The position numbers and the translations under genes are program-made. Shown piece after piece: positions 1-64,000 of a stretch of 64,000 bases of DNA. The stretch is taken from positions 1-64,000 of the forward strand of contig NZ_JAMXFC010000032.1 of the NCBI RefSeq assembly GCF_025370755.1, given 5' to 3'. The notes under the pieces are model-generated. The model was given only the letters and a program-made list of their open reading frames with translations, was not told the origin of the DNA and made no database searches. Within the stretch, counting starts at the first letter, position 1. Every line of letters begins with the position of its first letter. Source of the stretch: Laspinema sp. D2d (GTDB lineage Bacteria > Cyanobacteriota > Cyanobacteriia > Cyanobacteriales > Laspinemataceae).

Positions 1-362
1 GTTATTCCTACAAGCCTCGGGGTTAAATCGGGGTGTTCTTCAATATATTTTAGAATGACACTCATTGCAGTAAAAAATATAAGCCGCTCTTATTATAGCA
101 TAGTCTGTAATTTTTGGAGATGCCTATTGGCTCCTAGTTTGGGGTACTTTAACCCCCTATTATTCCACCTTTCCCCCCTTTTGCCAACAAAATGCTACAT
201 TATCCCATTTTGGTGTTTGTAAATACCTCAGAGATCCCCCCCTAAATCCCCTTTTTATGGGGTTGACGAACTAAAAATCACTTGCCAGAATATTAGCAAT
301 CAATCCATATAACCCTGCATAAATTTAGGGTTGTATCTTGTAAATTAAGCAGCTAAAATATT
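1..362. other. gene-free leader region
   Basis: I see no convincing coding sequence in these 362 bases. The stretch is AT-rich apart from a C-rich patch belonging to the dispersed palindromic repeat listed at 233-262. The upstream gene, if any, ends outside the window. Confidence 0.5.
233..262. repeat. dispersed C/G palindromic repeat, copy 1
   Basis: The copy starts with GATCCCCCC, followed by a short spacer and a CCCC...GGGG hairpin. Related copies lie at 17359, 18934, 21161, 23585 and 50196. It sits between genes like the others. This copy is short and diverged. Confidence 0.5.
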
Positions 363-617
363 ATGAAAACCTACTCCGATTCCGGCGATCGCACTGTGGT
401 TGGCTACATCACGGGAAAAAATGGTCAATATGAAGTTTTTCACAGAAGTCCTCACTCCAATGATTTGTACTTTCACAACTCAGCTACGAATAGATCGACT
501 GGCTTTCGGGTTAACTCCAACGGCAATTATATCGGCCCTGATGGTGCGGCTTACCATAACAACCCCAGTGTCATTGCAGCGATTCAGAATCGCTACGATT
601 TGGGAAAATATAGTTGA
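363..617 (+). CDS. small hypothetical protein (84 aa)
   Basis: I do not recognise this gene. The product is 84 residues, hydrophilic, rich in Asn, Tyr, Gly and Ser, with no membrane segment or signal peptide. The composition suggests a compact beta-rich soluble domain (for example the runs YITGKNGQYEVF and NSNGNYIGPDG). Codon use has the normal third-position pattern and includes a HIP1-like GGCGATCGC near the start, which supports a real gene. It stands alone, with an AT-rich upstream region. The overlapping frame at 400-642 is an out-of-frame shadow. Confidence 0.5.
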   Translation: MKTYSDSGDRTVVGYITGKNGQYEVFHRSPHSNDLYFHNSATNRSTGFRVNSNGNYIGPDGAAYHNNPSVIAAIQNRYDLGKYS

Positions 618-746
618 CTGTAGAGAGGAGGAAAGTTGCTAAAGAATTAAAAATCTGGACGTAGGGACAATCCTTTATAGTTGTCTGGTTTGATTATTGT
701 AAATAACAAGATGCCTTAATCATGTCAATTACCATTTTTTTTATTA

Positions 747-1388
747 ATGTTTTTTGGTTCTTTTTTTGTAGTTTGCTATAAATTTAATCGCCGTAAAGAG
801 CTAATATCTAAAAGTAGATTACGAAATTTTTTGGCAATTGAAAGTTTTAAAAAAGCTGATATAGAAACTAGAAAAATATTACTACATTTGTCGGATAGAA
901 CACACGAAGGAGTTTTGCGGGATATAGATATAAAAAATATATCTTGTCAAGATTTTCAAGAAATTGATAATCTTTGGATTAGATATAGTAAGGGACGATT
1001 TGGATATAGTATTCAAAGACAAATTTGGAAAAAGCATGGTCTGGAACTTGAAACTGAACTCGTTCCGACTCCATACGATCCTGAACGTCTGGGGTATCAC
1101 GTAGACAAAGGGTTTCCAGTCGAAGTGGGCTGGTGGTGGGAAGAGAGCAGGGTTGGGAAAATATCTCACAATGATCCAGTTGCATTTAAAAGATTTTATC
1201 AACTTAATTTTACTTTGAAAGCTCCAATAGGGCATCTTCCCACTCACTTACGAACAGTCAATAGACACAGCAATGGAAAAATAATTGATAACAGAAAATT
1301 ATCATCTATTGATGCTGTTTATTTGGGAGAGCTTAACGAAGGATGTACCTTAGCTATAGCTCAAAAAATCGATGAATGCAATTTATGA
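747..1388 (+). CDS. hypothetical protein, AT-rich gene (213 aa)
   Basis: I do not recognise this protein. It begins with a short hydrophobic stretch (MFFGSFFVVCYKF) followed directly by basic residues (NRRKELISKSR), so it may be anchored by a single N-terminal membrane segment with the rest in the cytoplasm. The middle has aromatic and charged residues (GWWWEESRVGK near residue 127). The gene is clearly more AT-rich than the core genes in this window and lacks HIP1 octamers, suggesting recent transfer. Neither a ribosome-binding site nor an operon partner is obvious. The start is uncertain; another could lie at the Ile/Leu-rich codons just downstream. Confidence 0.55.
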   Translation: MFFGSFFVVCYKFNRRKELISKSRLRNFLAIESFKKADIETRKILLHLSDRTHEGVLRDIDIKNISCQDFQEIDNLWIRYSKGRFGYSIQRQIWKKHGLELETELVPTPYDPERLGYHVDKGFPVEVGWWWEESRVGKISHNDPVAFKRFYQLNFTLKAPIGHLPTHLRTVNRHSNGKIIDNRKLSSIDAVYLGELNEGCTLAIAQKIDECNL

Positions 1389-1577
1389 TTACCTATATTG
1401 CTAACAAAAAAATCTTAGCGGAGTTCCAAAACATTTCTCGGTAATCGAAAGAGGTCAAAAGAGAGGTGAATTTAAAATCAAGTAAAGCCAACTCACCCTA
1501 TCTGTCCTACGTCCTATTTTGTTAGGCTACTGCTCTAACTGTGCAGGCTTTCAGGATTTAGGGTAAGCTGACAAAAA

Positions 1578-1823
1578 TCATGAACACTCCGTTTCCTCGA
1601 AAGTTTTGAGGTCTTTCTGAAACTTCTCAATATCATAGTGGACGCAAATACCTCGCTCAGAAATCAGTTGTTGAAACTGCACCCGATGCAGTCCCAATAA
1701 CTCACTGGCTTTCCCTAAACTAATTTTATATTGCTGAAACAACATCAACACAATTTCCAACAATAGCTCATTTTCCGAAAGGCCACTCGCCTTTACTAAG
1801 TCATCGGAAATCACTAAACTCAT
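1578..1823 (-). CDS. UPF0175 family protein, probable orphan antitoxin
   Basis: An 81-residue protein with the UPF0175 pattern: an N-terminal beta/short helix, then a helix-turn-helix-like segment around residues 34-55 (YKISLGKASELLGLHRVQF). In other cyanobacteria members usually act as DNA-binding antitoxins and sit next to a DUF3368/PIN-like toxin. Here the 190 bases downstream contain no such partner, so the gene looks orphaned, or it acts as a stand-alone regulator. It begins an island of toxin-antitoxin modules. Its promoter would lie in the 1830-1910 region, overlapping the direct repeat at 1854-1909. Confidence 0.75.
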   Translation of the reverse strand: MSLVISDDLVKASGLSENELLLEIVLMLFQQYKISLGKASELLGLHRVQFQQLISERGICVHYDIEKFQKDLKTFEETECS

Positions 1824-1853
1824 GGGTAACTCTCCTGGGCTGAAATCTCCTGC

Positions 1854-1909
1854 TTAAATCTTAGCAGCCGGGGGAGCGATCGCCCTGGGTTGTGGATGCA
1901 ATATCGCCT
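1854..1909. repeat. ~56 bp direct repeat, left copy
   Basis: The first 33 bases, starting TTAAATCTTAGCAGCCGG and containing the HIP1 core, are identical to 3532-3564. The remaining ~23 bases are similar (both have GGATGC-ATATCGCCT). The two copies bracket hicBA and one PIN toxin/antitoxin pair. Confidence 0.8.
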
Positions 1910-2097
1910 CTTGAAATCGCTCCTTAGCCCGGTCAATGGGTTGGAGGCAACAACACTCAACAACCCTCAGCAAGTTGTTAGTCTAACAACTTAACGATTC
2001 CCTGTGAAACCTGGCAGCGATCGCCGCTACTCATTTGGCGTGAAAACTGTGTTTGAGTCTGCTATACTGAACTAAAAAAAGTGATGAAGCTAAGTTT

Positions 2098-2304
2098 ATG
2101 AAAATTAAAGCCATTATTCATCCAGCAGAAGAAGGGGGCTATTGGGCAGAAGTCCCAGCCCTTCCCGGTTGCATTACCGAAGGTGATACCTTGGAAGAGG
2201 TTACGCAGAATTTACAAGATGCCATTGAGGGTTGGCTGAGTGTTGCGAATAATAGCCTGAAAAAAACAGAGCCAACAGACGAAATTGTGGAAATTGCGGT
2301 ATGA
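2098..2304 (+). CDS. hicB: HicB-family antitoxin
   Basis: This 68-residue protein matches the HicB partial RNase-H-like fold: MKIKAIIHPAEEGGYWAEVPALPGC with the usual E-GGY-A-VP-LPGC signature, followed by TEGDTLEEV and an amphipathic helix. It neutralises the HicA mRNA interferase and usually autorepresses the operon. It lacks the long C-terminal DNA-binding extension present in some HicB proteins, so repression must rely on this short form or another factor. The stop codon overlaps the hicA start by four bases (ATGA), so translation is coupled. The antitoxin-first order is the common one in cyanobacteria. Confidence 0.9.
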   Translation: MKIKAIIHPAEEGGYWAEVPALPGCITEGDTLEEVTQNLQDAIEGWLSVANNSLKKTEPTDEIVEIAV

Positions 2305-2507
2305 AGTCTATTTCTGGAAAACAACTTTCTAAAATTGTGGAAAAGAAGGGCTGGGTTTTACAGAGAATTACAGGAAGCCACTATATTTATAACAATCCCG
2401 AAGAACAAAAAATTCTCTCTATTCCTGTCCATAGTAATCAAGACTTAAAAATTGGCACTTTAAAGGCATTGATGAAAGTAGCCAATCTCACCGAGGAGGA
2501 CTTGTGA
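2301..2507 (+). CDS. hicA: HicA-family mRNA interferase toxin
   Basis: A 68-residue dsRBD-like protein typical of HicA. It has the catalytic histidine within GSHYIY (about residue 27), preceded by KKGWVLQRITGSH and followed by the IPVHSNQDLKIGTLKALM block that packs against HicB. The family cleaves mRNA independently of the ribosome. The length is normal for the family and no residue appears lost, so the toxin is probably active. It overlaps hicB by four bases and is the last gene of the two-gene operon. Confidence 0.9.
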   Translation: MKSISGKQLSKIVEKKGWVLQRITGSHYIYNNPEEQKILSIPVHSNQDLKIGTLKALMKVANLTEEDL

Positions 2508-2625
2508 AAGAAGACCCAGAAACAGAATAAAATAGAGTGATTTTGCTTTTAAGCGATTGAATCCCATTGCAGATACCATATCGCCTAGACTCAGAAACCC
2601 GGTTTTTGAACACAGTTTTTTGCTT

Positions 2626-3030
2626 TTATCCGGGGATAACTTCAAAAGCATCTTTATCATAGAGTCTATAAACATAAAAATCACTGTCTAATGTAAAAAT
2701 TCGCTTAATTTTTTGGCTTTCTGCTACAGCCACCAGAGAAGCATCGGCTAAATCCATAGACAGATCTTGATATTTTTCCATTAAAACTTTCATGGGTTGA
2801 CATTCTGCTTCATTAACTGCATGAAGATACAAGGCTTTTCTATTGAGGAGTTCCCATAAGATAGCCTGTGCTGACCAACCTCGCAATTCTGATAAGAAGT
2901 ACATTGCTTCAGTAAAACAAGGCCATCTTGTTAACATAGAACCTGTTAGCGTTTTGTAAGTTTGAACACATTTAACCTGGGTATCTCCCTGGCCTTTATC
3001 AATCATAGCAATGAGAGGCCCAGTGTCCAC
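2626..3030 (-). CDS. PIN-domain toxin (VapC-like ribonuclease)
   Basis: A 134-residue PIN domain. The first acidic residue is in VDTGPLIAMID at the N-terminus, a second conserved acidic block lies near MDLADASLVAVAES (about residue 95), and a third near FTLDSDFYVYR (about residue 115). These are the magnesium-binding positions of PIN ribonucleases. The only reasonable start is GTG at 3030, five bases after the stop of the upstream antitoxin, which indicates coupled translation. The pair forms a VapBC-like module. Confidence 0.85.
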   Translation of the reverse strand: MDTGPLIAMIDKGQGDTQVKCVQTYKTLTGSMLTRWPCFTEAMYFLSELRGWSAQAILWELLNRKALYLHAVNEAECQPMKVLMEKYQDLSMDLADASLVAVAESQKIKRIFTLDSDFYVYRLYDKDAFEVIPG

Positions 3031-3035
3031 TAAAA

Positions 3036-3299
3036 TCAGGGTCGTCGCAGTCCTTGTTTAGATAATTTCGTGGCAATCTGTTCGCCAAAATCAGTTGGCT
3101 GAACCTGATGATGAGGTTCCATTTGACTATCGATCGCCCCAATTAAGTCTCCGATTTTTTCAGGTAAAGGTTCCGCTTCATGCTGGGGTTGTTCAAGTTG
3201 AGATAAAATCCACTTTTCGGGAGTTAACCCTTGTTTTTGGGCGACTTTTAGGAGGGCTTGATAAGTTTTTTCGGATAGAATCAGGGTATGTTCTGACAT
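3036..3299 (-). CDS. antitoxin of the PIN toxin (VapB-like)
   Basis: An 87-residue acidic protein whose N-terminus (MSEHTLILSEKTYQALLKVAQKQGLTPE) reads as a beta strand followed by two helices, as in ribbon-helix-helix antitoxins. The C-terminal half (residues 45-87) is Pro/Gln/Glu-rich and probably disordered, the usual toxin-wrapping tail. It lies immediately upstream of the PIN toxin. Family assignment rests mostly on context; I do not see a named domain with certainty. Confidence 0.7.
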   Translation of the reverse strand: MSEHTLILSEKTYQALLKVAQKQGLTPEKWILSQLEQPQHEAEPLPEKIGDLIGAIDSQMEPHHQVQPTDFGEQIATKLSKQGLRRP

Positions 3300-3531
3300 A
3301 ATTTTACTCAGTCAGCTTGCTCCGATTTTAACTCTAATCCCTGTGAATGACAACGGTGCAATTGAGCCAAAAAGTAGGGGCGTTCCCTGGAAAATACCCA
3401 CGCCAATTTTTGCCAAATCCCGCCCTTCTCTGGAACGCGCCTTCACCCTGATTAATGGGGTGGGACTCTAAGCTAGGAGATCTGGGTTATTACCATCATT
3501 TGTGGCATAGGGTGAAACAGCCTACATCTGT

Positions 3532-3588
3532 TTAAATCTTAGCAGCCGGGGGAGCGATCGCCCTCCAATTGCGGATGCCATATCGCCT
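3532..3588. repeat. ~56 bp direct repeat, right copy
   Basis: Second copy of the repeat at 1854-1909, with 33 identical bases at its left end. It is followed by ACTCAGAAACC, part of another short dispersed motif seen near 2585, 4350 and 8050. Confidence 0.8.
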
Positions 3589-3695
3589 ACACTCAGAAAC
3601 CTTCTGTGATGGGTGTCTGCATCCTCACCGAGGGCGATCGGGACTTCAAGCCTTGCGCTACAATAGTTGGAAACCCTACCCACTTTTTTAAATCC

Positions 3696-3911
3696 ATGAC
3701 AACCAACACTTCACTAGAAGAACGCATGGCAGCAGTAGAAGCAGCCATTACTCAAATTCAAGAAGAGATTGCCCCTCTGAAATCAAGCAACTGGTTACAG
3801 CAAATTAGCGGTTCTTTCAAGGATGAACCGGCTTTTGAAGAAATCCTCGCATTAGGGCAAGCTATTCGCCGAGGCGATGAGTCCGTATTAGACCCATCAG
3901 AAATAGAATGA
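3696..3911 (+). CDS. probable antitoxin of the second PIN module
   Basis: The product begins MTTNTSLEERMAAVEAAITQ, a helical coiled-coil-like N-terminus, then a short C-terminal region (KDEPAFEEILALGQAIRRGDE) that resembles cyanobacterial antitoxins found next to PIN toxins. The start at 3696 is preferred over an in-frame ATG at 3609, because the upstream extension reads like intergenic repeat sequence (it contains the GAGGGCGATCGGGACTTC motif). It overlaps the downstream toxin gene by four bases (ATGA). Function is assigned from neighbourhood and shape rather than from a firm domain. Confidence 0.75.
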   Translation: MTTNTSLEERMAAVEAAITQIQEEIAPLKSSNWLQQISGSFKDEPAFEEILALGQAIRRGDESVLDPSEIE

Positions 3912-4312
3912 GATATTTATTAGATACAGATCACCTGAGCATTCTTCAACGTCAATCGGGTGCAGATTATCAGAATCTGGTGGAACGAATGGCTCAATAT
4001 CCCCTGGATGATTTTGCTATTTCGATTATTACAATTCAGGAACAAATGCTGGGCTGTCATGCCTATATTAACCGCGCTCGTTATCCGAATGAATTGGTTA
4101 AGGGCTATGAGATCATGGGAAGGCTAGTAGCTGACTTTCAGCGATTACCCATTCTCCCTTTTGATGGGATCGCAGCTCAAACCTTAGAGCAGTTAAACTC
4201 ACAACGGATTCAACTGGCTCAGATGGATGCGAGAATTGCAGCGATCGCCTTGTCTCGGCAAATGATTTTATTAACTCGTAATCATCGAGACTTTAGCAAA
4301 GTGGCAGATTAG
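3908..4312 (+). CDS. PIN-domain toxin (VapC-like)
   Basis: A 134-residue PIN ribonuclease of the cyanobacterial type: MRYLLDTDHLSILQR at the N-terminus carries the first acidic pair, IITIQEQMLG (about residue 40) supplies the conserved Glu, and QMDARIAAIALSRQ (about residue 102) and LTRNHRDFSKV (about residue 122) give the last acidic positions. The family usually cleaves tRNA or rRNA. It overlaps the antitoxin gene by four bases. The fold looks complete. Confidence 0.9.
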   Translation: MRYLLDTDHLSILQRQSGADYQNLVERMAQYPLDDFAISIITIQEQMLGCHAYINRARYPNELVKGYEIMGRLVADFQRLPILPFDGIAAQTLEQLNSQRIQLAQMDARIAAIALSRQMILLTRNHRDFSKVAD

Positions 4313-4470
4313 CAATAGAAGATTGGACAATTTGAAGTGGGTTAATGCAGAAACCGGGTTTCTCTGATAGGTTTATCCATCCTCACAGAGATTTTGCCAG
4401 AAAATCAGTTTCTGAGGTACAATTGCTGCAAACCAAAATCTCAACCCTGCTGATCCAGATAATATCTTAT

Positions 4471-4833
4471 ATGAACAGTCAAAAAATCACTGCCATCTTT
4501 GATGGTCAATCCTTGCAATTAGAATGGAGAAATAAAAATAAAAAAACAGGAAAATATCATGTCATACCTCGCGCCACAAAATCCTGAAAACGCAAAAATG
4601 CAAATTACGACAATACAAAAAAACAATGGGAATTTGCCGAAATCTGGGTAGACCCTTGGCTTTCACTCCCTCATATTCTGATGTTAGTTAAAGAACAATC
4701 CGGTAAATTCTCGATTCAAAATCCCGCACAAGACTATAAATCTATCTTTACCAGTGATACCTACGAAGAAAGTCAAATGTGGTTGCTGGAAGATGAATAC
4801 GAACGAGTCACAGGCCGGTTTTGGCAACCATAG
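4471..4833 (+). pseudogene. small gene interrupted by one in-frame TGA
   Basis: Reading from the ATG at 4471 gives 38 codons, then TGA at 4585-4587, then 81 further sense codons in the same frame ending at TAG 4831-4833. The downstream part has good coding character (KKQWEFAEIWVDPWLSLPH, then DTYEESQMWLLEDEYERVTG), so the two parts look like one 120-codon gene broken by a single nonsense change. The alternatives are two small genes, UGA readthrough, or a sequencing error. I do not recognise the family. An upstream in-frame ATG at 4345 begins in a dispersed repeat (MQKPGFSDRF) and is unlikely to be the start. It lies directly downstream of the second PIN module. Confidence 0.55.
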
Positions 4834-4930
4834 TAAAAGCAAGGCGCTCGCTTTTTGTTATAGGGGTAGATTGGGTTGAGGAAGGAAACCCAATGCCCAC
4901 CAATATTTACCATAGAAACTCAACTATTGA

Positions 4931-5155
4931 GTGGTTTCGCAGACGGGTGCTTTTCACCGGATTGAGCCAGATATAGCGCATAACCCACACCTTGCCGAAC
5001 CTCCTCCGGGAACTCCTTTAAATCCTCAAGAGAACTGCCAACCCACTCATAACCCGCAATCATCCTGGCCTCTCCCGTGCCATAATGGTTTTATTTTAAC
5101 CCGTGAGGGAGAGGTTTTTGCCCCGATGGGAGAGGATGGGATAAGATACTTATGA
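4931..5155 (+). CDS. doubtful small ORF ahead of the ATPase gene
   Basis: This is a GTG-started frame of 74 codons rich in Pro, His and Asn, with no recognisable domain. Two things favour it: its stop overlaps the ATPase start by four bases (ATGA), and the end of the frame (GFILTREGEVFAPMGEDG) reads like protein. Against it are its odd composition and non-ATG start. It could be the tail of a degraded gene that still drives coupled translation of the ATPase. Confidence 0.3.
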   Translation: MVSQTGAFHRIEPDIAHNPHLAEPPPGTPLNPQENCQPTHNPQSSWPLPCHNGFILTREGEVFAPMGEDGIRYL

Positions 5156-6345
5156 CGATGATTCGCACGGTCACAATTCGAGGCTTCAAGTCCATTTACT
5201 CTGCCACCCTAGAACTCGGTAGAGTGAATTGCTTCATTGGGGCCAATGGAGCGGGCAAAAGTAACCTGCTGGAAGCCCTGGGAGTCTTAGGCGCTGCAGC
5301 GAATGGCGTGGTTGATGATGAAAGCCTGCTGCGTCGTGGGGTGCGGGCGGGCTTACCCAGGCTGTATAAAAGCTCCTTTGCAACGGACCGCACTCCTGCA
5401 CACATTGCCATTGAGGTTACCGGCTCAGGTAACGAAGCTTATCGCGTTTCTTTGCTTAACCCCCTGGATTCCCCGGAACCTGCTTGGTCGTATAAAACTG
5501 AAGTCCTCAGTGACGGGTATGAGGAAATCCTTTCTGATGGAATTCGCAACAAGAAAAACCTCAACCCCAAAGCTGGCTTGGCCGCCTTGCAGTTGGTGGA
5601 GCTAGACCCCAAGAATCCGGCGGCTCAACTGATGCAGCGCCTTCAGGAATTTGCCATATACTGTCCGAACACTCCCACCCTGCGTGGCATTGTCCCTGAC
5701 CAACAATCGCGCCTCCCCCTGGGTGTGAGCGGTGGACTACTCGCCGAAGGGTTTGCCGCCCTGCGGGAGCATTTAGACGCTAGAGGGGAAGAAGGTGAGG
5801 AGATTCTGGAGCAAGTGCTAGAGTTAATCGACTGGGTGGCTGATATCCAAACCACCAGCTATGGAACGAATCTGCTCTCGCCCAAAGTGCCTCGGACTAA
5901 GCTACTCCTGAAATTCAGCGATCGCTTTATGAACCAAAGCCGCAACGAACTCACCGCCTACGATGCCAGCGAAGGCGCACTTTACGTTATCTTTGCGGCT
6001 GTGCTTTGCCTGTTACCTCAAGCTCCCCGACTGCTGGCGATCGACAATCTGGATCAAGCCCTGAATCCCCGGCTACTGGTCCGGCTGATTTCCCGTCTTG
6101 CGGGCTGGCTTCAAGATAATGACAGCGAGCGCCAAGTGCTGTTAACGGTCCATAATCCAGCCGCCCTCGATGGTCTGGACTTACTGGATTCGGAGGTGCG
6201 CTTGTTTGTGGTAGAGCGCAATAGCAACGGTCAAACCTGTATCCGTCGCCTCACACTTACCCCTGAACTCACTCAACTGAACCAGCAATATCCCCTCTCA
6301 CGCCTCTGGATTATGGGGCATCTAGGAGCGGTTCCCAATGTCTGA
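5152..6345 (+). CDS. AAA/SMC-like ATPase of a two-gene module with a TOPRIM-like partner
   Basis: A 397-residue ABC/SMC-type ATPase of the AAA_21 / OLD-like group. Walker A is GANGAGKS at residues 30-37, following the usual RGFKSI N-terminus. A signature-like segment ASEGALYVIFA lies at 272-282, Walker B is LLAIDNLDQALNP at 294-306, and a His-containing switch segment TVHNPAALD is near 332-340. The residue after the Walker B Asp is Asn instead of the usual catalytic Glu, implying slow or altered hydrolysis; I recall AIDN-DQALNP as typical of this subfamily. The next gene overlaps by eight bases and encodes a TOPRIM-like protein, the arrangement of several anti-phage systems. The gene is less AT-rich than the neighbouring toxin genes. 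Confidence 0.85.
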   Translation: MTMIRTVTIRGFKSIYSATLELGRVNCFIGANGAGKSNLLEALGVLGAAANGVVDDESLLRRGVRAGLPRLYKSSFATDRTPAHIAIEVTGSGNEAYRVSLLNPLDSPEPAWSYKTEVLSDGYEEILSDGIRNKKNLNPKAGLAALQLVELDPKNPAAQLMQRLQEFAIYCPNTPTLRGIVPDQQSRLPLGVSGGLLAEGFAALREHLDARGEEGEEILEQVLELIDWVADIQTTSYGTNLLSPKVPRTKLLLKFSDRFMNQSRNELTAYDASEGALYVIFAAVLCLLPQAPRLLAIDNLDQALNPRLLVRLISRLAGWLQDNDSERQVLLTVHNPAALDGLDLLDSEVRLFVVERNSNGQTCIRRLTLTPELTQLNQQYPLSRLWIMGHLGAVPNV

Positions 6346-7045
6346 TCCGTTAAAAATTGCCCTAGTAGCTGAAGGGCCAACAGATTTTGAAGTGATTCAA
6401 GCCGCCCTTAAAGCTATCTTACCCCATCCATTTATCCTGACGCTCCTGCAACCGGAAGCGACTCTACCACAAATGGGAAGTGGTTGGGGCGGTGTGCTGA
6501 AATGGTGTCATGCGGCGCAACAGAGGCATCATGGCTCCCTGGATACTGACCCGACCCTGATGAGCTTTGATTTGCTGATTATTCATGTCGATGTGGATGT
6601 CTCAATGGGGCAATATGATAACTGTGGAGCAGCGGTGACAGAACTAGCGCAGCAGAACAAGTGGGGAACTCTCCCCTGCTCACAGCCCTGTCCTCCTGTA
6701 GCTGATACGGTGAATGCTCTGATGATCGTGATTCAAAGCTGGTTAGGAGGGGCTATACCTGGCGATCGCACGGTGTTCTGCCTGCCTGCCCAATCCTCCG
6801 GCACTTGGTTAGCAGCGGCGGTACTCGCTCCAGGGCATTCCCTCCTAGTTAAGGGCGAGTGCGATGTCAATCTGGAGAATAGACTCGCAACCCTACCCAA
6901 GGGACAGCGCATCAAGAAAAACAAGCGAGATTACCAAGTCCATGTGCCATGTATTACCCAGCATTGGATACAAGTCAAAGGACTTTGTAGCCAAGCTGCC
7001 GATTTTGAGCAGACTGTATTAACTGTAGTCCGTTTCCTGTCGTAG
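6338..7045 (+). CDS. TOPRIM-like / DUF4276-like protein paired with the ATPase
   Basis: The 235-residue protein starts KIALVAEGPTDFEVIQAAL, with a conserved Glu (E12) and Asp as in the first TOPRIM motif, and has LLIIHVDVDVS at residues 79-89 matching the DxD motif. TOPRIM domains of this sort act as nucleases or nucleotide sensors in OLD, Gabija and PARIS-like systems. The C-terminal part (QSSGTWLAAAVLAPG near 152, then a basic stretch GQRIKKNKRDYQVH near 189) is typical of proteins annotated as DUF4276 or hypothetical. It overlaps the ATPase by eight bases, so the two are surely co-translated. The catalytic role is inferred from motifs only. Confidence 0.7.
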   Translation: MSDPLKIALVAEGPTDFEVIQAALKAILPHPFILTLLQPEATLPQMGSGWGGVLKWCHAAQQRHHGSLDTDPTLMSFDLLIIHVDVDVSMGQYDNCGAAVTELAQQNKWGTLPCSQPCPPVADTVNALMIVIQSWLGGAIPGDRTVFCLPAQSSGTWLAAAVLAPGHSLLVKGECDVNLENRLATLPKGQRIKKNKRDYQVHVPCITQHWIQVKGLCSQAADFEQTVLTVVRFLS

Positions 7046-7177
7046 GGGGTTAGTTCTGTTTCTCTAGAGCCTGTTAATGATTGAAGTCGTTCTTATTTCC
7101 CTCCTGAGAAATTTGGCTTTTCAGAATTCGGCTATAATTGCTCAAGAACAGCAACAGATTAACACCCGGCCAAATTA

Positions 7178-7561
7178 TTACCAGACTCGGTGAATGGAAT
7201 AGGCATCAAAAGCCGAATCTCGACTAATCAAAATCAAGCGATGATTCATGGCTTGCGCCACCAAAATCCTATCAAATGGATCGCGATGATGCAGGGGTAG
7301 GGTAAGGTAGCACGCTGTATCAGAAAAAGTGATGGTCAAAACTTCTATTTTTAGTTGTTGTAGCACTTCCTCTAAATCAGAAAATGGTTTCTGTAGCCTA
7401 AGTTTGCCTAAACCCAATTTAATTGAAATTTCCCACAAACTGGCAATACTCACCGAGAGATTGTTATTGGCATCTTCCAAAATTTCGGTGACTCCATCAC
7501 TTAAATTTTCACTGTTTTGCAAATACCAAAGCAAAGTATGGGTATCCAGTAGGCACTTCAT
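7178..7561 (-). CDS. PIN-domain toxin, third module
   Basis: A 127-residue PIN domain of the COG3744 type: MKCLLDTHTLLWYLQN at the N-terminus, SLWEISIKLGLGKL (about residue 40) with the conserved WE-xIK signature, and HHRDPFDRILVAQAM (about residue 90) with the D-F-D-R motif, ending in ISRDSAFDAY. This is the VapC-type group paired with DUF2281 or Phd-like antitoxins. It follows the antitoxin gene with a two-base gap, so the two are co-translated. All metal-binding acids are present. Confidence 0.9.
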   Translation of the reverse strand: MKCLLDTHTLLWYLQNSENLSDGVTEILEDANNNLSVSIASLWEISIKLGLGKLRLQKPFSDLEEVLQQLKIEVLTITFSDTACYLTLPLHHRDPFDRILVAQAMNHRLILISRDSAFDAYSIHRVW

Positions 7562-7563
7562 GT

Positions 7564-7773
7564 TTACATATAATCCTTTAAATCTTCCAGAGGTTCATCA
7601 AAATCGTCAGACATCCAGATTTGACCCTGCCAAATCCCGAGCCCGCCTCGCTGGGGTGTTTTAGCGGGGGCTGTCGTATATCGGTTCACCAAAAATTCTG
7701 TATAGTCCAAAACTGACTGTTTTACAGATTCTGGGAGTTTTTCCACATTTTTTAAAATCGCATTCTCTATCAT
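7564..7773 (-). CDS. DUF2281-like antitoxin
   Basis: A 69-residue protein beginning MIENAILKNVEKLPESVKQSVLDYTEFLV, the helical N-terminus typical of DUF2281 proteins, then a Pro/Gly-rich linker and an acidic end (SDDFDEPLEDLKDYM) that would bind the toxin. The family is regularly found immediately upstream of PIN toxins, as here. It lacks an evident DNA-binding domain, so autoregulation is unclear. Confidence 0.8.
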   Translation of the reverse strand: MIENAILKNVEKLPESVKQSVLDYTEFLVNRYTTAPAKTPQRGGLGIWQGQIWMSDDFDEPLEDLKDYM

Positions 7774-8124
7774 TTTTTTCCTTGAAAATCTGCCTATGTA
7801 TGAATCAATCCCCTCTTTGACTGGGCTTTCACAGACCCTGGGATTTGATGTAGGTTAGTCCTCCCCTAGCTTTTAGGCAAGCCAACCGACTAGACTATAG
7901 CTATTGGTTTTAACCTGCTGAATCCTTGTTCTGTTCTTGTTAGCATAACACATTGCGGCTATCAAGGCCAGTCAGATGGTGTTTCGCCTAGGTCAAAAAC
8001 AGTTGGGGAGGCAAGGTTCCCAAAATGAGTAAAGTGGCAGCAAACACAGCGGGTTTCTGGCAGGGGTTCTGCATCCTCATAAAAATTGAGGCAGAAGGTT
8101 TCTGAACCGATCGCGTGCAATCTT
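7774..8124. other. gene-free stretch with dispersed repeat fragments
   Basis: No coding sequence is visible. Positions about 8045-8105 carry GGGTTTCTGGCAGG...GGTTTCTGAA, related to the CAGAAACC motifs near 2585, 3590 and 4350, often seen as cyanobacterial intergenic repeats. The first ~100 bases presumably hold the promoter of the DUF2281/PIN pair. Confidence 0.5.
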
Positions 8125-8125
8125 T

Positions 8126-8163
8126 TAAAAATTCCCCTGCATCCAATCCTTGGGTGCAGGGGA
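8126..8163 (-). terminator. intrinsic terminator of cobW
   Basis: On the minus strand a perfect 10-base stem (TTCCCCTGCA / TGCAGGGGAA, 8132-8163) is followed by a T-rich run (TTTTTA). It lies 20 bases after the cobW stop. Confidence 0.85.
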
Positions 8164-8183
8164 AGAAACGACTGAAGTTAGTG

Positions 8184-9224
8184 TTAGGAACTGGGGACGA
8201 TCGCCTCTAAAATACGCTCACGGTTGAGGTTGCGTCCGATGAAGACTAGGCGGGTTTGGCGGGGTTCGGCTTCTTGCCAAGGGCGATCGTAGAAGTGGTC
8301 GAAGCGTTTGCCAACGCCTTGTAAGACTAAGCGCATGGGTTTATTGAGGACGGAAACAAATCCTTTGATACGATAAATTTCTAATTGTTCTACTAAGTTT
8401 TCTAGCTGCTTAACTAGGGTTTTAGGTTCAAAGGTTTGGTCGAGGATAATGTTGACTGAATTGATATCATCATCGTGGTCATGCTCTTCCTCGGTGTCGT
8501 GATGGCTGGGACGGCTGTCGAGGTTGTCTTCGACGGCAGCATTAAATCCGAGGAGTAAGTCGGCGGTAATTTCACTGCTTTTGCAGGGTACAATTTTGAC
8601 GTGAGGGGGAAGTTGCGATCGCAGCCAAGTGATGACTTTTGTTTGAGTTGCCACATCGACTAAATCGACTTTAGTAAGTAATACTAAGTCCGCACAAGCG
8701 AGTTGATCTTCAAACAGTTCTTCGATCGGGGTTTCATGGTCTAAATTGGGGTCGGCTTGGCGCGCTTGTTCTAAGGCGTCGATATCGCCGACGAGGGTAC
8801 CGGCTGCGACGGCCTCACAATCGACCAAGGTAACCACGCCATCTACTGTTGCACCCGTGCGAATTTCCGGCCAGCGAAAGGCTTGGATCAGGGGTTTGGG
8901 GAGGGCGAGTCCGGAGGTTTCGATTAACATACAATCGAGGCGATCGCGCTGTTTGAGCAATTCCTGCATGGTAGGCAAAAATTCCTCTTGAACGGTACAA
9001 CAGAGGCAACCGTTGGTAAGCTCAATAATATTGCTTTCGGTAGCGGGAGATTCGTCACACACTTGACAGGATTTGAGAAACTCGCCATCGATGCCGACTT
9101 CGCCAAATTCATTGACGATTACGGCAATGCGCCGTCCTTGATTGTTTTGGAGGAGGTTGCGAATGGTGCTGGTTTTGCCAGCACCGAGAAAACCTGTGAT
9201 GACGGTAACGGGAATTTTATGCAT
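8184..9224 (-). CDS. cobW: CobW-family G3E GTPase (metallochaperone)
   Basis: A 346-residue P-loop GTPase of the CobW/YjiA group. The P-loop is GFLGAGKTS (residues 11-19), VNEFGEVGID follows (38-47), and the metal site GCLCC is at 72-76 (CxCC). A His/Asp-rich loop (HHDTEEEHDHDDD, about 240) gives extra metal binding, and the C-terminal CobW domain ends with KGFVSVL...QGVGKRFD. These proteins load cobalt, zinc or nickel into targets. The upstream gene is a HupE/UreJ-type transporter with a cobalamin riboswitch, so cobalt delivery for B12 is the best guess. An attenuator-like hairpin at 9245-9284 separates the two genes. Confidence 0.9.
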   Translation of the reverse strand: MHKIPVTVITGFLGAGKTSTIRNLLQNNQGRRIAVIVNEFGEVGIDGEFLKSCQVCDESPATESNIIELTNGCLCCTVQEEFLPTMQELLKQRDRLDCMLIETSGLALPKPLIQAFRWPEIRTGATVDGVVTLVDCEAVAAGTLVGDIDALEQARQADPNLDHETPIEELFEDQLACADLVLLTKVDLVDVATQTKVITWLRSQLPPHVKIVPCKSSEITADLLLGFNAAVEDNLDSRPSHHDTEEEHDHDDDINSVNIILDQTFEPKTLVKQLENLVEQLEIYRIKGFVSVLNKPMRLVLQGVGKRFDHFYDRPWQEAEPRQTRLVFIGRNLNRERILEAIVPSS

Positions 9225-9244
9225 GGGGTGATGTGAGATAAAGT

Positions 9245-9284
9245 GAAAAATTAGACCCGATGAGGGTTGGATACGTCATCGGGT
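9245..9284 (-). terminator. hairpin with T-run between hupE and cobW
   Basis: On the minus strand, ACCCGATGA pairs with TCATCGGGT across an 11-12 base loop, followed by CTAATTTTTC. It may terminate part of the hupE transcript, lowering cobW expression relative to hupE. Confidence 0.65.
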
Positions 9285-9302
9285 TGATGTTGAGGACGGG
9301 GA

Positions 9303-9980
9303 TTAACCTAAAATTGAAGAGGCGAGAAATGCTGCGCCGATGCCACCGATCGCAAATCCAGCAAATCGGAGGGATAAGTTGGGGTCTTGATCCAAAGCGG
9401 TGAGCGTTTTGCGGACGAAGCCGATCGCAGCGGAGGCGATGGCGATTTGGATCGCGGTAAATCCAATCAGATAAGCCAATAGAGGGGCGGTTTCTGCGCC
9501 GATGATGGCTTCTCCGTAAGCATAACCATGAAAGATGCCAGCGACAGCAGCGATCGCAGCGACAAGCTTTAAATTAGGCCGTTCTTTCATCCCGAGGAGG
9601 ATTCCGACAAGGAGGACGGAAGCGGCAATGATGATTTGTACCGCTGGAATATCTAGGGTGAGTAAGTGAATTCCGGTGCCTCCCATTGCCGCGATCGCAA
9701 AGGTGATGGGAATGGCGATACCGTAGGGATGGAAGGCAGAAAGTAAGGCGATCGCCACGACAAAGGCGAAATGATCTAACCCGATAATTGGATGTGCGAA
9801 TCCCGAGAGGAGTCCCTCCCACACGTTACTCGGTGTCGCGGAATCCATCCCGTGATGGGCGAATGCCGGTTCGATTCCCCAGAACAAGGCAATGGCGAGG
9901 GCAACTATCATCACTCCCCCTTTTATTCTGGGTTCATGGGGTAGAACAGATGAGAATCGGTTGAGGATTGGCTTTAGCAT
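9303..9980 (-). CDS. hupE: HupE/UreJ-family cobalt (or nickel) permease
   Basis: A 225-residue membrane protein with an N-terminal signal-like segment, then FAHHGMDS and about six further membrane helices. The family signature GFAHPIIGLDHFAFVVA is near residues 60-76, and YAYGEAIIGAE near 154 carries the second conserved polar motif. HupE/UreJ proteins move nickel or cobalt across the inner membrane, and in cyanobacteria riboswitch-controlled HupE is considered a cobalt transporter. A cobalamin riboswitch upstream on the same strand (10359-10507) and cobW downstream both support cobalt. The leader is about 380 bases long and carries a hairpin terminator. Confidence 0.88.
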   Translation of the reverse strand: MLKPILNRFSSVLPHEPRIKGGVMIVALAIALFWGIEPAFAHHGMDSATPSNVWEGLLSGFAHPIIGLDHFAFVVAIALLSAFHPYGIAIPITFAIAAMGGTGIHLLTLDIPAVQIIIAASVLLVGILLGMKERPNLKLVAAIAAVAGIFHGYAYGEAIIGAETAPLLAYLIGFTAIQIAIASAAIGFVRKTLTALDQDPNLSLRFAGFAIGGIGAAFLASSILG

Positions 9981-10103
9981 GATGGGTTAGGTTAAAAAAA
10001 ATTGATCGGGTCAACATCTATAAGTGAGTCAGGCCACGGGTATAAGTGCGACACAGACTCCATTTTTTAGGAAAGGTGAGGATTAACTCCTGGCAATGGG
10101 GAG

Positions 10104-10138
10104 AAAAAATCAGGCACTCGGAACCATTCCGAGACCTG
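10104..10138 (-). terminator. attenuator-like terminator in the hupE leader
   Basis: On the minus strand CAGGTCTCGGAA-TGG-TTCCGAGTGCCTG forms a strong stem and is followed by ATTTTTTC. It sits between the riboswitch and hupE, 124 bases ahead of the start codon, and is the likely expression platform or a secondary attenuator. Confidence 0.75.
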
Positions 10139-10358
10139 GGTTTCCGGAAAAGTGGCTAAAATGTGAGAACTGGGTCTAGTTTACAGAACTCACAAAGACC
10201 GCAAATTTTTCCCCTCGGCGTTGGTGTAGGGTCAAAAGTACGATCGCGCTGCCGCACTGTTCCGCGCAAGGGCTACTATCGAAAGAATAGAGGGTTCTAG
10301 TAAAGGAAAATCAATGCCCATCTGTACCTCGCAGATGAATGTAAAGGGTGGACGACCG

Positions 10359-10507
10359 AGGCGGTGGGCATTCTGACTTACCAACCCCAGAGGGCAAATG
10401 GAGATTTACCGGAAAGCTGGAGTTGGGATCACAGTTGCGGGACAGTGCCGGATTGGGACCGGGCTTTCCCCCTTGCGTCTAATGGCTGGACCCCATCAGA
10501 ACCGCCT
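10359..10507 (-). promoter_or_regulatory. cobalamin (B12) riboswitch
   Basis: Reading the minus strand, the core runs ...GGGGGAAAGCCCGGT, CAATCCGG, then CTGTCCCGCAACTGT, which is the hallmark B12 aptamer core. Near the 3' end AAGTCAGAATGCCCACC matches the B12-box region. AGGCGGT (plus-strand 10501-10507) and ACCGCCT (10359-10365) form a perfect seven-base closing P1 stem, defining the limits. It controls hupE downstream: bound cobalamin should reduce expression, the family norm. The frame read across it on the plus strand is not a gene. Confidence 0.9.
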
Positions 10508-10610
10508 GATAGGGCATATCTTACCCCATCGGTGACACTTTACGACGGGGGAAATGAGAGAAGCTTAAAAAGTTGCCCAGTTATCCCGGTTTTCGGGTGA
10601 GTCAGCGGGC

Positions 10611-10639
10611 AAAAAAGGGGCCAACGCTAGGTTAGGCCC
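10611..10639 (-). terminator. terminator of the Crp/Fnr gene
   Basis: On the minus strand GGGCC-T-AAC-loop-GTT-GGCCC is followed by CTTTTTT. It lies 20 bases after the regulator stop codon and isolates it from the riboswitch leader. Confidence 0.8.
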
Positions 10640-10658
10640 TGGGGGTGGGATGAATGAG

Positions 10659-11237
10659 TTAAACCAGGGGTAACCCAATGGATTCGTACAGCAAAATGGA
10701 TTGACGATGGGGACGGGCGATCGCCCCTTCATTTTCCAGGCGTTGGAGGAGGCGAGTCACCGTAACCCGGGAGATACCGATCGCCTCGGCAATTTCTTGA
10801 TGGGTGATCGGCACTTCTAGCAACCGTCCCTGTTCCACAGGGCGACCGAATTTATCGCCTAACCAGACCAAAAATTTAAGCAAGCGTTCCTGGACTTGCT
10901 TGCAGTGAATAATAGTAAGGAGTTCCTCGGTTTTTTGAGCGTGGGTGCGAATCGCCTCTAAGACTTGTTGCCACTGATGCCCTGGAATCATGCTGACTTC
11001 CACGGAGGTTAAACATTCTATTTGATACCCGTTAATGCAACAGAGGGGTTCACCCACCACATCTCCTGGACCCCAATATCCCGAAGCGATGGTGGACCCC
11101 TCTTCCGTCCAGGCGATCGTCCGGACCACTCCGCCATCGATTTTCCACAGGATATCTTGCCACATCGGAATTGAGTCTTTGCGGCGGAAGGTTCGCCGCA
11201 GGGTGGAGGGGACTGAAGCTAACGTTGCAATGGTCAT
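10659..11237 (-). CDS. Crp/Fnr-family transcription regulator
   Basis: A 192-residue regulator. The N-terminal two thirds resemble a shortened cyclic-nucleotide-binding beta barrel (GGVVRTIAWTEEGSTIASGYWGPGDVVGEPL, split around residues 34-65). The C-terminal winged helix contains ITHQEIAEAIGISRVTVTRLL (about 148-168), the classic Crp/NtcA recognition helix region. It is not NtcA: the effector domain differs and is shorter, lacking the first strands. The ligand is unknown. It stands upstream of the hupE riboswitch on the same strand but has its own terminator, so it is probably a separate transcript. Confidence 0.85.
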   Translation of the reverse strand: MTIATLASVPSTLRRTFRRKDSIPMWQDILWKIDGGVVRTIAWTEEGSTIASGYWGPGDVVGEPLCCINGYQIECLTSVEVSMIPGHQWQQVLEAIRTHAQKTEELLTIIHCKQVQERLLKFLVWLGDKFGRPVEQGRLLEVPITHQEIAEAIGISRVTVTRLLQRLENEGAIARPHRQSILLYESIGLPLV

Positions 11238-11283
11238 AAAAATATAGTTCTGAGATTATTATGAGTGGTTTTGAAATTGGATG

Positions 11284-11345
11284 AAAAAAGAGGCGATCGC
11301 CCCAAAAGTGCATTGGGGAAATGCGGGGGCAGTCGCCTCTTTTTT
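11284..11345. terminator. bidirectional terminator
   Basis: AAAAAAGAGGCGA...TCGCCTCTTTTTT forms a long inverted repeat with A/T tracts on both sides. It ends the minus-strand gene at 11359-11613 and could block reading from the other side. Confidence 0.85.
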
Positions 11346-11358
11346 CGGCTTGAAAATG

Positions 11359-11613
11359 TTATTCAGCCTCATCGGACTCAGTGCCAATTCTTAATTGTTT
11401 TTTAGTCCGTTTGAGCTGTTTCCAAAGTCTTTTAATTTGTTTGTAAGCGTCCTCTGGCGGTAATTTCCCCCCGGTTTCTAAACAGCTAATCACGCTAACG
11501 CGCTGGGCAAACTCCTGCAAGTTGGCATTAAACACCATATTTTCTGGATGCTCTGGCGTAATTTTGCCGTAGTAACGACTGCGAGGAGATATAAAATCAA
11601 ATTTGTCCTGCAT
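11359..11613 (-). CDS. conserved cyanobacterial small protein (DUF7219-like)
   Basis: An 84-residue protein starting MQDKFDFISPRSRYYG, with a central NLQEFAQRVSVISCLETGGKLPPEDAY (split near residues 31-57) and a basic C-terminal helix (KRLWKQLKRTKKQL). I recall this pattern (SRYYG, NLQEFAQRV, LE-TGGK) as a small protein family conserved across cyanobacteria, probably DUF7219, of unknown function. The ATG at 11613 is preferred over one 15 codons upstream because homologues that I remember begin at this point. It is followed by a strong terminator. Confidence 0.75.
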   Translation of the reverse strand: MQDKFDFISPRSRYYGKITPEHPENMVFNANLQEFAQRVSVISCLETGGKLPPEDAYKQIKRLWKQLKRTKKQLRIGTESDEAE

Positions 11614-12495
11614 TGTCTTAACCCCACTCTTTCCCTTGGCTATTTGCGGGAGAATCAAGCCCTGTACCGGAATTTGTTAGCACAGATTCCCCCTCCTGAA
11701 CACTTTAGCGTTATTGCCAACTTGTGGCAATTAACCCCTGGGCCTTCAATTTTTGCGGTTCAGGTCTAGGCCGGAAACCGATTTTTAGCCGAGTTCAGGT
11801 TCGGCCATTGCTGCGGGAAAATTTTGCAAGGTTTGGGACCTATGTTTTTTAGCAGTTTTCCCCGGTAAGCAGTCTGTTCTTTTAAGTAATAAGCGCATTA
11901 TTACTAGGGTATCTTTAGTCACCTATCTACCAAATCAGTCAAAAGAAATATTTTCAATTAAGTCGGGTTTCTGAGGGCATCAAGACCGTTGGAACTCTCG
12001 CAGAGGACCAACCGGGGACCCCGGCCCAAAGCCCCTGGGAAATCAGGCAAAAATTAGGTGAACCACTCCGTTATTTTCCGGCTATTGCTGCGGGATCCTC
12101 CGAAGGATAGGGCAACTTTGAGCAATGCAATGAACAAGGGTCTAGCATGGGGAACCTTACGAGGGTAAGGTTTTTTACATTCAGTGGGGATTTGCCTCAC
12201 AAGTTTAAGACCATTTCCACTCCCCTCCCCTTACCAAAGGGAGGGGACCTCAGGTGCAGTTCCGCGTTTTAACCCTACTGGGGTAAGCAGGGGGGACCCT
12301 AACTTGGGGAGGGAGGGGAGCCAATAGTTTAAATAAATTAAGATTCAACATCCTCCAAAAGGTAGAGATTTAGACCGGATTCCGGTACAGTGAACAAAAG
12401 CGGGATGGAGAGGCGGAAAGATTGGCTGCCCCGATCGCCGCTGGTACGTGACAAATCTGCTGTCCAACGGCCTACTATCAGCAAAGGAATCCCAG
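11614..12495. other. long intergenic stretch, no gene seen
   Basis: About 880 bases with no frame that looks coding on either strand. Around 12215-12320 are G/C-rich patches (CCCCTCCCCTTACC..., GGGGAGGGAGGGGAGC) of the type found in cyanobacterial intergenic repeats. The frame on the minus strand at 12345-12713 is a shadow of the gene starting at 12496. Confidence 0.5.
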
Positions 12496-12852
12496 ATGAA
12501 CCTCCTAGAACTAGAACGAGAAACCACCAAAATGACTCGGGTGATGATGACCCGACACATGGCGATCGGGAAAGATACGATCGCCGATCTCCGGACCCGG
12601 ATGACCCTCGAAGAGTTATCCGGCGTGATCATTGTCAGCATCGAACGGTTGCTATGGTTGGACTGGGATGCGGTCGTTTGGGCGATCGCCCATCTGATTC
12701 CCGCCGATATCATGGCTCAAATCCAAAGCAATCTCCGGACCACCCTCTATCAGCGCTTGATTCACAAAGGCTTAATTCCCGGAGTGGATTTCAGCATTGA
12801 TGGTCATGGAAATCTCAGGTTGAATGCCAAAGCCCAAAAATCCGTTGCTTAA
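12496..12852 (+). CDS. hypothetical protein (118 aa)
   Basis: I do not recognise this protein. It is 118 residues from the ATG at 12496 (MNLLELERETTKM). An N-terminal amphipathic helix is followed by a central hydrophobic segment (WDAVVWAIAHLIPADIMAQ, about residues 56-74) and a C-terminal part (YQRLIHKGLIPGVDFSIDGHG) that reads as a small folded domain. Codon use is normal and HIP1 octamers are present. An upstream in-frame ATG at 12448 is possible but its extension looks non-conserved. It converges with mntC. Confidence 0.6.
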   Translation: MNLLELERETTKMTRVMMTRHMAIGKDTIADLRTRMTLEELSGVIIVSIERLLWLDWDAVVWAIAHLIPADIMAQIQSNLRTTLYQRLIHKGLIPGVDFSIDGHGNLRLNAKAQKSVA

Positions 12853-12931
12853 GCCGGTTTTAAGGCGTCCGTTCGGCTTCATTCCACCGCTGTAGCGCCA
12901 ACTTAGCAAGAAAAAGTAAAGAACGGGTAAA

Positions 12932-12964
12932 GAAAAATTGCCAATTCCAAACGGGCAGTTTTTC
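12932..12964. terminator. bidirectional terminator between convergent genes
   Basis: AAAAATTGCC...GGGCAGTTTTT forms an inverted repeat with one mismatch and A/T tracts on each side, between the 118-aa gene and the convergent mntC. Confidence 0.55.
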
Positions 12965-13006
12965 TCTACCCCGGGGCAGATGTGAACCCATCCCCGACAT
13001 CCGCCT

Positions 13007-14005
13007 CTACTTCTGGGCTTCTACAAACGGGGTATAAGTCCCGCCCAATGCTTCTACCACTGCACGGGTATTCGAGACCATCATCTTAATATAAGAGTCA
13101 GACTCGCTACCGGCTACACCAATGGAGTCGGAATACAGTTCCTGCGGGGCTAATTTAACTCCGGCCTCCGCTGCTACAGTGCGGATAAGCTGTGGATTAA
13201 TGGTGGTTTCCGCAAAAATAGCCGGAACCTGAGCCCTTTTAATGTCTTCTACCAACCGCGTCACGGTTTGGGCGCTGGGTTGTTCCTCCGTACTGATGCC
13301 GATTAACGTGCCGATAATCTTTAATCCATAGCTTTGGGCATAGTATTGGAAGGCATCATGAGTGGTGACTAAGCGGCGGTTTTCTGGGGGAATGGTGGCA
13401 ATTTGCCCTTGAATCCAGCGGTGGAGTTCTTCCAAGGTGGCGGTATAGTTGGCGGCATTTTCCGCGATCGCAGCGGCATTTTCTGGGGAGAGTTCGCTTA
13501 AGGCATCCCGAATGGCGTTCACCATTGCGATCGCATTTGTGACATCCCCCCACACATGAGGGTCCGCCGTCGTTGCCGCCTGCTTCTCCATCAGTAAAGG
13601 GAGTGCGACTTCCCCCACGGCAACTTTCCGAGCATTCACCCCCGCCGCATTCATCAATTTAATCAGTTCCGGTTCTAGGTTATAGCCGTTATAGAGAATC
13701 AAATCCGCATTCTCCAAGGCAATGGAGTCAGCGGGGACGGGTTCATAAATATGCGGATCCACTCCCGGGGTCAAAATACTGCTGAGTTGAATCTCTTCCG
13801 TAGCAATGGACTCGGCTAAGTCGGCAATAATGGTACTGGTAGAGACTACTTGCGGCTGACTACCTGAACTCTCCCCCGCCTGATTCACCCCAGGGTTAGT
13901 ACAGCTACTCAGGCAGAACCCTAAAATCAGTCCTGTGGCTAATTTTAATAGAGATTGTTTTCCCGGATAGTCCGCGATCGCTCTCCTGTGGATAGAGGTT
14001 TTCAT
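13007..14005 (-). CDS. mntC: manganese (or zinc) ABC transporter binding lipoprotein
   Basis: A 332-residue cluster A-I periplasmic binding protein. The signal peptide ends at a lipobox LSSC with Cys35 as the lipidated residue. Metal-binding regions visible are GVDPHIYEP (about residue 80), DPHVWGD (about 148), TTHDAFQYYA (about 214) and the C-terminal FAETTINP...YSDSIG (about 265-295). It lacks the His-rich loop typical of ZnuA, which favours manganese. It is divergent from the ATPase and permease genes, with a 77-base shared promoter region, unlike the single mntCAB operon of Synechocystis. Metal choice is inferred from this and from the nearby mntP. Confidence 0.88.
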   Translation of the reverse strand: MKTSIHRRAIADYPGKQSLLKLATGLILGFCLSSCTNPGVNQAGESSGSQPQVVSTSTIIADLAESIATEEIQLSSILTPGVDPHIYEPVPADSIALENADLILYNGYNLEPELIKLMNAAGVNARKVAVGEVALPLLMEKQAATTADPHVWGDVTNAIAMVNAIRDALSELSPENAAAIAENAANYTATLEELHRWIQGQIATIPPENRRLVTTHDAFQYYAQSYGLKIIGTLIGISTEEQPSAQTVTRLVEDIKRAQVPAIFAETTINPQLIRTVAAEAGVKLAPQELYSDSIGVAGSESDSYIKMMVSNTRAVVEALGGTYTPFVEAQK

Positions 14006-14082
14006 TTTTGTTTCATATTTTATTCACAATGGGTTCATATTTACACTATCCTGGAATTAAAAGCTAAATTTTAGAAACCGTT
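14006..14082. promoter_or_regulatory. divergent mnt promoter with spaced direct repeat
   Basis: The 77 bases between mntC and mntA are AT-rich. TTCATATTT occurs at 14012-14020 and again at 14034-14042, 22 bases apart (two helical turns), suggesting a dimeric regulator site. A ManR-type response regulator is a reasonable guess; the binding is not shown by sequence alone. Confidence 0.5.
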
Positions 14083-14880
14083 ATGAAAAGACCTAACCCT
14101 TTCAACCCGGACAGTTCTTGGACAAATCGCCCTCAAACTCCCTCAGAAAAAGGGATTTCTGTTAGTCATCTGGGCGTCAATTATCGCCAGGTCGAGGCCC
14201 TCACCGATGTTAACGCGGTGATTCGCAGTGGACGCCTCACCGGGGTGATTGGACCCAATGGTGCTGGGAAAAGCACCTTAATCAAAGCGATGTTAGGATT
14301 AACCCCCATTCTCAGCGGTAGGGTCCTCTATGAGGGGAAACCCCTGATGGAACAACGCGATCGCATCGCTTACGTTCCCCAGCGATCGCACATTGACTGG
14401 ACCTATCCTGCTACGGTTTGGGATGTGGTAATGATGGGACGGGCCAAAAAAACCGGCTGGTTTAGACGCTATAGTACCGTCAGTCGTCAAATTGCCTCCG
14501 ATGCGATCGCCCGAGTTGGCATGAGTGACTACCGCAACCGCAAAATTGGGGATTTATCCGGGGGACAACAGCAGCGAGTGTTTTTAGCGCGATCGCTGGC
14601 TCAACAAGCCGAGATATTCTGTTTCGATGAGCCTTTTGTGGGCATCGACCAAAAAACCGAAACCGTCCTGTTTGAGATTTTTCATGAACTCGCCGTAGCG
14701 GGAAACATTGTAGTTGTGGTGAATCACGACCTCGGGGAATCGATTACCCATTTTGATGATTTAATCCTGTTAAATCGGGAATTAATTGCCTGTGGTGGAC
14801 GAGAACAAGTCCTGCGATCGGACAATATGTATCGCGCCTATCAAGGACAGGTGCAATTTTTTAGCGATCGGGCTGCCTAG
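14083..14880 (+). CDS. mntA: manganese ABC transporter ATP-binding protein
   Basis: A 265-residue ABC ATPase of the metal-importer group. Walker A is GPNGAGKST at residues 57-65, the signature is LSGGQQQR (about 164-171), Walker B is IFCFDEPFVGID (about 182-193), and the switch His is in VVNHDLG (about 217). The ~27-residue N-terminal extension is Pro/Asn-rich. It powers import of the metal delivered by MntC through MntB. It reads in the same direction as mntB but is separated from it by 184 bases that hold repeat sequence, so the operon may be partly uncoupled. Confidence 0.9.
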   Translation: MKRPNPFNPDSSWTNRPQTPSEKGISVSHLGVNYRQVEALTDVNAVIRSGRLTGVIGPNGAGKSTLIKAMLGLTPILSGRVLYEGKPLMEQRDRIAYVPQRSHIDWTYPATVWDVVMMGRAKKTGWFRRYSTVSRQIASDAIARVGMSDYRNRKIGDLSGGQQQRVFLARSLAQQAEIFCFDEPFVGIDQKTETVLFEIFHELAVAGNIVVVVNHDLGESITHFDDLILLNRELIACGGREQVLRSDNMYRAYQGQVQFFSDRAA

Positions 14881-15060
14881 AAAACCTCACCCCCCCAGCC
14901 CCCCATCCCTCGTAGGGAAGGGGGGAGAAGAGAGCAGAAAACCTAGCCCCCAGCCCTTACAAGAGTAGTTTTTTACGTTTCCGGTCCCCTCCCCAAGACA
15001 CAGGGGAGGGGACCGGAGGTAAGGTTCCCAATAACCCCCTACATTCTGTATAAATTCCCC
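14881..15060. repeat. C/G-rich interspersed repeats between mntA and mntB
   Basis: The gap contains CCCCCCAGCCCCCCATCCC...GGGAAGGGGGGAG, a second CCTAGCCCCCAGCCC, and CCTCCCC...GGGGAGGGG at 14990-15010. These can fold into hairpins. They look like inserted interspersed repeats that have separated two genes normally adjacent. Confidence 0.65.
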
Positions 15061-15064
15061 TGCC

Positions 15065-15952
15065 ATGTTAGACGGATTAATTGAACCCCTCCAATATAGT
15101 TTTATGCAGCGATCGCTCATCGTAGCGATTTTAGTGGGCTTGATTTGTGCCGTGGTTGGCAGTTATTTAATGGTTCAGCGTCTGGCTTTATTAGGAGATG
15201 CGATCGGGCATTCGGTTCTTCCCGGATTGGCTGTCGCCTATACGATTGGGGCCAATATTTTTGTGGGGGCCTTTATTGCCGGGGTTCTGAGTACCGTGGT
15301 AATTGCCTGGATTAGAACGCGATCGCCCATTAAAGAAGATGCCGCAATGGGAATCGTTTTATCCTCCTTTTTTGCCCTCGGAATTACCTTAATTACCCTC
15401 ATTCAAAAAGACGAAAAAATTGACCTCAATCATTTTTTATTCGGCAACATTCTTTCGGTTACCCTAGAAGATGTAACAACCACCGCCCTGATTGCCCTGT
15501 TAACCCTCGCGGTAGTTTTTTTACTGTACAAAGAACTCTTGTTTTACACCTTTGACCCCTTGGGCGCTCAAGCTGCCGGACTGCCCGTGAATTTGCTCAA
15601 TTTTGGGTTAATGGTTTTGATTGCCCTAACCGTCGTTGCCAGTATGAAAGCGGTGGGGGTGGTGCTCGTTTTATCCCTGCTGATTGCCCCGGGTGCCACC
15701 GCCTATTTATTGGTTCCTCGCCTCCATCAGGTGATGATTGTTGGGGCGTTGATTGGCATTGTTTCCAGTGTCTCAGGAATGTATTTGAGTTTTTATCAAA
15801 ATATCCCCTCGGGTCCAGCGATTGTATTAGTAGTTTCAGGCTTTTTCCTGTTAGCTTTGCTCTTGAGTCCGAGTCATGGAATCCTGACTCATCCTCGGGC
15901 CAAAGGGGAGACTTCCCCCTTTTGGCAAGAAATCAAAGGGTTATTTCGCTAG
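15065..15952 (+). CDS. mntB: manganese ABC transporter permease
   Basis: A 295-residue permease of the ABC-3 family, with about eight or nine membrane segments. The N-terminus (MLDGLIEPLQYSFMQRSLIV) is typical of MntB/ZnuB proteins, followed by GDAIGHSVLPGLAVAY (about residues 46-61), the conserved substrate-path helix. A later VLVLSLLIAPGATAYLLV (about 199-216) is the family signature. It forms the membrane channel with MntA and receives metal from MntC. It ends with a basic tail. Confidence 0.9.
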   Translation: MLDGLIEPLQYSFMQRSLIVAILVGLICAVVGSYLMVQRLALLGDAIGHSVLPGLAVAYTIGANIFVGAFIAGVLSTVVIAWIRTRSPIKEDAAMGIVLSSFFALGITLITLIQKDEKIDLNHFLFGNILSVTLEDVTTTALIALLTLAVVFLLYKELLFYTFDPLGAQAAGLPVNLLNFGLMVLIALTVVASMKAVGVVLVLSLLIAPGATAYLLVPRLHQVMIVGALIGIVSSVSGMYLSFYQNIPSGPAIVLVVSGFFLLALLLSPSHGILTHPRAKGETSPFWQEIKGLFR

Positions 15953-16098
15953 GGCCAACTCTCCAGATTTTAGGTTATACCCAAGGTAAAAAACCCTTTC
16001 TTCTCTATTCTTTATAGCCCGCGTAGGAGAGGCTCTGTTCGTATAGCCCCCGGTTTGACGCTGCGGGTTATTATCGAGTCAAAGTAGACGATTTTGGG

Positions 16099-16686
16099 TT
16101 AGGGTTCTAAGTCTTGTAAAATCTGATTAATTTGTTGAACGGCTTGAAAATTATTGCGGATTTGGTATAAATCTCGGGCGGTTTTCAAGGTAGCAAGGGC
16201 TTCAGAAAATTGATTTTGATTTAAGAAGGCAATCGCTAAATTAAAATGGCTATCGGGTTCGTTGGGATAGCGGGCGATCGCCTCTCTCAAAACGTTAGTC
16301 GCTTCGGAGATTCTCCCCAAGGAACCCAAGGCACTGCCCAGGTTATTATAGTATTCCACATTGCCAGCATTCAGGGTAAGCGCTTGCTCAAAAGCACTCA
16401 CCGCTGCTGAGAAATTGCCCATTTGGGCATAAGCAATTCCCAAGTTATTGTAGGCCGTATCATAAGCGGGATACAAGGCGATCGCTTGTTCAAAAGCTGT
16501 CACTGCTTCGATGAATTTTCCCTGAGTCGCTAAATCATATCCCTCGTTATTGTAAGCTTCTGCCTGTTCTAAAGCTTCTAAGGAATTACTTTGACTCACA
16601 GGAGGCAGGGTGGCATGAGAGACCCTGGGTATCGCGGTGACAAGGACTACACTAGCGAGTCCACAGGCGAGGAAATGTCGAATCAT
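16099..16686 (-). CDS. exported TPR protein
   Basis: A 195-residue protein with a signal peptide (MIRHFLACGLASVVLVTAIPRVSHA, cleaved near residue 25). About four tetratricopeptide repeats follow, for instance AEAYNNEGYDLATQGKFIEA, then NNLGIAYAQMGNFSAAVSAF and NNLGSALGSLGRISEA, each ~34 residues. TPR arrays mediate protein binding; the partner is not indicated here. It is single and convergent with mntB. It is exported, so it should act in the periplasm or thylakoid lumen. Confidence 0.8.
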   Translation of the reverse strand: MIRHFLACGLASVVLVTAIPRVSHATLPPVSQSNSLEALEQAEAYNNEGYDLATQGKFIEAVTAFEQAIALYPAYDTAYNNLGIAYAQMGNFSAAVSAFEQALTLNAGNVEYYNNLGSALGSLGRISEATNVLREAIARYPNEPDSHFNLAIAFLNQNQFSEALATLKTARDLYQIRNNFQAVQQINQILQDLEP

Positions 16687-16882
16687 GATTGATTAATTTT
16701 TTCTAATCTTGTGTAGATGATGACCGGACCTGCACTGAGAATTTCAGGGAGTGCCTAGTCTGATGGCTAAATCAAGCCTTTCTCTAATTTCTTCACCGGG
16801 GAGAGCTACCATTGCGGGGACAAATTGCGGTAACATTACAAAAGTTAACATTTTGCAAAGAAAATACCCAGGACAAGGGATT

Positions 16883-17335
16883 ATGAGCGTACAAATTGGA
16901 GATACCGCCCCGGATTTTAGTTTGCCATCCCAAACCGGCGAACCCGTTAAACTCAGCGATTTTCGAGGGAAATCTAGTGTGGTGCTCTATTTTTATCCAA
17001 AAGATGATACTCCCGGATGCACAAAGGAATCTTGCGCCTTTCGCGATAGTTATGAACAGTTCAAACAAGCGGGGGCCGAGGTGATCGGGGTCAGCAGCGA
17101 TTCGGCGGATTCTCACCAAAAATTCGCCAGTAAGTACAGTCTGCCCTTTACTCTGTTAAGCGATCGCGATAAAGCCCTTCGCAAGCTTTATGGGGTCCCT
17201 TCAACTCTGGGACTCCTCCCCGGGCGCGTCACTTATGTAATTGATAAACAGGGCGTTGTCCGCCATATCTTCAATTCCATGATGAATTTTGAGGGTCATG
17301 TAGAAGAGTCTCTCAAAACTCTAAAAGAAATCTAA
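16883..17335 (+). CDS. prxQ: thioredoxin-dependent peroxiredoxin PrxQ/Bcp
   Basis: A 150-residue peroxiredoxin of the BCP/PrxQ group. It reads MSVQIGDTAPDFSLPSQTGE at the start, then FYPKDDTPGCTKESCAFRD with peroxidatic Cys46 and resolving Cys51, spaced five residues apart as in PrxQ. It reduces hydroperoxides with electrons from thioredoxin. The ATG at 16883 is chosen because it gives the family length and has GGACAAGGGA before it; an in-frame upstream extension of 44 codons is not conserved-looking. Confidence 0.92.
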   Translation: MSVQIGDTAPDFSLPSQTGEPVKLSDFRGKSSVVLYFYPKDDTPGCTKESCAFRDSYEQFKQAGAEVIGVSSDSADSHQKFASKYSLPFTLLSDRDKALRKLYGVPSTLGLLPGRVTYVIDKQGVVRHIFNSMMNFEGHVEESLKTLKEI

Positions 17336-17932
17336 ACCGATTCACTCCTATTTGACTCAATAGACCTCTTGCAAAAATCCGGATTGATCCCCCCAAACCC
17401 CTTGATTATCCCCCTCCCGTCCCCCTTAAGAAGGGGGAAGCCAGAGGAATAAATGTTTATTTGCTGGGGGGCTTTAAAGAAGTTTGCAAGAAGTCTAATT
17501 TTGAGGAGTTCACCCTGAATAAAGGGAACGTTTGGAAATTCTAAAATACCGCGTTTAGGGTAGGGGCGAGAACGTGAATCGCCCCTATTATTTAGGGTTT
17601 AAAATTCAAGAGTGCGGAAGTTTTAAGCAGCAATTTACGTTAGGCTACTATTTCGGATTGATGATAGCACAAAATACAACCAAATTACTTATTCTAAAGA
17701 GGTATTTTTTTTTAAAATTCCCTAAAAATTATTATGCCTAACTGCTGAGGGGACTAGCTATCTCCTTTGGAAATGTCCGACTCGCGAGAGAGGGCAACCG
17801 GGCTAGGGACGTGAAAAAATAGAGTTATTCCGGACCGTTCTTTCTTCCGCCAGAGAATTGAAATGAGTGAGTCCAGATTGCGACTCTCTTCCATCCCCGG
17901 TGATTACCCCAGGAGACCTTCTGAAGATTACC
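17336..17932. other. intergenic region with repeat
   Basis: No gene is seen in this 597-base gap except a doubtful in-frame extension upstream of the SGNH hydrolase start. It includes the dispersed repeat at 17359-17439 and AT-rich sequence around 17640-17740 that may hold a promoter. Confidence 0.5.
17359..17439. repeat. dispersed palindromic repeat, copy 2 (long form)
   Basis: It reads AATAGACCTCTTGCAAAAATC, then GATTGATCCCCCCAAACCCC, then a C/G hairpin. The first part is the reverse complement of the flank of the copy at 21161-21218 (ACAAGAGGTCTATT), so the repeat unit is longer than its palindrome. Confidence 0.7.
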
Positions 17933-18901
17933 ATGCGACAACGGATTTTAGCGAGTGCAGCCGTCCTTTTTTCGTTTCTAATTCCCGATCCTGTTATGGC
18001 AGCTAACTTTACCGAGATATATGTTTTTGGTGACAGTCTCTCCGATACGGGACAATTGTTTCAACGGTCCCAAGCTCAAATTCCTCCGAGTTCCTTGTAC
18101 TTTCAGGGGCGTTTTTCTAATGGCCCGGTGTGGGTAGAATATCTGGCAGAACAGTTAAATATTCCGTTTAATCCGGATACAAATTTTGCATCAGGGGGGG
18201 CGATAACGGGGGAAATGAATCGCAATGAAACCCCGTCCCGAGGACTGTTGGATCAGGTGAATCGCTTCCAACAAACCCAAGATTCAGCAGACCCAAAAGC
18301 CCTTTATATTGTCTGGGCAGGACCGAACGATTACCTGGGGAATCAGGAAAGAAATCCCACTCAACCTGTGTCCAATGTTTCGGAGGCGATCGCCACCCTG
18401 GCGGCAATGGGCGCTCAAAATTTCCTAGTGCCGAATCTGCCGGATTTAGGGAATTTACCGGCAACTAGAAATCGGCAAAGTTCAGTGCAGTTAAATGAAT
18501 TAATTCGCCTGCATAATCAGGGATTAGCCCAATCTCTGCAACAGTTAAGCCTCCGCCTGGGTTCGGAGGTAGAAATCATTCCTTTGAATGTCAATGAAAT
18601 TTATAATCGGGTGTTGGAAAATCCGGCGGATTTTGGCTTTGAAAATGTCACCGAACCTTGTCTAAATCAACAAAGGGGGATGATTTGTAAAAATCCCCAA
18701 GATTATCTATTTTGGGATGATATTCATCCGACGACTTTTGCCCATGAAAAACTGGGAGTCTACGCTTTTCAGTTATTAGAAAATAGCGAAGCGGCGATCG
18801 ATTCTGATGTGAGTTCGGGCAAGGAAAGACTGACAGTCCCTCCGAGGGGGACTCAGAAACGGATTAAATCGCGGATGCCTGTTCAAATGGGTTCAAATTA
18901 A
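17933..18901 (+). CDS. exported SGNH/GDSL hydrolase (esterase/lipase)
   Basis: A 322-residue SGNH hydrolase with a signal peptide (MRQRILASAAVLFSFLIPDPVMA). Block I is FGDSLSDTG with catalytic Ser35, a Gly block follows (RFSNGPVWVEYLA), the Asn block is GPNDY (near residue 138), and block V is DDIHPTTFAHE with the catalytic Asp/His. The family hydrolyses lipids or esters in the periplasm or outside the cell. The ATG at 17933 is chosen because it begins the signal peptide directly; the frame opens 22 codons upstream but adds a non-signal stretch. Confidence 0.88.
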   Translation: MRQRILASAAVLFSFLIPDPVMAANFTEIYVFGDSLSDTGQLFQRSQAQIPPSSLYFQGRFSNGPVWVEYLAEQLNIPFNPDTNFASGGAITGEMNRNETPSRGLLDQVNRFQQTQDSADPKALYIVWAGPNDYLGNQERNPTQPVSNVSEAIATLAAMGAQNFLVPNLPDLGNLPATRNRQSSVQLNELIRLHNQGLAQSLQQLSLRLGSEVEIIPLNVNEIYNRVLENPADFGFENVTEPCLNQQRGMICKNPQDYLFWDDIHPTTFAHEKLGVYAFQLLENSEAAIDSDVSSGKERLTVPPRGTQKRIKSRMPVQMGSN

Positions 18902-18933
18902 GGGCAGTCCAAAAAATGTAATCTTTTAGGAGA

Positions 18934-18964
18934 GATCCCCCCAACCCCCCTTAAAAAGGGGGGC
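18934..18964. repeat. dispersed palindromic repeat, copy 3
   Basis: GATCCCCCCAACCCCCCTTA followed by AAAAGGGGGG. It lies 33 bases downstream of the SGNH hydrolase stop and could act as a hairpin in the transcript. Confidence 0.7.
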
Positions 18965-19088
18965 TAATTCTGCAAAACCTTAAAACCTTGAATGCAGAAC
19001 TTTGTTTGAGGGATAAGGACCTGGTTCGTAAGGATAATAAACCAGATTGCTGTCATACAAAATCCGATTGTCAACCGACGTCATGGCG

Positions 19089-19886
19089 TTAAATTTCTCC
19101 GGCAGAATCTTGGTCTAAAAATAAGGTGGCGTGGGATTGCGATCGCAAAATTGTGGCCGGAATTTCTGGGGTGATGGGATGGGATAACATCTGCTGGACA
19201 ATTTGGGTTTTGCGCCGGGAAGGGGCGAGGCAGATGATGTTTTGGGCGGCACAAAGTTGGGGAATGGTGAGGGTAAAGGCATATTTTGGCACTGATTCTA
19301 GGGTGGGAAATTGTCCTTGATTCACTAATTGCTGATGGGTAGCGCGGGCTAATTTTACCAGTTTAATGGGGTAGGGGTCGTTAAAATCAGCAATTCCTGG
19401 TTCATTAAAAGCTAAATGACCATTTTCTCCCACGCCTAAGCAGCATAAATCAATGGGTTTTTCTAACAAAAGTTGGCTATAGCGATCGCATTCTTTCAGA
19501 GGTTCGATCGCATCTCCGTTGATGTAATGGAAGGCGGCAGGATGGACTTGATTTTCCACGCGATCGCGCAAGTAACTCCGAAAACTAGCCGGATGGGTGG
19601 CAGCAATTCCCAGGTATTCATCTAAATGAAAGAAGACAATTCGGGACCAATCCACCCGATTTAAGGCGATCGCCGCATCCAAAAATTGGATTTGGGAATT
19701 CCCCGTTGCCAGAAGTACCCTCGCCTCCCCCCGTTGGGCGATCGCTTTCTCTAAGATGTCACTGGCGGCAACCGCCGCATCCCATGCCATCTCAGCTTCG
19801 GTAGCAAACAGACGGACCGCCAAGGCATCCACCGAAAAAACTTTCAGGGGAGGGGTGACTTGGGAAGAATTCGATGGATGATCCAT
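19089..19886 (-). CDS. nagB: glucosamine-6-phosphate deaminase / 6-phosphogluconolactonase family
   Basis: A 265-residue sugar-phosphate isomerase of the NagB fold. Motifs are LLATGNSQIQFLDA (about residue 58), WSRIVFFHLDEYLGI (about 79-93, with the catalytic Asp), and CLGVGENGHLAFNEPG (about 149-164) with the His/Glu pair of GlcN6P deaminases rather than gluconolactonases. It would convert glucosamine 6-phosphate to fructose 6-phosphate and ammonia. It is 43 bases downstream of the aminotransferase gene on the same strand, probably one operon. Exact substrate remains an inference. Confidence 0.85.
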   Translation of the reverse strand: MDHPSNSSQVTPPLKVFSVDALAVRLFATEAEMAWDAAVAASDILEKAIAQRGEARVLLATGNSQIQFLDAAIALNRVDWSRIVFFHLDEYLGIAATHPASFRSYLRDRVENQVHPAAFHYINGDAIEPLKECDRYSQLLLEKPIDLCCLGVGENGHLAFNEPGIADFNDPYPIKLVKLARATHQQLVNQGQFPTLESVPKYAFTLTIPQLCAAQNIICLAPSRRKTQIVQQMLSHPITPEIPATILRSQSHATLFLDQDSAGEI

Positions 19887-19929
19887 AATTTTCGCGGGTA
19901 GGGGAGTTTTAAAGGAGACTCTCCTATTT

Positions 19930-21114
19930 TCACATACGGGAATGGGCAGTTTTGTACATTGTCTCTAATCCGCGAAATAATCGATTAATCCCTTTCACTG
20001 CGGTTTCGCGGTCCAATCCGGCGTAGGAAACCCGTAGGGAACACCCGCTTTCAATCCCAAAGGTCGTACCAGGGATCGTGGCAATGCCGAATTTCTCAAT
20101 CAGTAGTTTAGCCGCTTCCATTGGGGAGAGTTTAGTTTCCAGTTTGACCAAGAAGTAAAAAGCCCCTTTGGCTTCGGGGACTGTACAAAATTCAGATAAT
20201 TCTGAGAAGTTTTTCAAACATAAGTCGCGCATTTCTGAAATCATGGGAAGATGTTCTAAGCAATAGTCTTTCCCAGCTTCTAATGCACCTAATGCCACAT
20301 ACTGAGATAGAATGGGGGGACAAATTAAGAGGGTATCTTGAATTTTTTTGACCGCTGTTAGGAGGGATTGAGGAATGACCATGTAGCCAATTCGCCATCC
20401 CGCAAATCCATAAGCTTTGGAGAGACTAAACAGAGAAATAGTGTGGGAATGGCTATTGGGAATAGAACCCGGTGAAAAATGGGTTGCGCCATCGTAGGTA
20501 AAATATTCATAAGCTTCATCACTGATATGATAAAGGCCGCGATCGCCACAGAGTTGATTGATTTGGCGTAAGGCGGCTTCTGAATAAACAACCCCGGTGG
20601 GATTATTGGGAGAAATGGTAACAATTGCACGGGTTTTATCCGTAATGGCGGCAGCGATCGCCTCGGGACAAAGTTGATAGTTTTCATCCGTTGCCACACA
20701 AACGGCCTGACATCCAGCAATCGCGATCGCCATTTCATGATTGAAATAATAAGGAGTTTGAATAATAATTTCATCCCCCGGGGAAGTAATCGCTAGAATG
20801 GCATTCATAAACGCCATATTTCCCCCAGCCGTCACAACAATTTTACTATCCTCGTTGATGGGAATACCATTTTCCGATCGCAGTTTGGTGGCGATCGCGG
20901 TTTGTAATGCCGGAATCCCTTCTACGGCTTGATACTTATGATTATTCGCATCCGCCAAACATTCCGAAATGCGTTCAAATGCCCCAGGCGGTGGGGGATA
21001 ATATACCACCCCTTGTCCTAAAGAAAGCGTACCGGGATAAGCGCGAATCAGTTCCCCAATCTGTGGAATAATTGGCGATTGCACTCCCTCCATCCGAGAA
21101 AGTATCGGGTCCAT
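19930..21114 (-). CDS. PLP-dependent class I/II aminotransferase
   Basis: The protein is an aspartate-aminotransferase-fold enzyme. It has VTAGGNMAFMNAIL (PLP phosphate contact), ISPNNPTGVVYS (the NPTG motif), ISDEAYEYFTYDG (Asp binding the PLP pyridine) and SLSKAYGFAGWRIGY with the PLP lysine at about residue 233. A C-terminal Arg (SLRVSYAG) binds the substrate carboxylate. The start at 21114 (MDPILSRMEGV) matches the usual beginning of this group; an in-frame ATG seven codons upstream is also possible. The amino acid substrate is unknown. Confidence 0.88.
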   Translation of the reverse strand: MDPILSRMEGVQSPIIPQIGELIRAYPGTLSLGQGVVYYPPPPGAFERISECLADANNHKYQAVEGIPALQTAIATKLRSENGIPINEDSKIVVTAGGNMAFMNAILAITSPGDEIIIQTPYYFNHEMAIAIAGCQAVCVATDENYQLCPEAIAAAITDKTRAIVTISPNNPTGVVYSEAALRQINQLCGDRGLYHISDEAYEYFTYDGATHFSPGSIPNSHSHTISLFSLSKAYGFAGWRIGYMVIPQSLLTAVKKIQDTLLICPPILSQYVALGALEAGKDYCLEHLPMISEMRDLCLKNFSELSEFCTVPEAKGAFYFLVKLETKLSPMEAAKLLIEKFGIATIPGTTFGIESGCSLRVSYAGLDRETAVKGINRLFRGLETMYKTAHSRM

Positions 21115-21160
21115 TCGTTTCATCCTCCATCTCATTACAATTCTTGCTAAATTCTAAAAA

Positions 21161-21218
21161 GCCCGCCTTAATAAGAGGGGTTGGGGGGATCGATCCAGAA
21201 TTTTACAAGAGGTCTATT
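21161..21218. repeat. dispersed palindromic repeat, copy 4 (long form)
   Basis: GCCCGCCTTAATAAGAGGGG then TTGGGGGGATCGATCCAGAA and TTTTACAAGAGGTCTATT. The last part is the reverse complement of the left flank at 17359, showing one repeat family in both orientations. Confidence 0.75.
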
Positions 21219-21261
21219 GTTTCCTAGCATACAAGAAATGGGGGATGAAAGAGGCGATCGG

Positions 21262-21837
21262 CTAACCCGCAGCCATTAAATGTTCCACTAAGATTTTGAC
21301 GCCTATTCCGATTAAAATCACGCCGCCTAGAATCGTCACTTGCTTTTCACAAAAGTGCCCCACGCGATTTCCGATATAGACCCCCGCAAAGGATAAAACA
21401 AAGGTGACAATCCCAATCACCACCGCTAACTCGACAATGGAAGTTTGTAACAAAGAAACGCTTAATCCCACCGCTAACGCATCAATACTCGTGGCAACGG
21501 CTAATCCTAATAAAATATATAAATTACGGGGATTTGCAGCTTTGGCTTCCTCTACTCCATCCTGTTCATAGATAGATTCATGAATCATTTTACCGCCGAT
21601 AAATGCCAGGAGTAAAAACGCAATCCAATGATCGATATTAGAAATTACCTCTCGGATCGCTAATCCAACTATCCAGCCGATTAAAGGCATGATTAACTGG
21701 AATCCTCCAAAAAATGTGGCAACTAAAGCTGCATCATACAGTTTGACTTTTTTCAAAGCCATGCCACTGCCGATCGCCACGGCAAAAGCATCCATTGCCA
21801 AGCCTAAAGATATCAAGAAAGTGGTGATAAAGCTCAC
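21262..21837 (-). CDS. mntP: MntP-family manganese efflux pump
   Basis: A 191-residue protein with six membrane helices and the two inverted MntP motifs: FLISLGLAMDAFAVAIGSGM at residues 7-26 and GLAVATSIDALAVGLSVSL near 112-130, both with the conserved DAFAV/DALAV Asp. It exports Mn(II). The binding-protein and permease genes for Mn import lie 5-8 kb away, so the region carries both sides of Mn balance. I looked for a yybP-ykoY riboswitch upstream and did not find the consensus. Confidence 0.92.
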   Translation of the reverse strand: MSFITTFLISLGLAMDAFAVAIGSGMALKKVKLYDAALVATFFGGFQLIMPLIGWIVGLAIREVISNIDHWIAFLLLAFIGGKMIHESIYEQDGVEEAKAANPRNLYILLGLAVATSIDALAVGLSVSLLQTSIVELAVVIGIVTFVLSFAGVYIGNRVGHFCEKQVTILGGVILIGIGVKILVEHLMAAG

Positions 21838-22169
21838 TATTTTGCTTAACCTCTATCTTTTACGGTAGTGATTTCAGCCTACCATAGTTAAGTGCATTTC
21901 ACAACTATCCCTATAATGAAACAAAAATGAAAAAAATCCGTGAATTTGGGACCAATTCCCTCAGTTTTCTCCCCAGAGTTTCCAGGAAATTTGGGAATAT
22001 TTTTCATTATTTAATCATTTTTGTAATATTCAGAACCTCGGAGATAGAGGCGAGGTCACTCCAAGGTGCATTCTAGTAGGCGTTGAGTACCGGGTTGACC
22101 CAATTCTTTCTCAGAGTCCTACCTCCCGTTGTAAAATTGGTAATCCCTTGACAAACATCAGAGTAGCCT
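21838..22169. other. divergent intergenic region
   Basis: 332 bases between mntP (minus) and the cytochrome b561-like gene (plus). AT-rich; TTTTACGGTAGTGATTTCAGCC..., TACCATAGTTAAG near 21860-21893 may hold the mntP promoter. No gene or clear riboswitch is seen. Confidence 0.5.
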
Positions 22170-22772
22170 ATGCGTTCCATTCCTTATCAACCCTTGATGC
22201 TGCGATTATTGCATGGTCTTAATGCCCTTTTAGTCCTGGCAGCTTTCATGAGTGGGTTTTTGGTTTATGATAGCTGGGATGGCCGATGGGGTGGCCTAGA
22301 CCTTACCAAAGCAAACCGCAATCTGATTGATATTCATGGCACATTTGGCTTTTTATTATTCTTTATTTTGATTGGCTTTGCCATTTATAGTGTCCGATTT
22401 GGAAAACACCGCTTAGTTGCCAAAAATTCTTTGTCGAAACTCCGCAATGTCGGTAAACCCAGTTGGTGGTATGCCTTACATCGGATTGCTAATACGGTCA
22501 TGTTAGCCGCAGCGGGATTATCAGTAATTACGGGGAAGTTTCAGGATGAAAACTGGCTACCCCAGGGACAGATGAATCAACCCGCATATTTTCTCCATTT
22601 GACCGCCTGGGTTTTGATAGGATTAGCCCTCACCTTCCACCTGTTGTTAACGGCGAAAGTGGGAGGAATTCCCCTGTGGCAATCCATGATCCAAACAGAC
22701 TATCGATCGCCAGAAAGTCCTAAGCTATGGCCCCAAAAAATCAAAAATTGGTTCCGTCATCCCCGCTGGTAG
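22170..22772 (+). CDS. cytochrome b561/b6-like membrane protein
   Basis: A 200-residue protein with four membrane helices. Candidate heme-ligand His residues lie in MLRLLHGLNALLV (helix 1), IDIHGTFGFLLFF (helix 2), WYALHRIANTVMLAA (helix 3) and FLHLTAWVLIGLALTFHLLL (helix 4), the layout of di-heme cytochrome b561-like proteins. It would carry electrons across the membrane. A DUF981 gene follows 147 bases downstream, then copper-related genes on the other strand. The partner electron donor is unknown. Confidence 0.8.
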   Translation: MRSIPYQPLMLRLLHGLNALLVLAAFMSGFLVYDSWDGRWGGLDLTKANRNLIDIHGTFGFLLFFILIGFAIYSVRFGKHRLVAKNSLSKLRNVGKPSWWYALHRIANTVMLAAAGLSVITGKFQDENWLPQGQMNQPAYFLHLTAWVLIGLALTFHLLLTAKVGGIPLWQSMIQTDYRSPESPKLWPQKIKNWFRHPRW

Positions 22773-22919
22773 CAACAGTCCGTTCCCCTCAAAAATCAAT
22801 TTCTCATCATGGGAATCTCAGGTTTTCTGCTGATTTTGAACCTTCCCTGACCCCGATTTTCCCATAGTAGGGTACAATCAAATCTTGCCACTCTAAATAG
22901 AAATCAGAGAGGGTCAGTC

Positions 22920-23489
22920 ATGATTAATTACATTAGTTTAATGCTCATTAATTTAGTTGCCGGTCATTTTTTGCTGGCTTACTATATTTATGAGGGATTA
23001 GATAATATCCGACAAAAACGTTGGATTCCTGGCTTTGGAATGACAGGTGCAGTTGCCTTAGTGACGGGGTTACACATGATTTGGACTTGGCCGATTCCAG
23101 GGAGTTTTAATATAGCCTTTGGCGAAATGTCCGTCTTGTTTGGGATTGTCTTTATGGGCGCAGCAGTCGCCCTAGCTGCGGATTGGGATTTGATTACGGT
23201 TACTATTTACGCCTTTTTTGCCGGGTTAGCCGCGATTGTTGTGGGGGTGCAAATCATTAATTTAAACCTGACTAAGCGGCCTTGGATGTCCGGAATTGGC
23301 TTTATTATTTCTGGATTAGGCGGTGTTTTAGCCACTCCCTCTCTCTATCTGAGAAATAATCCAACTCTCCGAACAGTTGGGGCTGTTACCATTACCATCG
23401 CAGGTCTGATTTGGGCAATTACCGGCTATCTTTCCTATTGGGGACATCTAGCAGGCTATATTGATTGGGTTCCGCCTACTATGAGATAA
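22920..23489 (+). CDS. DUF981-family membrane protein
   Basis: A 189-residue protein with about six membrane segments. INLVAGHFLLAYYIYEGL at the N-terminus and GLHMIWTWPIPGSFNIAFGE near residue 50 match the DUF981 pattern, where WP.PG..N..FGE is conserved. The family occurs in bacteria and archaea and its function is unknown. The His in AGHF and the His in LHMIW could bind metal or heme, an inference only. It sits beside a b561-type cytochrome and metal-related genes. Confidence 0.8.
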   Translation: MINYISLMLINLVAGHFLLAYYIYEGLDNIRQKRWIPGFGMTGAVALVTGLHMIWTWPIPGSFNIAFGEMSVLFGIVFMGAAVALAADWDLITVTIYAFFAGLAAIVVGVQIINLNLTKRPWMSGIGFIISGLGGVLATPSLYLRNNPTLRTVGAVTITIAGLIWAITGYLSYWGHLAGYIDWVPPTMR

Positions 23490-23520
23490 AAAATCAGGGA
23501 CAAGGGATTACCTTGTCCCC
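23488..23520 (-). terminator. terminator of the His-rich lipoprotein gene
   Basis: On the minus strand GGGACAAGG-TAATC-CCTTGTCCC is followed by TGATTTTTTATC. It lies about 120 bases past the stop at 23639 and overlaps the end of the convergent DUF981 gene. Confidence 0.7.
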
Positions 23521-23584
23521 AATTACACCTCTTGGAGAATTTTCAAAAACACCCCTAAACGAAGCACTAAAGCGCTTCCCAAAA

Positions 23585-23630
23585 GCCCCCCTTAGAAAGG
23601 GGGGTTGGGGGTATCAATCCAGAATTTTGC
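23585..23630. repeat. dispersed palindromic repeat, copy 5
   Basis: GCCCCCCTTAGAAAGGGGGG, then TTGGGGGTATCAATCCAGAA and TTTTGC. Same family and order as the copy at 21161. It lies between convergent genes. Confidence 0.75.
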
Positions 23631-23638
23631 TTTCCTCT

Positions 23639-24556
23639 CTACTTAACCGTTACCCAAAATTCAGCAGCAATAATTTCACCATTACGATTAAATTCTCCCC
23701 ACATTTTATAGTTCCCCGGTTCCGGAAACTGGGTCATAAATTCGAGATGTCCGGGTCCATGATTGGGCATAGGATGAGCGTGAATGTAATCTGCTTCTGT
23801 GGGAGAATCAGATTGTTTGACGATCACTAAATGGCCCAATTCTCCTAAATAAGACTGCAAATCGGTAACCATCGTTTGAGTCTGGACATCTTCCAAATGG
23901 AAAGCAAGGGTAATCGGTTCACCGGGGGAAATTTCTTCCGTGGGTAACATCAACCCCACCTCAGTATTCCCTAGGGTTTGCGATCGCGTTAATGTCATCT
24001 CTTTCGGTGGTGAGGGATTTCCCGCTACCGTCGTTTTTAACGCGGAAACTCGTTGGGCATCCCCCCTCGGTTTGTAATCTGCAAAAAGGGTATAATTTCC
24101 CCCACTGGGAAAAATATTTTCCACTTGAAATTGTCCCCCTTGATTCTGAGTGGGATGGATATGAGAAAAGAACTGGAGATCATCACTCACCACAATCAAG
24201 TGCATCTTTTTTTCATGGACAATATCAAATTCAGAGATGGGATTTCCCGCAGTATCTTGAATCTCAATCCCTAATGCAACGGGTTGATTCGCCGCGATCG
24301 CCGAGGGAACCGTGAGTTTAGCTTGAGTAGGATTCTGAGGTTTTTCAGGTTCCTCCCCAGAATGTTCTGAATGAGAATCTGGGTGATGCTGCTGATGATG
24401 CTGATTATGTCCATCTCCCTTCGCTTCAACGGGATTAGATTCTATCCTTTCTACCTCAGAGGATTCATTTAACGATGCCTCGGAGGTGGGGCGGTAACAA
24501 CCGGGAATGACCAATAAACTAGAGGCGATCGCGACTGCAATAACTAACCGATTCAT
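23639..24556 (-). CDS. His-rich lipoprotein, probable metal-handling protein
   Basis: A 305-residue lipoprotein: the signal peptide ends at LLVIPGC with Cys20. Residues ~49-66 are His-rich (HNQHHQQHHPDSHSEHSG), a likely copper or zinc site. The rest reads as two beta-sandwich domains of the YtkA-like kind (GGNYTLFADYKPRGD near 151; FPEPGNYKMWGEFNRNGE near 280), and each includes conserved His residues (FFSHIHPTQ, YIHAHPMPNHGPGH). Proteins of this kind occur with copper-export genes. It is followed upstream by a CopZ-like gene on the same strand, supporting a copper role. The exact function is not established. Confidence 0.75.
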   Translation of the reverse strand: MNRLVIAVAIASSLLVIPGCYRPTSEASLNESSEVERIESNPVEAKGDGHNQHHQQHHPDSHSEHSGEEPEKPQNPTQAKLTVPSAIAANQPVALGIEIQDTAGNPISEFDIVHEKKMHLIVVSDDLQFFSHIHPTQNQGGQFQVENIFPSGGNYTLFADYKPRGDAQRVSALKTTVAGNPSPPKEMTLTRSQTLGNTEVGLMLPTEEISPGEPITLAFHLEDVQTQTMVTDLQSYLGELGHLVIVKQSDSPTEADYIHAHPMPNHGPGHLEFMTQFPEPGNYKMWGEFNRNGEIIAAEFWVTVK

Positions 24557-24625
24557 GATGATTTATCCTGTTTTTGTGTAATAGAATCTGGGGGATTGCT
24601 TAAACTAAGATCTGGAAAATCTGAA

Positions 24626-24643
24626 GGAAGAAATCCTTCTTCC
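24626..24643. repeat. perfect short palindrome with flanking IS-end-like sequence
   Basis: GGAAGAA-ATCC-TTCTTCC, followed by CGAGATTTAGAGCC. It resembles the hairpin ends left by IS200/IS605-like elements. No transposase is nearby, so if correct it is a solo remnant. Confidence 0.35.
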
Positions 24644-24786
24644 CGAGATTTAGAGCCATCGTCAATGAGTTATAATAAATCATGTACAATGGCTATAATA
24701 GGGCGCAAAATACTCCCCCTCCTGAATTGTCGGGTCTACTTACCAATCTGGTTCCCTTGCCGGGATTGTTGTTCCGGATTCATCGC

Positions 24787-25014
24787 TTAACTTTTCAACT
24801 CTTGCAGGAGTTCGGCAGTATATCCAGCATCAGATACAGCAGTTTGGATGCGATCTAGTTCCGTTTTTCTGGGATTATACTTCACTCGCGCTTGTTGCGC
24901 GCTAAAGTTGAGGCTACATTCTTCCACACCGGGAACGCCTCGGATTGCTTTTTCAATCTGGGTTGCACAGGAGGCACAACTCATCCCTTTTAATCTCAAA
25001 TTGACGGTTTCCAT
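24787..25014 (-). CDS. copper chaperone (heavy-metal-associated domain)
   Basis: A 75-residue HMA-domain protein of the CopZ/Atx1 type. It has GMSCASCATQIEKAI with the CxxC copper site (Cys14 and Cys17), then a typical beta-alpha-beta arrangement ending with VSDAGYTAELLQELKS. It carries Cu(I) in the cytoplasm. No P-type ATPase lies adjacent in the window. It is 230 bases upstream of the His-rich lipoprotein on the same strand, so the two may be expressed together. Confidence 0.88.
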   Translation of the reverse strand: METVNLRLKGMSCASCATQIEKAIRGVPGVEECSLNFSAQQARVKYNPRKTELDRIQTAVSDAGYTAELLQELKS

Positions 25015-25202
25015 AATTCAAACTCTCTCCTTACAAGGGTCGTTAGAGGTTGCTGAGTTCAGCATAAACCTTCCTCTGCACTGGAGAGTCTAGTTAAATT
25101 AACAAAACTTCACATTTCACGGGGTCCCCGTCGTTTCTGGGTCCAATATCTTAATTTTAGAAATCAGCGGGAGTTTGAACCCCCACAGATATTGCAGAAG
25201 GA

Positions 25203-25247
25203 ACGACTGAAGTCATGACTACCAACTAAGAGAATGACTTCAGTCGT
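25203..25247. repeat. ACGACTGAAGTC dispersed repeat (inverted pair)
   Basis: ACGACTGAAGTCAT and its exact reverse complement ATGACTTCAGTCGT lie 17 bases apart. The same motif occurs at 8168-8179 and as an inverted pair at 61278-61326, so it is a second dispersed repeat family. Confidence 0.7.
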
Positions 25248-25278
25248 GACGTTGAACTTACGATTGATTGCACCTGAT

Positions 25279-28200
25279 TTACCAAGGACTGCCGATGAGA
25301 GTGAAGGCGGACCAATAATAAGGATGGGTTAAATCCGATTGAGAGAGATGGGCGATCGCCTCGGGTAAAGGGATTTGCTGATTAGCCGTATAAAGGATAC
25401 CATCCTCGACTCGGACTTGCCCTTGAATCATCGCCAGTTGGGTTTGCCGGAGGGCTTCGGCTTTGATGGGGGCTTGACTTAAATGGTGATAAAATTCAGT
25501 CATTAACCCAAAAGTTCCTTCATCCGAAACATACCATAAACTGGCTAGGGCAGTTTTAGCCCCTGCTTGGACTGCTAACCCGGCAAATCCTAATTCCGCT
25601 TGTTCATCCCCCACCGCAGTTCGGCAGGCGGAGAGGACCAGCAATTCTAACGGCGGGTCGTTAAAACCAAGTTCTCGAATTTCATCCATTTTCAGCTTCC
25701 GGTCCCAGAGTTGAATATAGGAATTGCTGAGTTGTCCGGATTGAAATTCCCCATGCGTTGCTAAATGAACGATGGAGTATTGATGAGCATTTCGTTCTCG
25801 TTTGAGAATTTCTAAGGTAAACAATTCATTGATAAAGGATTGTCCCTTTCGCAGTTTTGTGGTAATCGTTTCCACTTCTAAGGGAACGGCGGGTAAGGGG
25901 TTTAATTCCGTAAATTCCGAAGCCCCCATTGCTAAAACTTCCCGGGATTTAATATCTGCATATCGGGTATCGGTTAAGCTTAAAGAAGGCATCAGCCCAA
26001 CGCTGTATGTTTCCACGAGGAATTGATTGCCATCATGGAGGGCCGCGATGGGAAGACTCCGCAATCCGCTATCCATGATGAAGGCTAAATTTTTAATATT
26101 TTTGGCTTTTAACTCCGCTTCGATGGGGGCAATGATCCAGTTATAAAGCTGTTGGGCGCTTTGTAAATAGCGTTTACGACGAATTCCGGTTGCTGTCAGT
26201 TCTCCCCGAAAGGCATTCGCTACTTTTTGAATTTCGGCGCGACTGGTGTTAGGAATTCGTTTGGGAATGGGTTGTCCCTCGGCGGTGACAATCAGGATTT
26301 CCAGTTGGTCCTGGTCCCGATCGCTGTCTAAACTGATGGGGGCAAATCTGACATAAATTAAGGCAGGTTTCACGCCGGTTTCTGCTTCAATATTCCCCAT
26401 CAAGGTTTGTGCTTGGGTTAAGGAAACGATTTGTCCCGCTGGAATCCCGTTATGTTGACTAAAGCTATCGCTAAAAACTTGTTCCATTGCCCCCATGCCA
26501 GTATCAATATTTTGAGCAATGGATTCCCGAAAAATGCCGATCGCCGGTCCTTGATTTCCCTCACTGGCATTGCGTTCGATTACCGATCGCAGGGTGTCGG
26601 AAAGTCCTTGTTGAATCAGGAGTACCGGCGATTCTCCCAAAGGTTGAAGGGGGGTTTCTGCTAAGACAGACAGGACGGGTTCGGGAGTGTTTAGGGTGGG
26701 TTCCAAGTCTTGGGCAGGGGGTACAATCTCCTCAGGGGCGATCGGAATTGTCTCGCCTGGGGAGGCGATCGCCGGAGGTGCAATGGTGGGCGCAATTACC
26801 GCGTTGGGATCTTCCGCAACCGTCGATTCCACGCCAACAGGGGCGGCGGTTTCCGATGGGGATACCGTTGCTAGTGTGGGTTCCCCTGTTGCGGGGGTTT
26901 CCGATGTTGCTTCCCCGGGTGCCTCTGTTGCCGATCCCAAGGGTTGTATATCGGTGTTCCCCGGGATGATTGTCGGGGTCAAAATGGGTTCTGCCGGTGG
27001 CAGTTCTTCCGGGGGTACTGCCTCGATGGGTTCTTCCGGTGGCAGTTCTTCCGATGGTACTTCCTCAATGGGGACTTCCTCAATAGGGACTTCCTCGATG
27101 GGTTCTTCTGGGGGCAGTTCTTCTGGTGGGACTTCCTCGATGGGTTCTTCTGGGGGCAGTTCTTCCGGTGGGACTTCCTCGATGGGTTCTTCTGGGGGCA
27201 GTTCCTCGATGGGTTCTTCCTCTTCCGGTGGTATCACTTCCCCGGTTACCACGGTAATATTCCCGCGAGTCACAGGACCGAGGAAGGATTCTCCCAAGGT
27301 GAGAGTTTCGCTGCCGGTGGTAATCACCCCAGCAGTCCCGTTGCTGCTGTTATCTCCAATGATCAAGGGAATTTCCAGGTCCCCTCCCCCATGATTGAGG
27401 GAAATGGAACCGCCGCCTTGTCCCCCCGCCGAAGAAATACTGGCGGTTTGTCCGTTGCGATCGCGAAAGGTATTCATCGCCCGGAAAAACTGTCCGGTTT
27501 GGATAAAGATATCTCCCCCACTCCCGGAATTACCCCCTTGGGCGTTGATATATCCGACTTCTGTATCGTTTTCCGGGTCAATAAAAACATTACCGCCACT
27601 ATTGATACTGCCGGAGGAATCAATGTTACCGACTTGAATGCGATCGCGGGCAATGACGCGGATATCTCCCCCCGTTTGTCCGGTGGAAATTAAGTCACCG
27701 GCGAGGGTTGCGGCATTGGGCGCTTCGATGGCGATCGCCCCTCCGATTCCATTGGGATTGGAACTATTCAGGTTACCGGCATTAGTATCCCCAGTAGTGT
27801 TAATCACCTGAATTGCGCCCCCCGATGTGGTAATATTTCTCACCCTTAGCTGATTATTAGCAGTAACGGTGACATTTCCTCCCGGTGTGGTAATGTCTCC
27901 ATCCAGTTGGATCTGACTGGCGGAAATCCCTACGGTATTGCTAGTAATGGGGGCAGTTGCCGTAACCGAGGTAGCATCGCTGACTTGTAATTGGGCGAGG
28001 GGAATTTGAGAACCCACTGCTTGGTTCAGGGTAATGCCGCCTCCTGCACTTAGACTCAAATTAATGGGAGACGTGAGACTATCCACTAATCCATTGAACT
28101 GGATATCCCCATTTTGGGAGGCGATCGCCGTATTATCAATCAGGCGGAGGTTACCATTCAGGATAATATCCCCGAGGGTACGAAGTCCCGAGGATAACAG

Positions 28201-31200
28201 GATCGTATTCCCACTGGCAGTCGTCCCCGCTAACGGTTCAGTTCCTCCGACTGCCCCTAACCATTCCACATTCCCAGTCCCTGCCTGGAGGGTGAGTTGG
28301 TGAGGTCCGTTCACCGTTCGTTCAAAAGTGATGGTTCCCTCACCAGGACCTGTATTCAGGGTAACATCAGCAGCAAGGGTCACATTGCCATCGAAGACAA
28401 TATCAGTTCCATCGGTTTCGATTCCGGCAGCGAGTTCAATCTCATTGGCAAAGAAGGTGAAATCCGCACCCAGGTTACCCCGTAGCAGTCCTAACAAAGA
28501 AATAATGCCGTTGCCGCTTTGGAAGACAAAGGATTGGTTAGACAGGGTGAGAGGCGCAAGGGCAATGGTTCCGATACTATCAATCCGTCCGATGGTAATT
28601 TGGGCAAATCCCGGTTGAAAGAGATTCAGTTCGGCAAGGGAGAGATTTAGGGCATTAGTGCTAACTGTTCCCCCGATTTGAATATTGCGATCGCTAGAAG
28701 CGGGGGATAAAAATACTAACCCAGTCCCACTAATTGCCCCGCCAAACTCCATCTCATTGGCGGTTAGACTCAGATTACTGGTCCCGGCGTTGAGGGTATT
28801 ATTAAAAGACAGACTCCCTGTTCCTGCGGAGATTTCTGGGGTTCCGGTGAAGGTAACCGGGCTATTAAAACTGATATTCTGGTTAGCAGTAGTGAGATTA
28901 TTTCCTAAAATTACGGTTCCCGTTCCAGTTTGGGAAAAGAACCCGGCGAGATTCAGTAATCCAGCAAGGTTGAGGGTTCCGGTATTGTTAATCGCCAGGG
29001 TTCCCCCGTCTGTGGTGTTGACGGTATTCAGGGTGATAGTGCTGCCAGTGAGATTAATTCCTCCACTCCCGACGTTCAAATTAGCAGCATCCAGGATTCC
29101 CCCGGCGATCGTCAGTTGAGGTAAGGGGGAACTTCCCCCAACGGGTTCAGTTAATCGCACATCTCCGGTTCCTGCTGTCAGGGTTAGGGGAAACGTGCCC
29201 TCAACTGCCCCAGTGACGTTAATGGGACCATTCCCAATTCGGGTATCGAGGGTGACGGGAGATCCCACGGTAATCAGTGCATTGAGGGTGACCCCTTCCA
29301 CTCCCTGGGTGGTGACATTGCCGGTGAGTTGGGCAGGGTTGATACTGTCAACGCTGAGGGAGGAGACGGGGGTGGTAGTCCCGATCGCCGGGAGGGTGAC
29401 TGTCCCCTCTCCGGAAGTGAGAGTCAGGGGAAAATTCCCATTGACTTCACCTGTTAAGGCGATCGCTCCATTGCCGGTACTACTATTAATCGTGACGGGT
29501 CCGGTTAAGGTGATTCCTCCTGTTCCGGCGATCGCTACGCCATCAGGACCATTGGTGGTAATGGCATTCCCCAGGGTAACAATCCCCCCGGTATTCATTG
29601 TTAATGATGATAACGGCGTAATATTCCCCACGGCTTCAGATAAGGCAACCGTTCCATTCGTCGAAGTCACCGTCAAGGGTTGTGTGCCATCTACCCCCGC
29701 TAAGGTAATGCTGCCATTTCCCGATTGTATAGTAGTGGGAACGGTTAAGGATAAATTAGTACCAGAAATCGTCCCGTTTCCATCCACACGCCCAACTATC
29801 AAGGTAGTAAATCCCTGAAGGGCAGCTAAATCGGCGGCAGTAATATCTAATGTGTCCGCGCTGTTTTCTATGGCATTACCCAGGGCAATGGGGGTTGTCA
29901 GGGTAGCAGGTTGCAGGGTCACCACTCCGCTTCCGGTAACGGTTCCCCCAAAGGTGAGTTCATCCCCAGTTAAGGTGAGGTTCCCTAGGGTGAGTACATT
30001 ATCTCCATAGACTTGCCCCAGGGGTTCAGTCGTGGTGACATCGGCCCCGAGTTGGGTTGTTCCCCCCGCATTCGTTGTCACACTGGCAGCAGCGATCGCA
30101 CCGCCAAAGGTGGTAATTCCGGTACTATTCACAGTTAAATCCGCAAGGGGAGTGACCCCGCCAATGGCCCCGGTAACACTAATATCCCCAATTCCTGCAT
30201 CTAAGATGAGGGATTGATTCCCGTTCACCTGTCCTGTAAGGGTAATTGCCCCATTCCCTGAAGTGAGAGTAATGGGATTGAATCCCAAGATGGCATCTCC
30301 TTCCATAATGGGATTGGGACCCAAAGTGACATCTCCCTCAATGGCGATCGGTTGATTCACCGTAGTGAGGTCAGAATTGAGCGTGGTTGCACCCTGTAGC
30401 GTAATCGAAGCTGTACCCTCTGCCTCAATTGGACTATTCACCGTAATCGTACCATTGGGCGATCGCACTGTCAGAGGCGCATCAATCGGGTTGAGAAAAC
30501 TATCCAGAGTGACGGTCCCGCTTCCATCCACCCCTCCGATCATAATTGAATCAAAACCCGAATTCAAGTTTCCGAGTTGGAACTGAGTCAAGCTTAAAGT
30601 GCCCGGTACTTCCGCCTCGGCATTAATCGCAATATTGGTATTGGGGGTACTGGGTTGCAGCAGTAAAATTCCCCCGTTGTTACTCTGTCCCGACCCTTCT
30701 GGGGGTAACTCTATCTGATTCCCCGTGAGTTCAACATTCCCCCCACTGTTGGGTTCAGAACTCCTAGAATTTAATAAATTGCGGATAATTAAACTCGTCC
30801 CCGCATTTACCACCACATCCCCGCCTGTACCTGCGGTTCCATCCACAGATTCCGCATAGGATCTAATCGCATTGGTATCAACACTCCCATTCAGTGCCTC
30901 TACCAGAACCTCCCCCCCATTACCTGCCGTCCCCACCTCGTTCATATTTGTCGAAGAATCCAGCAACTGAACTGCTATATTTCCATTTATACTCCTAACG
31001 GTAATCGGCCCTCCACTCCCAGCCCCAGACTCTAGGGAGTCAGCATTGAACACGGAACTGGTATTGATTGTATTCATGTTAATATCCTCGGTGGCAGTTA
31101 CCGTAACCGCCCCCCCGTTACCCAGGAATCCGCTACCCTCTTGCAAATTCGTCCCGGAGTACAATGTGCCAGCAGTAATACTGCCGTTCGTGGCATTTAA

Positions 31201-32943
31201 AGTAATTGCACCCCCATCACTGGAACCGAAACCCAGTCCTGTATTAATATCCCCAACCACTATATTCGCGCCGGAAATGGATAAATGTCTCCCCCTTGCC
31301 GAGATAGTATTGGCGGTATTCATGGAAAAATCGCCTACCCCATTACCATCAGCATCTGCCACCAAGGAAATAGAACCCGTTCCCGCTTGAAACCTGAGTT
31401 CAGTTCCAAACCCTACCAACTCCTCAATTGTTATATTATTATTCGCCTCTAAAATCAGATTTGCTGTTCCTGGCAAATCTTGTAGTGCACCCCTAGAAAT
31501 TGTATAATTTGCGGTATCCCCATCCCCTGCAAAAATTTCTCCTTCCAGGTTTCCTAAGACGGGAATATCCGCGTCTAATTGATTATCATCAGGACCTGGT
31601 ACAAAAAATTCGCCCCCGGTTGCATCACTATTTTGAATAATAATATCTTCTGGATCAAGCAACAGCGTTCCCAAACTGCCATTAGGCGCACTTAGATCCA
31701 CGGTCCCCCGAAAAATCAGGTTTTGTTTCCCCGAAACTTCTACAAATCCGCCATTCTGCGGGTCATTTCCGGGTTGAATCCCTCCGCGCGCATTAATGAT
31801 ACCCCTGAATGTTGTGGTATCATCTGCCCAAATAATCACGCGGCCCCCATCTCCCTGGGATAGGGCATCGGCAGAAATAATCGAATCCCGACTCACAAAG
31901 GTATCTGACGCATTGGGAACGGGACCTTGACCCTGATATTCACCCCCCACCAAAACCGTACCGCCGCCATCCATGCCTGAAGCATCAATATTCGCCCCAA
32001 CCACCGCAACCCGTTCACCCAATACCTGGACTGTTCCCCCCGTTTCCCCTGTTACATCAATGTCACCGGAAGCCACAGCATCCCCTGATTGCACTGGAAC
32101 CCTGGAGTGAGACCCCGTGAGAGCGATCGTGCCATCGGGATTCACCTGCACCTGATTGGCATGACTCACCCCAGTCCCCGTTAAGAGTTCCGGTAAACTC
32201 AACGGTGTGAGTTGGGGAGTGAGGGGATTCTCAGGAGAGGGGCTAACTTCTAAACTCAGCAAATGATTCGATTGAGAAATCCGGACCCGACTCCCTCCCG
32301 CAACCGCTGCAACGGTAATATTTCCTCCCAGAGAAGAAAGAATACCCCCATTGAAAACCGTTCCTCCCAATAGGGTTAAATTCTGCCCCGGTGATAGAGT
32401 TAAATTGCCTAAATTAGCTACTACTCCCGGTTGAGAAATATCAAAGGCAAATTGATTAGGTGTTCCGACTAAATTCCCCCAATTGTTTTCTCCTAATGCC
32501 TGAAACCAATCATTTTCAAACCCAATTCCAGTAGCGGTGGTAGCGGTAAATGAAGCAGGGACATTTAAGGAGGCATTGGGACCGAATAAAATCCCTGCTG
32601 GGTTCATTAAAAATAGATTAGAATTGCCTCCGGTGATTTGAATGAGGCCATTAATAACCGAAGCCTCTCCCCCGGTGACTCGTCCCAGGATATTTTGAAT
32701 CTCTGGAGAGGATAAAAAATTGGCAATTTGACCTGGATTGAGGCCAAATTGCTCAAAACTATGAAATAAATTCTGGCGATCGCCCGACAGGGTTCCGCCG
32801 GTAATATTAAACTGATTTCCCTCGGGGTTAACCTGAGTATTTGTGCCATCAGCAGCCGGGGCGATGGGTTGTGCAAAACTGGCTGGTGCAGTCAACACGG
32901 ATGAGAGCACCAGTGCGATCGGCATCATGCTGAATTTGTTCAT
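25279..32943 (-). CDS. giant TPS haemagglutinin-like protein with C-terminal CHAT protease
   Basis: A 2554-residue protein. A signal peptide (MNKFSMMPIALVLSSVLTAPASFA) leads into a two-partner-secretion domain (residues ~30-270; FNITGGT, FLMNPAGILFG). A long beta-helical region rich in Gly, Thr, Asn and Leu follows (~270-1880). Then comes a Pro/Glu linker (EEPIEEVPPEELPP repeats) and a Ser/Thr/Pro/Ala stretch. The C-terminus (~2230-2554) is a CHAT protease with His2397 (HLATHGEF) and Cys2440 (LSACRTAVG). The N-terminal part would be secreted by a TpsB partner, not found here, so the protease would be displayed outside or in the periplasm. It heads a run of protease genes. Frames on the opposite strand are shadows of its biased composition. 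Confidence 0.93.
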   Translation of the reverse strand: MNKFSMMPIALVLSSVLTAPASFAQPIAPAADGTNTQVNPEGNQFNITGGTLSGDRQNLFHSFEQFGLNPGQIANFLSSPEIQNILGRVTGGEASVINGLIQITGGNSNLFLMNPAGILFGPNASLNVPASFTATTATGIGFENDWFQALGENNWGNLVGTPNQFAFDISQPGVVANLGNLTLSPGQNLTLLGGTVFNGGILSSLGGNITVAAVAGGSRVRISQSNHLLSLEVSPSPENPLTPQLTPLSLPELLTGTGVSHANQVQVNPDGTIALTGSHSRVPVQSGDAVASGDIDVTGETGGTVQVLGERVAVVGANIDASGMDGGGTVLVGGEYQGQGPVPNASDTFVSRDSIISADALSQGDGGRVIIWADDTTTFRGIINARGGIQPGNDPQNGGFVEVSGKQNLIFRGTVDLSAPNGSLGTLLLDPEDIIIQNSDATGGEFFVPGPDDNQLDADIPVLGNLEGEIFAGDGDTANYTISRGALQDLPGTANLILEANNNITIEELVGFGTELRFQAGTGSISLVADADGNGVGDFSMNTANTISARGRHLSISGANIVVGDINTGLGFGSSDGGAITLNATNGSITAGTLYSGTNLQEGSGFLGNGGAVTVTATEDINMNTINTSSVFNADSLESGAGSGGPITVRSINGNIAVQLLDSSTNMNEVGTAGNGGEVLVEALNGSVDTNAIRSYAESVDGTAGTGGDVVVNAGTSLIIRNLLNSRSSEPNSGGNVELTGNQIELPPEGSGQSNNGGILLLQPSTPNTNIAINAEAEVPGTLSLTQFQLGNLNSGFDSIMIGGVDGSGTVTLDSFLNPIDAPLTVRSPNGTITVNSPIEAEGTASITLQGATTLNSDLTTVNQPIAIEGDVTLGPNPIMEGDAILGFNPITLTSGNGAITLTGQVNGNQSLILDAGIGDISVTGAIGGVTPLADLTVNSTGITTFGGAIAAASVTTNAGGTTQLGADVTTTEPLGQVYGDNVLTLGNLTLTGDELTFGGTVTGSGVVTLQPATLTTPIALGNAIENSADTLDITAADLAALQGFTTLIVGRVDGNGTISGTNLSLTVPTTIQSGNGSITLAGVDGTQPLTVTSTNGTVALSEAVGNITPLSSLTMNTGGIVTLGNAITTNGPDGVAIAGTGGITLTGPVTINSSTGNGAIALTGEVNGNFPLTLTSGEGTVTLPAIGTTTPVSSLSVDSINPAQLTGNVTTQGVEGVTLNALITVGSPVTLDTRIGNGPINVTGAVEGTFPLTLTAGTGDVRLTEPVGGSSPLPQLTIAGGILDAANLNVGSGGINLTGSTITLNTVNTTDGGTLAINNTGTLNLAGLLNLAGFFSQTGTGTVILGNNLTTANQNISFNSPVTFTGTPEISAGTGSLSFNNTLNAGTSNLSLTANEMEFGGAISGTGLVFLSPASSDRNIQIGGTVSTNALNLSLAELNLFQPGFAQITIGRIDSIGTIALAPLTLSNQSFVFQSGNGIISLLGLLRGNLGADFTFFANEIELAAGIETDGTDIVFDGNVTLAADVTLNTGPGEGTITFERTVNGPHQLTLQAGTGNVEWLGAVGGTEPLAGTTASGNTILLSSGLRTLGDIILNGNLRLIDNTAIASQNGDIQFNGLVDSLTSPINLSLSAGGGITLNQAVGSQIPLAQLQVSDATSVTATAPITSNTVGISASQIQLDGDITTPGGNVTVTANNQLRVRNITTSGGAIQVINTTGDTNAGNLNSSNPNGIGGAIAIEAPNAATLAGDLISTGQTGGDIRVIARDRIQVGNIDSSGSINSGGNVFIDPENDTEVGYINAQGGNSGSGGDIFIQTGQFFRAMNTFRDRNGQTASISSAGGQGGGSISLNHGGGDLEIPLIIGDNSSNGTAGVITTGSETLTLGESFLGPVTRGNITVVTGEVIPPEEEEPIEELPPEEPIEEVPPEELPPEEPIEEVPPEELPPEEPIEEVPIEEVPIEEVPSEELPPEEPIEAVPPEELPPAEPILTPTIIPGNTDIQPLGSATEAPGEATSETPATGEPTLATVSPSETAAPVGVESTVAEDPNAVIAPTIAPPAIASPGETIPIAPEEIVPPAQDLEPTLNTPEPVLSVLAETPLQPLGESPVLLIQQGLSDTLRSVIERNASEGNQGPAIGIFRESIAQNIDTGMGAMEQVFSDSFSQHNGIPAGQIVSLTQAQTLMGNIEAETGVKPALIYVRFAPISLDSDRDQDQLEILIVTAEGQPIPKRIPNTSRAEIQKVANAFRGELTATGIRRKRYLQSAQQLYNWIIAPIEAELKAKNIKNLAFIMDSGLRSLPIAALHDGNQFLVETYSVGLMPSLSLTDTRYADIKSREVLAMGASEFTELNPLPAVPLEVETITTKLRKGQSFINELFTLEILKRERNAHQYSIVHLATHGEFQSGQLSNSYIQLWDRKLKMDEIRELGFNDPPLELLVLSACRTAVGDEQAELGFAGLAVQAGAKTALASLWYVSDEGTFGLMTEFYHHLSQAPIKAEALRQTQLAMIQGQVRVEDGILYTANQQIPLPEAIAHLSQSDLTHPYYWSAFTLIGSPW

Positions 32944-33297
32944 CTTATAGCCCTGTAGTAATCACCTAAACCGAAATCAAGTAGCGATCGCAACCGGGGA
33001 CCCTTGCCAGTTTCAAGGCATCTCGGATAACATTCACGAGGGCAATCACGCTGGCGATCGCACCCTCAATTAACCCGTTCCGCCCAAATCCTGCTCCGGG
33101 TTGCGTCTCCCGAAAAACCCACTATTTAATAACCCACAATTATATCACGTTATTTTATTTTGTCAAGAAAGATTAAAAAAATCATCCCTTCCATCCAACT
33201 CTACTGCACCCGGGAATCAAAGTCCTACGGATTTCTAATTCATTCTCCGGATTTATCAATTCCCAATTCCGTCAATAATTGCATTCAGTTTTCAACA
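32944..33297. other. intergenic region upstream of the giant CHAT gene
   Basis: 354 bases with no gene. The AT-rich part 33120-33190 (TATTTTATTTTGTCAAG) is a possible promoter for the giant protein. Nothing else is recognised. Confidence 0.5.
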
Positions 33298-35505
33298 TCA
33301 AACTACCTGAAAAGTAATCGATAAAGCCGCCATTTCTTCTGCTTGGGCAATGCGAGAACGCGGGTCAAATGACGCCGTAATATTGCGAGTTTGGCTTAAA
33401 TCAGTCCATAAACTTTCCACCGCCGAAACCGATTCCTCTTCCAACCCTAAAACTCCCTCCCGCGTCCCCCGCGCTGCGGCAATTTGTTGTAACTGTTGTA
33501 GGGAAGTTCGCAAGGGAGATAAACTCGCGATCGCCAACATTTCAGCCGTGCCCAAGGGCGGTGAAATTGTCAACTTAAACGGATCGCGATCGCCATCAGG
33601 AATCAACCGGGTTTCCCCTGCCTTCACCAACGCTGCATCAATGCCAGCAGTCCAACTATTCGGAAAAACCACCACCAATTCCCCCGTCGTTGTAATCACT
33701 AACAAAGTCACATATAAATCCCTATTTTCCCCATTCCTTACCTCACACTGTACCTCCACCCCAACCGGAACCGCTGGAATCCCCCCTCCCAAGTTCGGTG
33801 TCACGACTTCAGTGGTTCTCCCAGTTCCCCCGCGCGCCGTAAACGCACTCGCTGAAAACTGCGCCTGAGACCCCTGCAACACCTTCAACCCCATTGATAC
33901 ATTCAACCGAGAGGATTCCGCATTCAAAGTGAGTTTAACCAGTCGCGCCGCCAACAATGCGCGAAACTTACTTTTCAGGCGATCGCACCCCGCAACCACC
34001 GACTCTCCCACCTTCCCAAACGAACCCGGAATCAAATCCAAACCCGCACCATATAACCCCAAACTCCCTACTGCCGGAACCTCCCCCACCCCGGATTCCC
34101 GGACCTCCTGATGTAGCGCCTCCGTCATCCGTCCCAAAATATAATGCACCTGCGTTTCCCCTAACGGCAATGCTTCCATCCGTTCCACCGCAGCAACTGC
34201 CTGTTTTGCTGCCTCCCACTCTCCCCCCAACGACTCATCCAACCCAATCCGCAACGTGAGATTTTCCGGAATCGCCCGCGCCTGTTCCTGCAACAGCGCA
34301 CCGGGTTGCAATCCTGCCGAAGGTGCGACTGCCTTCCCCTGCGCTACCAACCCTTGCCGTGACTCAATTTGCACCAATCCCCCCGCATCTCCATCCGTCG
34401 CCAGCGCAAACACCGCATTGCTATTAAACGCCGTCAACGACTGCGGGTCAATCCCCCCTAACCACAATTGCAGGCGATCGCCATTCACTGCCGTAATCAC
34501 CGCCTCTGCCGGATTGGACTGTACCGGCAGGAAATAAGTCGGTTTCGATTCATTCCCGCTTCCCGGTTTAACCTCCATCTCCGGAACTTGCTGAGTCGAA
34601 GAAATGCGTGTCGTAGTGCGTGCGACATTCCCTAACACCGTCTGCACCACGTGACTCCCCGTTTGCTGCCATAGATACTGAGTGAGAGCATAAGTAAACG
34701 CCCCGGCAAAAAATCCCTCAAACGGTGTATCTGCCGCCAACTGCGTCGCTGCTGCCGAAGCAATCACCACCCCTTTTGCTACTCCCTTTTGCCGGTCCTC
34801 CATAAACTTTTCTTCTGAAATTCCCAACTTAGACACCCACTGCTGATGATATTCCCGTTCCTCCAAACTGGGATAATCCCCGCCAGGAATTGCCCGAATC
34901 GTCAAATTCCCCCGCTTGCCACCCCCCGAGTGACAACTATCTAAAACTACCGTAATATTTTCCGTATTAATTGCTGACATCCACAGGAACAAACTCGCCC
35001 CCATAATATCAGAAACCATCGCCTGTCCTTCCTGAATTTCCGCAGTGCGATCGCTCGGAACAAACGTACTATTCAACCGTTCCCGAGGATTCCCCAACGG
35101 ATTATAAGGATTAACCACCTGTGCGCCATGTCCCGAAAAATGAAACACTACCACATCACCCGGTTTTGCCTGAGCAATTAAATGAGATTCCACCGCCTCA
35201 ATCAACCCCGCCCGAGTCGGTTTAATTGCTGTATCATCGGTCACCATCAAAATATCCTGGGGATTAAATCCAAACCGATGAATCAACAACTCTCGCTGTA
35301 ACTCAACATCCGTAATACATCCCCGTAACGGACTAACCTTAGCCTGAGAATAATCATTAATTCCTATTAATAACGCCAACTTACGCGGTGTATCCTGAGC
35401 CAAAACCCGAGCATACCGTAACCCTTGCCGCTGAATCTCGAATTGACTCCACCCTAAAGCCGCTAAAGCCGCCCCTGCACCCTGAACAAAATAACGCCGT
35501 TTCAT
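33298..35505 (-). CDS. caspase-like protease (orthocaspase) with C-terminal DUF4384-like region
   Basis: A 735-residue C14-family protease. A Tat-like N-terminus (KRRYFVQGAGAALAALGW) suggests export. The caspase domain spans residues ~40-290: LALLIGINDYSQAKVSPLRGC, catalytic His126 in FHFSGHGAQ, and catalytic Cys191 in VVLDSCHSGGG, both intact. The C-terminal half (~350-735) has no firm domain, but VTLLVITTTGELVVVFPNS near 605-625 is typical of the DUF4384 region found in other bacterial caspases. It cleaves after Arg/Lys in known members. It lies between the two CHAT genes, on the same strand as the giant one. Confidence 0.93.
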   Translation of the reverse strand: MKRRYFVQGAGAALAALGWSQFEIQRQGLRYARVLAQDTPRKLALLIGINDYSQAKVSPLRGCITDVELQRELLIHRFGFNPQDILMVTDDTAIKPTRAGLIEAVESHLIAQAKPGDVVVFHFSGHGAQVVNPYNPLGNPRERLNSTFVPSDRTAEIQEGQAMVSDIMGASLFLWMSAINTENITVVLDSCHSGGGKRGNLTIRAIPGGDYPSLEEREYHQQWVSKLGISEEKFMEDRQKGVAKGVVIASAAATQLAADTPFEGFFAGAFTYALTQYLWQQTGSHVVQTVLGNVARTTTRISSTQQVPEMEVKPGSGNESKPTYFLPVQSNPAEAVITAVNGDRLQLWLGGIDPQSLTAFNSNAVFALATDGDAGGLVQIESRQGLVAQGKAVAPSAGLQPGALLQEQARAIPENLTLRIGLDESLGGEWEAAKQAVAAVERMEALPLGETQVHYILGRMTEALHQEVRESGVGEVPAVGSLGLYGAGLDLIPGSFGKVGESVVAGCDRLKSKFRALLAARLVKLTLNAESSRLNVSMGLKVLQGSQAQFSASAFTARGGTGRTTEVVTPNLGGGIPAVPVGVEVQCEVRNGENRDLYVTLLVITTTGELVVVFPNSWTAGIDAALVKAGETRLIPDGDRDPFKLTISPPLGTAEMLAIASLSPLRTSLQQLQQIAAARGTREGVLGLEEESVSAVESLWTDLSQTRNITASFDPRSRIAQAEEMAALSITFQVV

Positions 35506-36125
35506 AATACACCTGGGAAAAATTTAGGAACAATTTGAAACCGTATCACCCTAAACCAGATTCCCCCAATTTTACTCGAAAGATGGGCAAATTCCAACTC
35601 CCCCCTAACCTAAACTGGGGGTTTGCTCTCAATGTAGTCACAGATCTCCTATAAATAAAATACCCAATTAGGCCCTCTCCTCATAGGAAACCCACCCCAA
35701 ATCACTGAACTCTCACTAAACTCCTCTAAAAACATTAAAAAATTATTAAATTTTACACAACTCCACCATAAACCTATGCTATCGTGTCGAAACCCTTAAC
35801 CTAATTGAACAAATAAACCTAGTCCAATCCACCCCAAACCTACTCCCGAAAAACCCTCTGTAATTCCATCCATCCAAGGCCAAAATCATAAAAATTTTTC
35901 AGTTAAAATCAGGAAAATCTGGGGTTATTCAACCCAATTATCCGATTTATTAAACTTTAAAGAGAGTCCAAAAGCCTGCCCCAGTCCCGGATCGATTCGC
36001 CGCTAGACCTTCCACTCCCCTGAGATTACAAAAAAGACCAGTAACAAAGGCGATCGGCTCCTTCAAATGGAAGTTTTTAATGCTTAAATAATCACTTACA
36101 AATTCACAAATCAGGATTTAAAGCA
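35506..36125. other. divergent intergenic region, protease cluster
   Basis: About 620 AT-rich bases between the caspase (minus) and TPR-CHAT (plus) genes. No gene is seen. It should hold both promoters; stretches such as AATTTTTCAGTTAAAATCAGG near 35895 are AT-rich enough, but I cannot name a site. Confidence 0.5.
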
Positions 36126-39100
36126 ATGGTGCATCACGGGTTATTACTACTATCTCATTCAGCATTGACTATAGCCACAACTCTGCTACTCGGCGCAAGT
36201 GTTGTCCCGCCAAGTTCAGCCCAGGACATGGAAAAATTATCCGAATTAACCAGAATTGGAGAGAGTTTGATTGCCCAGAATAGTAGCAGTGCAGAGGGGA
36301 GTGCAGAGGGCGATCGGTTGTTCCAAGAAGGAGTCCAACTGTTTCAACAAGGGACAGCCGAATCGTTGCGTCAAGCCTTGCAAAAGTGGGAAGCAGCACG
36401 CCCACTCTATCAAGATGCAGGCGATGCCGCAAAGGAAGCAGCCACATTGTTAGGAATAGGCCGAATTTCCGACTTACTGGGAGAGAAGCAAACGGCCCTA
36501 GACTACTACAACCAATCCTTGCCCCTGTCTCAGCAAGTGGGGGATCAAGCAGGGGAAGCGGTTACCCTCAACAATATTGGCCTGGTTTACTCCGACTTGG
36601 GAGAGAAGCAAACGGCCCTAGACTACTACAACCAATCTTTGCCCCTATGGAGGCAAGTGGGGAATAAAGTAGGGGAAGCGACAACCCTCAACAATATTGG
36701 CCTGGTTTACTCCGAGTTGGGGGACAAGCAAACGGCCCTGGACTACTATAACCAATCTTTGCCCCTGAGACGGCAAGTGGGGGACCTAGCAGGGGAAGCG
36801 GTTACCCTTAACAATATTGGCCTGGTTTACTCCGAGTTGGGAGACAAGCAAACGGCCTTGGACTACTACAAACAATCCTTGCCCCTATTGCGGCAAGTTG
36901 GAGATAAAGCAGGGGAAGCAGTTACCCTCAACAATATTGGCCTGGTTTACTCCGACTTGGGAGACAAGCAAACCGCCCTGGACTACTACAACCAATCCTT
37001 GCCCCTATTGCGGCAAGTTGGAGATAAAGCAGGGGAAGCGGTTACCCTCACCAATATTGGCCTGGTTTACTCCGACTTGGGAGACAAGCAAACCGCCCTG
37101 GACTACTACAACCAATCCTTGCCCCTGTCTCGGCAAGTCGGGGATAAGGCAGTCGAAGCGGTTACCCTCTCCAGTATTGGCCTGGTTTACTCCGAGTTGG
37201 GAGACAAGCAAACCGCCCTAGACTACTACAACCAATCCTTGCTCCTGTCTCGGCAGGTGGGGGATAAAGCACAGGAAGCGGTTACCCTCTCCAGTATTGG
37301 CCTGGTTTACTCCGAGTTGGGAGACAAGCAAACATCCCTAGACTACTACAACCAATCTTTGCCCCTGTCTCGGCAGGTGGGGGATCAAGCAGGGGAAGCG
37401 GTTACCCTCAACAATATTGGCCTGGTTTACTCCGAGTTGGGAGACAAGCAAACCGCCCTGGACTACATCAACCAATCTTTGCCCCTGAGACGACAAGTGG
37501 GGGATAAAGCAGGGGAAGCGACAACTCTCTCCAATATTGGCCGGGTTTACGCCGACCTGGGAGACAAGCAAACAGCCCTGGATTACTACAACCAATCTTT
37601 GCCCCTGAGACGGCAAGTGGGGGATAAAGCAGGGGAAGCGATTACCCTCTCCAATCTTGCTTTCACCAAGCGCAGTCAAGGCAACCTCACCGAAGCGCTG
37701 ACGGACATGGGAGCGGCTATTAGTATTATCGAAGAACTCCGCACCAAAATCGACAGCGAAAAACTGCGCCAGTCTTACTTTGCTCAAAACCAAAATGCCT
37801 ACGAGTTCTACATCGACCTGCTGATGGAACTGCACCAGCAAAATCCTGAGCAAGGATATGACAAACAAGCCTTTAATACCAGCGAACGCGCCCGCGCTCG
37901 CACGTTGTTGGAAATTCTCGCTGAAGCCAATGCTGATATCCGCAATGGGATTGACCCTGAACTGCGGGAGAAGGAACTCAATTTACAGCAGCGCATCAAT
38001 GCCACGGAATCTCGTCGCATGGAGTTACTTTCTGGAGAACATACCCCGGAACAAGCCAATACCATTCAACAAGAGCTGGATACTTTGTTACGGCAACTGG
38101 ATGAATTAAGGGCGGAAATTCGGCGCACTAGCCCCCGTTATGCAGCCCTGACTCAACCTCAACCCCTGACTTCTGAACAAATTCAGCAGCAGGTTCTTGA
38201 TAAGGATACTTTGCTCTTACAATATTCCCTGGGCGAAGACCGTAGTTTCCTGTGGGCAGTAACTCCAGACAGTGTAGAGGTTTATGAACTCCCTCCGCGT
38301 GCTGAAATTGAGGAACTAGGAGAACAATTTTATCAACTAATGCAAAACCCTGAGTATCGGGGTGAGAGTCGCAATATTACCGTGTCTCCTAACCTTCCTC
38401 AAATCAATGCCTCTGCTACCGAACTGAGTCAGATGTTGTTGTCTCCCGTGGCGGATAAATTAGCTGGGAAACGGTTGTTAGTGGTTCCCGATGGGGTGTT
38501 GAATTTCATCCCTTTTGCTGCCTTACCGACGCCGGGACAAGGGGAGGAGTTAACGCCGTTATTGGTGAATCATGAAATTATCAATCTACCTTCCTCCTCG
38601 ACTTTGGCGATTCTGCGCCAACAAGGTGAGGGACGAAGTATTGCACCGAAAACCGTGGTGTTGATTGCAGACCCGGTGTTTGAACCGGATGATAGACGGG
38701 TTACGGGACAAAGTGCGGTGAAGGCATCAGATTTAGGTCGAATTATGGTGAATCGTTCGGCGGAGACAATTATCGGGCGTCCGATTCCGGCACTGCCTGG
38801 GACTCGTGAGGAAGCGGAGGCGATTTTGGCGTTAGTGCCTGGGGGTAGGGCAATGTCGGTATTTGATTTTGATGCCTCTCGCGCTACGGTGGCGAATACA
38901 GATTTAACTCAGTATCAAATGGTGCATTTTGCTACTCACGGGTTTGTGAGTAGCAGTAATCCGGAGTTGTCCGGCGTTGTGTTATCTCTCGTGGATGAGC
39001 AAGGGAATGGAGTAGATGGGTTTTTGCGCCTGCATGACATTTTTAATCTCCAGTTGAATGCTCAGGTGGTGGTGCTTTCCGCTTGTCAAACGGGACTGGG

Positions 39101-39362
39101 AGACTCGATTCGCGGTGAGGGGTTGGTGGGGTTGACGCGGGGGTTTATGTATGCTGGAACGCCTCGGTTGGTGGTGTCGTTATGGAGTGTGGATGACAAG
39201 GCAACGGCGGCGCTGATGTCGAAGTTTTATGGGAAGCTGCTTTCACAAGGGGTGACTCCGGCGCAAGCGTTGCGGGAGGCACAGTTGGAGATGTTGGCAA
39301 GTGAGGAATGGAAGTCTCCCTATTTTTGGGCGGCGTTTACTTTACAGGGAGAATGGCGATGA
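36126..39362 (+). CDS. TPR-CHAT protease with ten near-identical TPR repeats
   Basis: A 1078-residue protein. A signal-like N-terminus (HSALTIATTLLLGASVVPPSSAQ) is followed by a short helical segment, then ten tetratricopeptide repeats of exactly 40 residues (residues 119-518) built on GDKQTALDYYNQSLPL-RQVGDKAGEA-TL-NIGLVYS-L. A helical linker (~520-700) follows, then a CHAT domain (~720-1078) with His938 (HFATHGFV) and Cys987 (LSACQTGLG). The TPR solenoid should sense a partner and the CHAT protease should act on cleavage targets. The export signal, if used, places it outside the cytoplasm. The repeats are almost identical at the DNA level, which means recent duplication or gene conversion. 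Confidence 0.95.
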   Translation: MVHHGLLLLSHSALTIATTLLLGASVVPPSSAQDMEKLSELTRIGESLIAQNSSSAEGSAEGDRLFQEGVQLFQQGTAESLRQALQKWEAARPLYQDAGDAAKEAATLLGIGRISDLLGEKQTALDYYNQSLPLSQQVGDQAGEAVTLNNIGLVYSDLGEKQTALDYYNQSLPLWRQVGNKVGEATTLNNIGLVYSELGDKQTALDYYNQSLPLRRQVGDLAGEAVTLNNIGLVYSELGDKQTALDYYKQSLPLLRQVGDKAGEAVTLNNIGLVYSDLGDKQTALDYYNQSLPLLRQVGDKAGEAVTLTNIGLVYSDLGDKQTALDYYNQSLPLSRQVGDKAVEAVTLSSIGLVYSELGDKQTALDYYNQSLLLSRQVGDKAQEAVTLSSIGLVYSELGDKQTSLDYYNQSLPLSRQVGDQAGEAVTLNNIGLVYSELGDKQTALDYINQSLPLRRQVGDKAGEATTLSNIGRVYADLGDKQTALDYYNQSLPLRRQVGDKAGEAITLSNLAFTKRSQGNLTEALTDMGAAISIIEELRTKIDSEKLRQSYFAQNQNAYEFYIDLLMELHQQNPEQGYDKQAFNTSERARARTLLEILAEANADIRNGIDPELREKELNLQQRINATESRRMELLSGEHTPEQANTIQQELDTLLRQLDELRAEIRRTSPRYAALTQPQPLTSEQIQQQVLDKDTLLLQYSLGEDRSFLWAVTPDSVEVYELPPRAEIEELGEQFYQLMQNPEYRGESRNITVSPNLPQINASATELSQMLLSPVADKLAGKRLLVVPDGVLNFIPFAALPTPGQGEELTPLLVNHEIINLPSSSTLAILRQQGEGRSIAPKTVVLIADPVFEPDDRRVTGQSAVKASDLGRIMVNRSAETIIGRPIPALPGTREEAEAILALVPGGRAMSVFDFDASRATVANTDLTQYQMVHFATHGFVSSSNPELSGVVLSLVDEQGNGVDGFLRLHDIFNLQLNAQVVVLSACQTGLGDSIRGEGLVGLTRGFMYAGTPRLVVSLWSVDDKATAALMSKFYGKLLSQGVTPAQALREAQLEMLASEEWKSPYFWAAFTLQGEWR
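36480..37679 (+). repeat. ten tandem 120 bp repeats
   Basis: Ten units of 120 bases, in frame with the TPR-CHAT gene, each beginning with a GGAGA(or C)AAGCAAAC-type start. Most differ by a few bases. They are in-gene minisatellites able to change copy number. Confidence 0.95.
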
Positions 39363-39464
39363 GGGGCGGTTGATTCGTCTTGATTTCGGGAGTGGGGTTT
39401 TTTGGGCCGATCACTCTGGATAAAAAGGGTCTTGTTATTGGACTAATTTAGGAGGGTTAAGAAC

Positions 39465-39851
39465 ATGAGTGCAACCAAAGACAACGAAGAGTTTTTTCCC
39501 GATGATAATCCCAGCAAAGGAGAGTTGTTTATTGAGGTCCCCAGTAATAGTCCCCCACCTTATATTGAAGGGGTTCCCAATGCTTTTGACCCGATGGAAG
39601 AAATTCAGGCGAGGGGGATCGCTTATCGAGGGTTAGCTGGAGGAAATGTTCCTGGAATCACTCTGATTATTAGTTGGATAATGTTTGGGGTAGCTCCCCT
39701 CATCGCTCTAATCCTGATGATTGTTTTTGGCGACTATTCATTTCTACCTTTTGTTTTAGTTTCTAGTCTAATGATGGGGATTTTAATACGGGGTACTCAG
39801 GCAAAGTTGGCTAAACGAAGAGCTTTAAAGAAAAAAATAAAAAAAAGATAA
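39465..39851 (+). CDS. small membrane protein next to TPR-CHAT
   Basis: A 128-residue protein. The N-terminal 60 residues are acidic and Pro-rich (PDDNPSKGELF, NSPPPYIEGV), then two membrane helices (ITLIISWIMFGVAPLIALIL and FLPFVLVSSLMMGILI), then a very basic tail (KLAKRRALKKKIKKR). The charge pattern suggests an anchored protein with both ends inside. I do not recognise a family. It follows TPR-CHAT by 102 bases on the same strand and has a good ribosome-binding site (AGGAGGG), so it may belong to that transcription unit. Confidence 0.65.
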   Translation: MSATKDNEEFFPDDNPSKGELFIEVPSNSPPPYIEGVPNAFDPMEEIQARGIAYRGLAGGNVPGITLIISWIMFGVAPLIALILMIVFGDYSFLPFVLVSSLMMGILIRGTQAKLAKRRALKKKIKKR

Positions 39852-39856
39852 ATTAA

Positions 39857-39891
39857 ATCCCTGTTAAAACGGATACTTTTTTAACAGGGAT
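39857..39891. other. hairpin after the small membrane protein gene
   Basis: ATCCCTGTTAA...TTAACAGGGAT is a perfect 11-base stem with a loop of T-rich sequence. A U-run after the stem is missing, so termination is uncertain. It lies between convergent genes. Confidence 0.5.
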
Positions 39892-39946
39892 GGGGTTGAG
39901 TATCAATCTGAATTTATCGGAATTTGAGGGAGATTTTTAGGAGGAT

Positions 39947-42900
39947 TTAGGTCATCCAAAGGCGGCGCAAGACGGAGACGGGAATGGCATAAAACGATCG
40001 CTCACTGTAGGCGTCTCCGTTGGGTCCTTGCCGTTTTTGTTCTAAGATAAAACTGAGCAACCCAATGACTTCTCCCCATTGGTTTAATAAGGGGGAACCA
40101 CTAATTCCACCCTGGAGGGGAATGCTCACTTCTAAGACGCGATCGCTGCATATCGACTGCGGGCGAATCCGGTTGATTAATCCCACGTTACAGTAGAGAT
40201 TGTCTTCAAATCTTCCCTCGTAAACAGCAGGAAATCCTAGAGTTAAAACTCGTTCCCCTACTTCCACCAATTCAGAAAAACCCAATCGCAAGGGGGTCCG
40301 GGAAACTGAGGTGGGTTTTAAGTGCAAAATAGCGACATCATCCGGTCCCCAATGGGGTAATTGGATGGAAGCAACTTGAAGCATTCCCTGTTGAGTCATT
40401 ACCTGAATGGTGTGGGGTAAAACACATTCTCCCGTTGCTTCATTGAATACTACATGACGGTTGGTTGCTATACGATCGCCTCCGATGAAAAACCCACTCC
40501 CATTCCCCGTATATCCCGGGGAATTGACCTGAATCCAGGCTACAGAAGCCGCATAAATTTGTACAGAATGGTTGAGATTGGTAAAGTCTGGACTGTGAAT
40601 TTTTAGGGGTTGCGCTTGTGCTTGAAGTAAAGCCTGGTAATCTTGCCGTTGTCGCGATCGCGCATAAATTTCTAGTCCCAATTCTACCTGATTGAGAGAC
40701 AGGGGAAGCTCAATTTGCTGAAAATACTCTATCGCCTCAGCGTAGCGGTGCAGACTGAGAAAATATTGTGCCAATTCTTCTGCCTTGCCATCGGAATTGA
40801 CGGTCAAATTTTCAATCGCACTCACCCATTTAAGATAGGTTCCCACCACTTCTGTTAATTCCGTTACCGCTTCCCGAATTCGCTGAAGTAAACTCGACCC
40901 TTCTTGGAACATCAGCTTAACGCGATCGCTGATTTGAATTCCTTTCCAATCTAAGGACTGATACCCCTGAATCCAACTTTGACAACTCCGTTTTAAGGTA
41001 TCCCAGCGATCCTGTGCTAACCGTTCTTTCATCTCTAATTCAGGGTGATCGCGATACAGTTCTAACAACATTTGATTATCTGTTTCCGTTAACTGATATC
41101 GGTCCCGATAATTTTCATAAAACTGCAACCGTTCCCGTAATCGGATGGCTAAATCACCGAGTTCCATCTTGTCAACGGTCGCAAACTGTGTCATTATTTC
41201 TGCGGAAATTTTTTGTAAATGCCCCAATTGTTCTTGATAAGTTTTTGCTTCATAAAAGCGAGTTTGGAGGGAGGTTTGTTGAGCCGGAGTCAATAAATGA
41301 GAATCAGCAATGGTAATGCTACATTGATTTCCCGTCCCCAAATCCAACGCCGATACTTTCAAGAGACAATTGGTGTCAATGTCAAAACTGACCTCAATTT
41401 TTGGGACTCCCGCTTTGGCGGGGAAGATTCCTTCTAAGATAAATTGTCCGATTTTGAAATTTTCCTCGGGAATCGGCGATTCGCCTTGAAACACTTCAAT
41501 TTTAACCCGGGTTTGATTATCTTCAATCGTGGTGTAATTATGAGTCTTGTGGGTGGGAATCGTCGTATGTTTAGGAATCAAAACATCAAATTTAAACTCA
41601 GTGGGAGATACAGAAGACTTAATCCCGAGACTGAACGGCACTACATCTAGTAAAACGGTTTCCTGAAGTGCTCCTAATAGAATCGCTGCTTGTAAAACTG
41701 CACCCCTGGCTACGGCAGTTAACGGATCTAAATCTGCATTCGGTTTTCGTCCAAAAACTTCACGAATGCACTGCCGTACCGCAGGCATAACGGCACCTCC
41801 ACCAATCAACAGAATTCGATGGGGTTTATGAGTAATTTTCTGACAAGTTTTGCGAATCTGATTCAGCCAGGGGGCCGCCAGTTGTTCCAGTTCCTGGCGG
41901 GTGAGTTTTAAATCAAGGGTCGTACCTTTAATAAATTGGGGAAGCTGAATCGTCCAAGCCTTGCGGGTGGAAAGTTCGATTTTTAACTCTTCGCAAGCCT
42001 GACGAAGCCGGGTAGCAGCAAGGCGATCGCTGGCAATTTCATACCCCGTTTCCCGTTCAATTTTAGTCATAAAATGGCGGTACAAAATCTCGTCTAAATC
42101 CGCACTGCCTAGGGAATTATCCCCTTGAATTTCTAAGACTTCAAAAACTTTGTCTTCCACCTCAATGATAGAAATATCAAAGGTTCCCGCCCCCAAATCA
42201 GCAATTAACAGGGTTTCATTGTGAGGCACTCGATGATTCTGAGCCAAACAAGCGGCAGTGGGTTCATGAATGAGTCGTAAAACATTCATATCAGCCAGCA
42301 TTCCCGCTGTTTTAGTGGCTTGTTTTTGCGCATCATTAAAGTAAGCGGGAACCGTAATCACTGCATTGCTTATAGGAATAGCGAGGGGATAACGATCCAG
42401 ATAAGCGATTACCCATTCTTCCGGTGGGACAGTTCCCATTGCTTGCGCCGCCAAGTGAGAAACTTGTTGGACAATTTTTTGGCGGAGGCGATCGCGGGCT
42501 AATTGCCTCGCACAATTAATAATTCGGGCCGAAATTTCTTCGGGACGGTACACCACTCCCCCCGCCTTAAATTTCGTCTCTGTTCCCATTTTTCGCTTCG
42601 CCTGGGTGACAATGGCGCGGGGGGATTGACCCAGTAACTCAGGGATGGGAACCCCAACCAGTTCTCGCCCCATCTGGTCGATCGCAAACACGGAAGGAAT
42701 TTGTTGTTTGCCCTGCCATTCCACAACTTCCACTTCGGCTGTGCGTTTATTATACAAACAAACCACACTGTTACTGGTGCCGAGATCCAACCCGATTGCA
42801 TCAATGTAGTCCCCTAACACCGCTTCCGTGGCAGCTTGCACCCATCGCGGCGCTTGTTGTTCAAACTTGCGTCGATCCAAGGCTTCAATCTGCGGCAGTT

Positions 42901-44662
42901 CCCTCGCCACTAAAGTGAGCAAGCGATCGCTCACTAAGCCGCGATCGCCCAGTTCCTTGATGCGTCGAAATAACAGGGCTTTTTCTTCCGGCGATCGCTC
43001 GGGTTCGTAAGCATTTGCGGCATACAGTTCCGCCAGTTCCTCAATCCGTCCCGCTTTTGTGAGTAATTCAATGAAGCGCTCATCAAAAACGACCTGGCGA
43101 TCTCCCACCTGTTGCCGTCGCAATACAGCCGCCCGTTCAAATTCTTTTGCCTGTTCATACATTGCGATCGCGCGATCGGTTTCCCCTAACTCTTCATACA
43201 GCAATCCCGCCATAAAAAAATCCCCCCCTTGTTCCAGTAATTGGGCTTTTTTCTGGGGGATACTCTCAGTTGTCTCACAATCCGCCGAATCCAGGGCGGA
43301 TAAGGCTTGCCCGAAGGCTCCGGCTTTTTCAAAGAGCAAAGATGCGCTAAAATAATCTTGGGCTTGCTGCGCTTTGACTGCCGCCTCTTGATAATTTTCT
43401 GCCGCTTCTTCCAACCGACTCCACGCTTTGAGGAGTTCAGTCTCTCTCACTCCTTGAGCCTCAGTTAACTGGATTTCCAACCCAGCGCGAGCCGTTTTGA
43501 GGACTTTCCCCAATAAATGTTGAGTGCGATCGGCTTCGGACTGGACTTGGGAGCCTGCGGAATGCTTCCGCCATGATGTTTCCAAGGCTTTTAAGAGGCG
43601 CACTGCGGGCAAAAATTCGTCCTGATCCAAGTGCGATCGCACGGTTCTTTCCATGCTGTCTCGGACTTGTGCGATCCACTCAGGATTTAAGGTAGGACGG
43701 AGTTGCACTGCCTCGGGTAAGTTCCCGAGTTGGTAATGACAATCACTCGCCCGTTCCAAGTCTCCCGCTTTTTGAAAATGCTCCAACGCCGTTGTATAAT
43801 CCCCTTCGTCCCAAAAACAGGAGGCGACTTTTTGATGTGCTTGGGCGATCGCCTCAGAGGATTGAATCCGTTCAGATAAGCTTAAAACCTGGAGTGCATT
43901 TTCTTTCCCTCCCATCTCCATGCGGTAAGCGATCGCACAACGATAATCTTTCACCGCTTCCGCTAAATTCGCCGCCTCTTCCCAGCGCTCAATCAACCCA
44001 TAAACCGGATGGAGGCGAGGCAGTTCCCTCGGGGTTAATTGCAAGAAAAAGGCTTTCCAGGGTACATTTCCTTGAAAGGAATTAGAAACTAACAAGGGGT
44101 TCAGAATCGCTTCAAGCTCTCCGGAGTCCAAACGCCCTGCTTGCCGACGTTGTACCAACTTCCTCAGTAGTTCATTCTCTTCACCCATTCGGGCGATTTC
44201 CACACAAATAAACTGTTGAATTTCCTGACGAAATGACGCGTCTTGTACTCGTGCCGATAGCCGCCAAGCCGCATTTAATGCCTGCACCGTTACCGGGTCT
44301 CTTGTCAGCAAAAATTTTAGTGATCGCTTGGCGGAAAATGTCCCCGTTGGCAGTAATGTTCCCAGGCGGGGTTCAAATTCATGAATTACTTGAATTAGGT
44401 GAGAGCCATTCCCGCTAGTATAGCGATTCACTCTATCACATTTTGCTGCGCGGTCCAAAACTTGGGCATAGGTTTTCCAAATCTTTTCCCGATCTGAATA
44501 ACTCGGATGTTCCAAAGCTAATAATTGCTCTAAACTTTTGCAACTCCGGCGTAATTGTGACGACGGATTGCCCCCGGCTTTGAGTCTCTCCAACAGATGG
44601 GAAAAAAATCTGAGCAGCTTGTTGAAAAATGGCCGCAACGGGTTGGGTGAATTTAATTTCAT
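39947..44662 (-). CDS. TPR-Hsp70-trypsin fusion protein
   Basis: A 1571-residue cytoplasmic-looking protein. Residues 1-600 are helical TPR-like repeats (ALEHFQKAGDLERAS, AIAMYEQAKEFERAA). Residues ~622-1010 are a full Hsp70 ATPase: IGLDLGTSNSVVCLYN with Asp626, LIHEPTAACLAQ, LIADLGAGTFDISII and RILLIGGGAVMPAV. A substrate-binding domain follows (~1020-1180), then helices. The C-terminus (~1370-1571) is a trypsin-like protease with His1403 (ATNRHVVF), Asp1442 (PDDVAIL) and Ser1521 (GGISGSP), an intact triad. No signal peptide is seen. The fusion implies a chaperone that selects a client and presents it to a built-in protease. Confidence 0.93.
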   Translation of the reverse strand: MKLNSPNPLRPFFNKLLRFFSHLLERLKAGGNPSSQLRRSCKSLEQLLALEHPSYSDREKIWKTYAQVLDRAAKCDRVNRYTSGNGSHLIQVIHEFEPRLGTLLPTGTFSAKRSLKFLLTRDPVTVQALNAAWRLSARVQDASFRQEIQQFICVEIARMGEENELLRKLVQRRQAGRLDSGELEAILNPLLVSNSFQGNVPWKAFFLQLTPRELPRLHPVYGLIERWEEAANLAEAVKDYRCAIAYRMEMGGKENALQVLSLSERIQSSEAIAQAHQKVASCFWDEGDYTTALEHFQKAGDLERASDCHYQLGNLPEAVQLRPTLNPEWIAQVRDSMERTVRSHLDQDEFLPAVRLLKALETSWRKHSAGSQVQSEADRTQHLLGKVLKTARAGLEIQLTEAQGVRETELLKAWSRLEEAAENYQEAAVKAQQAQDYFSASLLFEKAGAFGQALSALDSADCETTESIPQKKAQLLEQGGDFFMAGLLYEELGETDRAIAMYEQAKEFERAAVLRRQQVGDRQVVFDERFIELLTKAGRIEELAELYAANAYEPERSPEEKALLFRRIKELGDRGLVSDRLLTLVARELPQIEALDRRKFEQQAPRWVQAATEAVLGDYIDAIGLDLGTSNSVVCLYNKRTAEVEVVEWQGKQQIPSVFAIDQMGRELVGVPIPELLGQSPRAIVTQAKRKMGTETKFKAGGVVYRPEEISARIINCARQLARDRLRQKIVQQVSHLAAQAMGTVPPEEWVIAYLDRYPLAIPISNAVITVPAYFNDAQKQATKTAGMLADMNVLRLIHEPTAACLAQNHRVPHNETLLIADLGAGTFDISIIEVEDKVFEVLEIQGDNSLGSADLDEILYRHFMTKIERETGYEIASDRLAATRLRQACEELKIELSTRKAWTIQLPQFIKGTTLDLKLTRQELEQLAAPWLNQIRKTCQKITHKPHRILLIGGGAVMPAVRQCIREVFGRKPNADLDPLTAVARGAVLQAAILLGALQETVLLDVVPFSLGIKSSVSPTEFKFDVLIPKHTTIPTHKTHNYTTIEDNQTRVKIEVFQGESPIPEENFKIGQFILEGIFPAKAGVPKIEVSFDIDTNCLLKVSALDLGTGNQCSITIADSHLLTPAQQTSLQTRFYEAKTYQEQLGHLQKISAEIMTQFATVDKMELGDLAIRLRERLQFYENYRDRYQLTETDNQMLLELYRDHPELEMKERLAQDRWDTLKRSCQSWIQGYQSLDWKGIQISDRVKLMFQEGSSLLQRIREAVTELTEVVGTYLKWVSAIENLTVNSDGKAEELAQYFLSLHRYAEAIEYFQQIELPLSLNQVELGLEIYARSRQRQDYQALLQAQAQPLKIHSPDFTNLNHSVQIYAASVAWIQVNSPGYTGNGSGFFIGGDRIATNRHVVFNEATGECVLPHTIQVMTQQGMLQVASIQLPHWGPDDVAILHLKPTSVSRTPLRLGFSELVEVGERVLTLGFPAVYEGRFEDNLYCNVGLINRIRPQSICSDRVLEVSIPLQGGISGSPLLNQWGEVIGLLSFILEQKRQGPNGDAYSERSFYAIPVSVLRRLWMT

Positions 44663-44716
44663 CTTAACTAAGCGGGATAAGTTGAGGTTAAGTCCAGATC
44701 AGCCGTCTTGAGGGTG

Positions 44717-44751
44717 ATAAAAAATCCCTTATTCTATAAGAATAAGGGATT
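44717..44751 (-). terminator. strong terminator after the rhomboid gene
   Basis: On the minus strand AATCCCTTATTCT-TAT-AGAATAAGGGATT, a perfect 13-base stem, followed by TTTTAT. It separates the rhomboid gene from the Hsp70-trypsin gene. Confidence 0.9.
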
Positions 44752-44819
44752 GAGTGAGGGGATGGGGAATTAAAGACCGTCACGGGTGAAATAAACAGCC
44801 AGAATAGGGACAGGATGAG

Positions 44820-45596
44820 TTAAACCGACGATCGCCGGTTAGAAAATAACCCCAGTAATGGACCTAGAACTGCCCCGACAATAAATCCGCCTGCGTGCGC
44901 CCAATAGGCAATCCCGCCACTTTCCATGCCGATATTGGTTTGTTGAGAGAGACCCGCTATGCCGTAAAAGGCTTGTTGGATAAACCAAAACCCGAGAAAG
45001 AATACGGCGGGGATGCGAAAGGTTGTGAGAAAAAATCCCAAGGGAACGAGGGTGAGAATTTTCGCTTGGGGATAACGCAGAATGTAAGCACCCATGACTC
45101 CGGCGATCGCACCCGATGCACCTAAAGAGGGAATGGTTGAATCCATTGAAAAAAACCATTGTGCTAAGACGGCGATCGCACCACAGGCTAAATAAAAGAT
45201 GATGTATTTGATATGCCCTAAGCAGTCCTCAACGTTATTTCCAAAAATCCACAGAAATAACATATTACCGCCCAAATGTAACCAGCCTCCATGTAGGAAC
45301 TGGGAACTAAACAAAGTCGCCAACTCAGGAACACTGCTGGGAGTCGGTTCTCCCGCAAAGCTGGCACTCAGTTGTTGGGGAACAACGGCCCAATCTTGCA
45401 AAAATGGATCGAGCTGTCCCTGTTGTTGTAAGGAAATTTCATAGAAAAAGACCAAAATATTAACGGCGATTAACCCATAAGTGACATAAGGGGTAATTTC
45501 CGCCGGTGTTTCATCATGTAAAGGAACCACAGAATTTATCGTGCTTTTTTCAAAAGGTTTGGGACCAAGATAACAAATCTCAGGCCGATCGCCCAA
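44820..45596 (-). CDS. rhomboid-family intramembrane serine protease
   Basis: A 258-residue membrane protease. It has six or seven membrane segments. HGGWLHLGGNMLFLWIFGNN is at residues ~102-121, catalytic Ser161 in LGASGAIAG and catalytic His234 in YWAHAGGF, giving the rhomboid Ser/His dyad. Residues 1-38 are polar, and GTG at Val23 (VVPLHDE) would give the usual family start. It cleaves membrane-spanning substrates. It is on the same strand as and directly before the Hsp70-trypsin gene, but a strong terminator separates the two. Confidence 0.9.
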   Translation of the reverse strand: MGDRPEICYLGPKPFEKSTINSVVPLHDETPAEITPYVTYGLIAVNILVFFYEISLQQQGQLDPFLQDWAVVPQQLSASFAGEPTPSSVPELATLFSSQFLHGGWLHLGGNMLFLWIFGNNVEDCLGHIKYIIFYLACGAIAVLAQWFFSMDSTIPSLGASGAIAGVMGAYILRYPQAKILTLVPLGFFLTTFRIPAVFFLGFWFIQQAFYGIAGLSQQTNIGMESGGIAYWAHAGGFIVGAVLGPLLGLFSNRRSSV

Positions 45597-45619
45597 TAAC
45601 TAGGGGCAGAGATTGCTAC

Positions 45620-45648
45620 AAAAAACCCCTCCGGCTACCAGAGGGGTT
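45620..45648 (-). terminator. terminator of petJ
   Basis: On the minus strand AACCCCTC...GAGGGGTT is followed by TTTTG. It lies about 105 bases after the petJ stop codon and before the rhomboid gene. Confidence 0.85.
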
Positions 45649-45753
45649 CGTCTGAAAGGGTGGAAATAGGCTAGGAATTGCCAATATCCCAAAGCCTGCA
45701 CTTAACAGACTTTCAGGGCGATCGCCTCACCCAATAAGGATGAGTTAAGCACT

Positions 45754-46086
45754 CTACCAGCCTTTTTCAGCTTGTTCGAGAACGTAGGTGGCGACATCTT
45801 CGATTTGATCGTCACTCAGACGACCCCCAAAAGCGGGCATCGCATTCTTGCCATTCTTGACCTGAGTCTTGATTGCATCTAAAGAATTCATGCCATATTG
45901 ATCGAGGGCATCTTTTTTCAGGGTTTTGTTAGCCATGATGACGTTATTGCCACCCATGTGACAAGCAGCACAGTTGGCGCTAAAGATTTTGGAACCATTG
46001 GCGGCATCTCCAGCGAAGGCGGGAGGTACGAAGGCAACAGTCAGGACGGCGATCGCCAGCAAAACGATGGATAATAGTCGCTTCAA
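45754..46086 (-). CDS. petJ: cytochrome c6
   Basis: A 110-residue precursor. The signal peptide ([25 protein letters not shown]) is cleaved before [10 protein letters not shown]. The heme motif is CAACH (residues 39-43), and the axial Met is in NAMPAFGG. The ending [10 protein letters not shown] is typical of cyt c6. It carries electrons from cytochrome b6f to photosystem I or cytochrome oxidase in the thylakoid lumen, replacing plastocyanin when copper is low. Confidence 0.97.
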
Positions 46087-46429
46087 AGCAGTTCTCCTCT
46101 ATTTAACTCAGAATTGTCAGTCAAAAAGTATTTTATCCCGGTTCGTTAACATCCAACGCGATATGCCGAAACGATTCGGTGATGTTTTTCGTAAATTCCC
46201 CAACCGAGGCGATCGCCAGACCCCCTAACCCTAGCCCCCATTTCCTTAACAACCCCAATGAGCGCGATCGGGTAAAAACCTTTACAGTAGAGGCAAAGTC
46301 GGCAATTTAGCTCCCCTCCGACATCCTCTTGGAGGGACTCCACCGGGAGGACCTCAACCCCTCAGTATTGGGCATTCGTCCTTTACACTCAAGGGTTATG
46401 GGGAGATTTAACAAAAAGATGTAGCTGTC
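46087..46429. other. divergent intergenic region
   Basis: 343 bases between petJ (minus) and the CBS-GGDEF gene (plus). It must hold both promoters. A CCCTCC...GGAGGG hairpin is at 46314-46336. No gene is seen. Confidence 0.5.
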
Positions 46430-47971
46430 ATGTTTGTGTCTTCTCTTAGACAGGCAATCAATCCCCAACCCATCACCACCACGGCGGATACCACTGTAGA
46501 AGCCGTAATCGCCCTAATGAGTCGGGCCAGAACCAGTGGTGTCCTTATCCTAGACCCTCAGCGAGGAAACGGGACTCAACAGGATCAGTTAATCGGGATT
46601 TTTACAGAACGGGATGTGGTCAGAATGATTGCAGCCTCTCAAGACATTAAAGGGGTGGCGATCGGCGAAGTCATGACCAAAAAAGTCCTCACCCTAACCG
46701 AATCCTTAACCGACGATCAAGATATCGTCACCGTCCTGACCCTATTTCGTCAACATCGCATTCGTCATCTTCCCGTATTTGATGCCAATGGAACCCTCCT
46801 CGGTATCCTCACCCAACAGGGGATCCGTACCGTCCTCAAACCCATTGATTTCATGCGTCTGCGGCGAGTTGATGAAGTGATGACCACTCGGGTGATTCAT
46901 GCCCCAGTCTCCACCACAGTCCTCAATATTGCCAAACTGATGGCAATCTATAACGTGAGTTGCGTTGTGATCGCTCAAGTTCATCACCAGAGTTTAACGC
47001 CCCTCGATTCAACTTGGGGGGTTTGGTCCGCAGATAGCTGTCAAATCAAACCCGTCCGGCCAATGGGGATCATCACCGAACGGGATATGTTACAGTTTTG
47101 CAATCTTGAACTGGACCTAGAGCGGCTCAAAGCCTCCACGGTGATGAGTGCACCGTTATTTCCCATTGCACCGGATGCCTCCTTGTGGGAAGCCCATCAG
47201 CAGATGCAACGGCGGCGGGTTCATCGCTTAGTCGTGGTGGGGAATGAGGGGGAACTCGGGGGAATTATCACCCAAACCAGTTTGTTGCAAGCCTTAGACC
47301 CGATGGAAATGTATGCCGAGATTGAGGTCTTGCAGGAATTATTGCAACAATCGGAATCAGAACGAGAAGCCCTACTCAAGCAACTGATCGCTCGGAATAA
47401 ATTACTGGAATCCCTGGCCCTCACCGATGAATTGACCGGGTTACCTAACCGCAGGGCGATGGAACAGGCCCTACCTCAGATGCTGCCCCATTCTGCGGCT
47501 CAGGAGAAGTCTGTTTATAGTGACTATATCTGCTTGTTTGCGATTGATGTGGATTTTTTTAAACGGGTGAATGATACTTATGGTCATCCCACCGGCGATG
47601 GCGTGCTTAAAGAAATTGCGGGGCGGTTGCAAAGACAGGCCCGAGCGAATAGTTGGTTTTATCGCTATGGGGGGGAGGAGTTTATTTGTCTCACCGTGGG
47701 GATTGGACCGGAAACCGCCTGGGAATATGGGGAAGACTTGCGAGAGGCGATCGCCCAGGAACCGTTCATCACCGCTGAGGGGGTCGAAATTCCCTTGACC
47801 ATTAGCATTGGCGGGGCGATCGCCCCACTGTCGGGGATCACCGCTGAAGGGATCAAAATCGGACAAGACCCCCAGGCGTTATTGGCAGTTGCCGATCGCG
47901 CCTTATATCAAGCCAAACGAGAGGGCCGCAATCGGGTACAGTTCTGTCCCTATTCGGAAATTCACTGCTAA
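46430..47971 (+). CDS. four-CBS-domain diguanylate cyclase
   Basis: A 513-residue cytoplasmic protein. Four CBS domains occupy residues ~2-292 (for example FTERDVVRMIA, TERDMLQFC, VMTKKVLTL), then a coiled coil (~293-330), then a GGDEF domain with DELTGLPNRR, DVDFFKRVNDTYGH and GGEEF at 414-418. The active-site signature is intact, so it should make cyclic di-GMP from two GTP. The inhibitory RxxD site is R405-A-N-S408, with Ser in place of Asp, so product inhibition may be lost. The CBS domains probably bind adenine nucleotides. It ends 36 bases from the convergent psbV2. Confidence 0.93.
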   Translation: MFVSSLRQAINPQPITTTADTTVEAVIALMSRARTSGVLILDPQRGNGTQQDQLIGIFTERDVVRMIAASQDIKGVAIGEVMTKKVLTLTESLTDDQDIVTVLTLFRQHRIRHLPVFDANGTLLGILTQQGIRTVLKPIDFMRLRRVDEVMTTRVIHAPVSTTVLNIAKLMAIYNVSCVVIAQVHHQSLTPLDSTWGVWSADSCQIKPVRPMGIITERDMLQFCNLELDLERLKASTVMSAPLFPIAPDASLWEAHQQMQRRRVHRLVVVGNEGELGGIITQTSLLQALDPMEMYAEIEVLQELLQQSESEREALLKQLIARNKLLESLALTDELTGLPNRRAMEQALPQMLPHSAAQEKSVYSDYICLFAIDVDFFKRVNDTYGHPTGDGVLKEIAGRLQRQARANSWFYRYGGEEFICLTVGIGPETAWEYGEDLREAIAQEPFITAEGVEIPLTISIGGAIAPLSGITAEGIKIGQDPQALLAVADRALYQAKREGRNRVQFCPYSEIHC

Positions 47972-48006
47972 TTCGACTCTAACCCTCTCGATGTCCGGTC
48001 TTGACT

Positions 48007-48507
48007 CTAACCTTTAAACTCTTCGGTTCCCCACCCTGGCGCTTTTTGAGCCGCCCGGAGAATAAAGGCGGCCATATTTTCCACCTGGTCCGTGGGTAGC
48101 CAAGTTTCCGGGACTTCTCGACACCAATAGATATCCTCGCTGCCGTCATAACTCATCGGCGATCGCATATAAGCAACCAACCCTTCGAGATTATTCCGGG
48201 GGGGTGTCGCGCCGCTGAGGTCCTCTAGGGACAGAGATACCGTCGGATAGGGCAAAGTCGCTCCACCCACATGACAGTTCAGGCAATGTTGTTTAAATAA
48301 CTCTTTGCCTTCATGCAAGCCTTCTGGGGAAAATAAGCGGGTGTCTCCCTGCTCATTGATTTCAATGGGCACCGGCTCGGTGACTTGCAAATAGCGGCGT
48401 AAATAGAGGTCAATCGAGTCGGCTTGTGCCGGTAATGTGAAAGTCATAAAACCCAGGCAGGTAAAGACGATCGCCACCACTGAGCGGATTAAAATTTTTG
48501 GCAACAT
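48007..48507 (-). CDS. psbV2: cytochrome c-550-like protein PsbV2
   Basis: A 166-residue precursor from ATG 48507. The signal peptide is MLPKILIRSVVAIVFTCLGF... ending near PAQA. The heme motif is CLNCH, the middle (SLSLEDLSGATPPRNNLEGLVAYM) follows PsbV closely, and the second half diverges (WCREVPETWLPTD). PsbV2 is a paralogue of the photosystem II extrinsic cytochrome c-550 that sits just downstream of psbV, as here. Its exact role is not settled. A longer frame begins upstream but lacks a signal peptide at its start. Confidence 0.85.
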   Translation of the reverse strand: MLPKILIRSVVAIVFTCLGFMTFTLPAQADSIDLYLRRYLQVTEPVPIEINEQGDTRLFSPEGLHEGKELFKQHCLNCHVGGATLPYPTVSLSLEDLSGATPPRNNLEGLVAYMRSPMSYDGSEDIYWCREVPETWLPTDQVENMAAFILRAAQKAPGWGTEEFKG

Positions 48508-48841
48508 TAGCACTTGACTTGGGGTGCAGTTTAATCGCGAATTCTGGCCCTGGATTGCCACCAGTGATGAGTCGGGAATCCAGAGGGGGATAAGCACAGG
48601 AGGGGTTAGAAACTCTCACCCTGACTCCGGTGCCACGGACCACGGTTGGGTTCAAGGGTGAACCTAGAGCGTTTTGGGGTTTGGAGAAGCCCGTTGAGCC
48701 GATCGCCTCTCATAGGGGAGAGGGAGTCCCGATCGCTGACTTCCCCATCCCCAAAACGCCCGGTTGCACTTGAGTTGGTGCCGTTACAATATCCGTGAGG
48801 CCCGGTCGAGTCTGAATGCAGTCTGTAACCGATGGGGAGAT
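48508..48841. other. spacer between psbV and psbV2
   Basis: 334 bases with no gene. C/G-rich pieces (GATCGCCTCTC, GGGGAGAGGGAG near 48705-48725) are seen. psbV2 may be transcribed by readthrough from psbV or from its own promoter in this gap. Confidence 0.5.
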
Positions 48842-49333
48842 TTAGCGGTAGGCTTTACCGCCACCCCATTGTATGCCTTGGATTTTAGGCTGAATGAGGA
48901 TGTGTCCGGCGATCGCGAACAGATCGTCCTCGGTCAGATTTCTCATTTCTGCGAAAATATCCGCACTCTTAATGCTGGGGTGTAATTCGGAAATGTCCGT
49001 CTCCCCGTCATAGCTTGTCGGATTTTTCATGTAATCGATTAACCCTTCAATCGTATCTCGGCGCGGAGTAGCAAAGGCCAAATCTTCTTGGCTCAAACTC
49101 ACGTTGAAGTCAGTTTTGGTCACCCCACCGGCATGGCATTTGGAGCAGGTATCGTTAAATACCCGTTTGCCTCGTTCAACTTGTTGCAGGCTCAAGACGA
49201 CGGTTTGTCCACTCTCGTTTAGTGGTACGGTGCGGATCCCGCGATCGAGTTCCACTGCCGTCGCATTCCCGACAAATATTTGAAAGGTGAAGAATACAGT
49301 GGCTACAGCCAGCCAAATGCATCTTTTCAGCAT
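48842..49333 (-). CDS. psbV: photosystem II cytochrome c-550
   Basis: A 163-residue precursor beginning MLKRCIWLAVATVFFTFQIF with a signal peptide ending at NATA. The mature start VELDRGIRTVPLN is the classic PsbV N-terminus. The heme motif is CSKCH (Cys63, Cys66, His67). The rest (RRDTIEGLIDYMKNPTSYDG, then GHILIQPKIQG) matches cyanobacterial PsbV throughout. It is an extrinsic lumenal subunit stabilising the oxygen-evolving complex. The longer frame from 49378 starts before the signal peptide and is not preferred. Confidence 0.96.
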   Translation of the reverse strand: MLKRCIWLAVATVFFTFQIFVGNATAVELDRGIRTVPLNESGQTVVLSLQQVERGKRVFNDTCSKCHAGGVTKTDFNVSLSQEDLAFATPRRDTIEGLIDYMKNPTSYDGETDISELHPSIKSADIFAEMRNLTEDDLFAIAGHILIQPKIQGIQWGGGKAYR

Positions 49334-49623
49334 GGTTTTCCTCAAAAAAAAGCGGATATGGTATTGAACGCTAAACACAGCTCAGGCTTTGATTAGCTCG
49401 GTTGCTAACAGGTTCGGAACTCTTCCTGTATCCATCGATCGCTTCCAAAATGCCCCATCCGCGCTCGGGTCACGAGTTGACGAGTTAGCGCGTTTGTGCA
49501 TAATTTAGGCTTGATGTCAAGGATATTAGTTCGCGATCGCCCGGTAAAACACCGAACTAGCCCGGGGTCCCGTCATTTGCCGCTAATCTGGGTTCGAGAT
49601 GCGATCGCACGGTTCAAGCTCGC

Positions 49624-49980
49624 TCAGGGACATTCCGATCCAGAATTCTCCTGGGGATCGTCGTGAATCTTACTCAAAATTGCTTTGGCATCCTCCAACG
49701 CCAGACGGGTTTGAGGACTTTTATAGGCAATCGAGAGCTCGTCGCACCACCGCAGGATCTCCTCAATCGGGAGATTATAGTCTTGAGCAATTTCCGAAAT
49801 CGACAATTCGGCGAAACCCATAATTTTTGGCAGACAGGTCAACATTAAGCCATTTTCAATATCATTATCATGCCAGTAAGTGGCACTTTCTAAAAATTGC
49901 ATTTTTGCTTCAAGGATGGAGGATGCACCAATCTCTGGAACACCCCCCACCTCAATGGGAATCTCTCGGGAATTTTTCAA
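49624..49980 (-). CDS. hypothetical protein with a HTH-like segment
   Basis: A 118-residue soluble protein. Residues ~57-80 (AELSISEIAQDYNLPIEEIL) look like a helix-turn-helix, and the region before it (MLTCLPKIMGFAEL) is hydrophobic. The ending is Gly/Ser/Glu-rich and disordered. I do not recognise the family firmly; a small regulator is a fair guess. It is single, divergent from nothing close by, and shows normal cyanobacterial codon use. Confidence 0.6.
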   Translation of the reverse strand: MKNSREIPIEVGGVPEIGASSILEAKMQFLESATYWHDNDIENGLMLTCLPKIMGFAELSISEIAQDYNLPIEEILRWCDELSIAYKSPQTRLALEDAKAILSKIHDDPQENSGSECP

Positions 49981-50195
49981 TTCTTCTTTCCCTCAATCTC
50001 CCTACAATCTCTGACCAATCCCCTACAAATTAGGTATTTCTTACCTTTGACTTTTGCTAAAGTTTATGCTTATCCCGCAAAGTAACACAACAGACTGGAC
50101 TACCAAAGTTTGACGAGAGTCTCAACCCGACAACCCCGGTAAAGTCTTCAAAAAACCCGACAAGATTGATATAGATTTCTTCCAAAATCCTAAAA

Positions 50196-50232
50196 AGCCC
50201 CCCTTAATAAGGGGGGTTGGGGGGATCCATCC
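50196..50232. repeat. dispersed palindromic repeat, copy 6
   Basis: GCCCCCCTTAATAAGGGGGG is followed by TTGGGGGGATCCATCCC. It is a perfect C6-loop-G6 hairpin. It lies just beyond the accD stop codon. Confidence 0.8.
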
Positions 50233-50268
50233 CAATGTTTGTAGGAGGCTTAATGATGTACGCGAGAT

Positions 50269-51192
50269 CTAATCGATCGCCGTGGTACTCAAATGCATCG
50301 CATCCGGTAATGGAATCCGATGAGACAAAGGAGACTGAGGCTGATGCAAACAAATCAACTGAGCCAAAGTCTTCTTAATCTGAGTCCGAGGAACGATCGC
50401 ATCCACAAACCCATGTTGCAGCAGGTCCTCCGCCGACTGAAAATCCTCCGGCAACTTCTCTCGCAGGGTTTGCTCAATCACCCGGCGTCCAGCAAACCCA
50501 ATAGTAGCTTTAGGTTCAGCAATAATAATATCCCCCAACATCGCAAAGGATGCCGTCACGCCCCCAGTAGTGGGATGGGTCAAGATGGGAATATAGAGCA
50601 ACTTGTTCTCTCGATGCCGTTCCAGGGCCCCAGAGATTTTCGCCATTTGCATCAGCGACAACATTCCTTCTTGCATCCGTGCCCCCCCAGAAGCACAGAC
50701 AATAATCAGGGGTAACCGTTCTCGGGTGGCTCGTTCAATCAGGCGGGTGAGTTTTTCCCCCACCACGGACCCCATACTGCCCCCCATAAATTTGAATTCC
50801 ATCACCCCCAGGGCCACGGGTAAACCATCTAGCTTGCCGAGTCCAGTTTTCACCGCATCTAAACAGCCGGTTTTGTCTTGATATTCCCGGAGGCGATCGC
50901 TGTAAGATTTGCGATCGCGGAACTTGAGGGCATCCACCGCTTGCAGATTCTCATCGAGGGGCATCCAAGTCGTGCCATCAATGAGTTGGTTAATCCGTTC
51001 TGATCCATCCACCCTCAGATGATGCCCGCATTCGAGACAAACCATCTGATTCGCTCTGAGGTCCTTGGTGTAGGTCAAAACCCCACATTCAGGACATTTC
51101 GTCCATAGCCCATCGGCTATCTCTCGCTCTTGCCGCTCTTGGCTCATGGGGCCTGACTTGCGGCGATTTGCAAACCAATCAAATAGAGACAT
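50269..51192 (-). CDS. accD: acetyl-CoA carboxylase carboxyltransferase beta subunit
   Basis: A 307-residue protein. The N-terminal zinc ribbon has Cys33, Cys36, Cys52 and Cys55 (CPEC, CLEC). The crotonase-like carboxyltransferase fold follows, with [33 protein letters not shown] and [15 protein letters not shown]. With AccA it transfers carboxyl from biotin to acetyl-CoA, giving malonyl-CoA for fatty acid synthesis. The length matches cyanobacterial AccD. The gene is alone here. Confidence 0.97.
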
Positions 51193-51331
51193 GAAAACGC
51201 TTAATCCCTTCTGTTTGTTACCGATTCAACTTCCCGGCTTTTGATCTAAACAAGCCGATACCGAATCCGATCGCTGGCGATCTTCGGTGCGATCGCTTCC
51301 TCTGCTGACGTTTCTCCACAAGCTCTTTTGT

Positions 51332-51556
51332 TCAGAGTTCGCACCCAGGCTCCTCTTCTTCGGGAGGACTGAGTAATAACAACGCCGTCCACCGATCTTC
51401 TGGACGCACTTGCAAAGCCGTTGGACTCCCGGTTCCCAAATATGAAAGAATTCCTAAATCAATAATCCGAGTGGGAATCTCATGGGCCTCCAGCACCTGT
51501 TGCATGAATTCAGCTTCCCAGCGATGGCTGGTGGTTTTCACTGTGATCCAGGTCAC
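51332..51556 (-). CDS. DUF2007-like small protein
   Basis: A 74-residue protein beginning MTWITVKTTSHRWEAEFMQQVLEAHEIPTR, matching the DUF2007 (putative signal-transducing) pattern of alternating strand and helix. LQVRPEDRWTALLLLS follows and gives the second strand-helix unit. The function is unknown; the fold resembles a small PII-like ferredoxin domain. It is upstream of accD on the same strand, 140 bases away, and may be unrelated. Confidence 0.75.
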   Translation of the reverse strand: MTWITVKTTSHRWEAEFMQQVLEAHEIPTRIIDLGILSYLGTGSPTALQVRPEDRWTALLLLSPPEEEEPGCEL

Positions 51557-51820
51557 AATAAACTGATCTTACCTAAGATTGTTTCCCGTTTCCTTCTGAG
51601 GTCAGGCCCCAGAACCCCAATTTTAACGCGATTTCGCTTTTTAATTTTCCTATAAATTGGTCGAACTGGCATGAGAATCTCCCTCCCCGGCTTATCAGTT
51701 GACTGAATCCGCTTCCACAAATTCAATTCTCAGCAAGCGGATGGAACCACAATGCCTACAATAGGATTGAAGAATCAGGCAATCATCAAACTCTGTTAGC
51801 AATCTTAGACCGAAACCCCC

Positions 51821-52342
51821 ATGCCCAGAACACAACGCAACGATAACTTCATCGACAAAACCTTTACTGTGGTAGCGGACATCATTTTAAAGATCCTACC
51901 CACGAATCAACAAGCGAAGGAAGCCTTTGCTTACTACCGCGACGGAATGTCGGCACAAGCTGATGGGGAATATGCTGAAGCGTTAGAAAACTATAACGAA
52001 GCTCTCAGTCTGGAAGATGACCCCTACGATCGCAGTTATATTCTCTACAATATTGGCTTGATTCACACCAGCAATGGCGATCGGGACAAAGCCCTGGAAT
52101 TTTATCATCAAGCCCTGGAACTCAATCCTCGGATGCCCCAAGCTCTTAATAATATCGCGGTGATTTTTCATTACCAAGGGGATCAAGCCAAGGATGCCGG
52201 AGACACGGAAGGAGCCGAGGAGTTATACGATCGCGCCGCAGACTACTGGAAACAAGCGATCCGTCAGGCTCCCAATAACTACATTGAGGCCCAAAATTGG
52301 CTCAAAACCACTGGACGTTCCACGATGGATGTGTTTTTCTAG
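51821..52342 (+). CDS. ycf3: photosystem I assembly protein Ycf3
   Basis: A 173-residue TPR protein. It begins [20 protein letters not shown], followed by three TPR units ([60 protein letters not shown]) and the conserved end [15 protein letters not shown]. Ycf3 assists assembly of photosystem I subunits PsaA, PsaB and others at the thylakoid membrane. The sequence is close to cyanobacterial and plastid Ycf3 and the length is normal. Confidence 0.97.
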
Positions 52343-52458
52343 TCTCTGGGTTCTCTTAGCCTAAACCTTTTGCGGCGATCTCTCCGGTTTGATGCAGTTT
52401 TTCTTTCAAACAAAGGGCGATCGCCTTCCACCCTGACCCTCACCCTCCCAATTTACCC

Positions 52459-52740
52459 ATGATTGACCGAGAACAAATTCGCAAAGTCGCCCATTTAGCT
52501 CGTCTCGAACTCACCGAAGCCGAAGAGGAACAATTCACCACCCAAGTGGGCAGTATTTTAGAGTATTTCGAGCAGTTGAGTGAACTCGATACCGAGAATA
52601 TCAAACCCACCACCCGGGCGATCGATGTCAGTAACGTCACCCGTCCCGATGAACTCCAACCCTTTACAGACCTTCAATCCATTATGGACGCCGCCCCTGA
52701 TGTAGAAGGGGACTTTTTCAAAGTGCCTAAAATTTTGTAG
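52459..52740 (+). CDS. gatC: Asp/Glu-tRNA amidotransferase subunit C
   Basis: A 93-residue GatC. It begins MIDREQIRKVAHLARLELTE, contains FEQLSELDTENIKPTTRAID, and ends with PDVEGDFFKVPKIL, the characteristic C-terminal motif. With GatA and GatB it converts Glu-tRNA(Gln) to Gln-tRNA(Gln). The other subunits are not adjacent, which is usual in cyanobacteria. It ends just before a clear terminator. Confidence 0.96.
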   Translation: MIDREQIRKVAHLARLELTEAEEEQFTTQVGSILEYFEQLSELDTENIKPTTRAIDVSNVTRPDELQPFTDLQSIMDAAPDVEGDFFKVPKIL

Positions 52741-52780
52741 GCAAATTCATCCCCTCTTCCTATGAAAAACCCCAATTTCT

Positions 52781-52807
52781 AATAGCCTGCTCACGCGGGC
52801 TATTTTC
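52781..52807 (+). terminator. terminator of gatC
   Basis: AATAGCCTGC-TCAC-GCGGGCTATT forms a ten-base stem with one G-T pair, followed by TTCTT. Confidence 0.85.
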
Positions 52808-52910
52808 TTGGAAACGATGGGTGACACTCCACTAAATCTTTATACTTCATGAACCCATCGCACCCCTATAATTCATATCAAAACCTCAGAACCTCCACCC
52901 CATTTCAACC

Positions 52911-54041
52911 ATGAGTACCTACCAATATTATGAATTCCAAGCCTTAGACCGTCCCTTGACTGAGAAAGAACAAGACTATATCCGTACCCTATCCAGTCGG
53001 GTTAAACTCAATCGAACACAAGCCATATTTGTTTACAGTTATAGTGACTTTCCTGGCAATGCCGAACAGGTTTTAGAAAAATATTTTGATATCATGCTTT
53101 ATACGGCGAATTGGGGGAGTCGCCAACTGATGTTTCGCTTACCGAAATCTTTGATTAACCTGGCTGATTTAGAACCCTATCAAGTCCCCGAGGGGATTGA
53201 GATTTCTACAACTGAACAGTGGGTTCTGATCAATATCAACATTAACGATGAAGATTTGAATGGTTGGTGGATTGAGGGAGAAGGATGGCTCCCTAGAATG
53301 TTATCCTTGCGCGATGATTTATTACAAGGGGATTACCGAGTTTTGTACTTAGGGTGGTTAAAAGCTGCCCAACTCTGTTATGACTTTGACCCAGATACTT
53401 GCATAGAACCGCCTATCCCGGCCAACTTAAACAAGCTTTCCAAACCGTTACAAGCATTTGTAGAGTTTATTGAACTCGATCCAGATTTAATTGAGGCAGC
53501 AGCGAACTTGAGTCCCCAAGCTGAAACCAAATCAGACTCGATTAAAGAACTACAGAAAATAATTCATCAGCTTTCTGAAGAGGAACGCAACGACTTTTTA
53601 GCGCGCTTGTTACAAGGAGAACTGAATCTGAACCTAACACTGAGCCAGCGTTTACAATCTTTCTCCAAAAAGCCCACTCTTCAAACTTTGTCGAACTCAC
53701 CAGGTCGTTCTTTATCTGAACTTCTCACCCTCGCGGTCCAATTAAACACACTCCGAAAACAGAAAGAAAAACAGGCTGCAAAACAGGAAAAAATTAAAAA
53801 GATTCAGGAACTAGCGCCTCGGGAATCGGAGATTTGGGAACAGGTCTTTCATGAAATTGGAACCAAGCACGTTAAAGCTTACGATCGCGCCATTGTTCAT
53901 CTACTCAATTTACAGGATATCGCCGAATATCAAGGCAAATTGCCGGAGTTTAAAGCCCGAGTCCGCCAGATTCAGGAAGACTATAAAAACCTTCGCGGAG
54001 TGATGTCCCGATTGCGAGAGTTTAAACTCTGGCAAGATTAA
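52911..54041 (+). CDS. conserved hypothetical protein (376 aa)
   Basis: A 376-residue soluble protein. The first half (MSTYQYYEFQALDRPLTEKE, then IRTLSSRVKLNRTQAIFVYS and LEKYFDIMLYTANWGSRQLM) is a pattern I recall from a widespread cyanobacterial and bacterial family of unknown function, sometimes found near SWIM-type zinc finger and helicase genes. The second half (~200-376) is mainly helical and charged, with a probable coiled coil around 295-318 (KEKQAAKQEKIKKIQE). No enzyme motif is visible. It stands alone between gatC and the prepilin peptidase gene. Confidence 0.75.
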   Translation: MSTYQYYEFQALDRPLTEKEQDYIRTLSSRVKLNRTQAIFVYSYSDFPGNAEQVLEKYFDIMLYTANWGSRQLMFRLPKSLINLADLEPYQVPEGIEISTTEQWVLINININDEDLNGWWIEGEGWLPRMLSLRDDLLQGDYRVLYLGWLKAAQLCYDFDPDTCIEPPIPANLNKLSKPLQAFVEFIELDPDLIEAAANLSPQAETKSDSIKELQKIIHQLSEEERNDFLARLLQGELNLNLTLSQRLQSFSKKPTLQTLSNSPGRSLSELLTLAVQLNTLRKQKEKQAAKQEKIKKIQELAPRESEIWEQVFHEIGTKHVKAYDRAIVHLLNLQDIAEYQGKLPEFKARVRQIQEDYKNLRGVMSRLREFKLWQD

Positions 54042-54094
54042 ATCGAAACCCAGTTTGAGGGGAGTTGAGAGTTTTTAAATACCAACTTCGGCGC

Positions 54095-54919
54095 TTACTG
54101 CAAGGGAAAAAACAGGTCAAGATAAGCAGATAAAAGGGTCTCTCCCCACAAGGCGGCGATCGCTGCACCGACAGCCAGAAAGGGTCCAAATGGCATGGGT
54201 TTACTGCGTTCCAGCCACCCCAAGGCGACTGCACCCCCGCCGATAAAGGCACCGGCAGCACAAGCAATAAAACCGCCTAAAAGCATCAATTTCCACCCTA
54301 GCCAAGCCCCCATCATGGCGGCGAGTTTGGCATCCCCGGCCCCCATTGCGGTTTTTCCAAAGGCGAGGGACCCGAGAAAGGAAATGCTATCCAACACCCA
54401 AATCCCAATCACTGCACCGATTATCCCGACCATTAATTGATGGGGAATTCCTTGGACATTAGAGGCGATCGCCCAACCTGTCCCCATCTGAAACCCTAAT
54501 CCCACCACCAATCCCGACTGGGTAAGCTTGTTCGGCAGGGTCATGGTATCTAAATCAATAATTGAGAGGGCCAATAACCAGCTAAAAAAGACCCAATACC
54601 CGATCATTTGCATCGGGTTTTCCCAGGTGAACAATGCCACCACCATGAAGATGACGGCAGTTAAGGCTTCAATGATGGGATATCGGACCGAAATCGGACT
54701 TTTGCAGTGAGCGCAGCGACCCCGCAACCGTAACCACCCAAAGACTGGCACGTTCTCGGTTTTACCCAGTTTATGCAAGCAATGGGGACAGCGTGAAGGG
54801 GGCCACAGTAAGGATAAACCCGCAGGAATCCGGTACGCTACTACGTTGATAAAGCTGCCGATGGAAGCACCCAAGGTTAAGGCGACTGCAACCGCCGCGA
54901 TCGCAACAATCACATCCAT
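54095..54919 (-). CDS. pilD: prepilin peptidase (type IV leader peptidase)
   Basis: A 274-residue membrane enzyme with about seven helices. The N-terminal cytoplasmic loop has the zinc-type pair CPHC and CAHC (residues 44-47, 69-72), the methyltransferase-associated segment. The aspartates are Asp122 (SIIDLDTMTLPN) and Asp196 (GAGDAKLA), the A24 catalytic pair. It cleaves leader peptides and N-methylates type IV prepilins in filamentous cyanobacteria for motility and DNA uptake. It is alone; the pilin genes are elsewhere. Confidence 0.93.
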   Translation of the reverse strand: MDVIVAIAAVAVALTLGASIGSFINVVAYRIPAGLSLLWPPSRCPHCLHKLGKTENVPVFGWLRLRGRCAHCKSPISVRYPIIEALTAVIFMVVALFTWENPMQMIGYWVFFSWLLALSIIDLDTMTLPNKLTQSGLVVGLGFQMGTGWAIASNVQGIPHQLMVGIIGAVIGIWVLDSISFLGSLAFGKTAMGAGDAKLAAMMGAWLGWKLMLLGGFIACAAGAFIGGGAVALGWLERSKPMPFGPFLAVGAAIAALWGETLLSAYLDLFFPLQ

Positions 54920-55096
54920 GATGACCCGATTTTAAACAGTTGACTTGAGCCGTGAGACTTTTAAAAAATGATGCAATAGTTGTTTTTTTATTCAAATTTT
55001 TTAGAGAATTATTTCTGATTAACAATAGGTAATCATCAAAACTCAATAAAAAGTCCGAACCTTATCTTGTCCGGTGATCATCATAGCCCATTTCCT

Positions 55097-55351
55097 TTAA
55101 TAGAGTCCGGCTTCAAGCTGATCGAAGGGCACAAAACATTCCGTCAGCAATAAAGCAGGCTTTTGGGTAAAAATGAGCTGACCGCGATAAGTAGAGCGAT
55201 CGATCGCCACCCCAAGAGGACGCTGAATCCCATCGGGATGAACCTCCTTGTACGCTCGATAAAGCAACCTTGCCGCTTTGAGCAAAGTTGGGTCAAGCAA
55301 CTGCGGGGAGGCGATCGGGGTATCTTCTTGGAGTTGTGGTGCAGCGTACAT
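55097..55351 (-). CDS. small hypothetical protein (84 aa)
   Basis: An 84-residue protein. It has a disordered N-terminus (QLQEDTPIASPQ), a helix (DPTLLKAARLLYRAYKEVHPDG) and a beta-rich end (TYRGQLIFTQKPALLLTECFVPFD). I do not recognise a named family. Codon use is normal, the gene contains HIP1-type octamers and it has an ordinary ATG start, which supports it being real. It is separated from the prepilin peptidase gene by 177 bases. Confidence 0.6.
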   Translation of the reverse strand: MYAAPQLQEDTPIASPQLLDPTLLKAARLLYRAYKEVHPDGIQRPLGVAIDRSTYRGQLIFTQKPALLLTECFVPFDQLEAGLY

Positions 55352-55654
55352 GAGCGAGCAACCTTAAATCGTAAAGTTTAAATGGATACAGGAAAAAGTT
55401 TGGTGCTGGTCATGGTTTGATTGTAGTCTACCTATTCTTAAACTGTGGCGATCGGGCTGACAAAAATATCTATCTCTGGAATGAAAATCATCAAACCTGA
55501 GATCCTTATGTCCCCCTTAATGGAGGGTTTCACCCCTCACTTAAACAGCCACTGCGCCGCGTCCAACTCAGCCAAGCTGTGGGTTAATTAATTACGGTAT
55601 TAGAGAATAAACAACACAGTCCCAACAATTAGCTCATTCATTTAGCGGCACAAT
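55352..55654. other. intergenic, no gene seen
   Basis: About 300 bases, AT-rich toward 55590-55640. It lies past the end of the three-gene operon. No terminator with a clear U-run is evident. Nothing else is recognised. Confidence 0.5.
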
Positions 55655-56137
55655 TTAAAGGATAAATTTTTTCAGGATAACTGCAACCTGACCATATTTT
55701 TCTCCCACCAATCCATCTAATTCGTGATGTTCTATGTCTTCGTTTGCTCCGAGTTTACTGGTCCATTTCCCCGAATCTAATTGTCGGGCAGCATGAGTAG
55801 GTCTTCTATTTGAGTCGGCATAGAGTGCTACTTTTTGAAACCCCACCTCTAAAGAACCCGTTTCACAAACCTGATATCCAAAAGATTCAAAAACCTGAAT
55901 AAATGCTTCTAAACTTTCTTCTCTTTTAACATTGGGCGGCCAATACTGTTGCTCCATTTCATCGGGCCACCACCAGTTAGAGTTATCTTCTAACGCCCAA
56001 GCAATACAATTATAATCCGCTGTATCCTGGCTGGTTAGTCTATATCGAGTCGGTAATAAATTGGGATAATCCGCTTCAATCCACCCTCTAACTTGTGTTC
56101 TCCAGGCTGAATTACCGATTGGTTCATTCTCTACCAT
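55655..56137 (-). CDS. DUF7689-like protein, possible papain-like enzyme
   Basis: A 160-residue protein from ATG 56137, chosen because that start overlaps the preceding stop (ATGGTAG) and gives coupled translation. Motifs are TADYNCIAWALEDNSNWWWP with Cys44, and ADSNRRPTHAARQL with His115, then KWTSKLG...EDIEHHEL. The order Cys (near the start), His (later), then acidic residues suggests a papain/NlpC-like fold; I recall this as the DUF7689 pattern. A peptidase or amidase role is inference. It is the last gene of a three-gene operon. Confidence 0.7.
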   Translation of the reverse strand: MVENEPIGNSAWRTQVRGWIEADYPNLLPTRYRLTSQDTADYNCIAWALEDNSNWWWPDEMEQQYWPPNVKREESLEAFIQVFESFGYQVCETGSLEVGFQKVALYADSNRRPTHAARQLDSGKWTSKLGANEDIEHHELDGLVGEKYGQVAVILKKFIL

Positions 56138-56682
56138 CTGTAACCTTTCTGCTTCCCCCACTCTAGCCAATATCTGATCATCTCCTGAGTCTGACCTCGT
56201 TTTTCTAGGGGAACTGGATCTTCTCGACTAATGGCTTTGATTGCCCAGAACCATTGTCCGGAGTTTCGTTCCAGTTCTCGGAGTAACAAGGGGATTACTG
56301 CTTTCCCCATGCCAATAATCTGCTGATAGGCAGGATGCATGGATGCTTTATTGGTGGAAGAGATTCCCCTTGTTTCTCTACGCCATTGATGGGCCAATTC
56401 TAGGAAAGTCTTTTCTAATTCAGAATTAATCGATTCTAAATTTTTATTTCTGTAGGATTGATAATTTTTGGTCAACCTCCAAGTTTCCTGAGTCCCAGTT
56501 TTCCGACTCTTTTCTACATCTTCACTCTCCGCAATCCAGGTTGATTGAAGTCTATTCGGTTTGAAAAGTGAGAGGTGATATTGAACTGGAGATTTTAAAG
56601 CCAATAATTTATCTTTTCGATGGTTTTTACAAAAAAAATCTCTCTTTTCGGCTTCGGTTCTAAATTTTTTTATTTTTAACAT
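56131..56682 (-). CDS. hypothetical protein, middle gene of the operon
   Basis: A 183-residue protein. The first ~60 residues are basic and less ordered. The second half (HPAYQQIIGMGKAVIPLLLREL, then GQWFWAIKAISREDPVP) is a compact helical module that I recall as commonly placed beside DUF7689-type genes. No catalytic motif is seen. It begins two bases after the upstream stop codon and overlaps the downstream gene by seven bases, so translation is coupled at both ends. Confidence 0.7.
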   Translation of the reverse strand: MLKIKKFRTEAEKRDFFCKNHRKDKLLALKSPVQYHLSLFKPNRLQSTWIAESEDVEKSRKTGTQETWRLTKNYQSYRNKNLESINSELEKTFLELAHQWRRETRGISSTNKASMHPAYQQIIGMGKAVIPLLLRELERNSGQWFWAIKAISREDPVPLEKRGQTQEMIRYWLEWGKQKGYRW

Positions 56683-56684
56683 TT

Positions 56685-57368
56685 TTACTCTTCTATTTCA
56701 AGATAATTAACGTTCGCCCTTTCTATTAATTGTCTAAGAACTTTTGCTTTTTTTTCAGCCCTGTTCAATTGTTCTTGAAGGTGCTTGATATCTATTGAAT
56801 CTAGGGCTAAAAAAAGTTCTTTTGATTCATCAGCTTGACGATATTCTAACTTTAAAGTATGGATAATAGTAGCACTAGCAGGGCCTTTCTCTATGTCCCT
56901 ATCAAATATTGGCCTGATATCAGAAATAACTCTTGCCTTGAGAAAGATTCGCTCTTGTTCAAGTATGACGTTAGCGGCTTTAGATAAAACAGCAAGAACC
57001 CCCCCCTGCTCCATCACTCTTAATAATCTCTGACTAAAGCGCTGTAATTGAAATTCAGTAAATTTTTGAGAAAACTCTTGAGAGGTTCTTAAAAATTCTA
57101 AAAGTGAATCCACGAATTCTTGAGGATAAAAATCAGAATCATTGAATAATAAATACAAAGAAAGAATAAAATCGGTTATTTTTTCAGCCCGTTTTACATC
57201 TAATTGGGTGACTTGGTTCGCAACCGCATGGGTTATTTCTTCTATGTTTAATAAAGGAGATATATTGTTGCCCAGAGATTCTACAATCTCCTCTATAACT
57301 TCATCTTCTAATTCTACGAGTAGCTTTAAAGCAAAATGATATCTTTCAGGAATCCCTGTTATTTTCAT
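56685..57368 (-). CDS. hypothetical protein, first gene of the operon
   Basis: A 227-residue helical protein. It starts MKITGIPERYHFALKLLVEL and contains two helical blocks (FILSLYLLFNDSDF, then QRFSQRLLRVMEQGGVLAVLSKA), ending in a coiled-coil-like segment (LNRAEKKAKVLRQLIERAN). No family is recognised. Like the other two genes of the operon it is AT-rich against its surroundings, suggesting transfer as a unit. Confidence 0.65.
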   Translation of the reverse strand: MKITGIPERYHFALKLLVELEDEVIEEIVESLGNNISPLLNIEEITHAVANQVTQLDVKRAEKITDFILSLYLLFNDSDFYPQEFVDSLLEFLRTSQEFSQKFTEFQLQRFSQRLLRVMEQGGVLAVLSKAANVILEQERIFLKARVISDIRPIFDRDIEKGPASATIIHTLKLEYRQADESKELFLALDSIDIKHLQEQLNRAEKKAKVLRQLIERANVNYLEIEE

Positions 57369-57814
57369 AAAAATTGATTAGGAGGGTAAAGAAGGTTGAA
57401 TATTTAGGGATTTTTTGTGAAATTTAACTGAGAGGGGTCACGTTTTGCTAAAAATACAAGTGCCTTTCACAGATATTAACATAATTTGAGCGGAGCACAA
57501 GACATTAAATGTAGAGTTCCGATCCGGTTTTCAAAGACCTATTTGCTTCTAAAAGAAGCGCTTCTGTGGGGTTCCTCGCTGTAGTCTCACCCTCTGGGTG
57601 TCGCGTGCAACAGACAGACGTCCAGTAATCGGATTTTGGATTAATTCTGCCAACAATCAGAACAATCGGATATTTTAAGGGGCCTTGTACTGGGCAGCCG
57701 GAGATCGCCACACGCCTTCAGCACCTCACCATCCATCCCATACCACCTACTCGCCCAACGCAAAAAATCCCGGTGAGTCTTGACTCCCGAGAAAAAAGGG
57801 TTTTAAAAAATTAA
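57369..57814. other. 446 bp region with a possible IS200/IS605 remnant
   Basis: No real gene is seen. On the minus strand, sequence between about 57640 and 57530 reads CACCCAGAGGGTGAGAC, then GAGGAACCCCACAGAAGC and the hairpin GCTTCTTTTAGAAGC. I recall similar strings at the right ends of cyanobacterial IS200/IS605 elements, where a tnpB gene ends. No intact transposase is here. The call is tentative. Confidence 0.3.
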
Positions 57815-57886
<72 letters not shown>

Positions 57887-57965
57887 GCACGATTTATTAC
57901 AATAGCATAGCTTTCCCTAAATGCACAAGCCCTTTACTAAAAAAAATTTGCCCCCGTCCCCAACC

Positions 57966-58697
57966 TTAATCCCCTTGGGGATATTCGTCCCATAATCGGG
58001 AGATTTTGCGCAAACTCTGGAAATCTCCGTTCCCCAAAATCAGATGATCCAGGAGAGGAATTTGTAACAATTGTCCCGCTTGCAATAACTGGCGGGTGAG
58101 TTGAATGTCTTCCGGACTGGGTTCTAAACTCCCCGAGGGGTGATTGTGGGAAATAATTGCCCGGGTGGCACCATGTCGCAAGACTTCTCGGAAAATCTCG
58201 CGGGGATGAGCAAGGGTTTCTGTTGCAGTGCCAATGGTGAGCAGTTTAGTCCCAATCAGGCGATTTTTCACGTCCAGCAGCAATAGCGCAAATCGTTCTT
58301 GGGGTTGCCACATCAGTTCATGGGAGAGGGCCGCTGCTGCTGCCTCGGGACTATCGATTTCTTTGCGTTCGGGGGGCCTGGAATAAAAGGTGCGTTTGCC
58401 GAGTTCGATCGCCGCTAAAATTGTGGTGGCTTTTGCTGGTCCTACGCCGGGAATTTCCATGAGTTCCTGGGGTGACATCTCCCGCAGCACTTCCAGGGGG
58501 TCCCGCTGATTCTCGCCGAGTTTCTGTAAAATATACTGCCCGAGTCCCACGGCGGACAATTTTCCTGGTCCTTGTCCCGTCCCTAGAAGCATGGCAATGA
58601 GTTCGGCAGTTGCCAGACTTTTCGGACCATAGGCCATCAATCGCTCTCGGGGTCGCTCATTGGTGGGGATATCTGCAATTCTGAGGCAATAGGTCAT
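57966..58697 (-). CDS. radC: RadC/JAB-domain protein
   Basis: A 243-residue protein from ATG 58697. An N-terminal helix-hairpin-helix part has [21 protein letters not shown]; the C-terminal JAB/MPN domain has [18 protein letters not shown] with the metal-binding His-x-His-x(10)-Asp pattern. Its function is not settled: once called a repair protein, its role in repair is doubtful. An in-frame ATG four codons upstream is possible. It lies between two tRNA-Val genes. Confidence 0.93.
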
Positions 58698-58798
58698 GGG
58701 CCAACCCAAAACTCATTTTTCGCGAGTTTATCATAACGCTGAGTCATGAACCAAGCGATCGCCCTGAGGGTTGCCTTTGGTTTCATAACATTTCACAA

Positions 58799-58870
<72 letters not shown>

Positions 58871-58915
58871 TTTTTTCCCGACGGATCACATCATAACACA
58901 GTTTTTGGAAATTTC

Positions 58916-59539
58916 ATGCCATCTGGTCGAACTCATGACGAAATTACTTTGTGGAGCTTACCCTTGGTGGCAGGAGGGACATACGCACAGACCCGCAGCA
59001 GCAGTCTGACGCTGATTGTTGCCGGTGGGTTTTTGTTTAGTGGACTGATGTTTGGCCCGGATTTGGATATCTATTCTCAGCAGTTTCAGCGCTGGGGTTG
59101 GCTGCGGTGGATCTGGCTGCCTTATCAACACAGTTTACATCATCGCTCATTTTTGTCTCATGGGCCATTGGTAGGGACGGCGTTGCGGATCCTCTATTTA
59201 GGGATTTGGATTGGGGCGATCGCCTTTGGAGTGGTCCTCGTGGGGGATTACCTGGGACTGTTTACTTGGAATCCGCCAATGGCATCAGCGGCGATCGGCC
59301 AAACCATCAAACAACACCCAATGGAAGGAGTGGCCCTCTTCCTCGGATTAGAACTGGGGGCCATGAGTCATTCCCTCAGTGATTGGATTGGGTCCGCTTA
59401 CAAGCGATTCAAAAAATACGGATGGTCTGCTATTTTTAATCCAAGCAAAAAACCCCGAACTCCCACCAAAAAGCGCATTAAGCGTCACGCCTCCCGCAAC
59501 ACGCGCCCCCAAAGAGCCTCTACGAAGCATAAATCTTAA
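58916..59539 (+). CDS. DUF2227-family metal-binding membrane protein
   Basis: A 207-residue protein. It begins MPSGRTHDEITLWSLPLVAG and has GPDLDIYSQQFQRWGWLRW, HHRSFLSHGPLVGTALR and GAMSHSLSDWIGS, the His/Asp positions of DUF2227 proteins, with several membrane helices between them. The tail is strongly basic (KKPRTPTKKRIKRH). The family is described as metal-binding with unknown function, and its pattern resembles membrane-bound metal-dependent hydrolases (LexA-independent YdjM-like). It precedes the xisHI pair. Confidence 0.82.
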   Translation: MPSGRTHDEITLWSLPLVAGGTYAQTRSSSLTLIVAGGFLFSGLMFGPDLDIYSQQFQRWGWLRWIWLPYQHSLHHRSFLSHGPLVGTALRILYLGIWIGAIAFGVVLVGDYLGLFTWNPPMASAAIGQTIKQHPMEGVALFLGLELGAMSHSLSDWIGSAYKRFKKYGWSAIFNPSKKPRTPTKKRIKRHASRNTRPQRASTKHKS

Positions 59540-59571
59540 GTTTAATCCCGGCTTGAAATATATTGGAGACG

Positions 59572-60039
59572 ATGCCCACAAGAGATACTATCCATAATAG
59601 TGTTAAACAAGCCCTCATCAAAGAAGGTTGGCAAATCACCGACGATCCTTATATCATTTCATACGGTGAGCGTTTTTTGTTTGTTGATTTAGCGGCTACG
59701 GAATTATCAATCAATGAGGCGGTAACCGGACAATTCATTGGTGCTGAACAGAAAAATCAGCGGATTGCCATCGAAATTAAAGCCTTTCGCAACCCCTCTG
59801 CGATCGCCGATTTAGAGCAAGCTATTGGTCAATATATTCTTTATCGGTTGTTACTCCAAGAGGTCGAGCCAGACCGGATAATTTATTTAGCGATTCCCGA
59901 GATAACTTACTTAGATATATTTAGGGAAACAATGGGTGAGTTAGTGATCTCTAAACTTTCTCTCAAATCAATTATTGTAGATATCCAAGAAGCAGAGGTA
60001 AAACAATGGATACCAGCCAGACTTATCGAGACATTGTAA
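59572..60039 (+). CDS. xisH: XisH-family protein (fdxN element excision controlling factor)
   Basis: A 155-residue protein from ATG 59572. It starts MPTRDTIHNSVKQALIKEGW and has LFVDLAATELSINEAVTGQFI with Asp39, then IAIEIKAF with Glu68 and Lys70. The Asp...ExK layout is that of PD-(D/E)XK nucleases. In Anabaena xisH and xisI are needed for excision of the fdxN element, yet they occur far more widely in cyanobacteria with no such element. The next gene, xisI, overlaps by 34 bases. Confidence 0.92.
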   Translation: MPTRDTIHNSVKQALIKEGWQITDDPYIISYGERFLFVDLAATELSINEAVTGQFIGAEQKNQRIAIEIKAFRNPSAIADLEQAIGQYILYRLLLQEVEPDRIIYLAIPEITYLDIFRETMGELVISKLSLKSIIVDIQEAEVKQWIPARLIETL

Positions 60040-60329
60040 AACAGGTAATTCTAGGTTACGCTCAATTAAAGCCCTCTCACGGAGACATCCGATTAGATCC
60101 GGTTTTTGATGAAACTAGAGACCGCTATGCGCTCATGCAAGTCGGGTGGGATAGAGGCCGTCGAGTGAGAGGCAATTTAATTTATGTGGTCTTACAAGAT
60201 GGTTGTGTTTATATTGAATATGATGGAATGGAACGCAGTATTACCGAAGATTTAATGAATCAAGGTATTCCCCAAAATAAAATTGTTTTAGCCTTTTTGT
60301 CCGATACTGAAAAAGTGCTAGTTGGCTAA
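60006..60329 (+). CDS. xisI: XisI-family protein
   Basis: A 107-residue XisI protein. It begins MDTSQTYRDIVKQVILGYAQLKPSHGD and has YALMQVGWDRGRRVRG, YVVLQDGCVYIEYDGMERSI, and LMNQGIPQNKIVLAFL, all family signatures. It acts with XisH; the biochemical role is unknown, and a toxin/antitoxin or transposition-control function has been suggested by the widespread pairing. It overlaps xisH by 34 bases, so translation is coupled. No excisase gene (xisF) is nearby. Confidence 0.92.
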   Translation: MDTSQTYRDIVKQVILGYAQLKPSHGDIRLDPVFDETRDRYALMQVGWDRGRRVRGNLIYVVLQDGCVYIEYDGMERSITEDLMNQGIPQNKIVLAFLSDTEKVLVG

Positions 60330-60384
60330 ATTTGTTAATTTTTTGGTATAGAAGTCTCCTGTAGTAACCCAGGTATCACCCTAA

Positions 60385-61233
60385 ATGTCAAATCCTGAAT
60401 TTGTCAACTCAACCCCTTCTCATTCTGCCGCCTTACCTGCCTTGGAAAAGTTAATCCAGGTGGTGGCACAGTTGCGATCGCCTGAAGGCGGATGTCCCTG
60501 GGATTTAGCCCAAACTCCTGAAAGTTTAATCCCTTACATTATAGAAGAAGCATACGAAGTGGTTGATGCCATTAAAAGTGGTGATAAAGAAGCCATTGCG
60601 GAAGAACTCGGCGATTTATTATTACAAGTTGTTTTGCAATCCCAAATAGCAAGTGAATTTAACCAGTTTAATCTAACTGAAGTCGCTGAGGGAATTGCGG
60701 AAAAACTGATTCGCCGACATCCTCATGTTTTTGGTGATATTGAAGTAAGTAGCGTTGAGGAAGTCCGGACTAATTGGGAGCAAATCAAGGCCGAAGAAAA
60801 AGGAGAAACTGCATCGAATGTTAAACCTTTAAGTGAAAAATTGAGTCGATATGCTCGGACTTCACCGCCTTTAATGGCGGGAATGAAGATTTCCCAAAAA
60901 GCCGCTGCTGTAGGGTTTGAATGGGATAATATTGAGGGAGTTTGGGAGAAATTTGAGGAAGAATTAGGGGAATTTCGTTATGCGATCGCCCATGAAGATA
61001 AAGCACGCCAACAAGCAGAACTAGGGGATTTATTATTTGTGGTGATTAATCTCGCTCGCTGGTATGATTTAGACCCATCGGAGGGGTTGTTAGAGACCAA
61101 TCATCGATTTGTCCAGAGATTTTCTAAACTGGAAGCCGCTTGCGATCGGCCTTTGTCTGAATATAGTATTGAAGAATTAGAAGAAGTTTGGCAACGCATT
61201 AAAGTGCTTTTGGCAAAACAAAAGCAAGGGTGA
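60385..61233 (+). CDS. mazG: nucleoside triphosphate pyrophosphohydrolase
   Basis: A 282-residue two-domain MazG. The first domain has GGCPWDLAQTPESLIPYIIEEAYEVVDAI and EELGDLLLQVVLQS; the second repeats the motif pattern, with FEEELGEFRYAIAHED and ELGDLLFVVINLARW. The acidic EExxE-D-x-x-D groups bind magnesium. It hydrolyses noncanonical or excess NTPs. It is probably not part of the xisHI unit because the gap is 55 bases and a separate start is visible. Confidence 0.94.
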   Translation: MSNPEFVNSTPSHSAALPALEKLIQVVAQLRSPEGGCPWDLAQTPESLIPYIIEEAYEVVDAIKSGDKEAIAEELGDLLLQVVLQSQIASEFNQFNLTEVAEGIAEKLIRRHPHVFGDIEVSSVEEVRTNWEQIKAEEKGETASNVKPLSEKLSRYARTSPPLMAGMKISQKAAAVGFEWDNIEGVWEKFEEELGEFRYAIAHEDKARQQAELGDLLFVVINLARWYDLDPSEGLLETNHRFVQRFSKLEAACDRPLSEYSIEELEEVWQRIKVLLAKQKQG

Positions 61234-61277
61234 GGATGAGTAGTATGGGGAGGATAGGGAAGGATGTTAAAGGTTAC

Positions 61278-61326
61278 AACTTCAGTCGTTTCTCCTCCAT
61301 GTTCGTAGTAACAACTGAAGTCGTTT
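61278..61326. repeat. ACTTCAGTCGTT dispersed repeat (inverted pair)
   Basis: AACTTCAGTCGTT (61278-61290) and AACTGAAGTCGTT near 61312-61325 form an imperfect inverted pair. Same family as 25203-25247 and 8168-8179. It lies downstream of mazG. Confidence 0.65.
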
Positions 61327-61347
61327 CTTCTCCCCCATCTCCCGTCT

Positions 61348-61436
61348 ATCTCCCGTCTCTCCCCCATCCTCCCCATCTCCCGTCTCTCCCCCATCCTCCC
61401 CATCTCCCGTCTCTCCCCCATCCTCCCCATCTCCCA
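61348..61436. repeat. 27 bp tandem repeat (3.3 copies)
   Basis: The unit ATCTCCCGTCTCTCCCCC plus ATCCTCCCC (27 bases) is repeated exactly three times, then partly. It is C/T-only on this strand, with purine bias on the other. It lies just upstream of arsR, ending about 36 bases before the start codon. Confidence 0.9.
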
Positions 61437-61472
61437 TGCTAAAATCGGGCCTAGATATTTCAGGAAAAGTTG

Positions 61473-61802
61473 ATGGTTAATACCACTGAGAATGCACCGA
61501 CAGAGATTGCAGCGGGTTTTCATGCCTTTTCTGACCCGTTGCGGATTTCAATTTTGGAATTGCTGCGCGATCGCGAGTTGTGTGTCTGTGAACTGTGCGA
61601 AATTCTCGCGGTGAGCCAATCTAAGCTGTCGTTTCACCTCAAAACCCTCAAGGAAGCAGCTTTAGTTCGTTCTCGCCAAGAAGGTCGCTGGATCTACTAC
61701 AGTCTGAATATTCCTCAGTTTGCTTGCCTCGAACAGTACCTGGCGGAGTACCGTCGGTTTAGTCCTATTCTCCCAGCAAGGCCCTGTAATGGAGATTCCT
61801 GA
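61473..61802 (+). CDS. arsR: ArsR-family arsenic-sensing repressor
   Basis: A 109-residue winged-helix repressor. Helices H1-H4 are visible, including ELCVCELCEILAVSQSKLSFHLKTL with Cys37, Cys39 and Cys42, the trithiolate arsenite-sensing motif, overlapping the DNA-recognition helix. Arsenite or antimonite binding releases it from DNA. ATG 61473 (with TTG before it) has a purine-rich ribosome-binding site. Three operators of the ArsR type lie downstream (61834, 62936, 62964). It heads the arsenic locus; no operator is seen just before its own start. Confidence 0.93.
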   Translation: MVNTTENAPTEIAAGFHAFSDPLRISILELLRDRELCVCELCEILAVSQSKLSFHLKTLKEAALVRSRQEGRWIYYSLNIPQFACLEQYLAEYRRFSPILPARPCNGDS

Positions 61803-61833
61803 ATTTCACCTTTACTAAAATTTAACCTAACTC

Positions 61834-61849
61834 ATCAAGTTTTATTGAT
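61834..61849. promoter_or_regulatory. ArsR-type operator before the pstS-like gene
   Basis: ATCAA-GTTTTA-TTGAT matches exactly the ATCAA-N6-TTGAT operator known for cyanobacterial ArsR in Synechocystis. It lies 43 bases before the pstS-like start. Confidence 0.85.
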
Positions 61850-61891
61850 ATATTCACCCTATACCCCGTAATTGTTTTTGGGGAAAGGGTT

Positions 61892-62920
61892 ATGAACGCA
61901 ACAGCACAGCGGGTTTTGAGCAGCGTAAAACAGTGGGCGGCGATCGCTGGAGTAGCGGCCCTGTTGACATCCTGCCAAAGCAGCAATTCTCAAGTCTTAC
62001 AACCCATCATCATGGATGGGTCTTCTACGGTCTATCCGATTACCCAGGCGATCGCCGACTCCTATCGAGAAACCCATCCCAATCCGGCAGAAGTGACCGT
62101 TGAATTCTCCGGGACTGGGGGTGGTTTTCGCAAATTCTGTGCCGGAGAAACCACCATTAATAACGCTTCACGACCGATTAGCCTAGAAGAGATGGCCGCC
62201 TGTCGAGACTCTGGCGTTCCCTATATCGAATTACCGATCGCCTTTGATGCCATTACCCTGGTCGTTCACCCCGATAATACCTGGGTCGATCGCCTTACGG
62301 TGGAGGAGTTAAAGAAAATTTGGGAACCCAAGGCGCAAGGGAGAATTGTCAAATGGAATCAGGTGAGGTCCTCTTGGCCTGATCGCCCCTTGACCTTATT
62401 CGGTCCAGGTCAAGACTCTGGGACTTTTGACTATTTCACTGAGGCAGTCGTGGGGGAAACCGATGCAAGTCGCAATGACTATACCGCCAGTGAGGATGAT
62501 GATGCGCTGGTTGAGGGCGTGCGTCGGGACCCCAATGCCCTGGGTTATTTCGGCTATGCCTACTATGAAGCCCACCGGGACGGACTCAAGGCGATCGCCC
62601 TCGACGGGGGCACAGGTCCAATTATGCCCTCTCGCGAAACCGTGGAAAGTGCCCAATATCAGCCCCTTTCCCGTCCCCTGTTTATTTATGTCAATGCCGA
62701 CGCCGCCCAGAAAAATCCTGCACTTCAGGCTTTTGTCGAATTTTACCTAGAGAAAGCACCCGAAATTATCCCCACAGTCGGCTATATCCCCTTACCAGAA
62801 GAAGGCTACCGTTTGGCTTACATCCATTTTCACCGACACAAAGTCGGCACAGTCTTTGAAGGCAAAGCTGCTTTTGATTTAACCATCGGCGAATTGCTGA
62901 CCAAACAAGCCAAGTTTTAG
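61892..62920 (+). CDS. PstS-type phosphate-binding lipoprotein in the arsenic locus
   Basis: A 342-residue substrate-binding lipoprotein. The signal peptide ends LLTSC with Cys28. PstS/SphX-type motifs are GSSTVYPIT (about residue 43), [13 protein letters not shown] (phosphate loop, about 71-83), [11 protein letters not shown], and [15 protein letters not shown] (about 171-185). It binds phosphate in the periplasm. No PstCAB genes follow; instead acr3 is downstream and an ArsR operator precedes it, so it appears to be induced by arsenic. This could raise phosphate capture, with high selectivity against arsenate, under arsenic exposure. A direct role is inferred. Confidence 0.9.
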
Positions 62921-62935
62921 GTCCCCCGGGCTCAT

Positions 62936-62951
62936 ATCAAGTTTTGTTGAA
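62936..62951. promoter_or_regulatory. degenerate ArsR-type operator before acr3
   Basis: ATCAA-GTTTTG-TTGAA matches the operator at nine of ten outer bases. It is the first of two copies placed 28 bases apart, as in the double operator of the Synechocystis ars promoter. Confidence 0.7.
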
Positions 62952-62963
62952 ATAAATTGACTC

Positions 62964-62979
62964 ATCAACTTTTATTGAT
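62964..62979. promoter_or_regulatory. ArsR-type operator before acr3
   Basis: ATCAA-CTTTTA-TTGAT, an exact match to the ATCAA-N6-TTGAT consensus, 45 bases ahead of the acr3 start. Confidence 0.85.
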
Positions 62980-63024
62980 GTATGATTTAGAGCGATAGAG
63001 CTTGTAAGGACGAGGGCAATTGTC

Positions 63025-64000
63025 ATGAATGAGGCAAACGAGCAGTTGAGGCAGCCGGTAAAAGCCGGTGGGAAACTGAGTGTTTTTGAGCGATACCTGA
63101 CCCTGTGGGTCTTTTTGTGCATCATTGCCGGGATTGTTCTGGGAAAACTGTTTCCCGGGGTGGCAGTTACCCTCGATGCCATGAGTATCTATCAGGTGTC
63201 CATTCCGATCGCCATCTGCCTATTTTTCATGATGTATCCGATCATGGTGAAAATCGATTTCACCCAGGCAGCCAATGCAATGAGAGCACCGAAACCTGTG
63301 CTGTTGACCTTAGTTGTGAATTGGTTAATTAAACCCTTCACAATGGTGGCTTTTGCTCAATTTTTCTTGGGTTGGTTATTTCGTCCCTTGATTGTGGGTA
63401 CAGAAATTATTAACAACGAGACCATTGACATTGCCAGTTCTTACATTGCCGGAACCATCTTATTAGGAATTGCCCCTTGTACGGCGATGGTGTTGATGTG
63501 GGGATATCTCTCCTTTAGCAATCAGGGACATACCTTGGTGATGGTGGCAATCAACTCCCTGGCAATGCTATTTTTGTATGCGCCTCTGGGGAGATGGTTG
63601 CTGGCAGCGAATGATTTAACCGTTCCCTGGCAAACCATTGTGTTATCGGTGCTCATTTATGTGGGATTACCTTTGGTGGCGGGGATGTACAGCCGATATT
63701 GGATTTTCAAAAATAAAGGCCGTCAGTGGTTTGAACGGAAATTTTTGAAATATTTGACGCCGATTTCGATTACAGCCTTGCTGATTACGTTGGTGTTGCT
63801 ATTTTCGTTCAAGGGAGATTTAATTGTTAACAATCCCCTACATATTCTCTTGATTGCGGTTCCCCTGTTCATTCAAACCAATTTTATTTTTTTAATCAGT
63901 TATGTGGCAGCCTTAAAACTGAATATTTCTTACGAAGATGCGGCTCCCGCTGCTTTAATTGGGGCCAGTAATCATTTTGAAGTTGCGATCGCCACGGCGG
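63025..64000 (+). CDS. acr3: ACR3-family arsenite efflux permease (runs off the window)
   Basis: The gene starts at ATG 63025 and is open to the window end (325 codons seen, of about 390 usual). It has [44 protein letters not shown], and [16 protein letters not shown] with the conserved Cys of ACR3 proteins, then [13 protein letters not shown] near the end. About eight of ten membrane helices are in the window. It exports arsenite. Two ArsR operators lie upstream. Confidence 0.95.

Follow-up and report, generated by a model that had tools for sequence, protein, structure and literature searches.

A conserved single-chain fusion of an alpha-solenoid, an Hsp70 and a trypsin-like protease domain in cyanobacteria

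The window, by which we mean the whole 64,000-nucleotide stretch of Laspinema sp. D2d DNA analysed here, carries a reverse-strand reading frame (39947-44662) that is open throughout and encodes a protein of 1571 aa with the order solenoid/TPR, Hsp70, Trypsin_2. An initial annotation had proposed that a TPR solenoid, an Hsp70 ATPase and a trypsin-type protease are joined here in one polypeptide. The fusion is real: the protein matches the Pfam HSP70 model and the full length of Trypsin_2, and the same combination occurs in 12 distinct genomes, including that of the window. His1403, Asp1442 and Ser1521, which had been named as the protease triad, are the residues found at exactly those positions. 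Judged by its residues, the fused protein of the window genome has complete ATPase and protease sites. The features of the locus are as follows:

39947-44662, reverse strand: whole gene, TPR/alpha-solenoid, Hsp70, helical arm and Trypsin_2 in that order; 1571 aa, 12 distinct full-length members
44576-44629, reverse strand: N-terminal cationic amphipathic helix, aa 12-29, candidate membrane anchor (hydrophobic moment 0.70)
42806-44566, reverse strand: alpha-solenoid with TPR-like repeats, about aa 33-619 (Pfam, AlphaFold2 model and PDB matches)
41663-42799, reverse strand: Hsp70 nucleotide-binding domain, aa 622-1000, catalytic residues intact (Pfam and site alignment)
41288-41662, reverse strand: Hsp70 interdomain linker and SBDbeta, aa 1001-1125, pocket kept, equivalents of R445 and R467 lost (site alignment)
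40511-41287, reverse strand: helical arm, aa 1126-1384, standing where the SBDalpha lid would be; its four long helices are followed by short ones (predicted model)
39950-40510, reverse strand: Trypsin_2 serine protease domain, aa 1385-1571 (Pfam)
40454-40456, reverse strand: codon of catalytic His1403 (sequence)
40337-40339, reverse strand: codon of catalytic Asp1442 (sequence)
40100-40102, reverse strand: codon of catalytic Ser1521 (sequence)
44723-44751, reverse strand: terminator-like hairpin with a T run and a 13-pair stem, between a rhomboid gene and the fusion gene (hairpin scan)

The same domain order, which the initial annotation had suggested looking for in other genomes, was found there, giving a family of 12 distinct full-length collinear members that are 45-93% identical to one another and 49-88% identical to the window protein. 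They comprise five Laspinema-type proteins (the window, L043, L044, G400 and G402), G190, G245 (Anabaena sp. FACHB-1237), three Geitlerinema-type proteins (G022, G184 and G395, which is P-1104), one protein from a Crocosphaera MAG (L046) and one from a contig binned as Candidatus Obscuribacter (L048); four duplicate loci were dropped (L045 = G245, L047 = G395, L043 = G401 and L044 = G406). Every member is one uninterrupted frame from the N-terminus to the protease, with no stops inside, which rules out a frameshift or a chance joining of adjacent genes; the existence of 12 distinct members rules out an error in one genome alone. Ten are 1550-1571 aa long, and the remaining two (1592 and 1609 aa), whose mechanical start lies upstream of the aligned start, are 1573 aa each when trimmed to it.

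The fusion is rare. A profile of the N-terminal solenoid matched 5 of 388 genomes of the class and 4 of 292 genomes of the phylum, the latter sample overlapping the former, and at E 1e-10 or better all matches lay inside the fusion. The fusion is present in 3 of 14 genomes of the family of G022, in 1 of 42 of the family of G190, and in 5 of 14 of the window's own family, all five from one genus of which 8 genomes were searched. When the C-terminal 429 aa were compared with 291 class genomes, 155 gave some match; among the matches listed, the whole query was covered at five places, including the window's own, and the others involved the protease part. A scan of genome contigs yielded 108 relatives; of the best 80 of these 108, six (L043-L048) match nearly end to end and 74 match the protease part alone. 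In an Hsp70 search of 116 genomes, two fusions scored 1030 and 970 bits and the next matches 390 bits and below, so that among the matches listed, from which weaker fusions could escape, we found no Hsp70 intermediates or other TPR-Hsp70-effector fusions between 970 and 390 bits. We detected no plasmid-borne copy among eight matching records, none of which covered >80% of the query. L048, a MAG contig of 5.8 kb, consists of little more than its full fusion gene, which shares 45-50% identity with the other members; the genome record of L048 gave no match to a cyanobacterial DnaK2 at E 1e-200. The identity of its organism is uncertain and a binning error is possible; we therefore see in it no basis for a spread beyond photosynthetic cyanobacteria.

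The N-terminal TPR solenoid of the initial annotation was likewise borne out. Within the first 620 residues the Pfam TPR matches are weak: TPR_8 exceeds its cut-off (26.3 bits versus 25.7) and the other TPR models fall below theirs. AlphaFold2 predicts aa 1-640 to be entirely helical; over aa 231-590 the 10-residue mean pLDDT is 88-97, except for two blocks with 66 and 81. Many TPR superhelices are among the PDB matches of this model, with low TM-scores. Ahead of the solenoid, the segment aa 12-29 has a hydrophobic moment that ranks first of 1554 in the protein; the model has a pLDDT of 38-55 there. Once the upstream extensions that the mechanical start gives G400 and G402 are removed, 11 of the 12 members have their highest hydrophobic moment (0.69-0.80) in an 18-residue segment among the first 40 positions, with a net charge of +3 to +7, although the letters of this segment are poorly conserved; the exception is L048, where it ranks 60. 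This recurrent cationic amphipathic character suggests peripheral membrane attachment. The protein, earlier described as intracellular, may be better placed on the cytoplasmic side of a membrane. According to excerpts of PMC7281324, membranes also co-purify with DnaK3 in Synechococcus and Synechocystis.

The Pfam HSP70 model (PF00012) matches aa 622-1141 (E 3.6e-114; 382.6 bits versus a gathering threshold of 20.6). The match spans positions 1-519 of the 599 in the profile, corresponding to the nucleotide-binding domain and SBDbeta, and leaves the helical lid end unmatched. The Hsp70 part of the window protein shares 35-36% identity with three DnaKs encoded in the same genome, and 36% with L001, which we take to be the DnaK2-type protein of that genome. 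Equivalents of the E. coli DnaK residues D8, K70, E171, T199 and D201 are kept in all 12 members, as are those of P143, R167 and D393, which serve the interdomain relay and J-protein contacts. Also kept throughout are the pocket equivalents V436, I438, I472 and I401, with that of D431 kept in 11 of 12. Five positions are fixed differently: in 12/12 members, R151 is replaced by Lys, N170 by His, F426 by Tyr, R445 by Ser or Asp, and R467 by Ala, all of them canonical in the 17 DnaK comparison rows (16 distinct genes, L002 and L184 being one gene). R445 in DnaK presumably faces the lid. At the arch position A429, 11 members have Ile, Val or Thr and one has Ala; position 404 is variable, in a region where the alignment is uncertain because of an insertion. 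In DnaK, the latch between lid and SBDbeta involves D431-H544 and R467-D540, and the arch is made up of M404 and A429 (excerpts of PMC8215388); DnaK variants R151A and D393A are described as lacking substantial refolding (excerpts of PMC4595643). With the lid unmatched and the equivalents of R445 and R467 lost in every member, clients are unlikely to be captured as in ordinary DnaK.

In Hsp70s, the lid rests against the ATPase domain when ATP is bound and shuts over the peptide in the ADP state. Lid closure is also described in excerpts of PMC8215388. In the window protein, the corresponding region (aa 1126-1384) has no Pfam match above cut-off, and the predicted model places helices of 41, 17, 43 and 41 residues after SBDbeta. 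Across these four helices the pLDDT is 49-84, and around aa 1286-1375 it is 32-44. Averaged over the whole of aa 616-1571, the model has a pLDDT of 62.5, with values below 40 from about aa 1456 on; its Hsp70 part matches DnaK structures and its protease half is poorly modelled. Because of this low confidence, we did not take the geometry of the arm from the predicted structure. As far as sequence can tell, an arm of about 260 aa ending in a serine protease sits at the place of the lid, and the lid itself is unrecognisable.

The protease domain is matched by Trypsin_2 at aa 1388-1535 over the full profile (positions 1-144 of 144; E 3.9e-17; 63.8 bits versus 27.6). Its best solved relatives are a S. 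aureus serine protease (2as9, E 3.3e-9), SplA and chloroplast Deg5. The initial annotation had described all active sites as intact, which is correct for the window protein and for all five Laspinema members, but not for the family: His, Asp and Ser are all present in 9/12 members, and the three Geitlerinema-type members (L041, L042 and L047 loci) have Arg, Tyr and Arg in place of the catalytic His. In G022, Gly also replaces Ser. In the Crocosphaera member, Glu stands two residues ahead of Ser, at what we take to be the oxyanion-hole Gly. Since three of 12 members lack His and a fourth carries Glu where the oxyanion Gly is presumed, not every member can have cutting as its function, and the protease does not look active across the family. 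The Geitlerinema-type members form a pseudoprotease branch, in which His, and in one case Ser, has been lost and the protease domain is otherwise conserved.

Selective constraint was estimated as dN/dS (NG86) in five regions for eight pairs, and was at most 0.31 in every region. The solenoid has the highest value of the five regions in six of eight pairs (0.17-0.31). The protease domain has values of 0.08-0.17 in five Laspinema pairs and 0.16-0.20 in three Geitlerinema-type pairs; thus, although the triad is lost in some members, dN/dS stays well below 1. The ratio of protease to ATPase dN/dS is 0.85, 1.12, 1.25 and 1.75 in the Laspinema pairs that include the window, and 2.00, 1.68 and 1.78 in the Geitlerinema-type pairs. 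The direction is that expected of relaxed constraint on the protease in the Geitlerinema-type members; however, the intervals of the two groups overlap in 100 bootstrap replicates, making the contrast only suggestive, and one intact Laspinema pair also reaches 1.75, so we do not adopt relaxation.

These data bear on whether the protein is a chaperone or holdase first, with the Hsp70 and solenoid doing the conserved work and the protease being an accessory that serves as a peptide-binding or structural lid and is catalytic in some lineages. The loss of His in all three Geitlerinema-type members, of Ser in one, and of the presumed oxyanion Gly in Crocosphaera fits such a protein, as does the protease frame that stays open and constrained in the Geitlerinema-type branch, alongside Hsp70 catalytic residues kept in every member. 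The retention of the full triad in nine members speaks against it, as does protease constraint near that of the ATPase domain in three of four Laspinema pairs, to the extent that so suggestive a contrast can. We consider this explanation somewhat unlikely, and give it the weight it has because the His-less branch indicates that cutting is not indispensable.

In a FastTree phylogeny of Hsp70 domains, the 12 fusions form a single clade with a support of 1.000, separated from the DnaK rows by a long branch (1.14). The fusion Hsp70 thus appears, on this tree, to be one deep lineage separate from the DnaKs compared, and its point of attachment may reflect long-branch attraction. Identity between fusions correlates with identity between DnaK2 proteins (r 0.98; 6 genomes, of which 3 are congeners), although the two trees differ, and the G+C content of the fusion gene resembles that of its locus, a value that includes the gene itself. 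Recent horizontal transfer is therefore unsupported, and old vertical descent with many losses explains the tracking of DnaK2 identity as well as transfer does. Separately, we noted, in the 116 genomes of the Hsp70 search, several DnaK-like genes in open frames of ~820-990 codons (e.g. G109:C32:91540-93042 and G034:C122:11104-12600); the usual DnaK frame has ~640 codons.

Neighbouring genes vary. A rhomboid gene adjoins the fusion gene in the window, and a methyltransferase gene lies upstream in L044, L137 and L138, the three loci scanned there among the four other Laspinema loci. Together with the hairpin between the rhomboid and fusion genes, which argues against one operon, this leaves an operon with the rhomboid gene unsupported; the hairpin scan overall gave 7 sites against a shuffle mean of 7.9, and hence no excess. 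Elsewhere the adjoining genes encode DUF3038 and DUF4335 proteins (G190), CobW (FACHB-1237), S-adenosylhomocysteinase (Crocosphaera MAG) or, in the Geitlerinema-type genomes, an AcrB-family protein, a phosphatase-like protein and a 269-aa ORF judged by eye to be a putative molybdate-binding protein. The wider scanned neighbours include an ABC ATPase, amino-acid permeases, ArsA, an ArgZ-like protein, an AAA-vWA protein, an S13 carboxypeptidase and others. Among the ORFs scanned at each locus, no neighbour is common to different genera. A CBS-repeat protein with a GGDEF domain is encoded at 46430-47971 (forward strand) of the window, and a like protein upstream of the fusion gene in L043. A small Rce1-like protein, matched below threshold, is encoded convergently with the fusion gene in the window (39465-39851, forward strand) and in L137 (10448-10846, reverse strand). 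At 25279-32943 (reverse strand) the window encodes a protein of 2554 aa whose N-terminal domain is of the two-partner-secretion (TPS) type and whose C-terminal domain is a CHAT protease, apparently an exported CHAT protein and a seemingly unusual pairing.

Beside the fusion gene, the window encodes a TPR-CHAT protein (36126-39362, forward strand) and a caspase-domain protein with DUF4384 (33298-35505, reverse strand), and both kinds also lie near it in L044. The TPR-CHAT gene is found 0.6-1.1 kb downstream in the window, L044, L137 and L138, all four Laspinema loci readable there (L043 ends), with the caspase gene further downstream in the window and L044 among the ORFs scanned. Such neighbours would suit a signal-gated effector protease of a defence or cell-death network, with the solenoid as sensor, the Hsp70 as threshold switch and the protease as the part that cleaves proteins of host or invader, as in the NTPase-plus-trypsin conflict systems of Kaur et al. 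NTPase chaperones with trypsin-like effectors, and GTPase systems including HSP70, are described in excerpts of PMC7159879 and PMC8195603, the protease resembles PADLOC RT-Protease_XI (E 9.2e-15), and the distribution of the fusion is patchy. However, the Pfam matches of the protein include no effector-associated or death-like domain, and the neighbours scanned include no MoxR-vWA pair, GTPase-tubulin set or adaptor gene; the AAA-plus-vWA protein, about 5 kb from the fusion gene in one genome, is one that we take to resemble the magnesium-chelatase subunit ChlD. Outside Laspinema the scanned neighbours are mostly metabolic, transport or unknown genes, and the effector does not vary, the same protease being present in 12/12 members. 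We regard an effector role as quite unlikely.

Our leading explanation, held tentatively and at somewhat less than an even chance, is a self-contained, probably membrane-peripheral, client-directed protease: an Hsp70 in which a protease arm takes the place of the lid and cuts the clients that are captured. The N-terminal helix would rest on the cytoplasmic face of the membrane and the solenoid would recruit clients or partners. A J-protein would stimulate the Hsp70 ATPase, leading to capture of an extended client segment in SBDbeta. The arm in the lid's place would then follow the nucleotide state as a lid would, and its swing would carry the serine protease over the bound segment; instead of being released for refolding, that segment would be cut. 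The Geitlerinema-type branch would be the same machine without cutting, acting as a holdase or trap. ATP-driven client recognition feeding the protease, as the initial annotation had it, is plausible, and we infer the coupling of motor to protease.

In favour of a client-directed protease are the single-chain order, uninterrupted in 12/12 members, and the three of four Laspinema pairs in which protease constraint is near that of the ATPase domain. The retained ATPase, relay and pocket residues, the lost lid-side arginines, the unmatched lid followed by long helices, the N-terminal helix of 11 members and the restriction of solenoid-profile matches to the fusion also speak for it. Against it stand the members with a damaged protease site and the low-confidence model, which lends the arm geometry no structural support. 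In addition, bystander proteins would have no inherent protection from a lone trypsin-fold domain that lacks a chamber, the neighbours scanned gave no match to a J-protein or GrpE, and the fixed R151 to Lys and N170 to His replacements could weaken allostery or J-protein contact. If the Hsp70 and protease were instead independent and merely tethered to keep both at one membrane site, the membrane association of cyanobacterial DnaK3 (excerpts of PMC7281324) and the absence of domain-domain contact in the low-confidence predicted structure would be accounted for. Nonetheless, collinearity at nearly constant length in all 12 members and the fixed lid-side losses argue that geometry matters, and we consider mere tethering very improbable.

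Whether an Hsp70 cycle can drive proteolysis becomes directly testable on such a conserved single chain, as does the purpose of the lid, which is replaced here; thanks to the naturally His-less members, the cutting form of one machine can be compared with a non-cutting form. Were the motor truly to drive the cutter, the protein would be an ATP-driven protease of an unfamiliar kind. The broadest interpretation is that of an ATP-dependent protease built on an Hsp70 motor rather than an AAA+ ring, and of a further bacterial Hsp70 type in which the lid has become a protease arm and the nucleotide cycle delivers an active site to a client at the membrane, with a pseudoprotease side branch that would then be a natural cutting-dead control. 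We rate this as doubtful.

As a rule, Hsp70s work together with proteases that are separate proteins, and they release their clients. We recognised no published Hsp70-protease single chain in the parts of the open-licence PubMed Central literature covered. The fusion shares with DnaK (PF00012, TIGR02350) the nucleotide-binding domain, linker and SBDbeta, with catalytic, relay and pocket residues kept. Unlike DnaK, it scores far below the equivalog cut-offs (391.5 bits versus 822.55; 405.9 versus 648), has no lid match, carries the five fixed replacements described above, lies on a separate deep branch, and has a solenoid before and a protease after the Hsp70. Three prokaryotic Hsp70 types, DnaK, HscA and HscC, are distinguished in excerpts of PMC8215388, which give HscA an altered arch, fewer latch contacts and Met at the V436 pocket position. 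The fusion, in contrast, keeps the V436 pocket and scores 322.9 bits against an HscA cut-off of 708.55; no HscC model is among the 18 NCBIfam matches listed for the window protein. With HtrA/Deg and staphylococcal Spl-type proteases it shares the trypsin fold with His, Asp and Ser; unlike HtrA/Deg, it scores 19-27 bits against cut-offs of 416-470, has no PDZ match and is joined to an ATPase. AAA+ proteases (Clp, Lon and FtsH) also join an ATPase and a peptidase in function, whereas the fusion has an Hsp70 fold and one trypsin-like domain, with no sign of a ring or chamber. Finally, conflict systems, including those of multicellular cyanobacteria, combine a chaperone NTPase with a trypsin-like peptidase (excerpts of PMC7159879, PMC8195603 and PMC10907252); their NTPase, as described there, is MoxR-vWA, a GTPase or STAND with adaptor domains, whereas none of these was found in the fusion or among its scanned neighbours.
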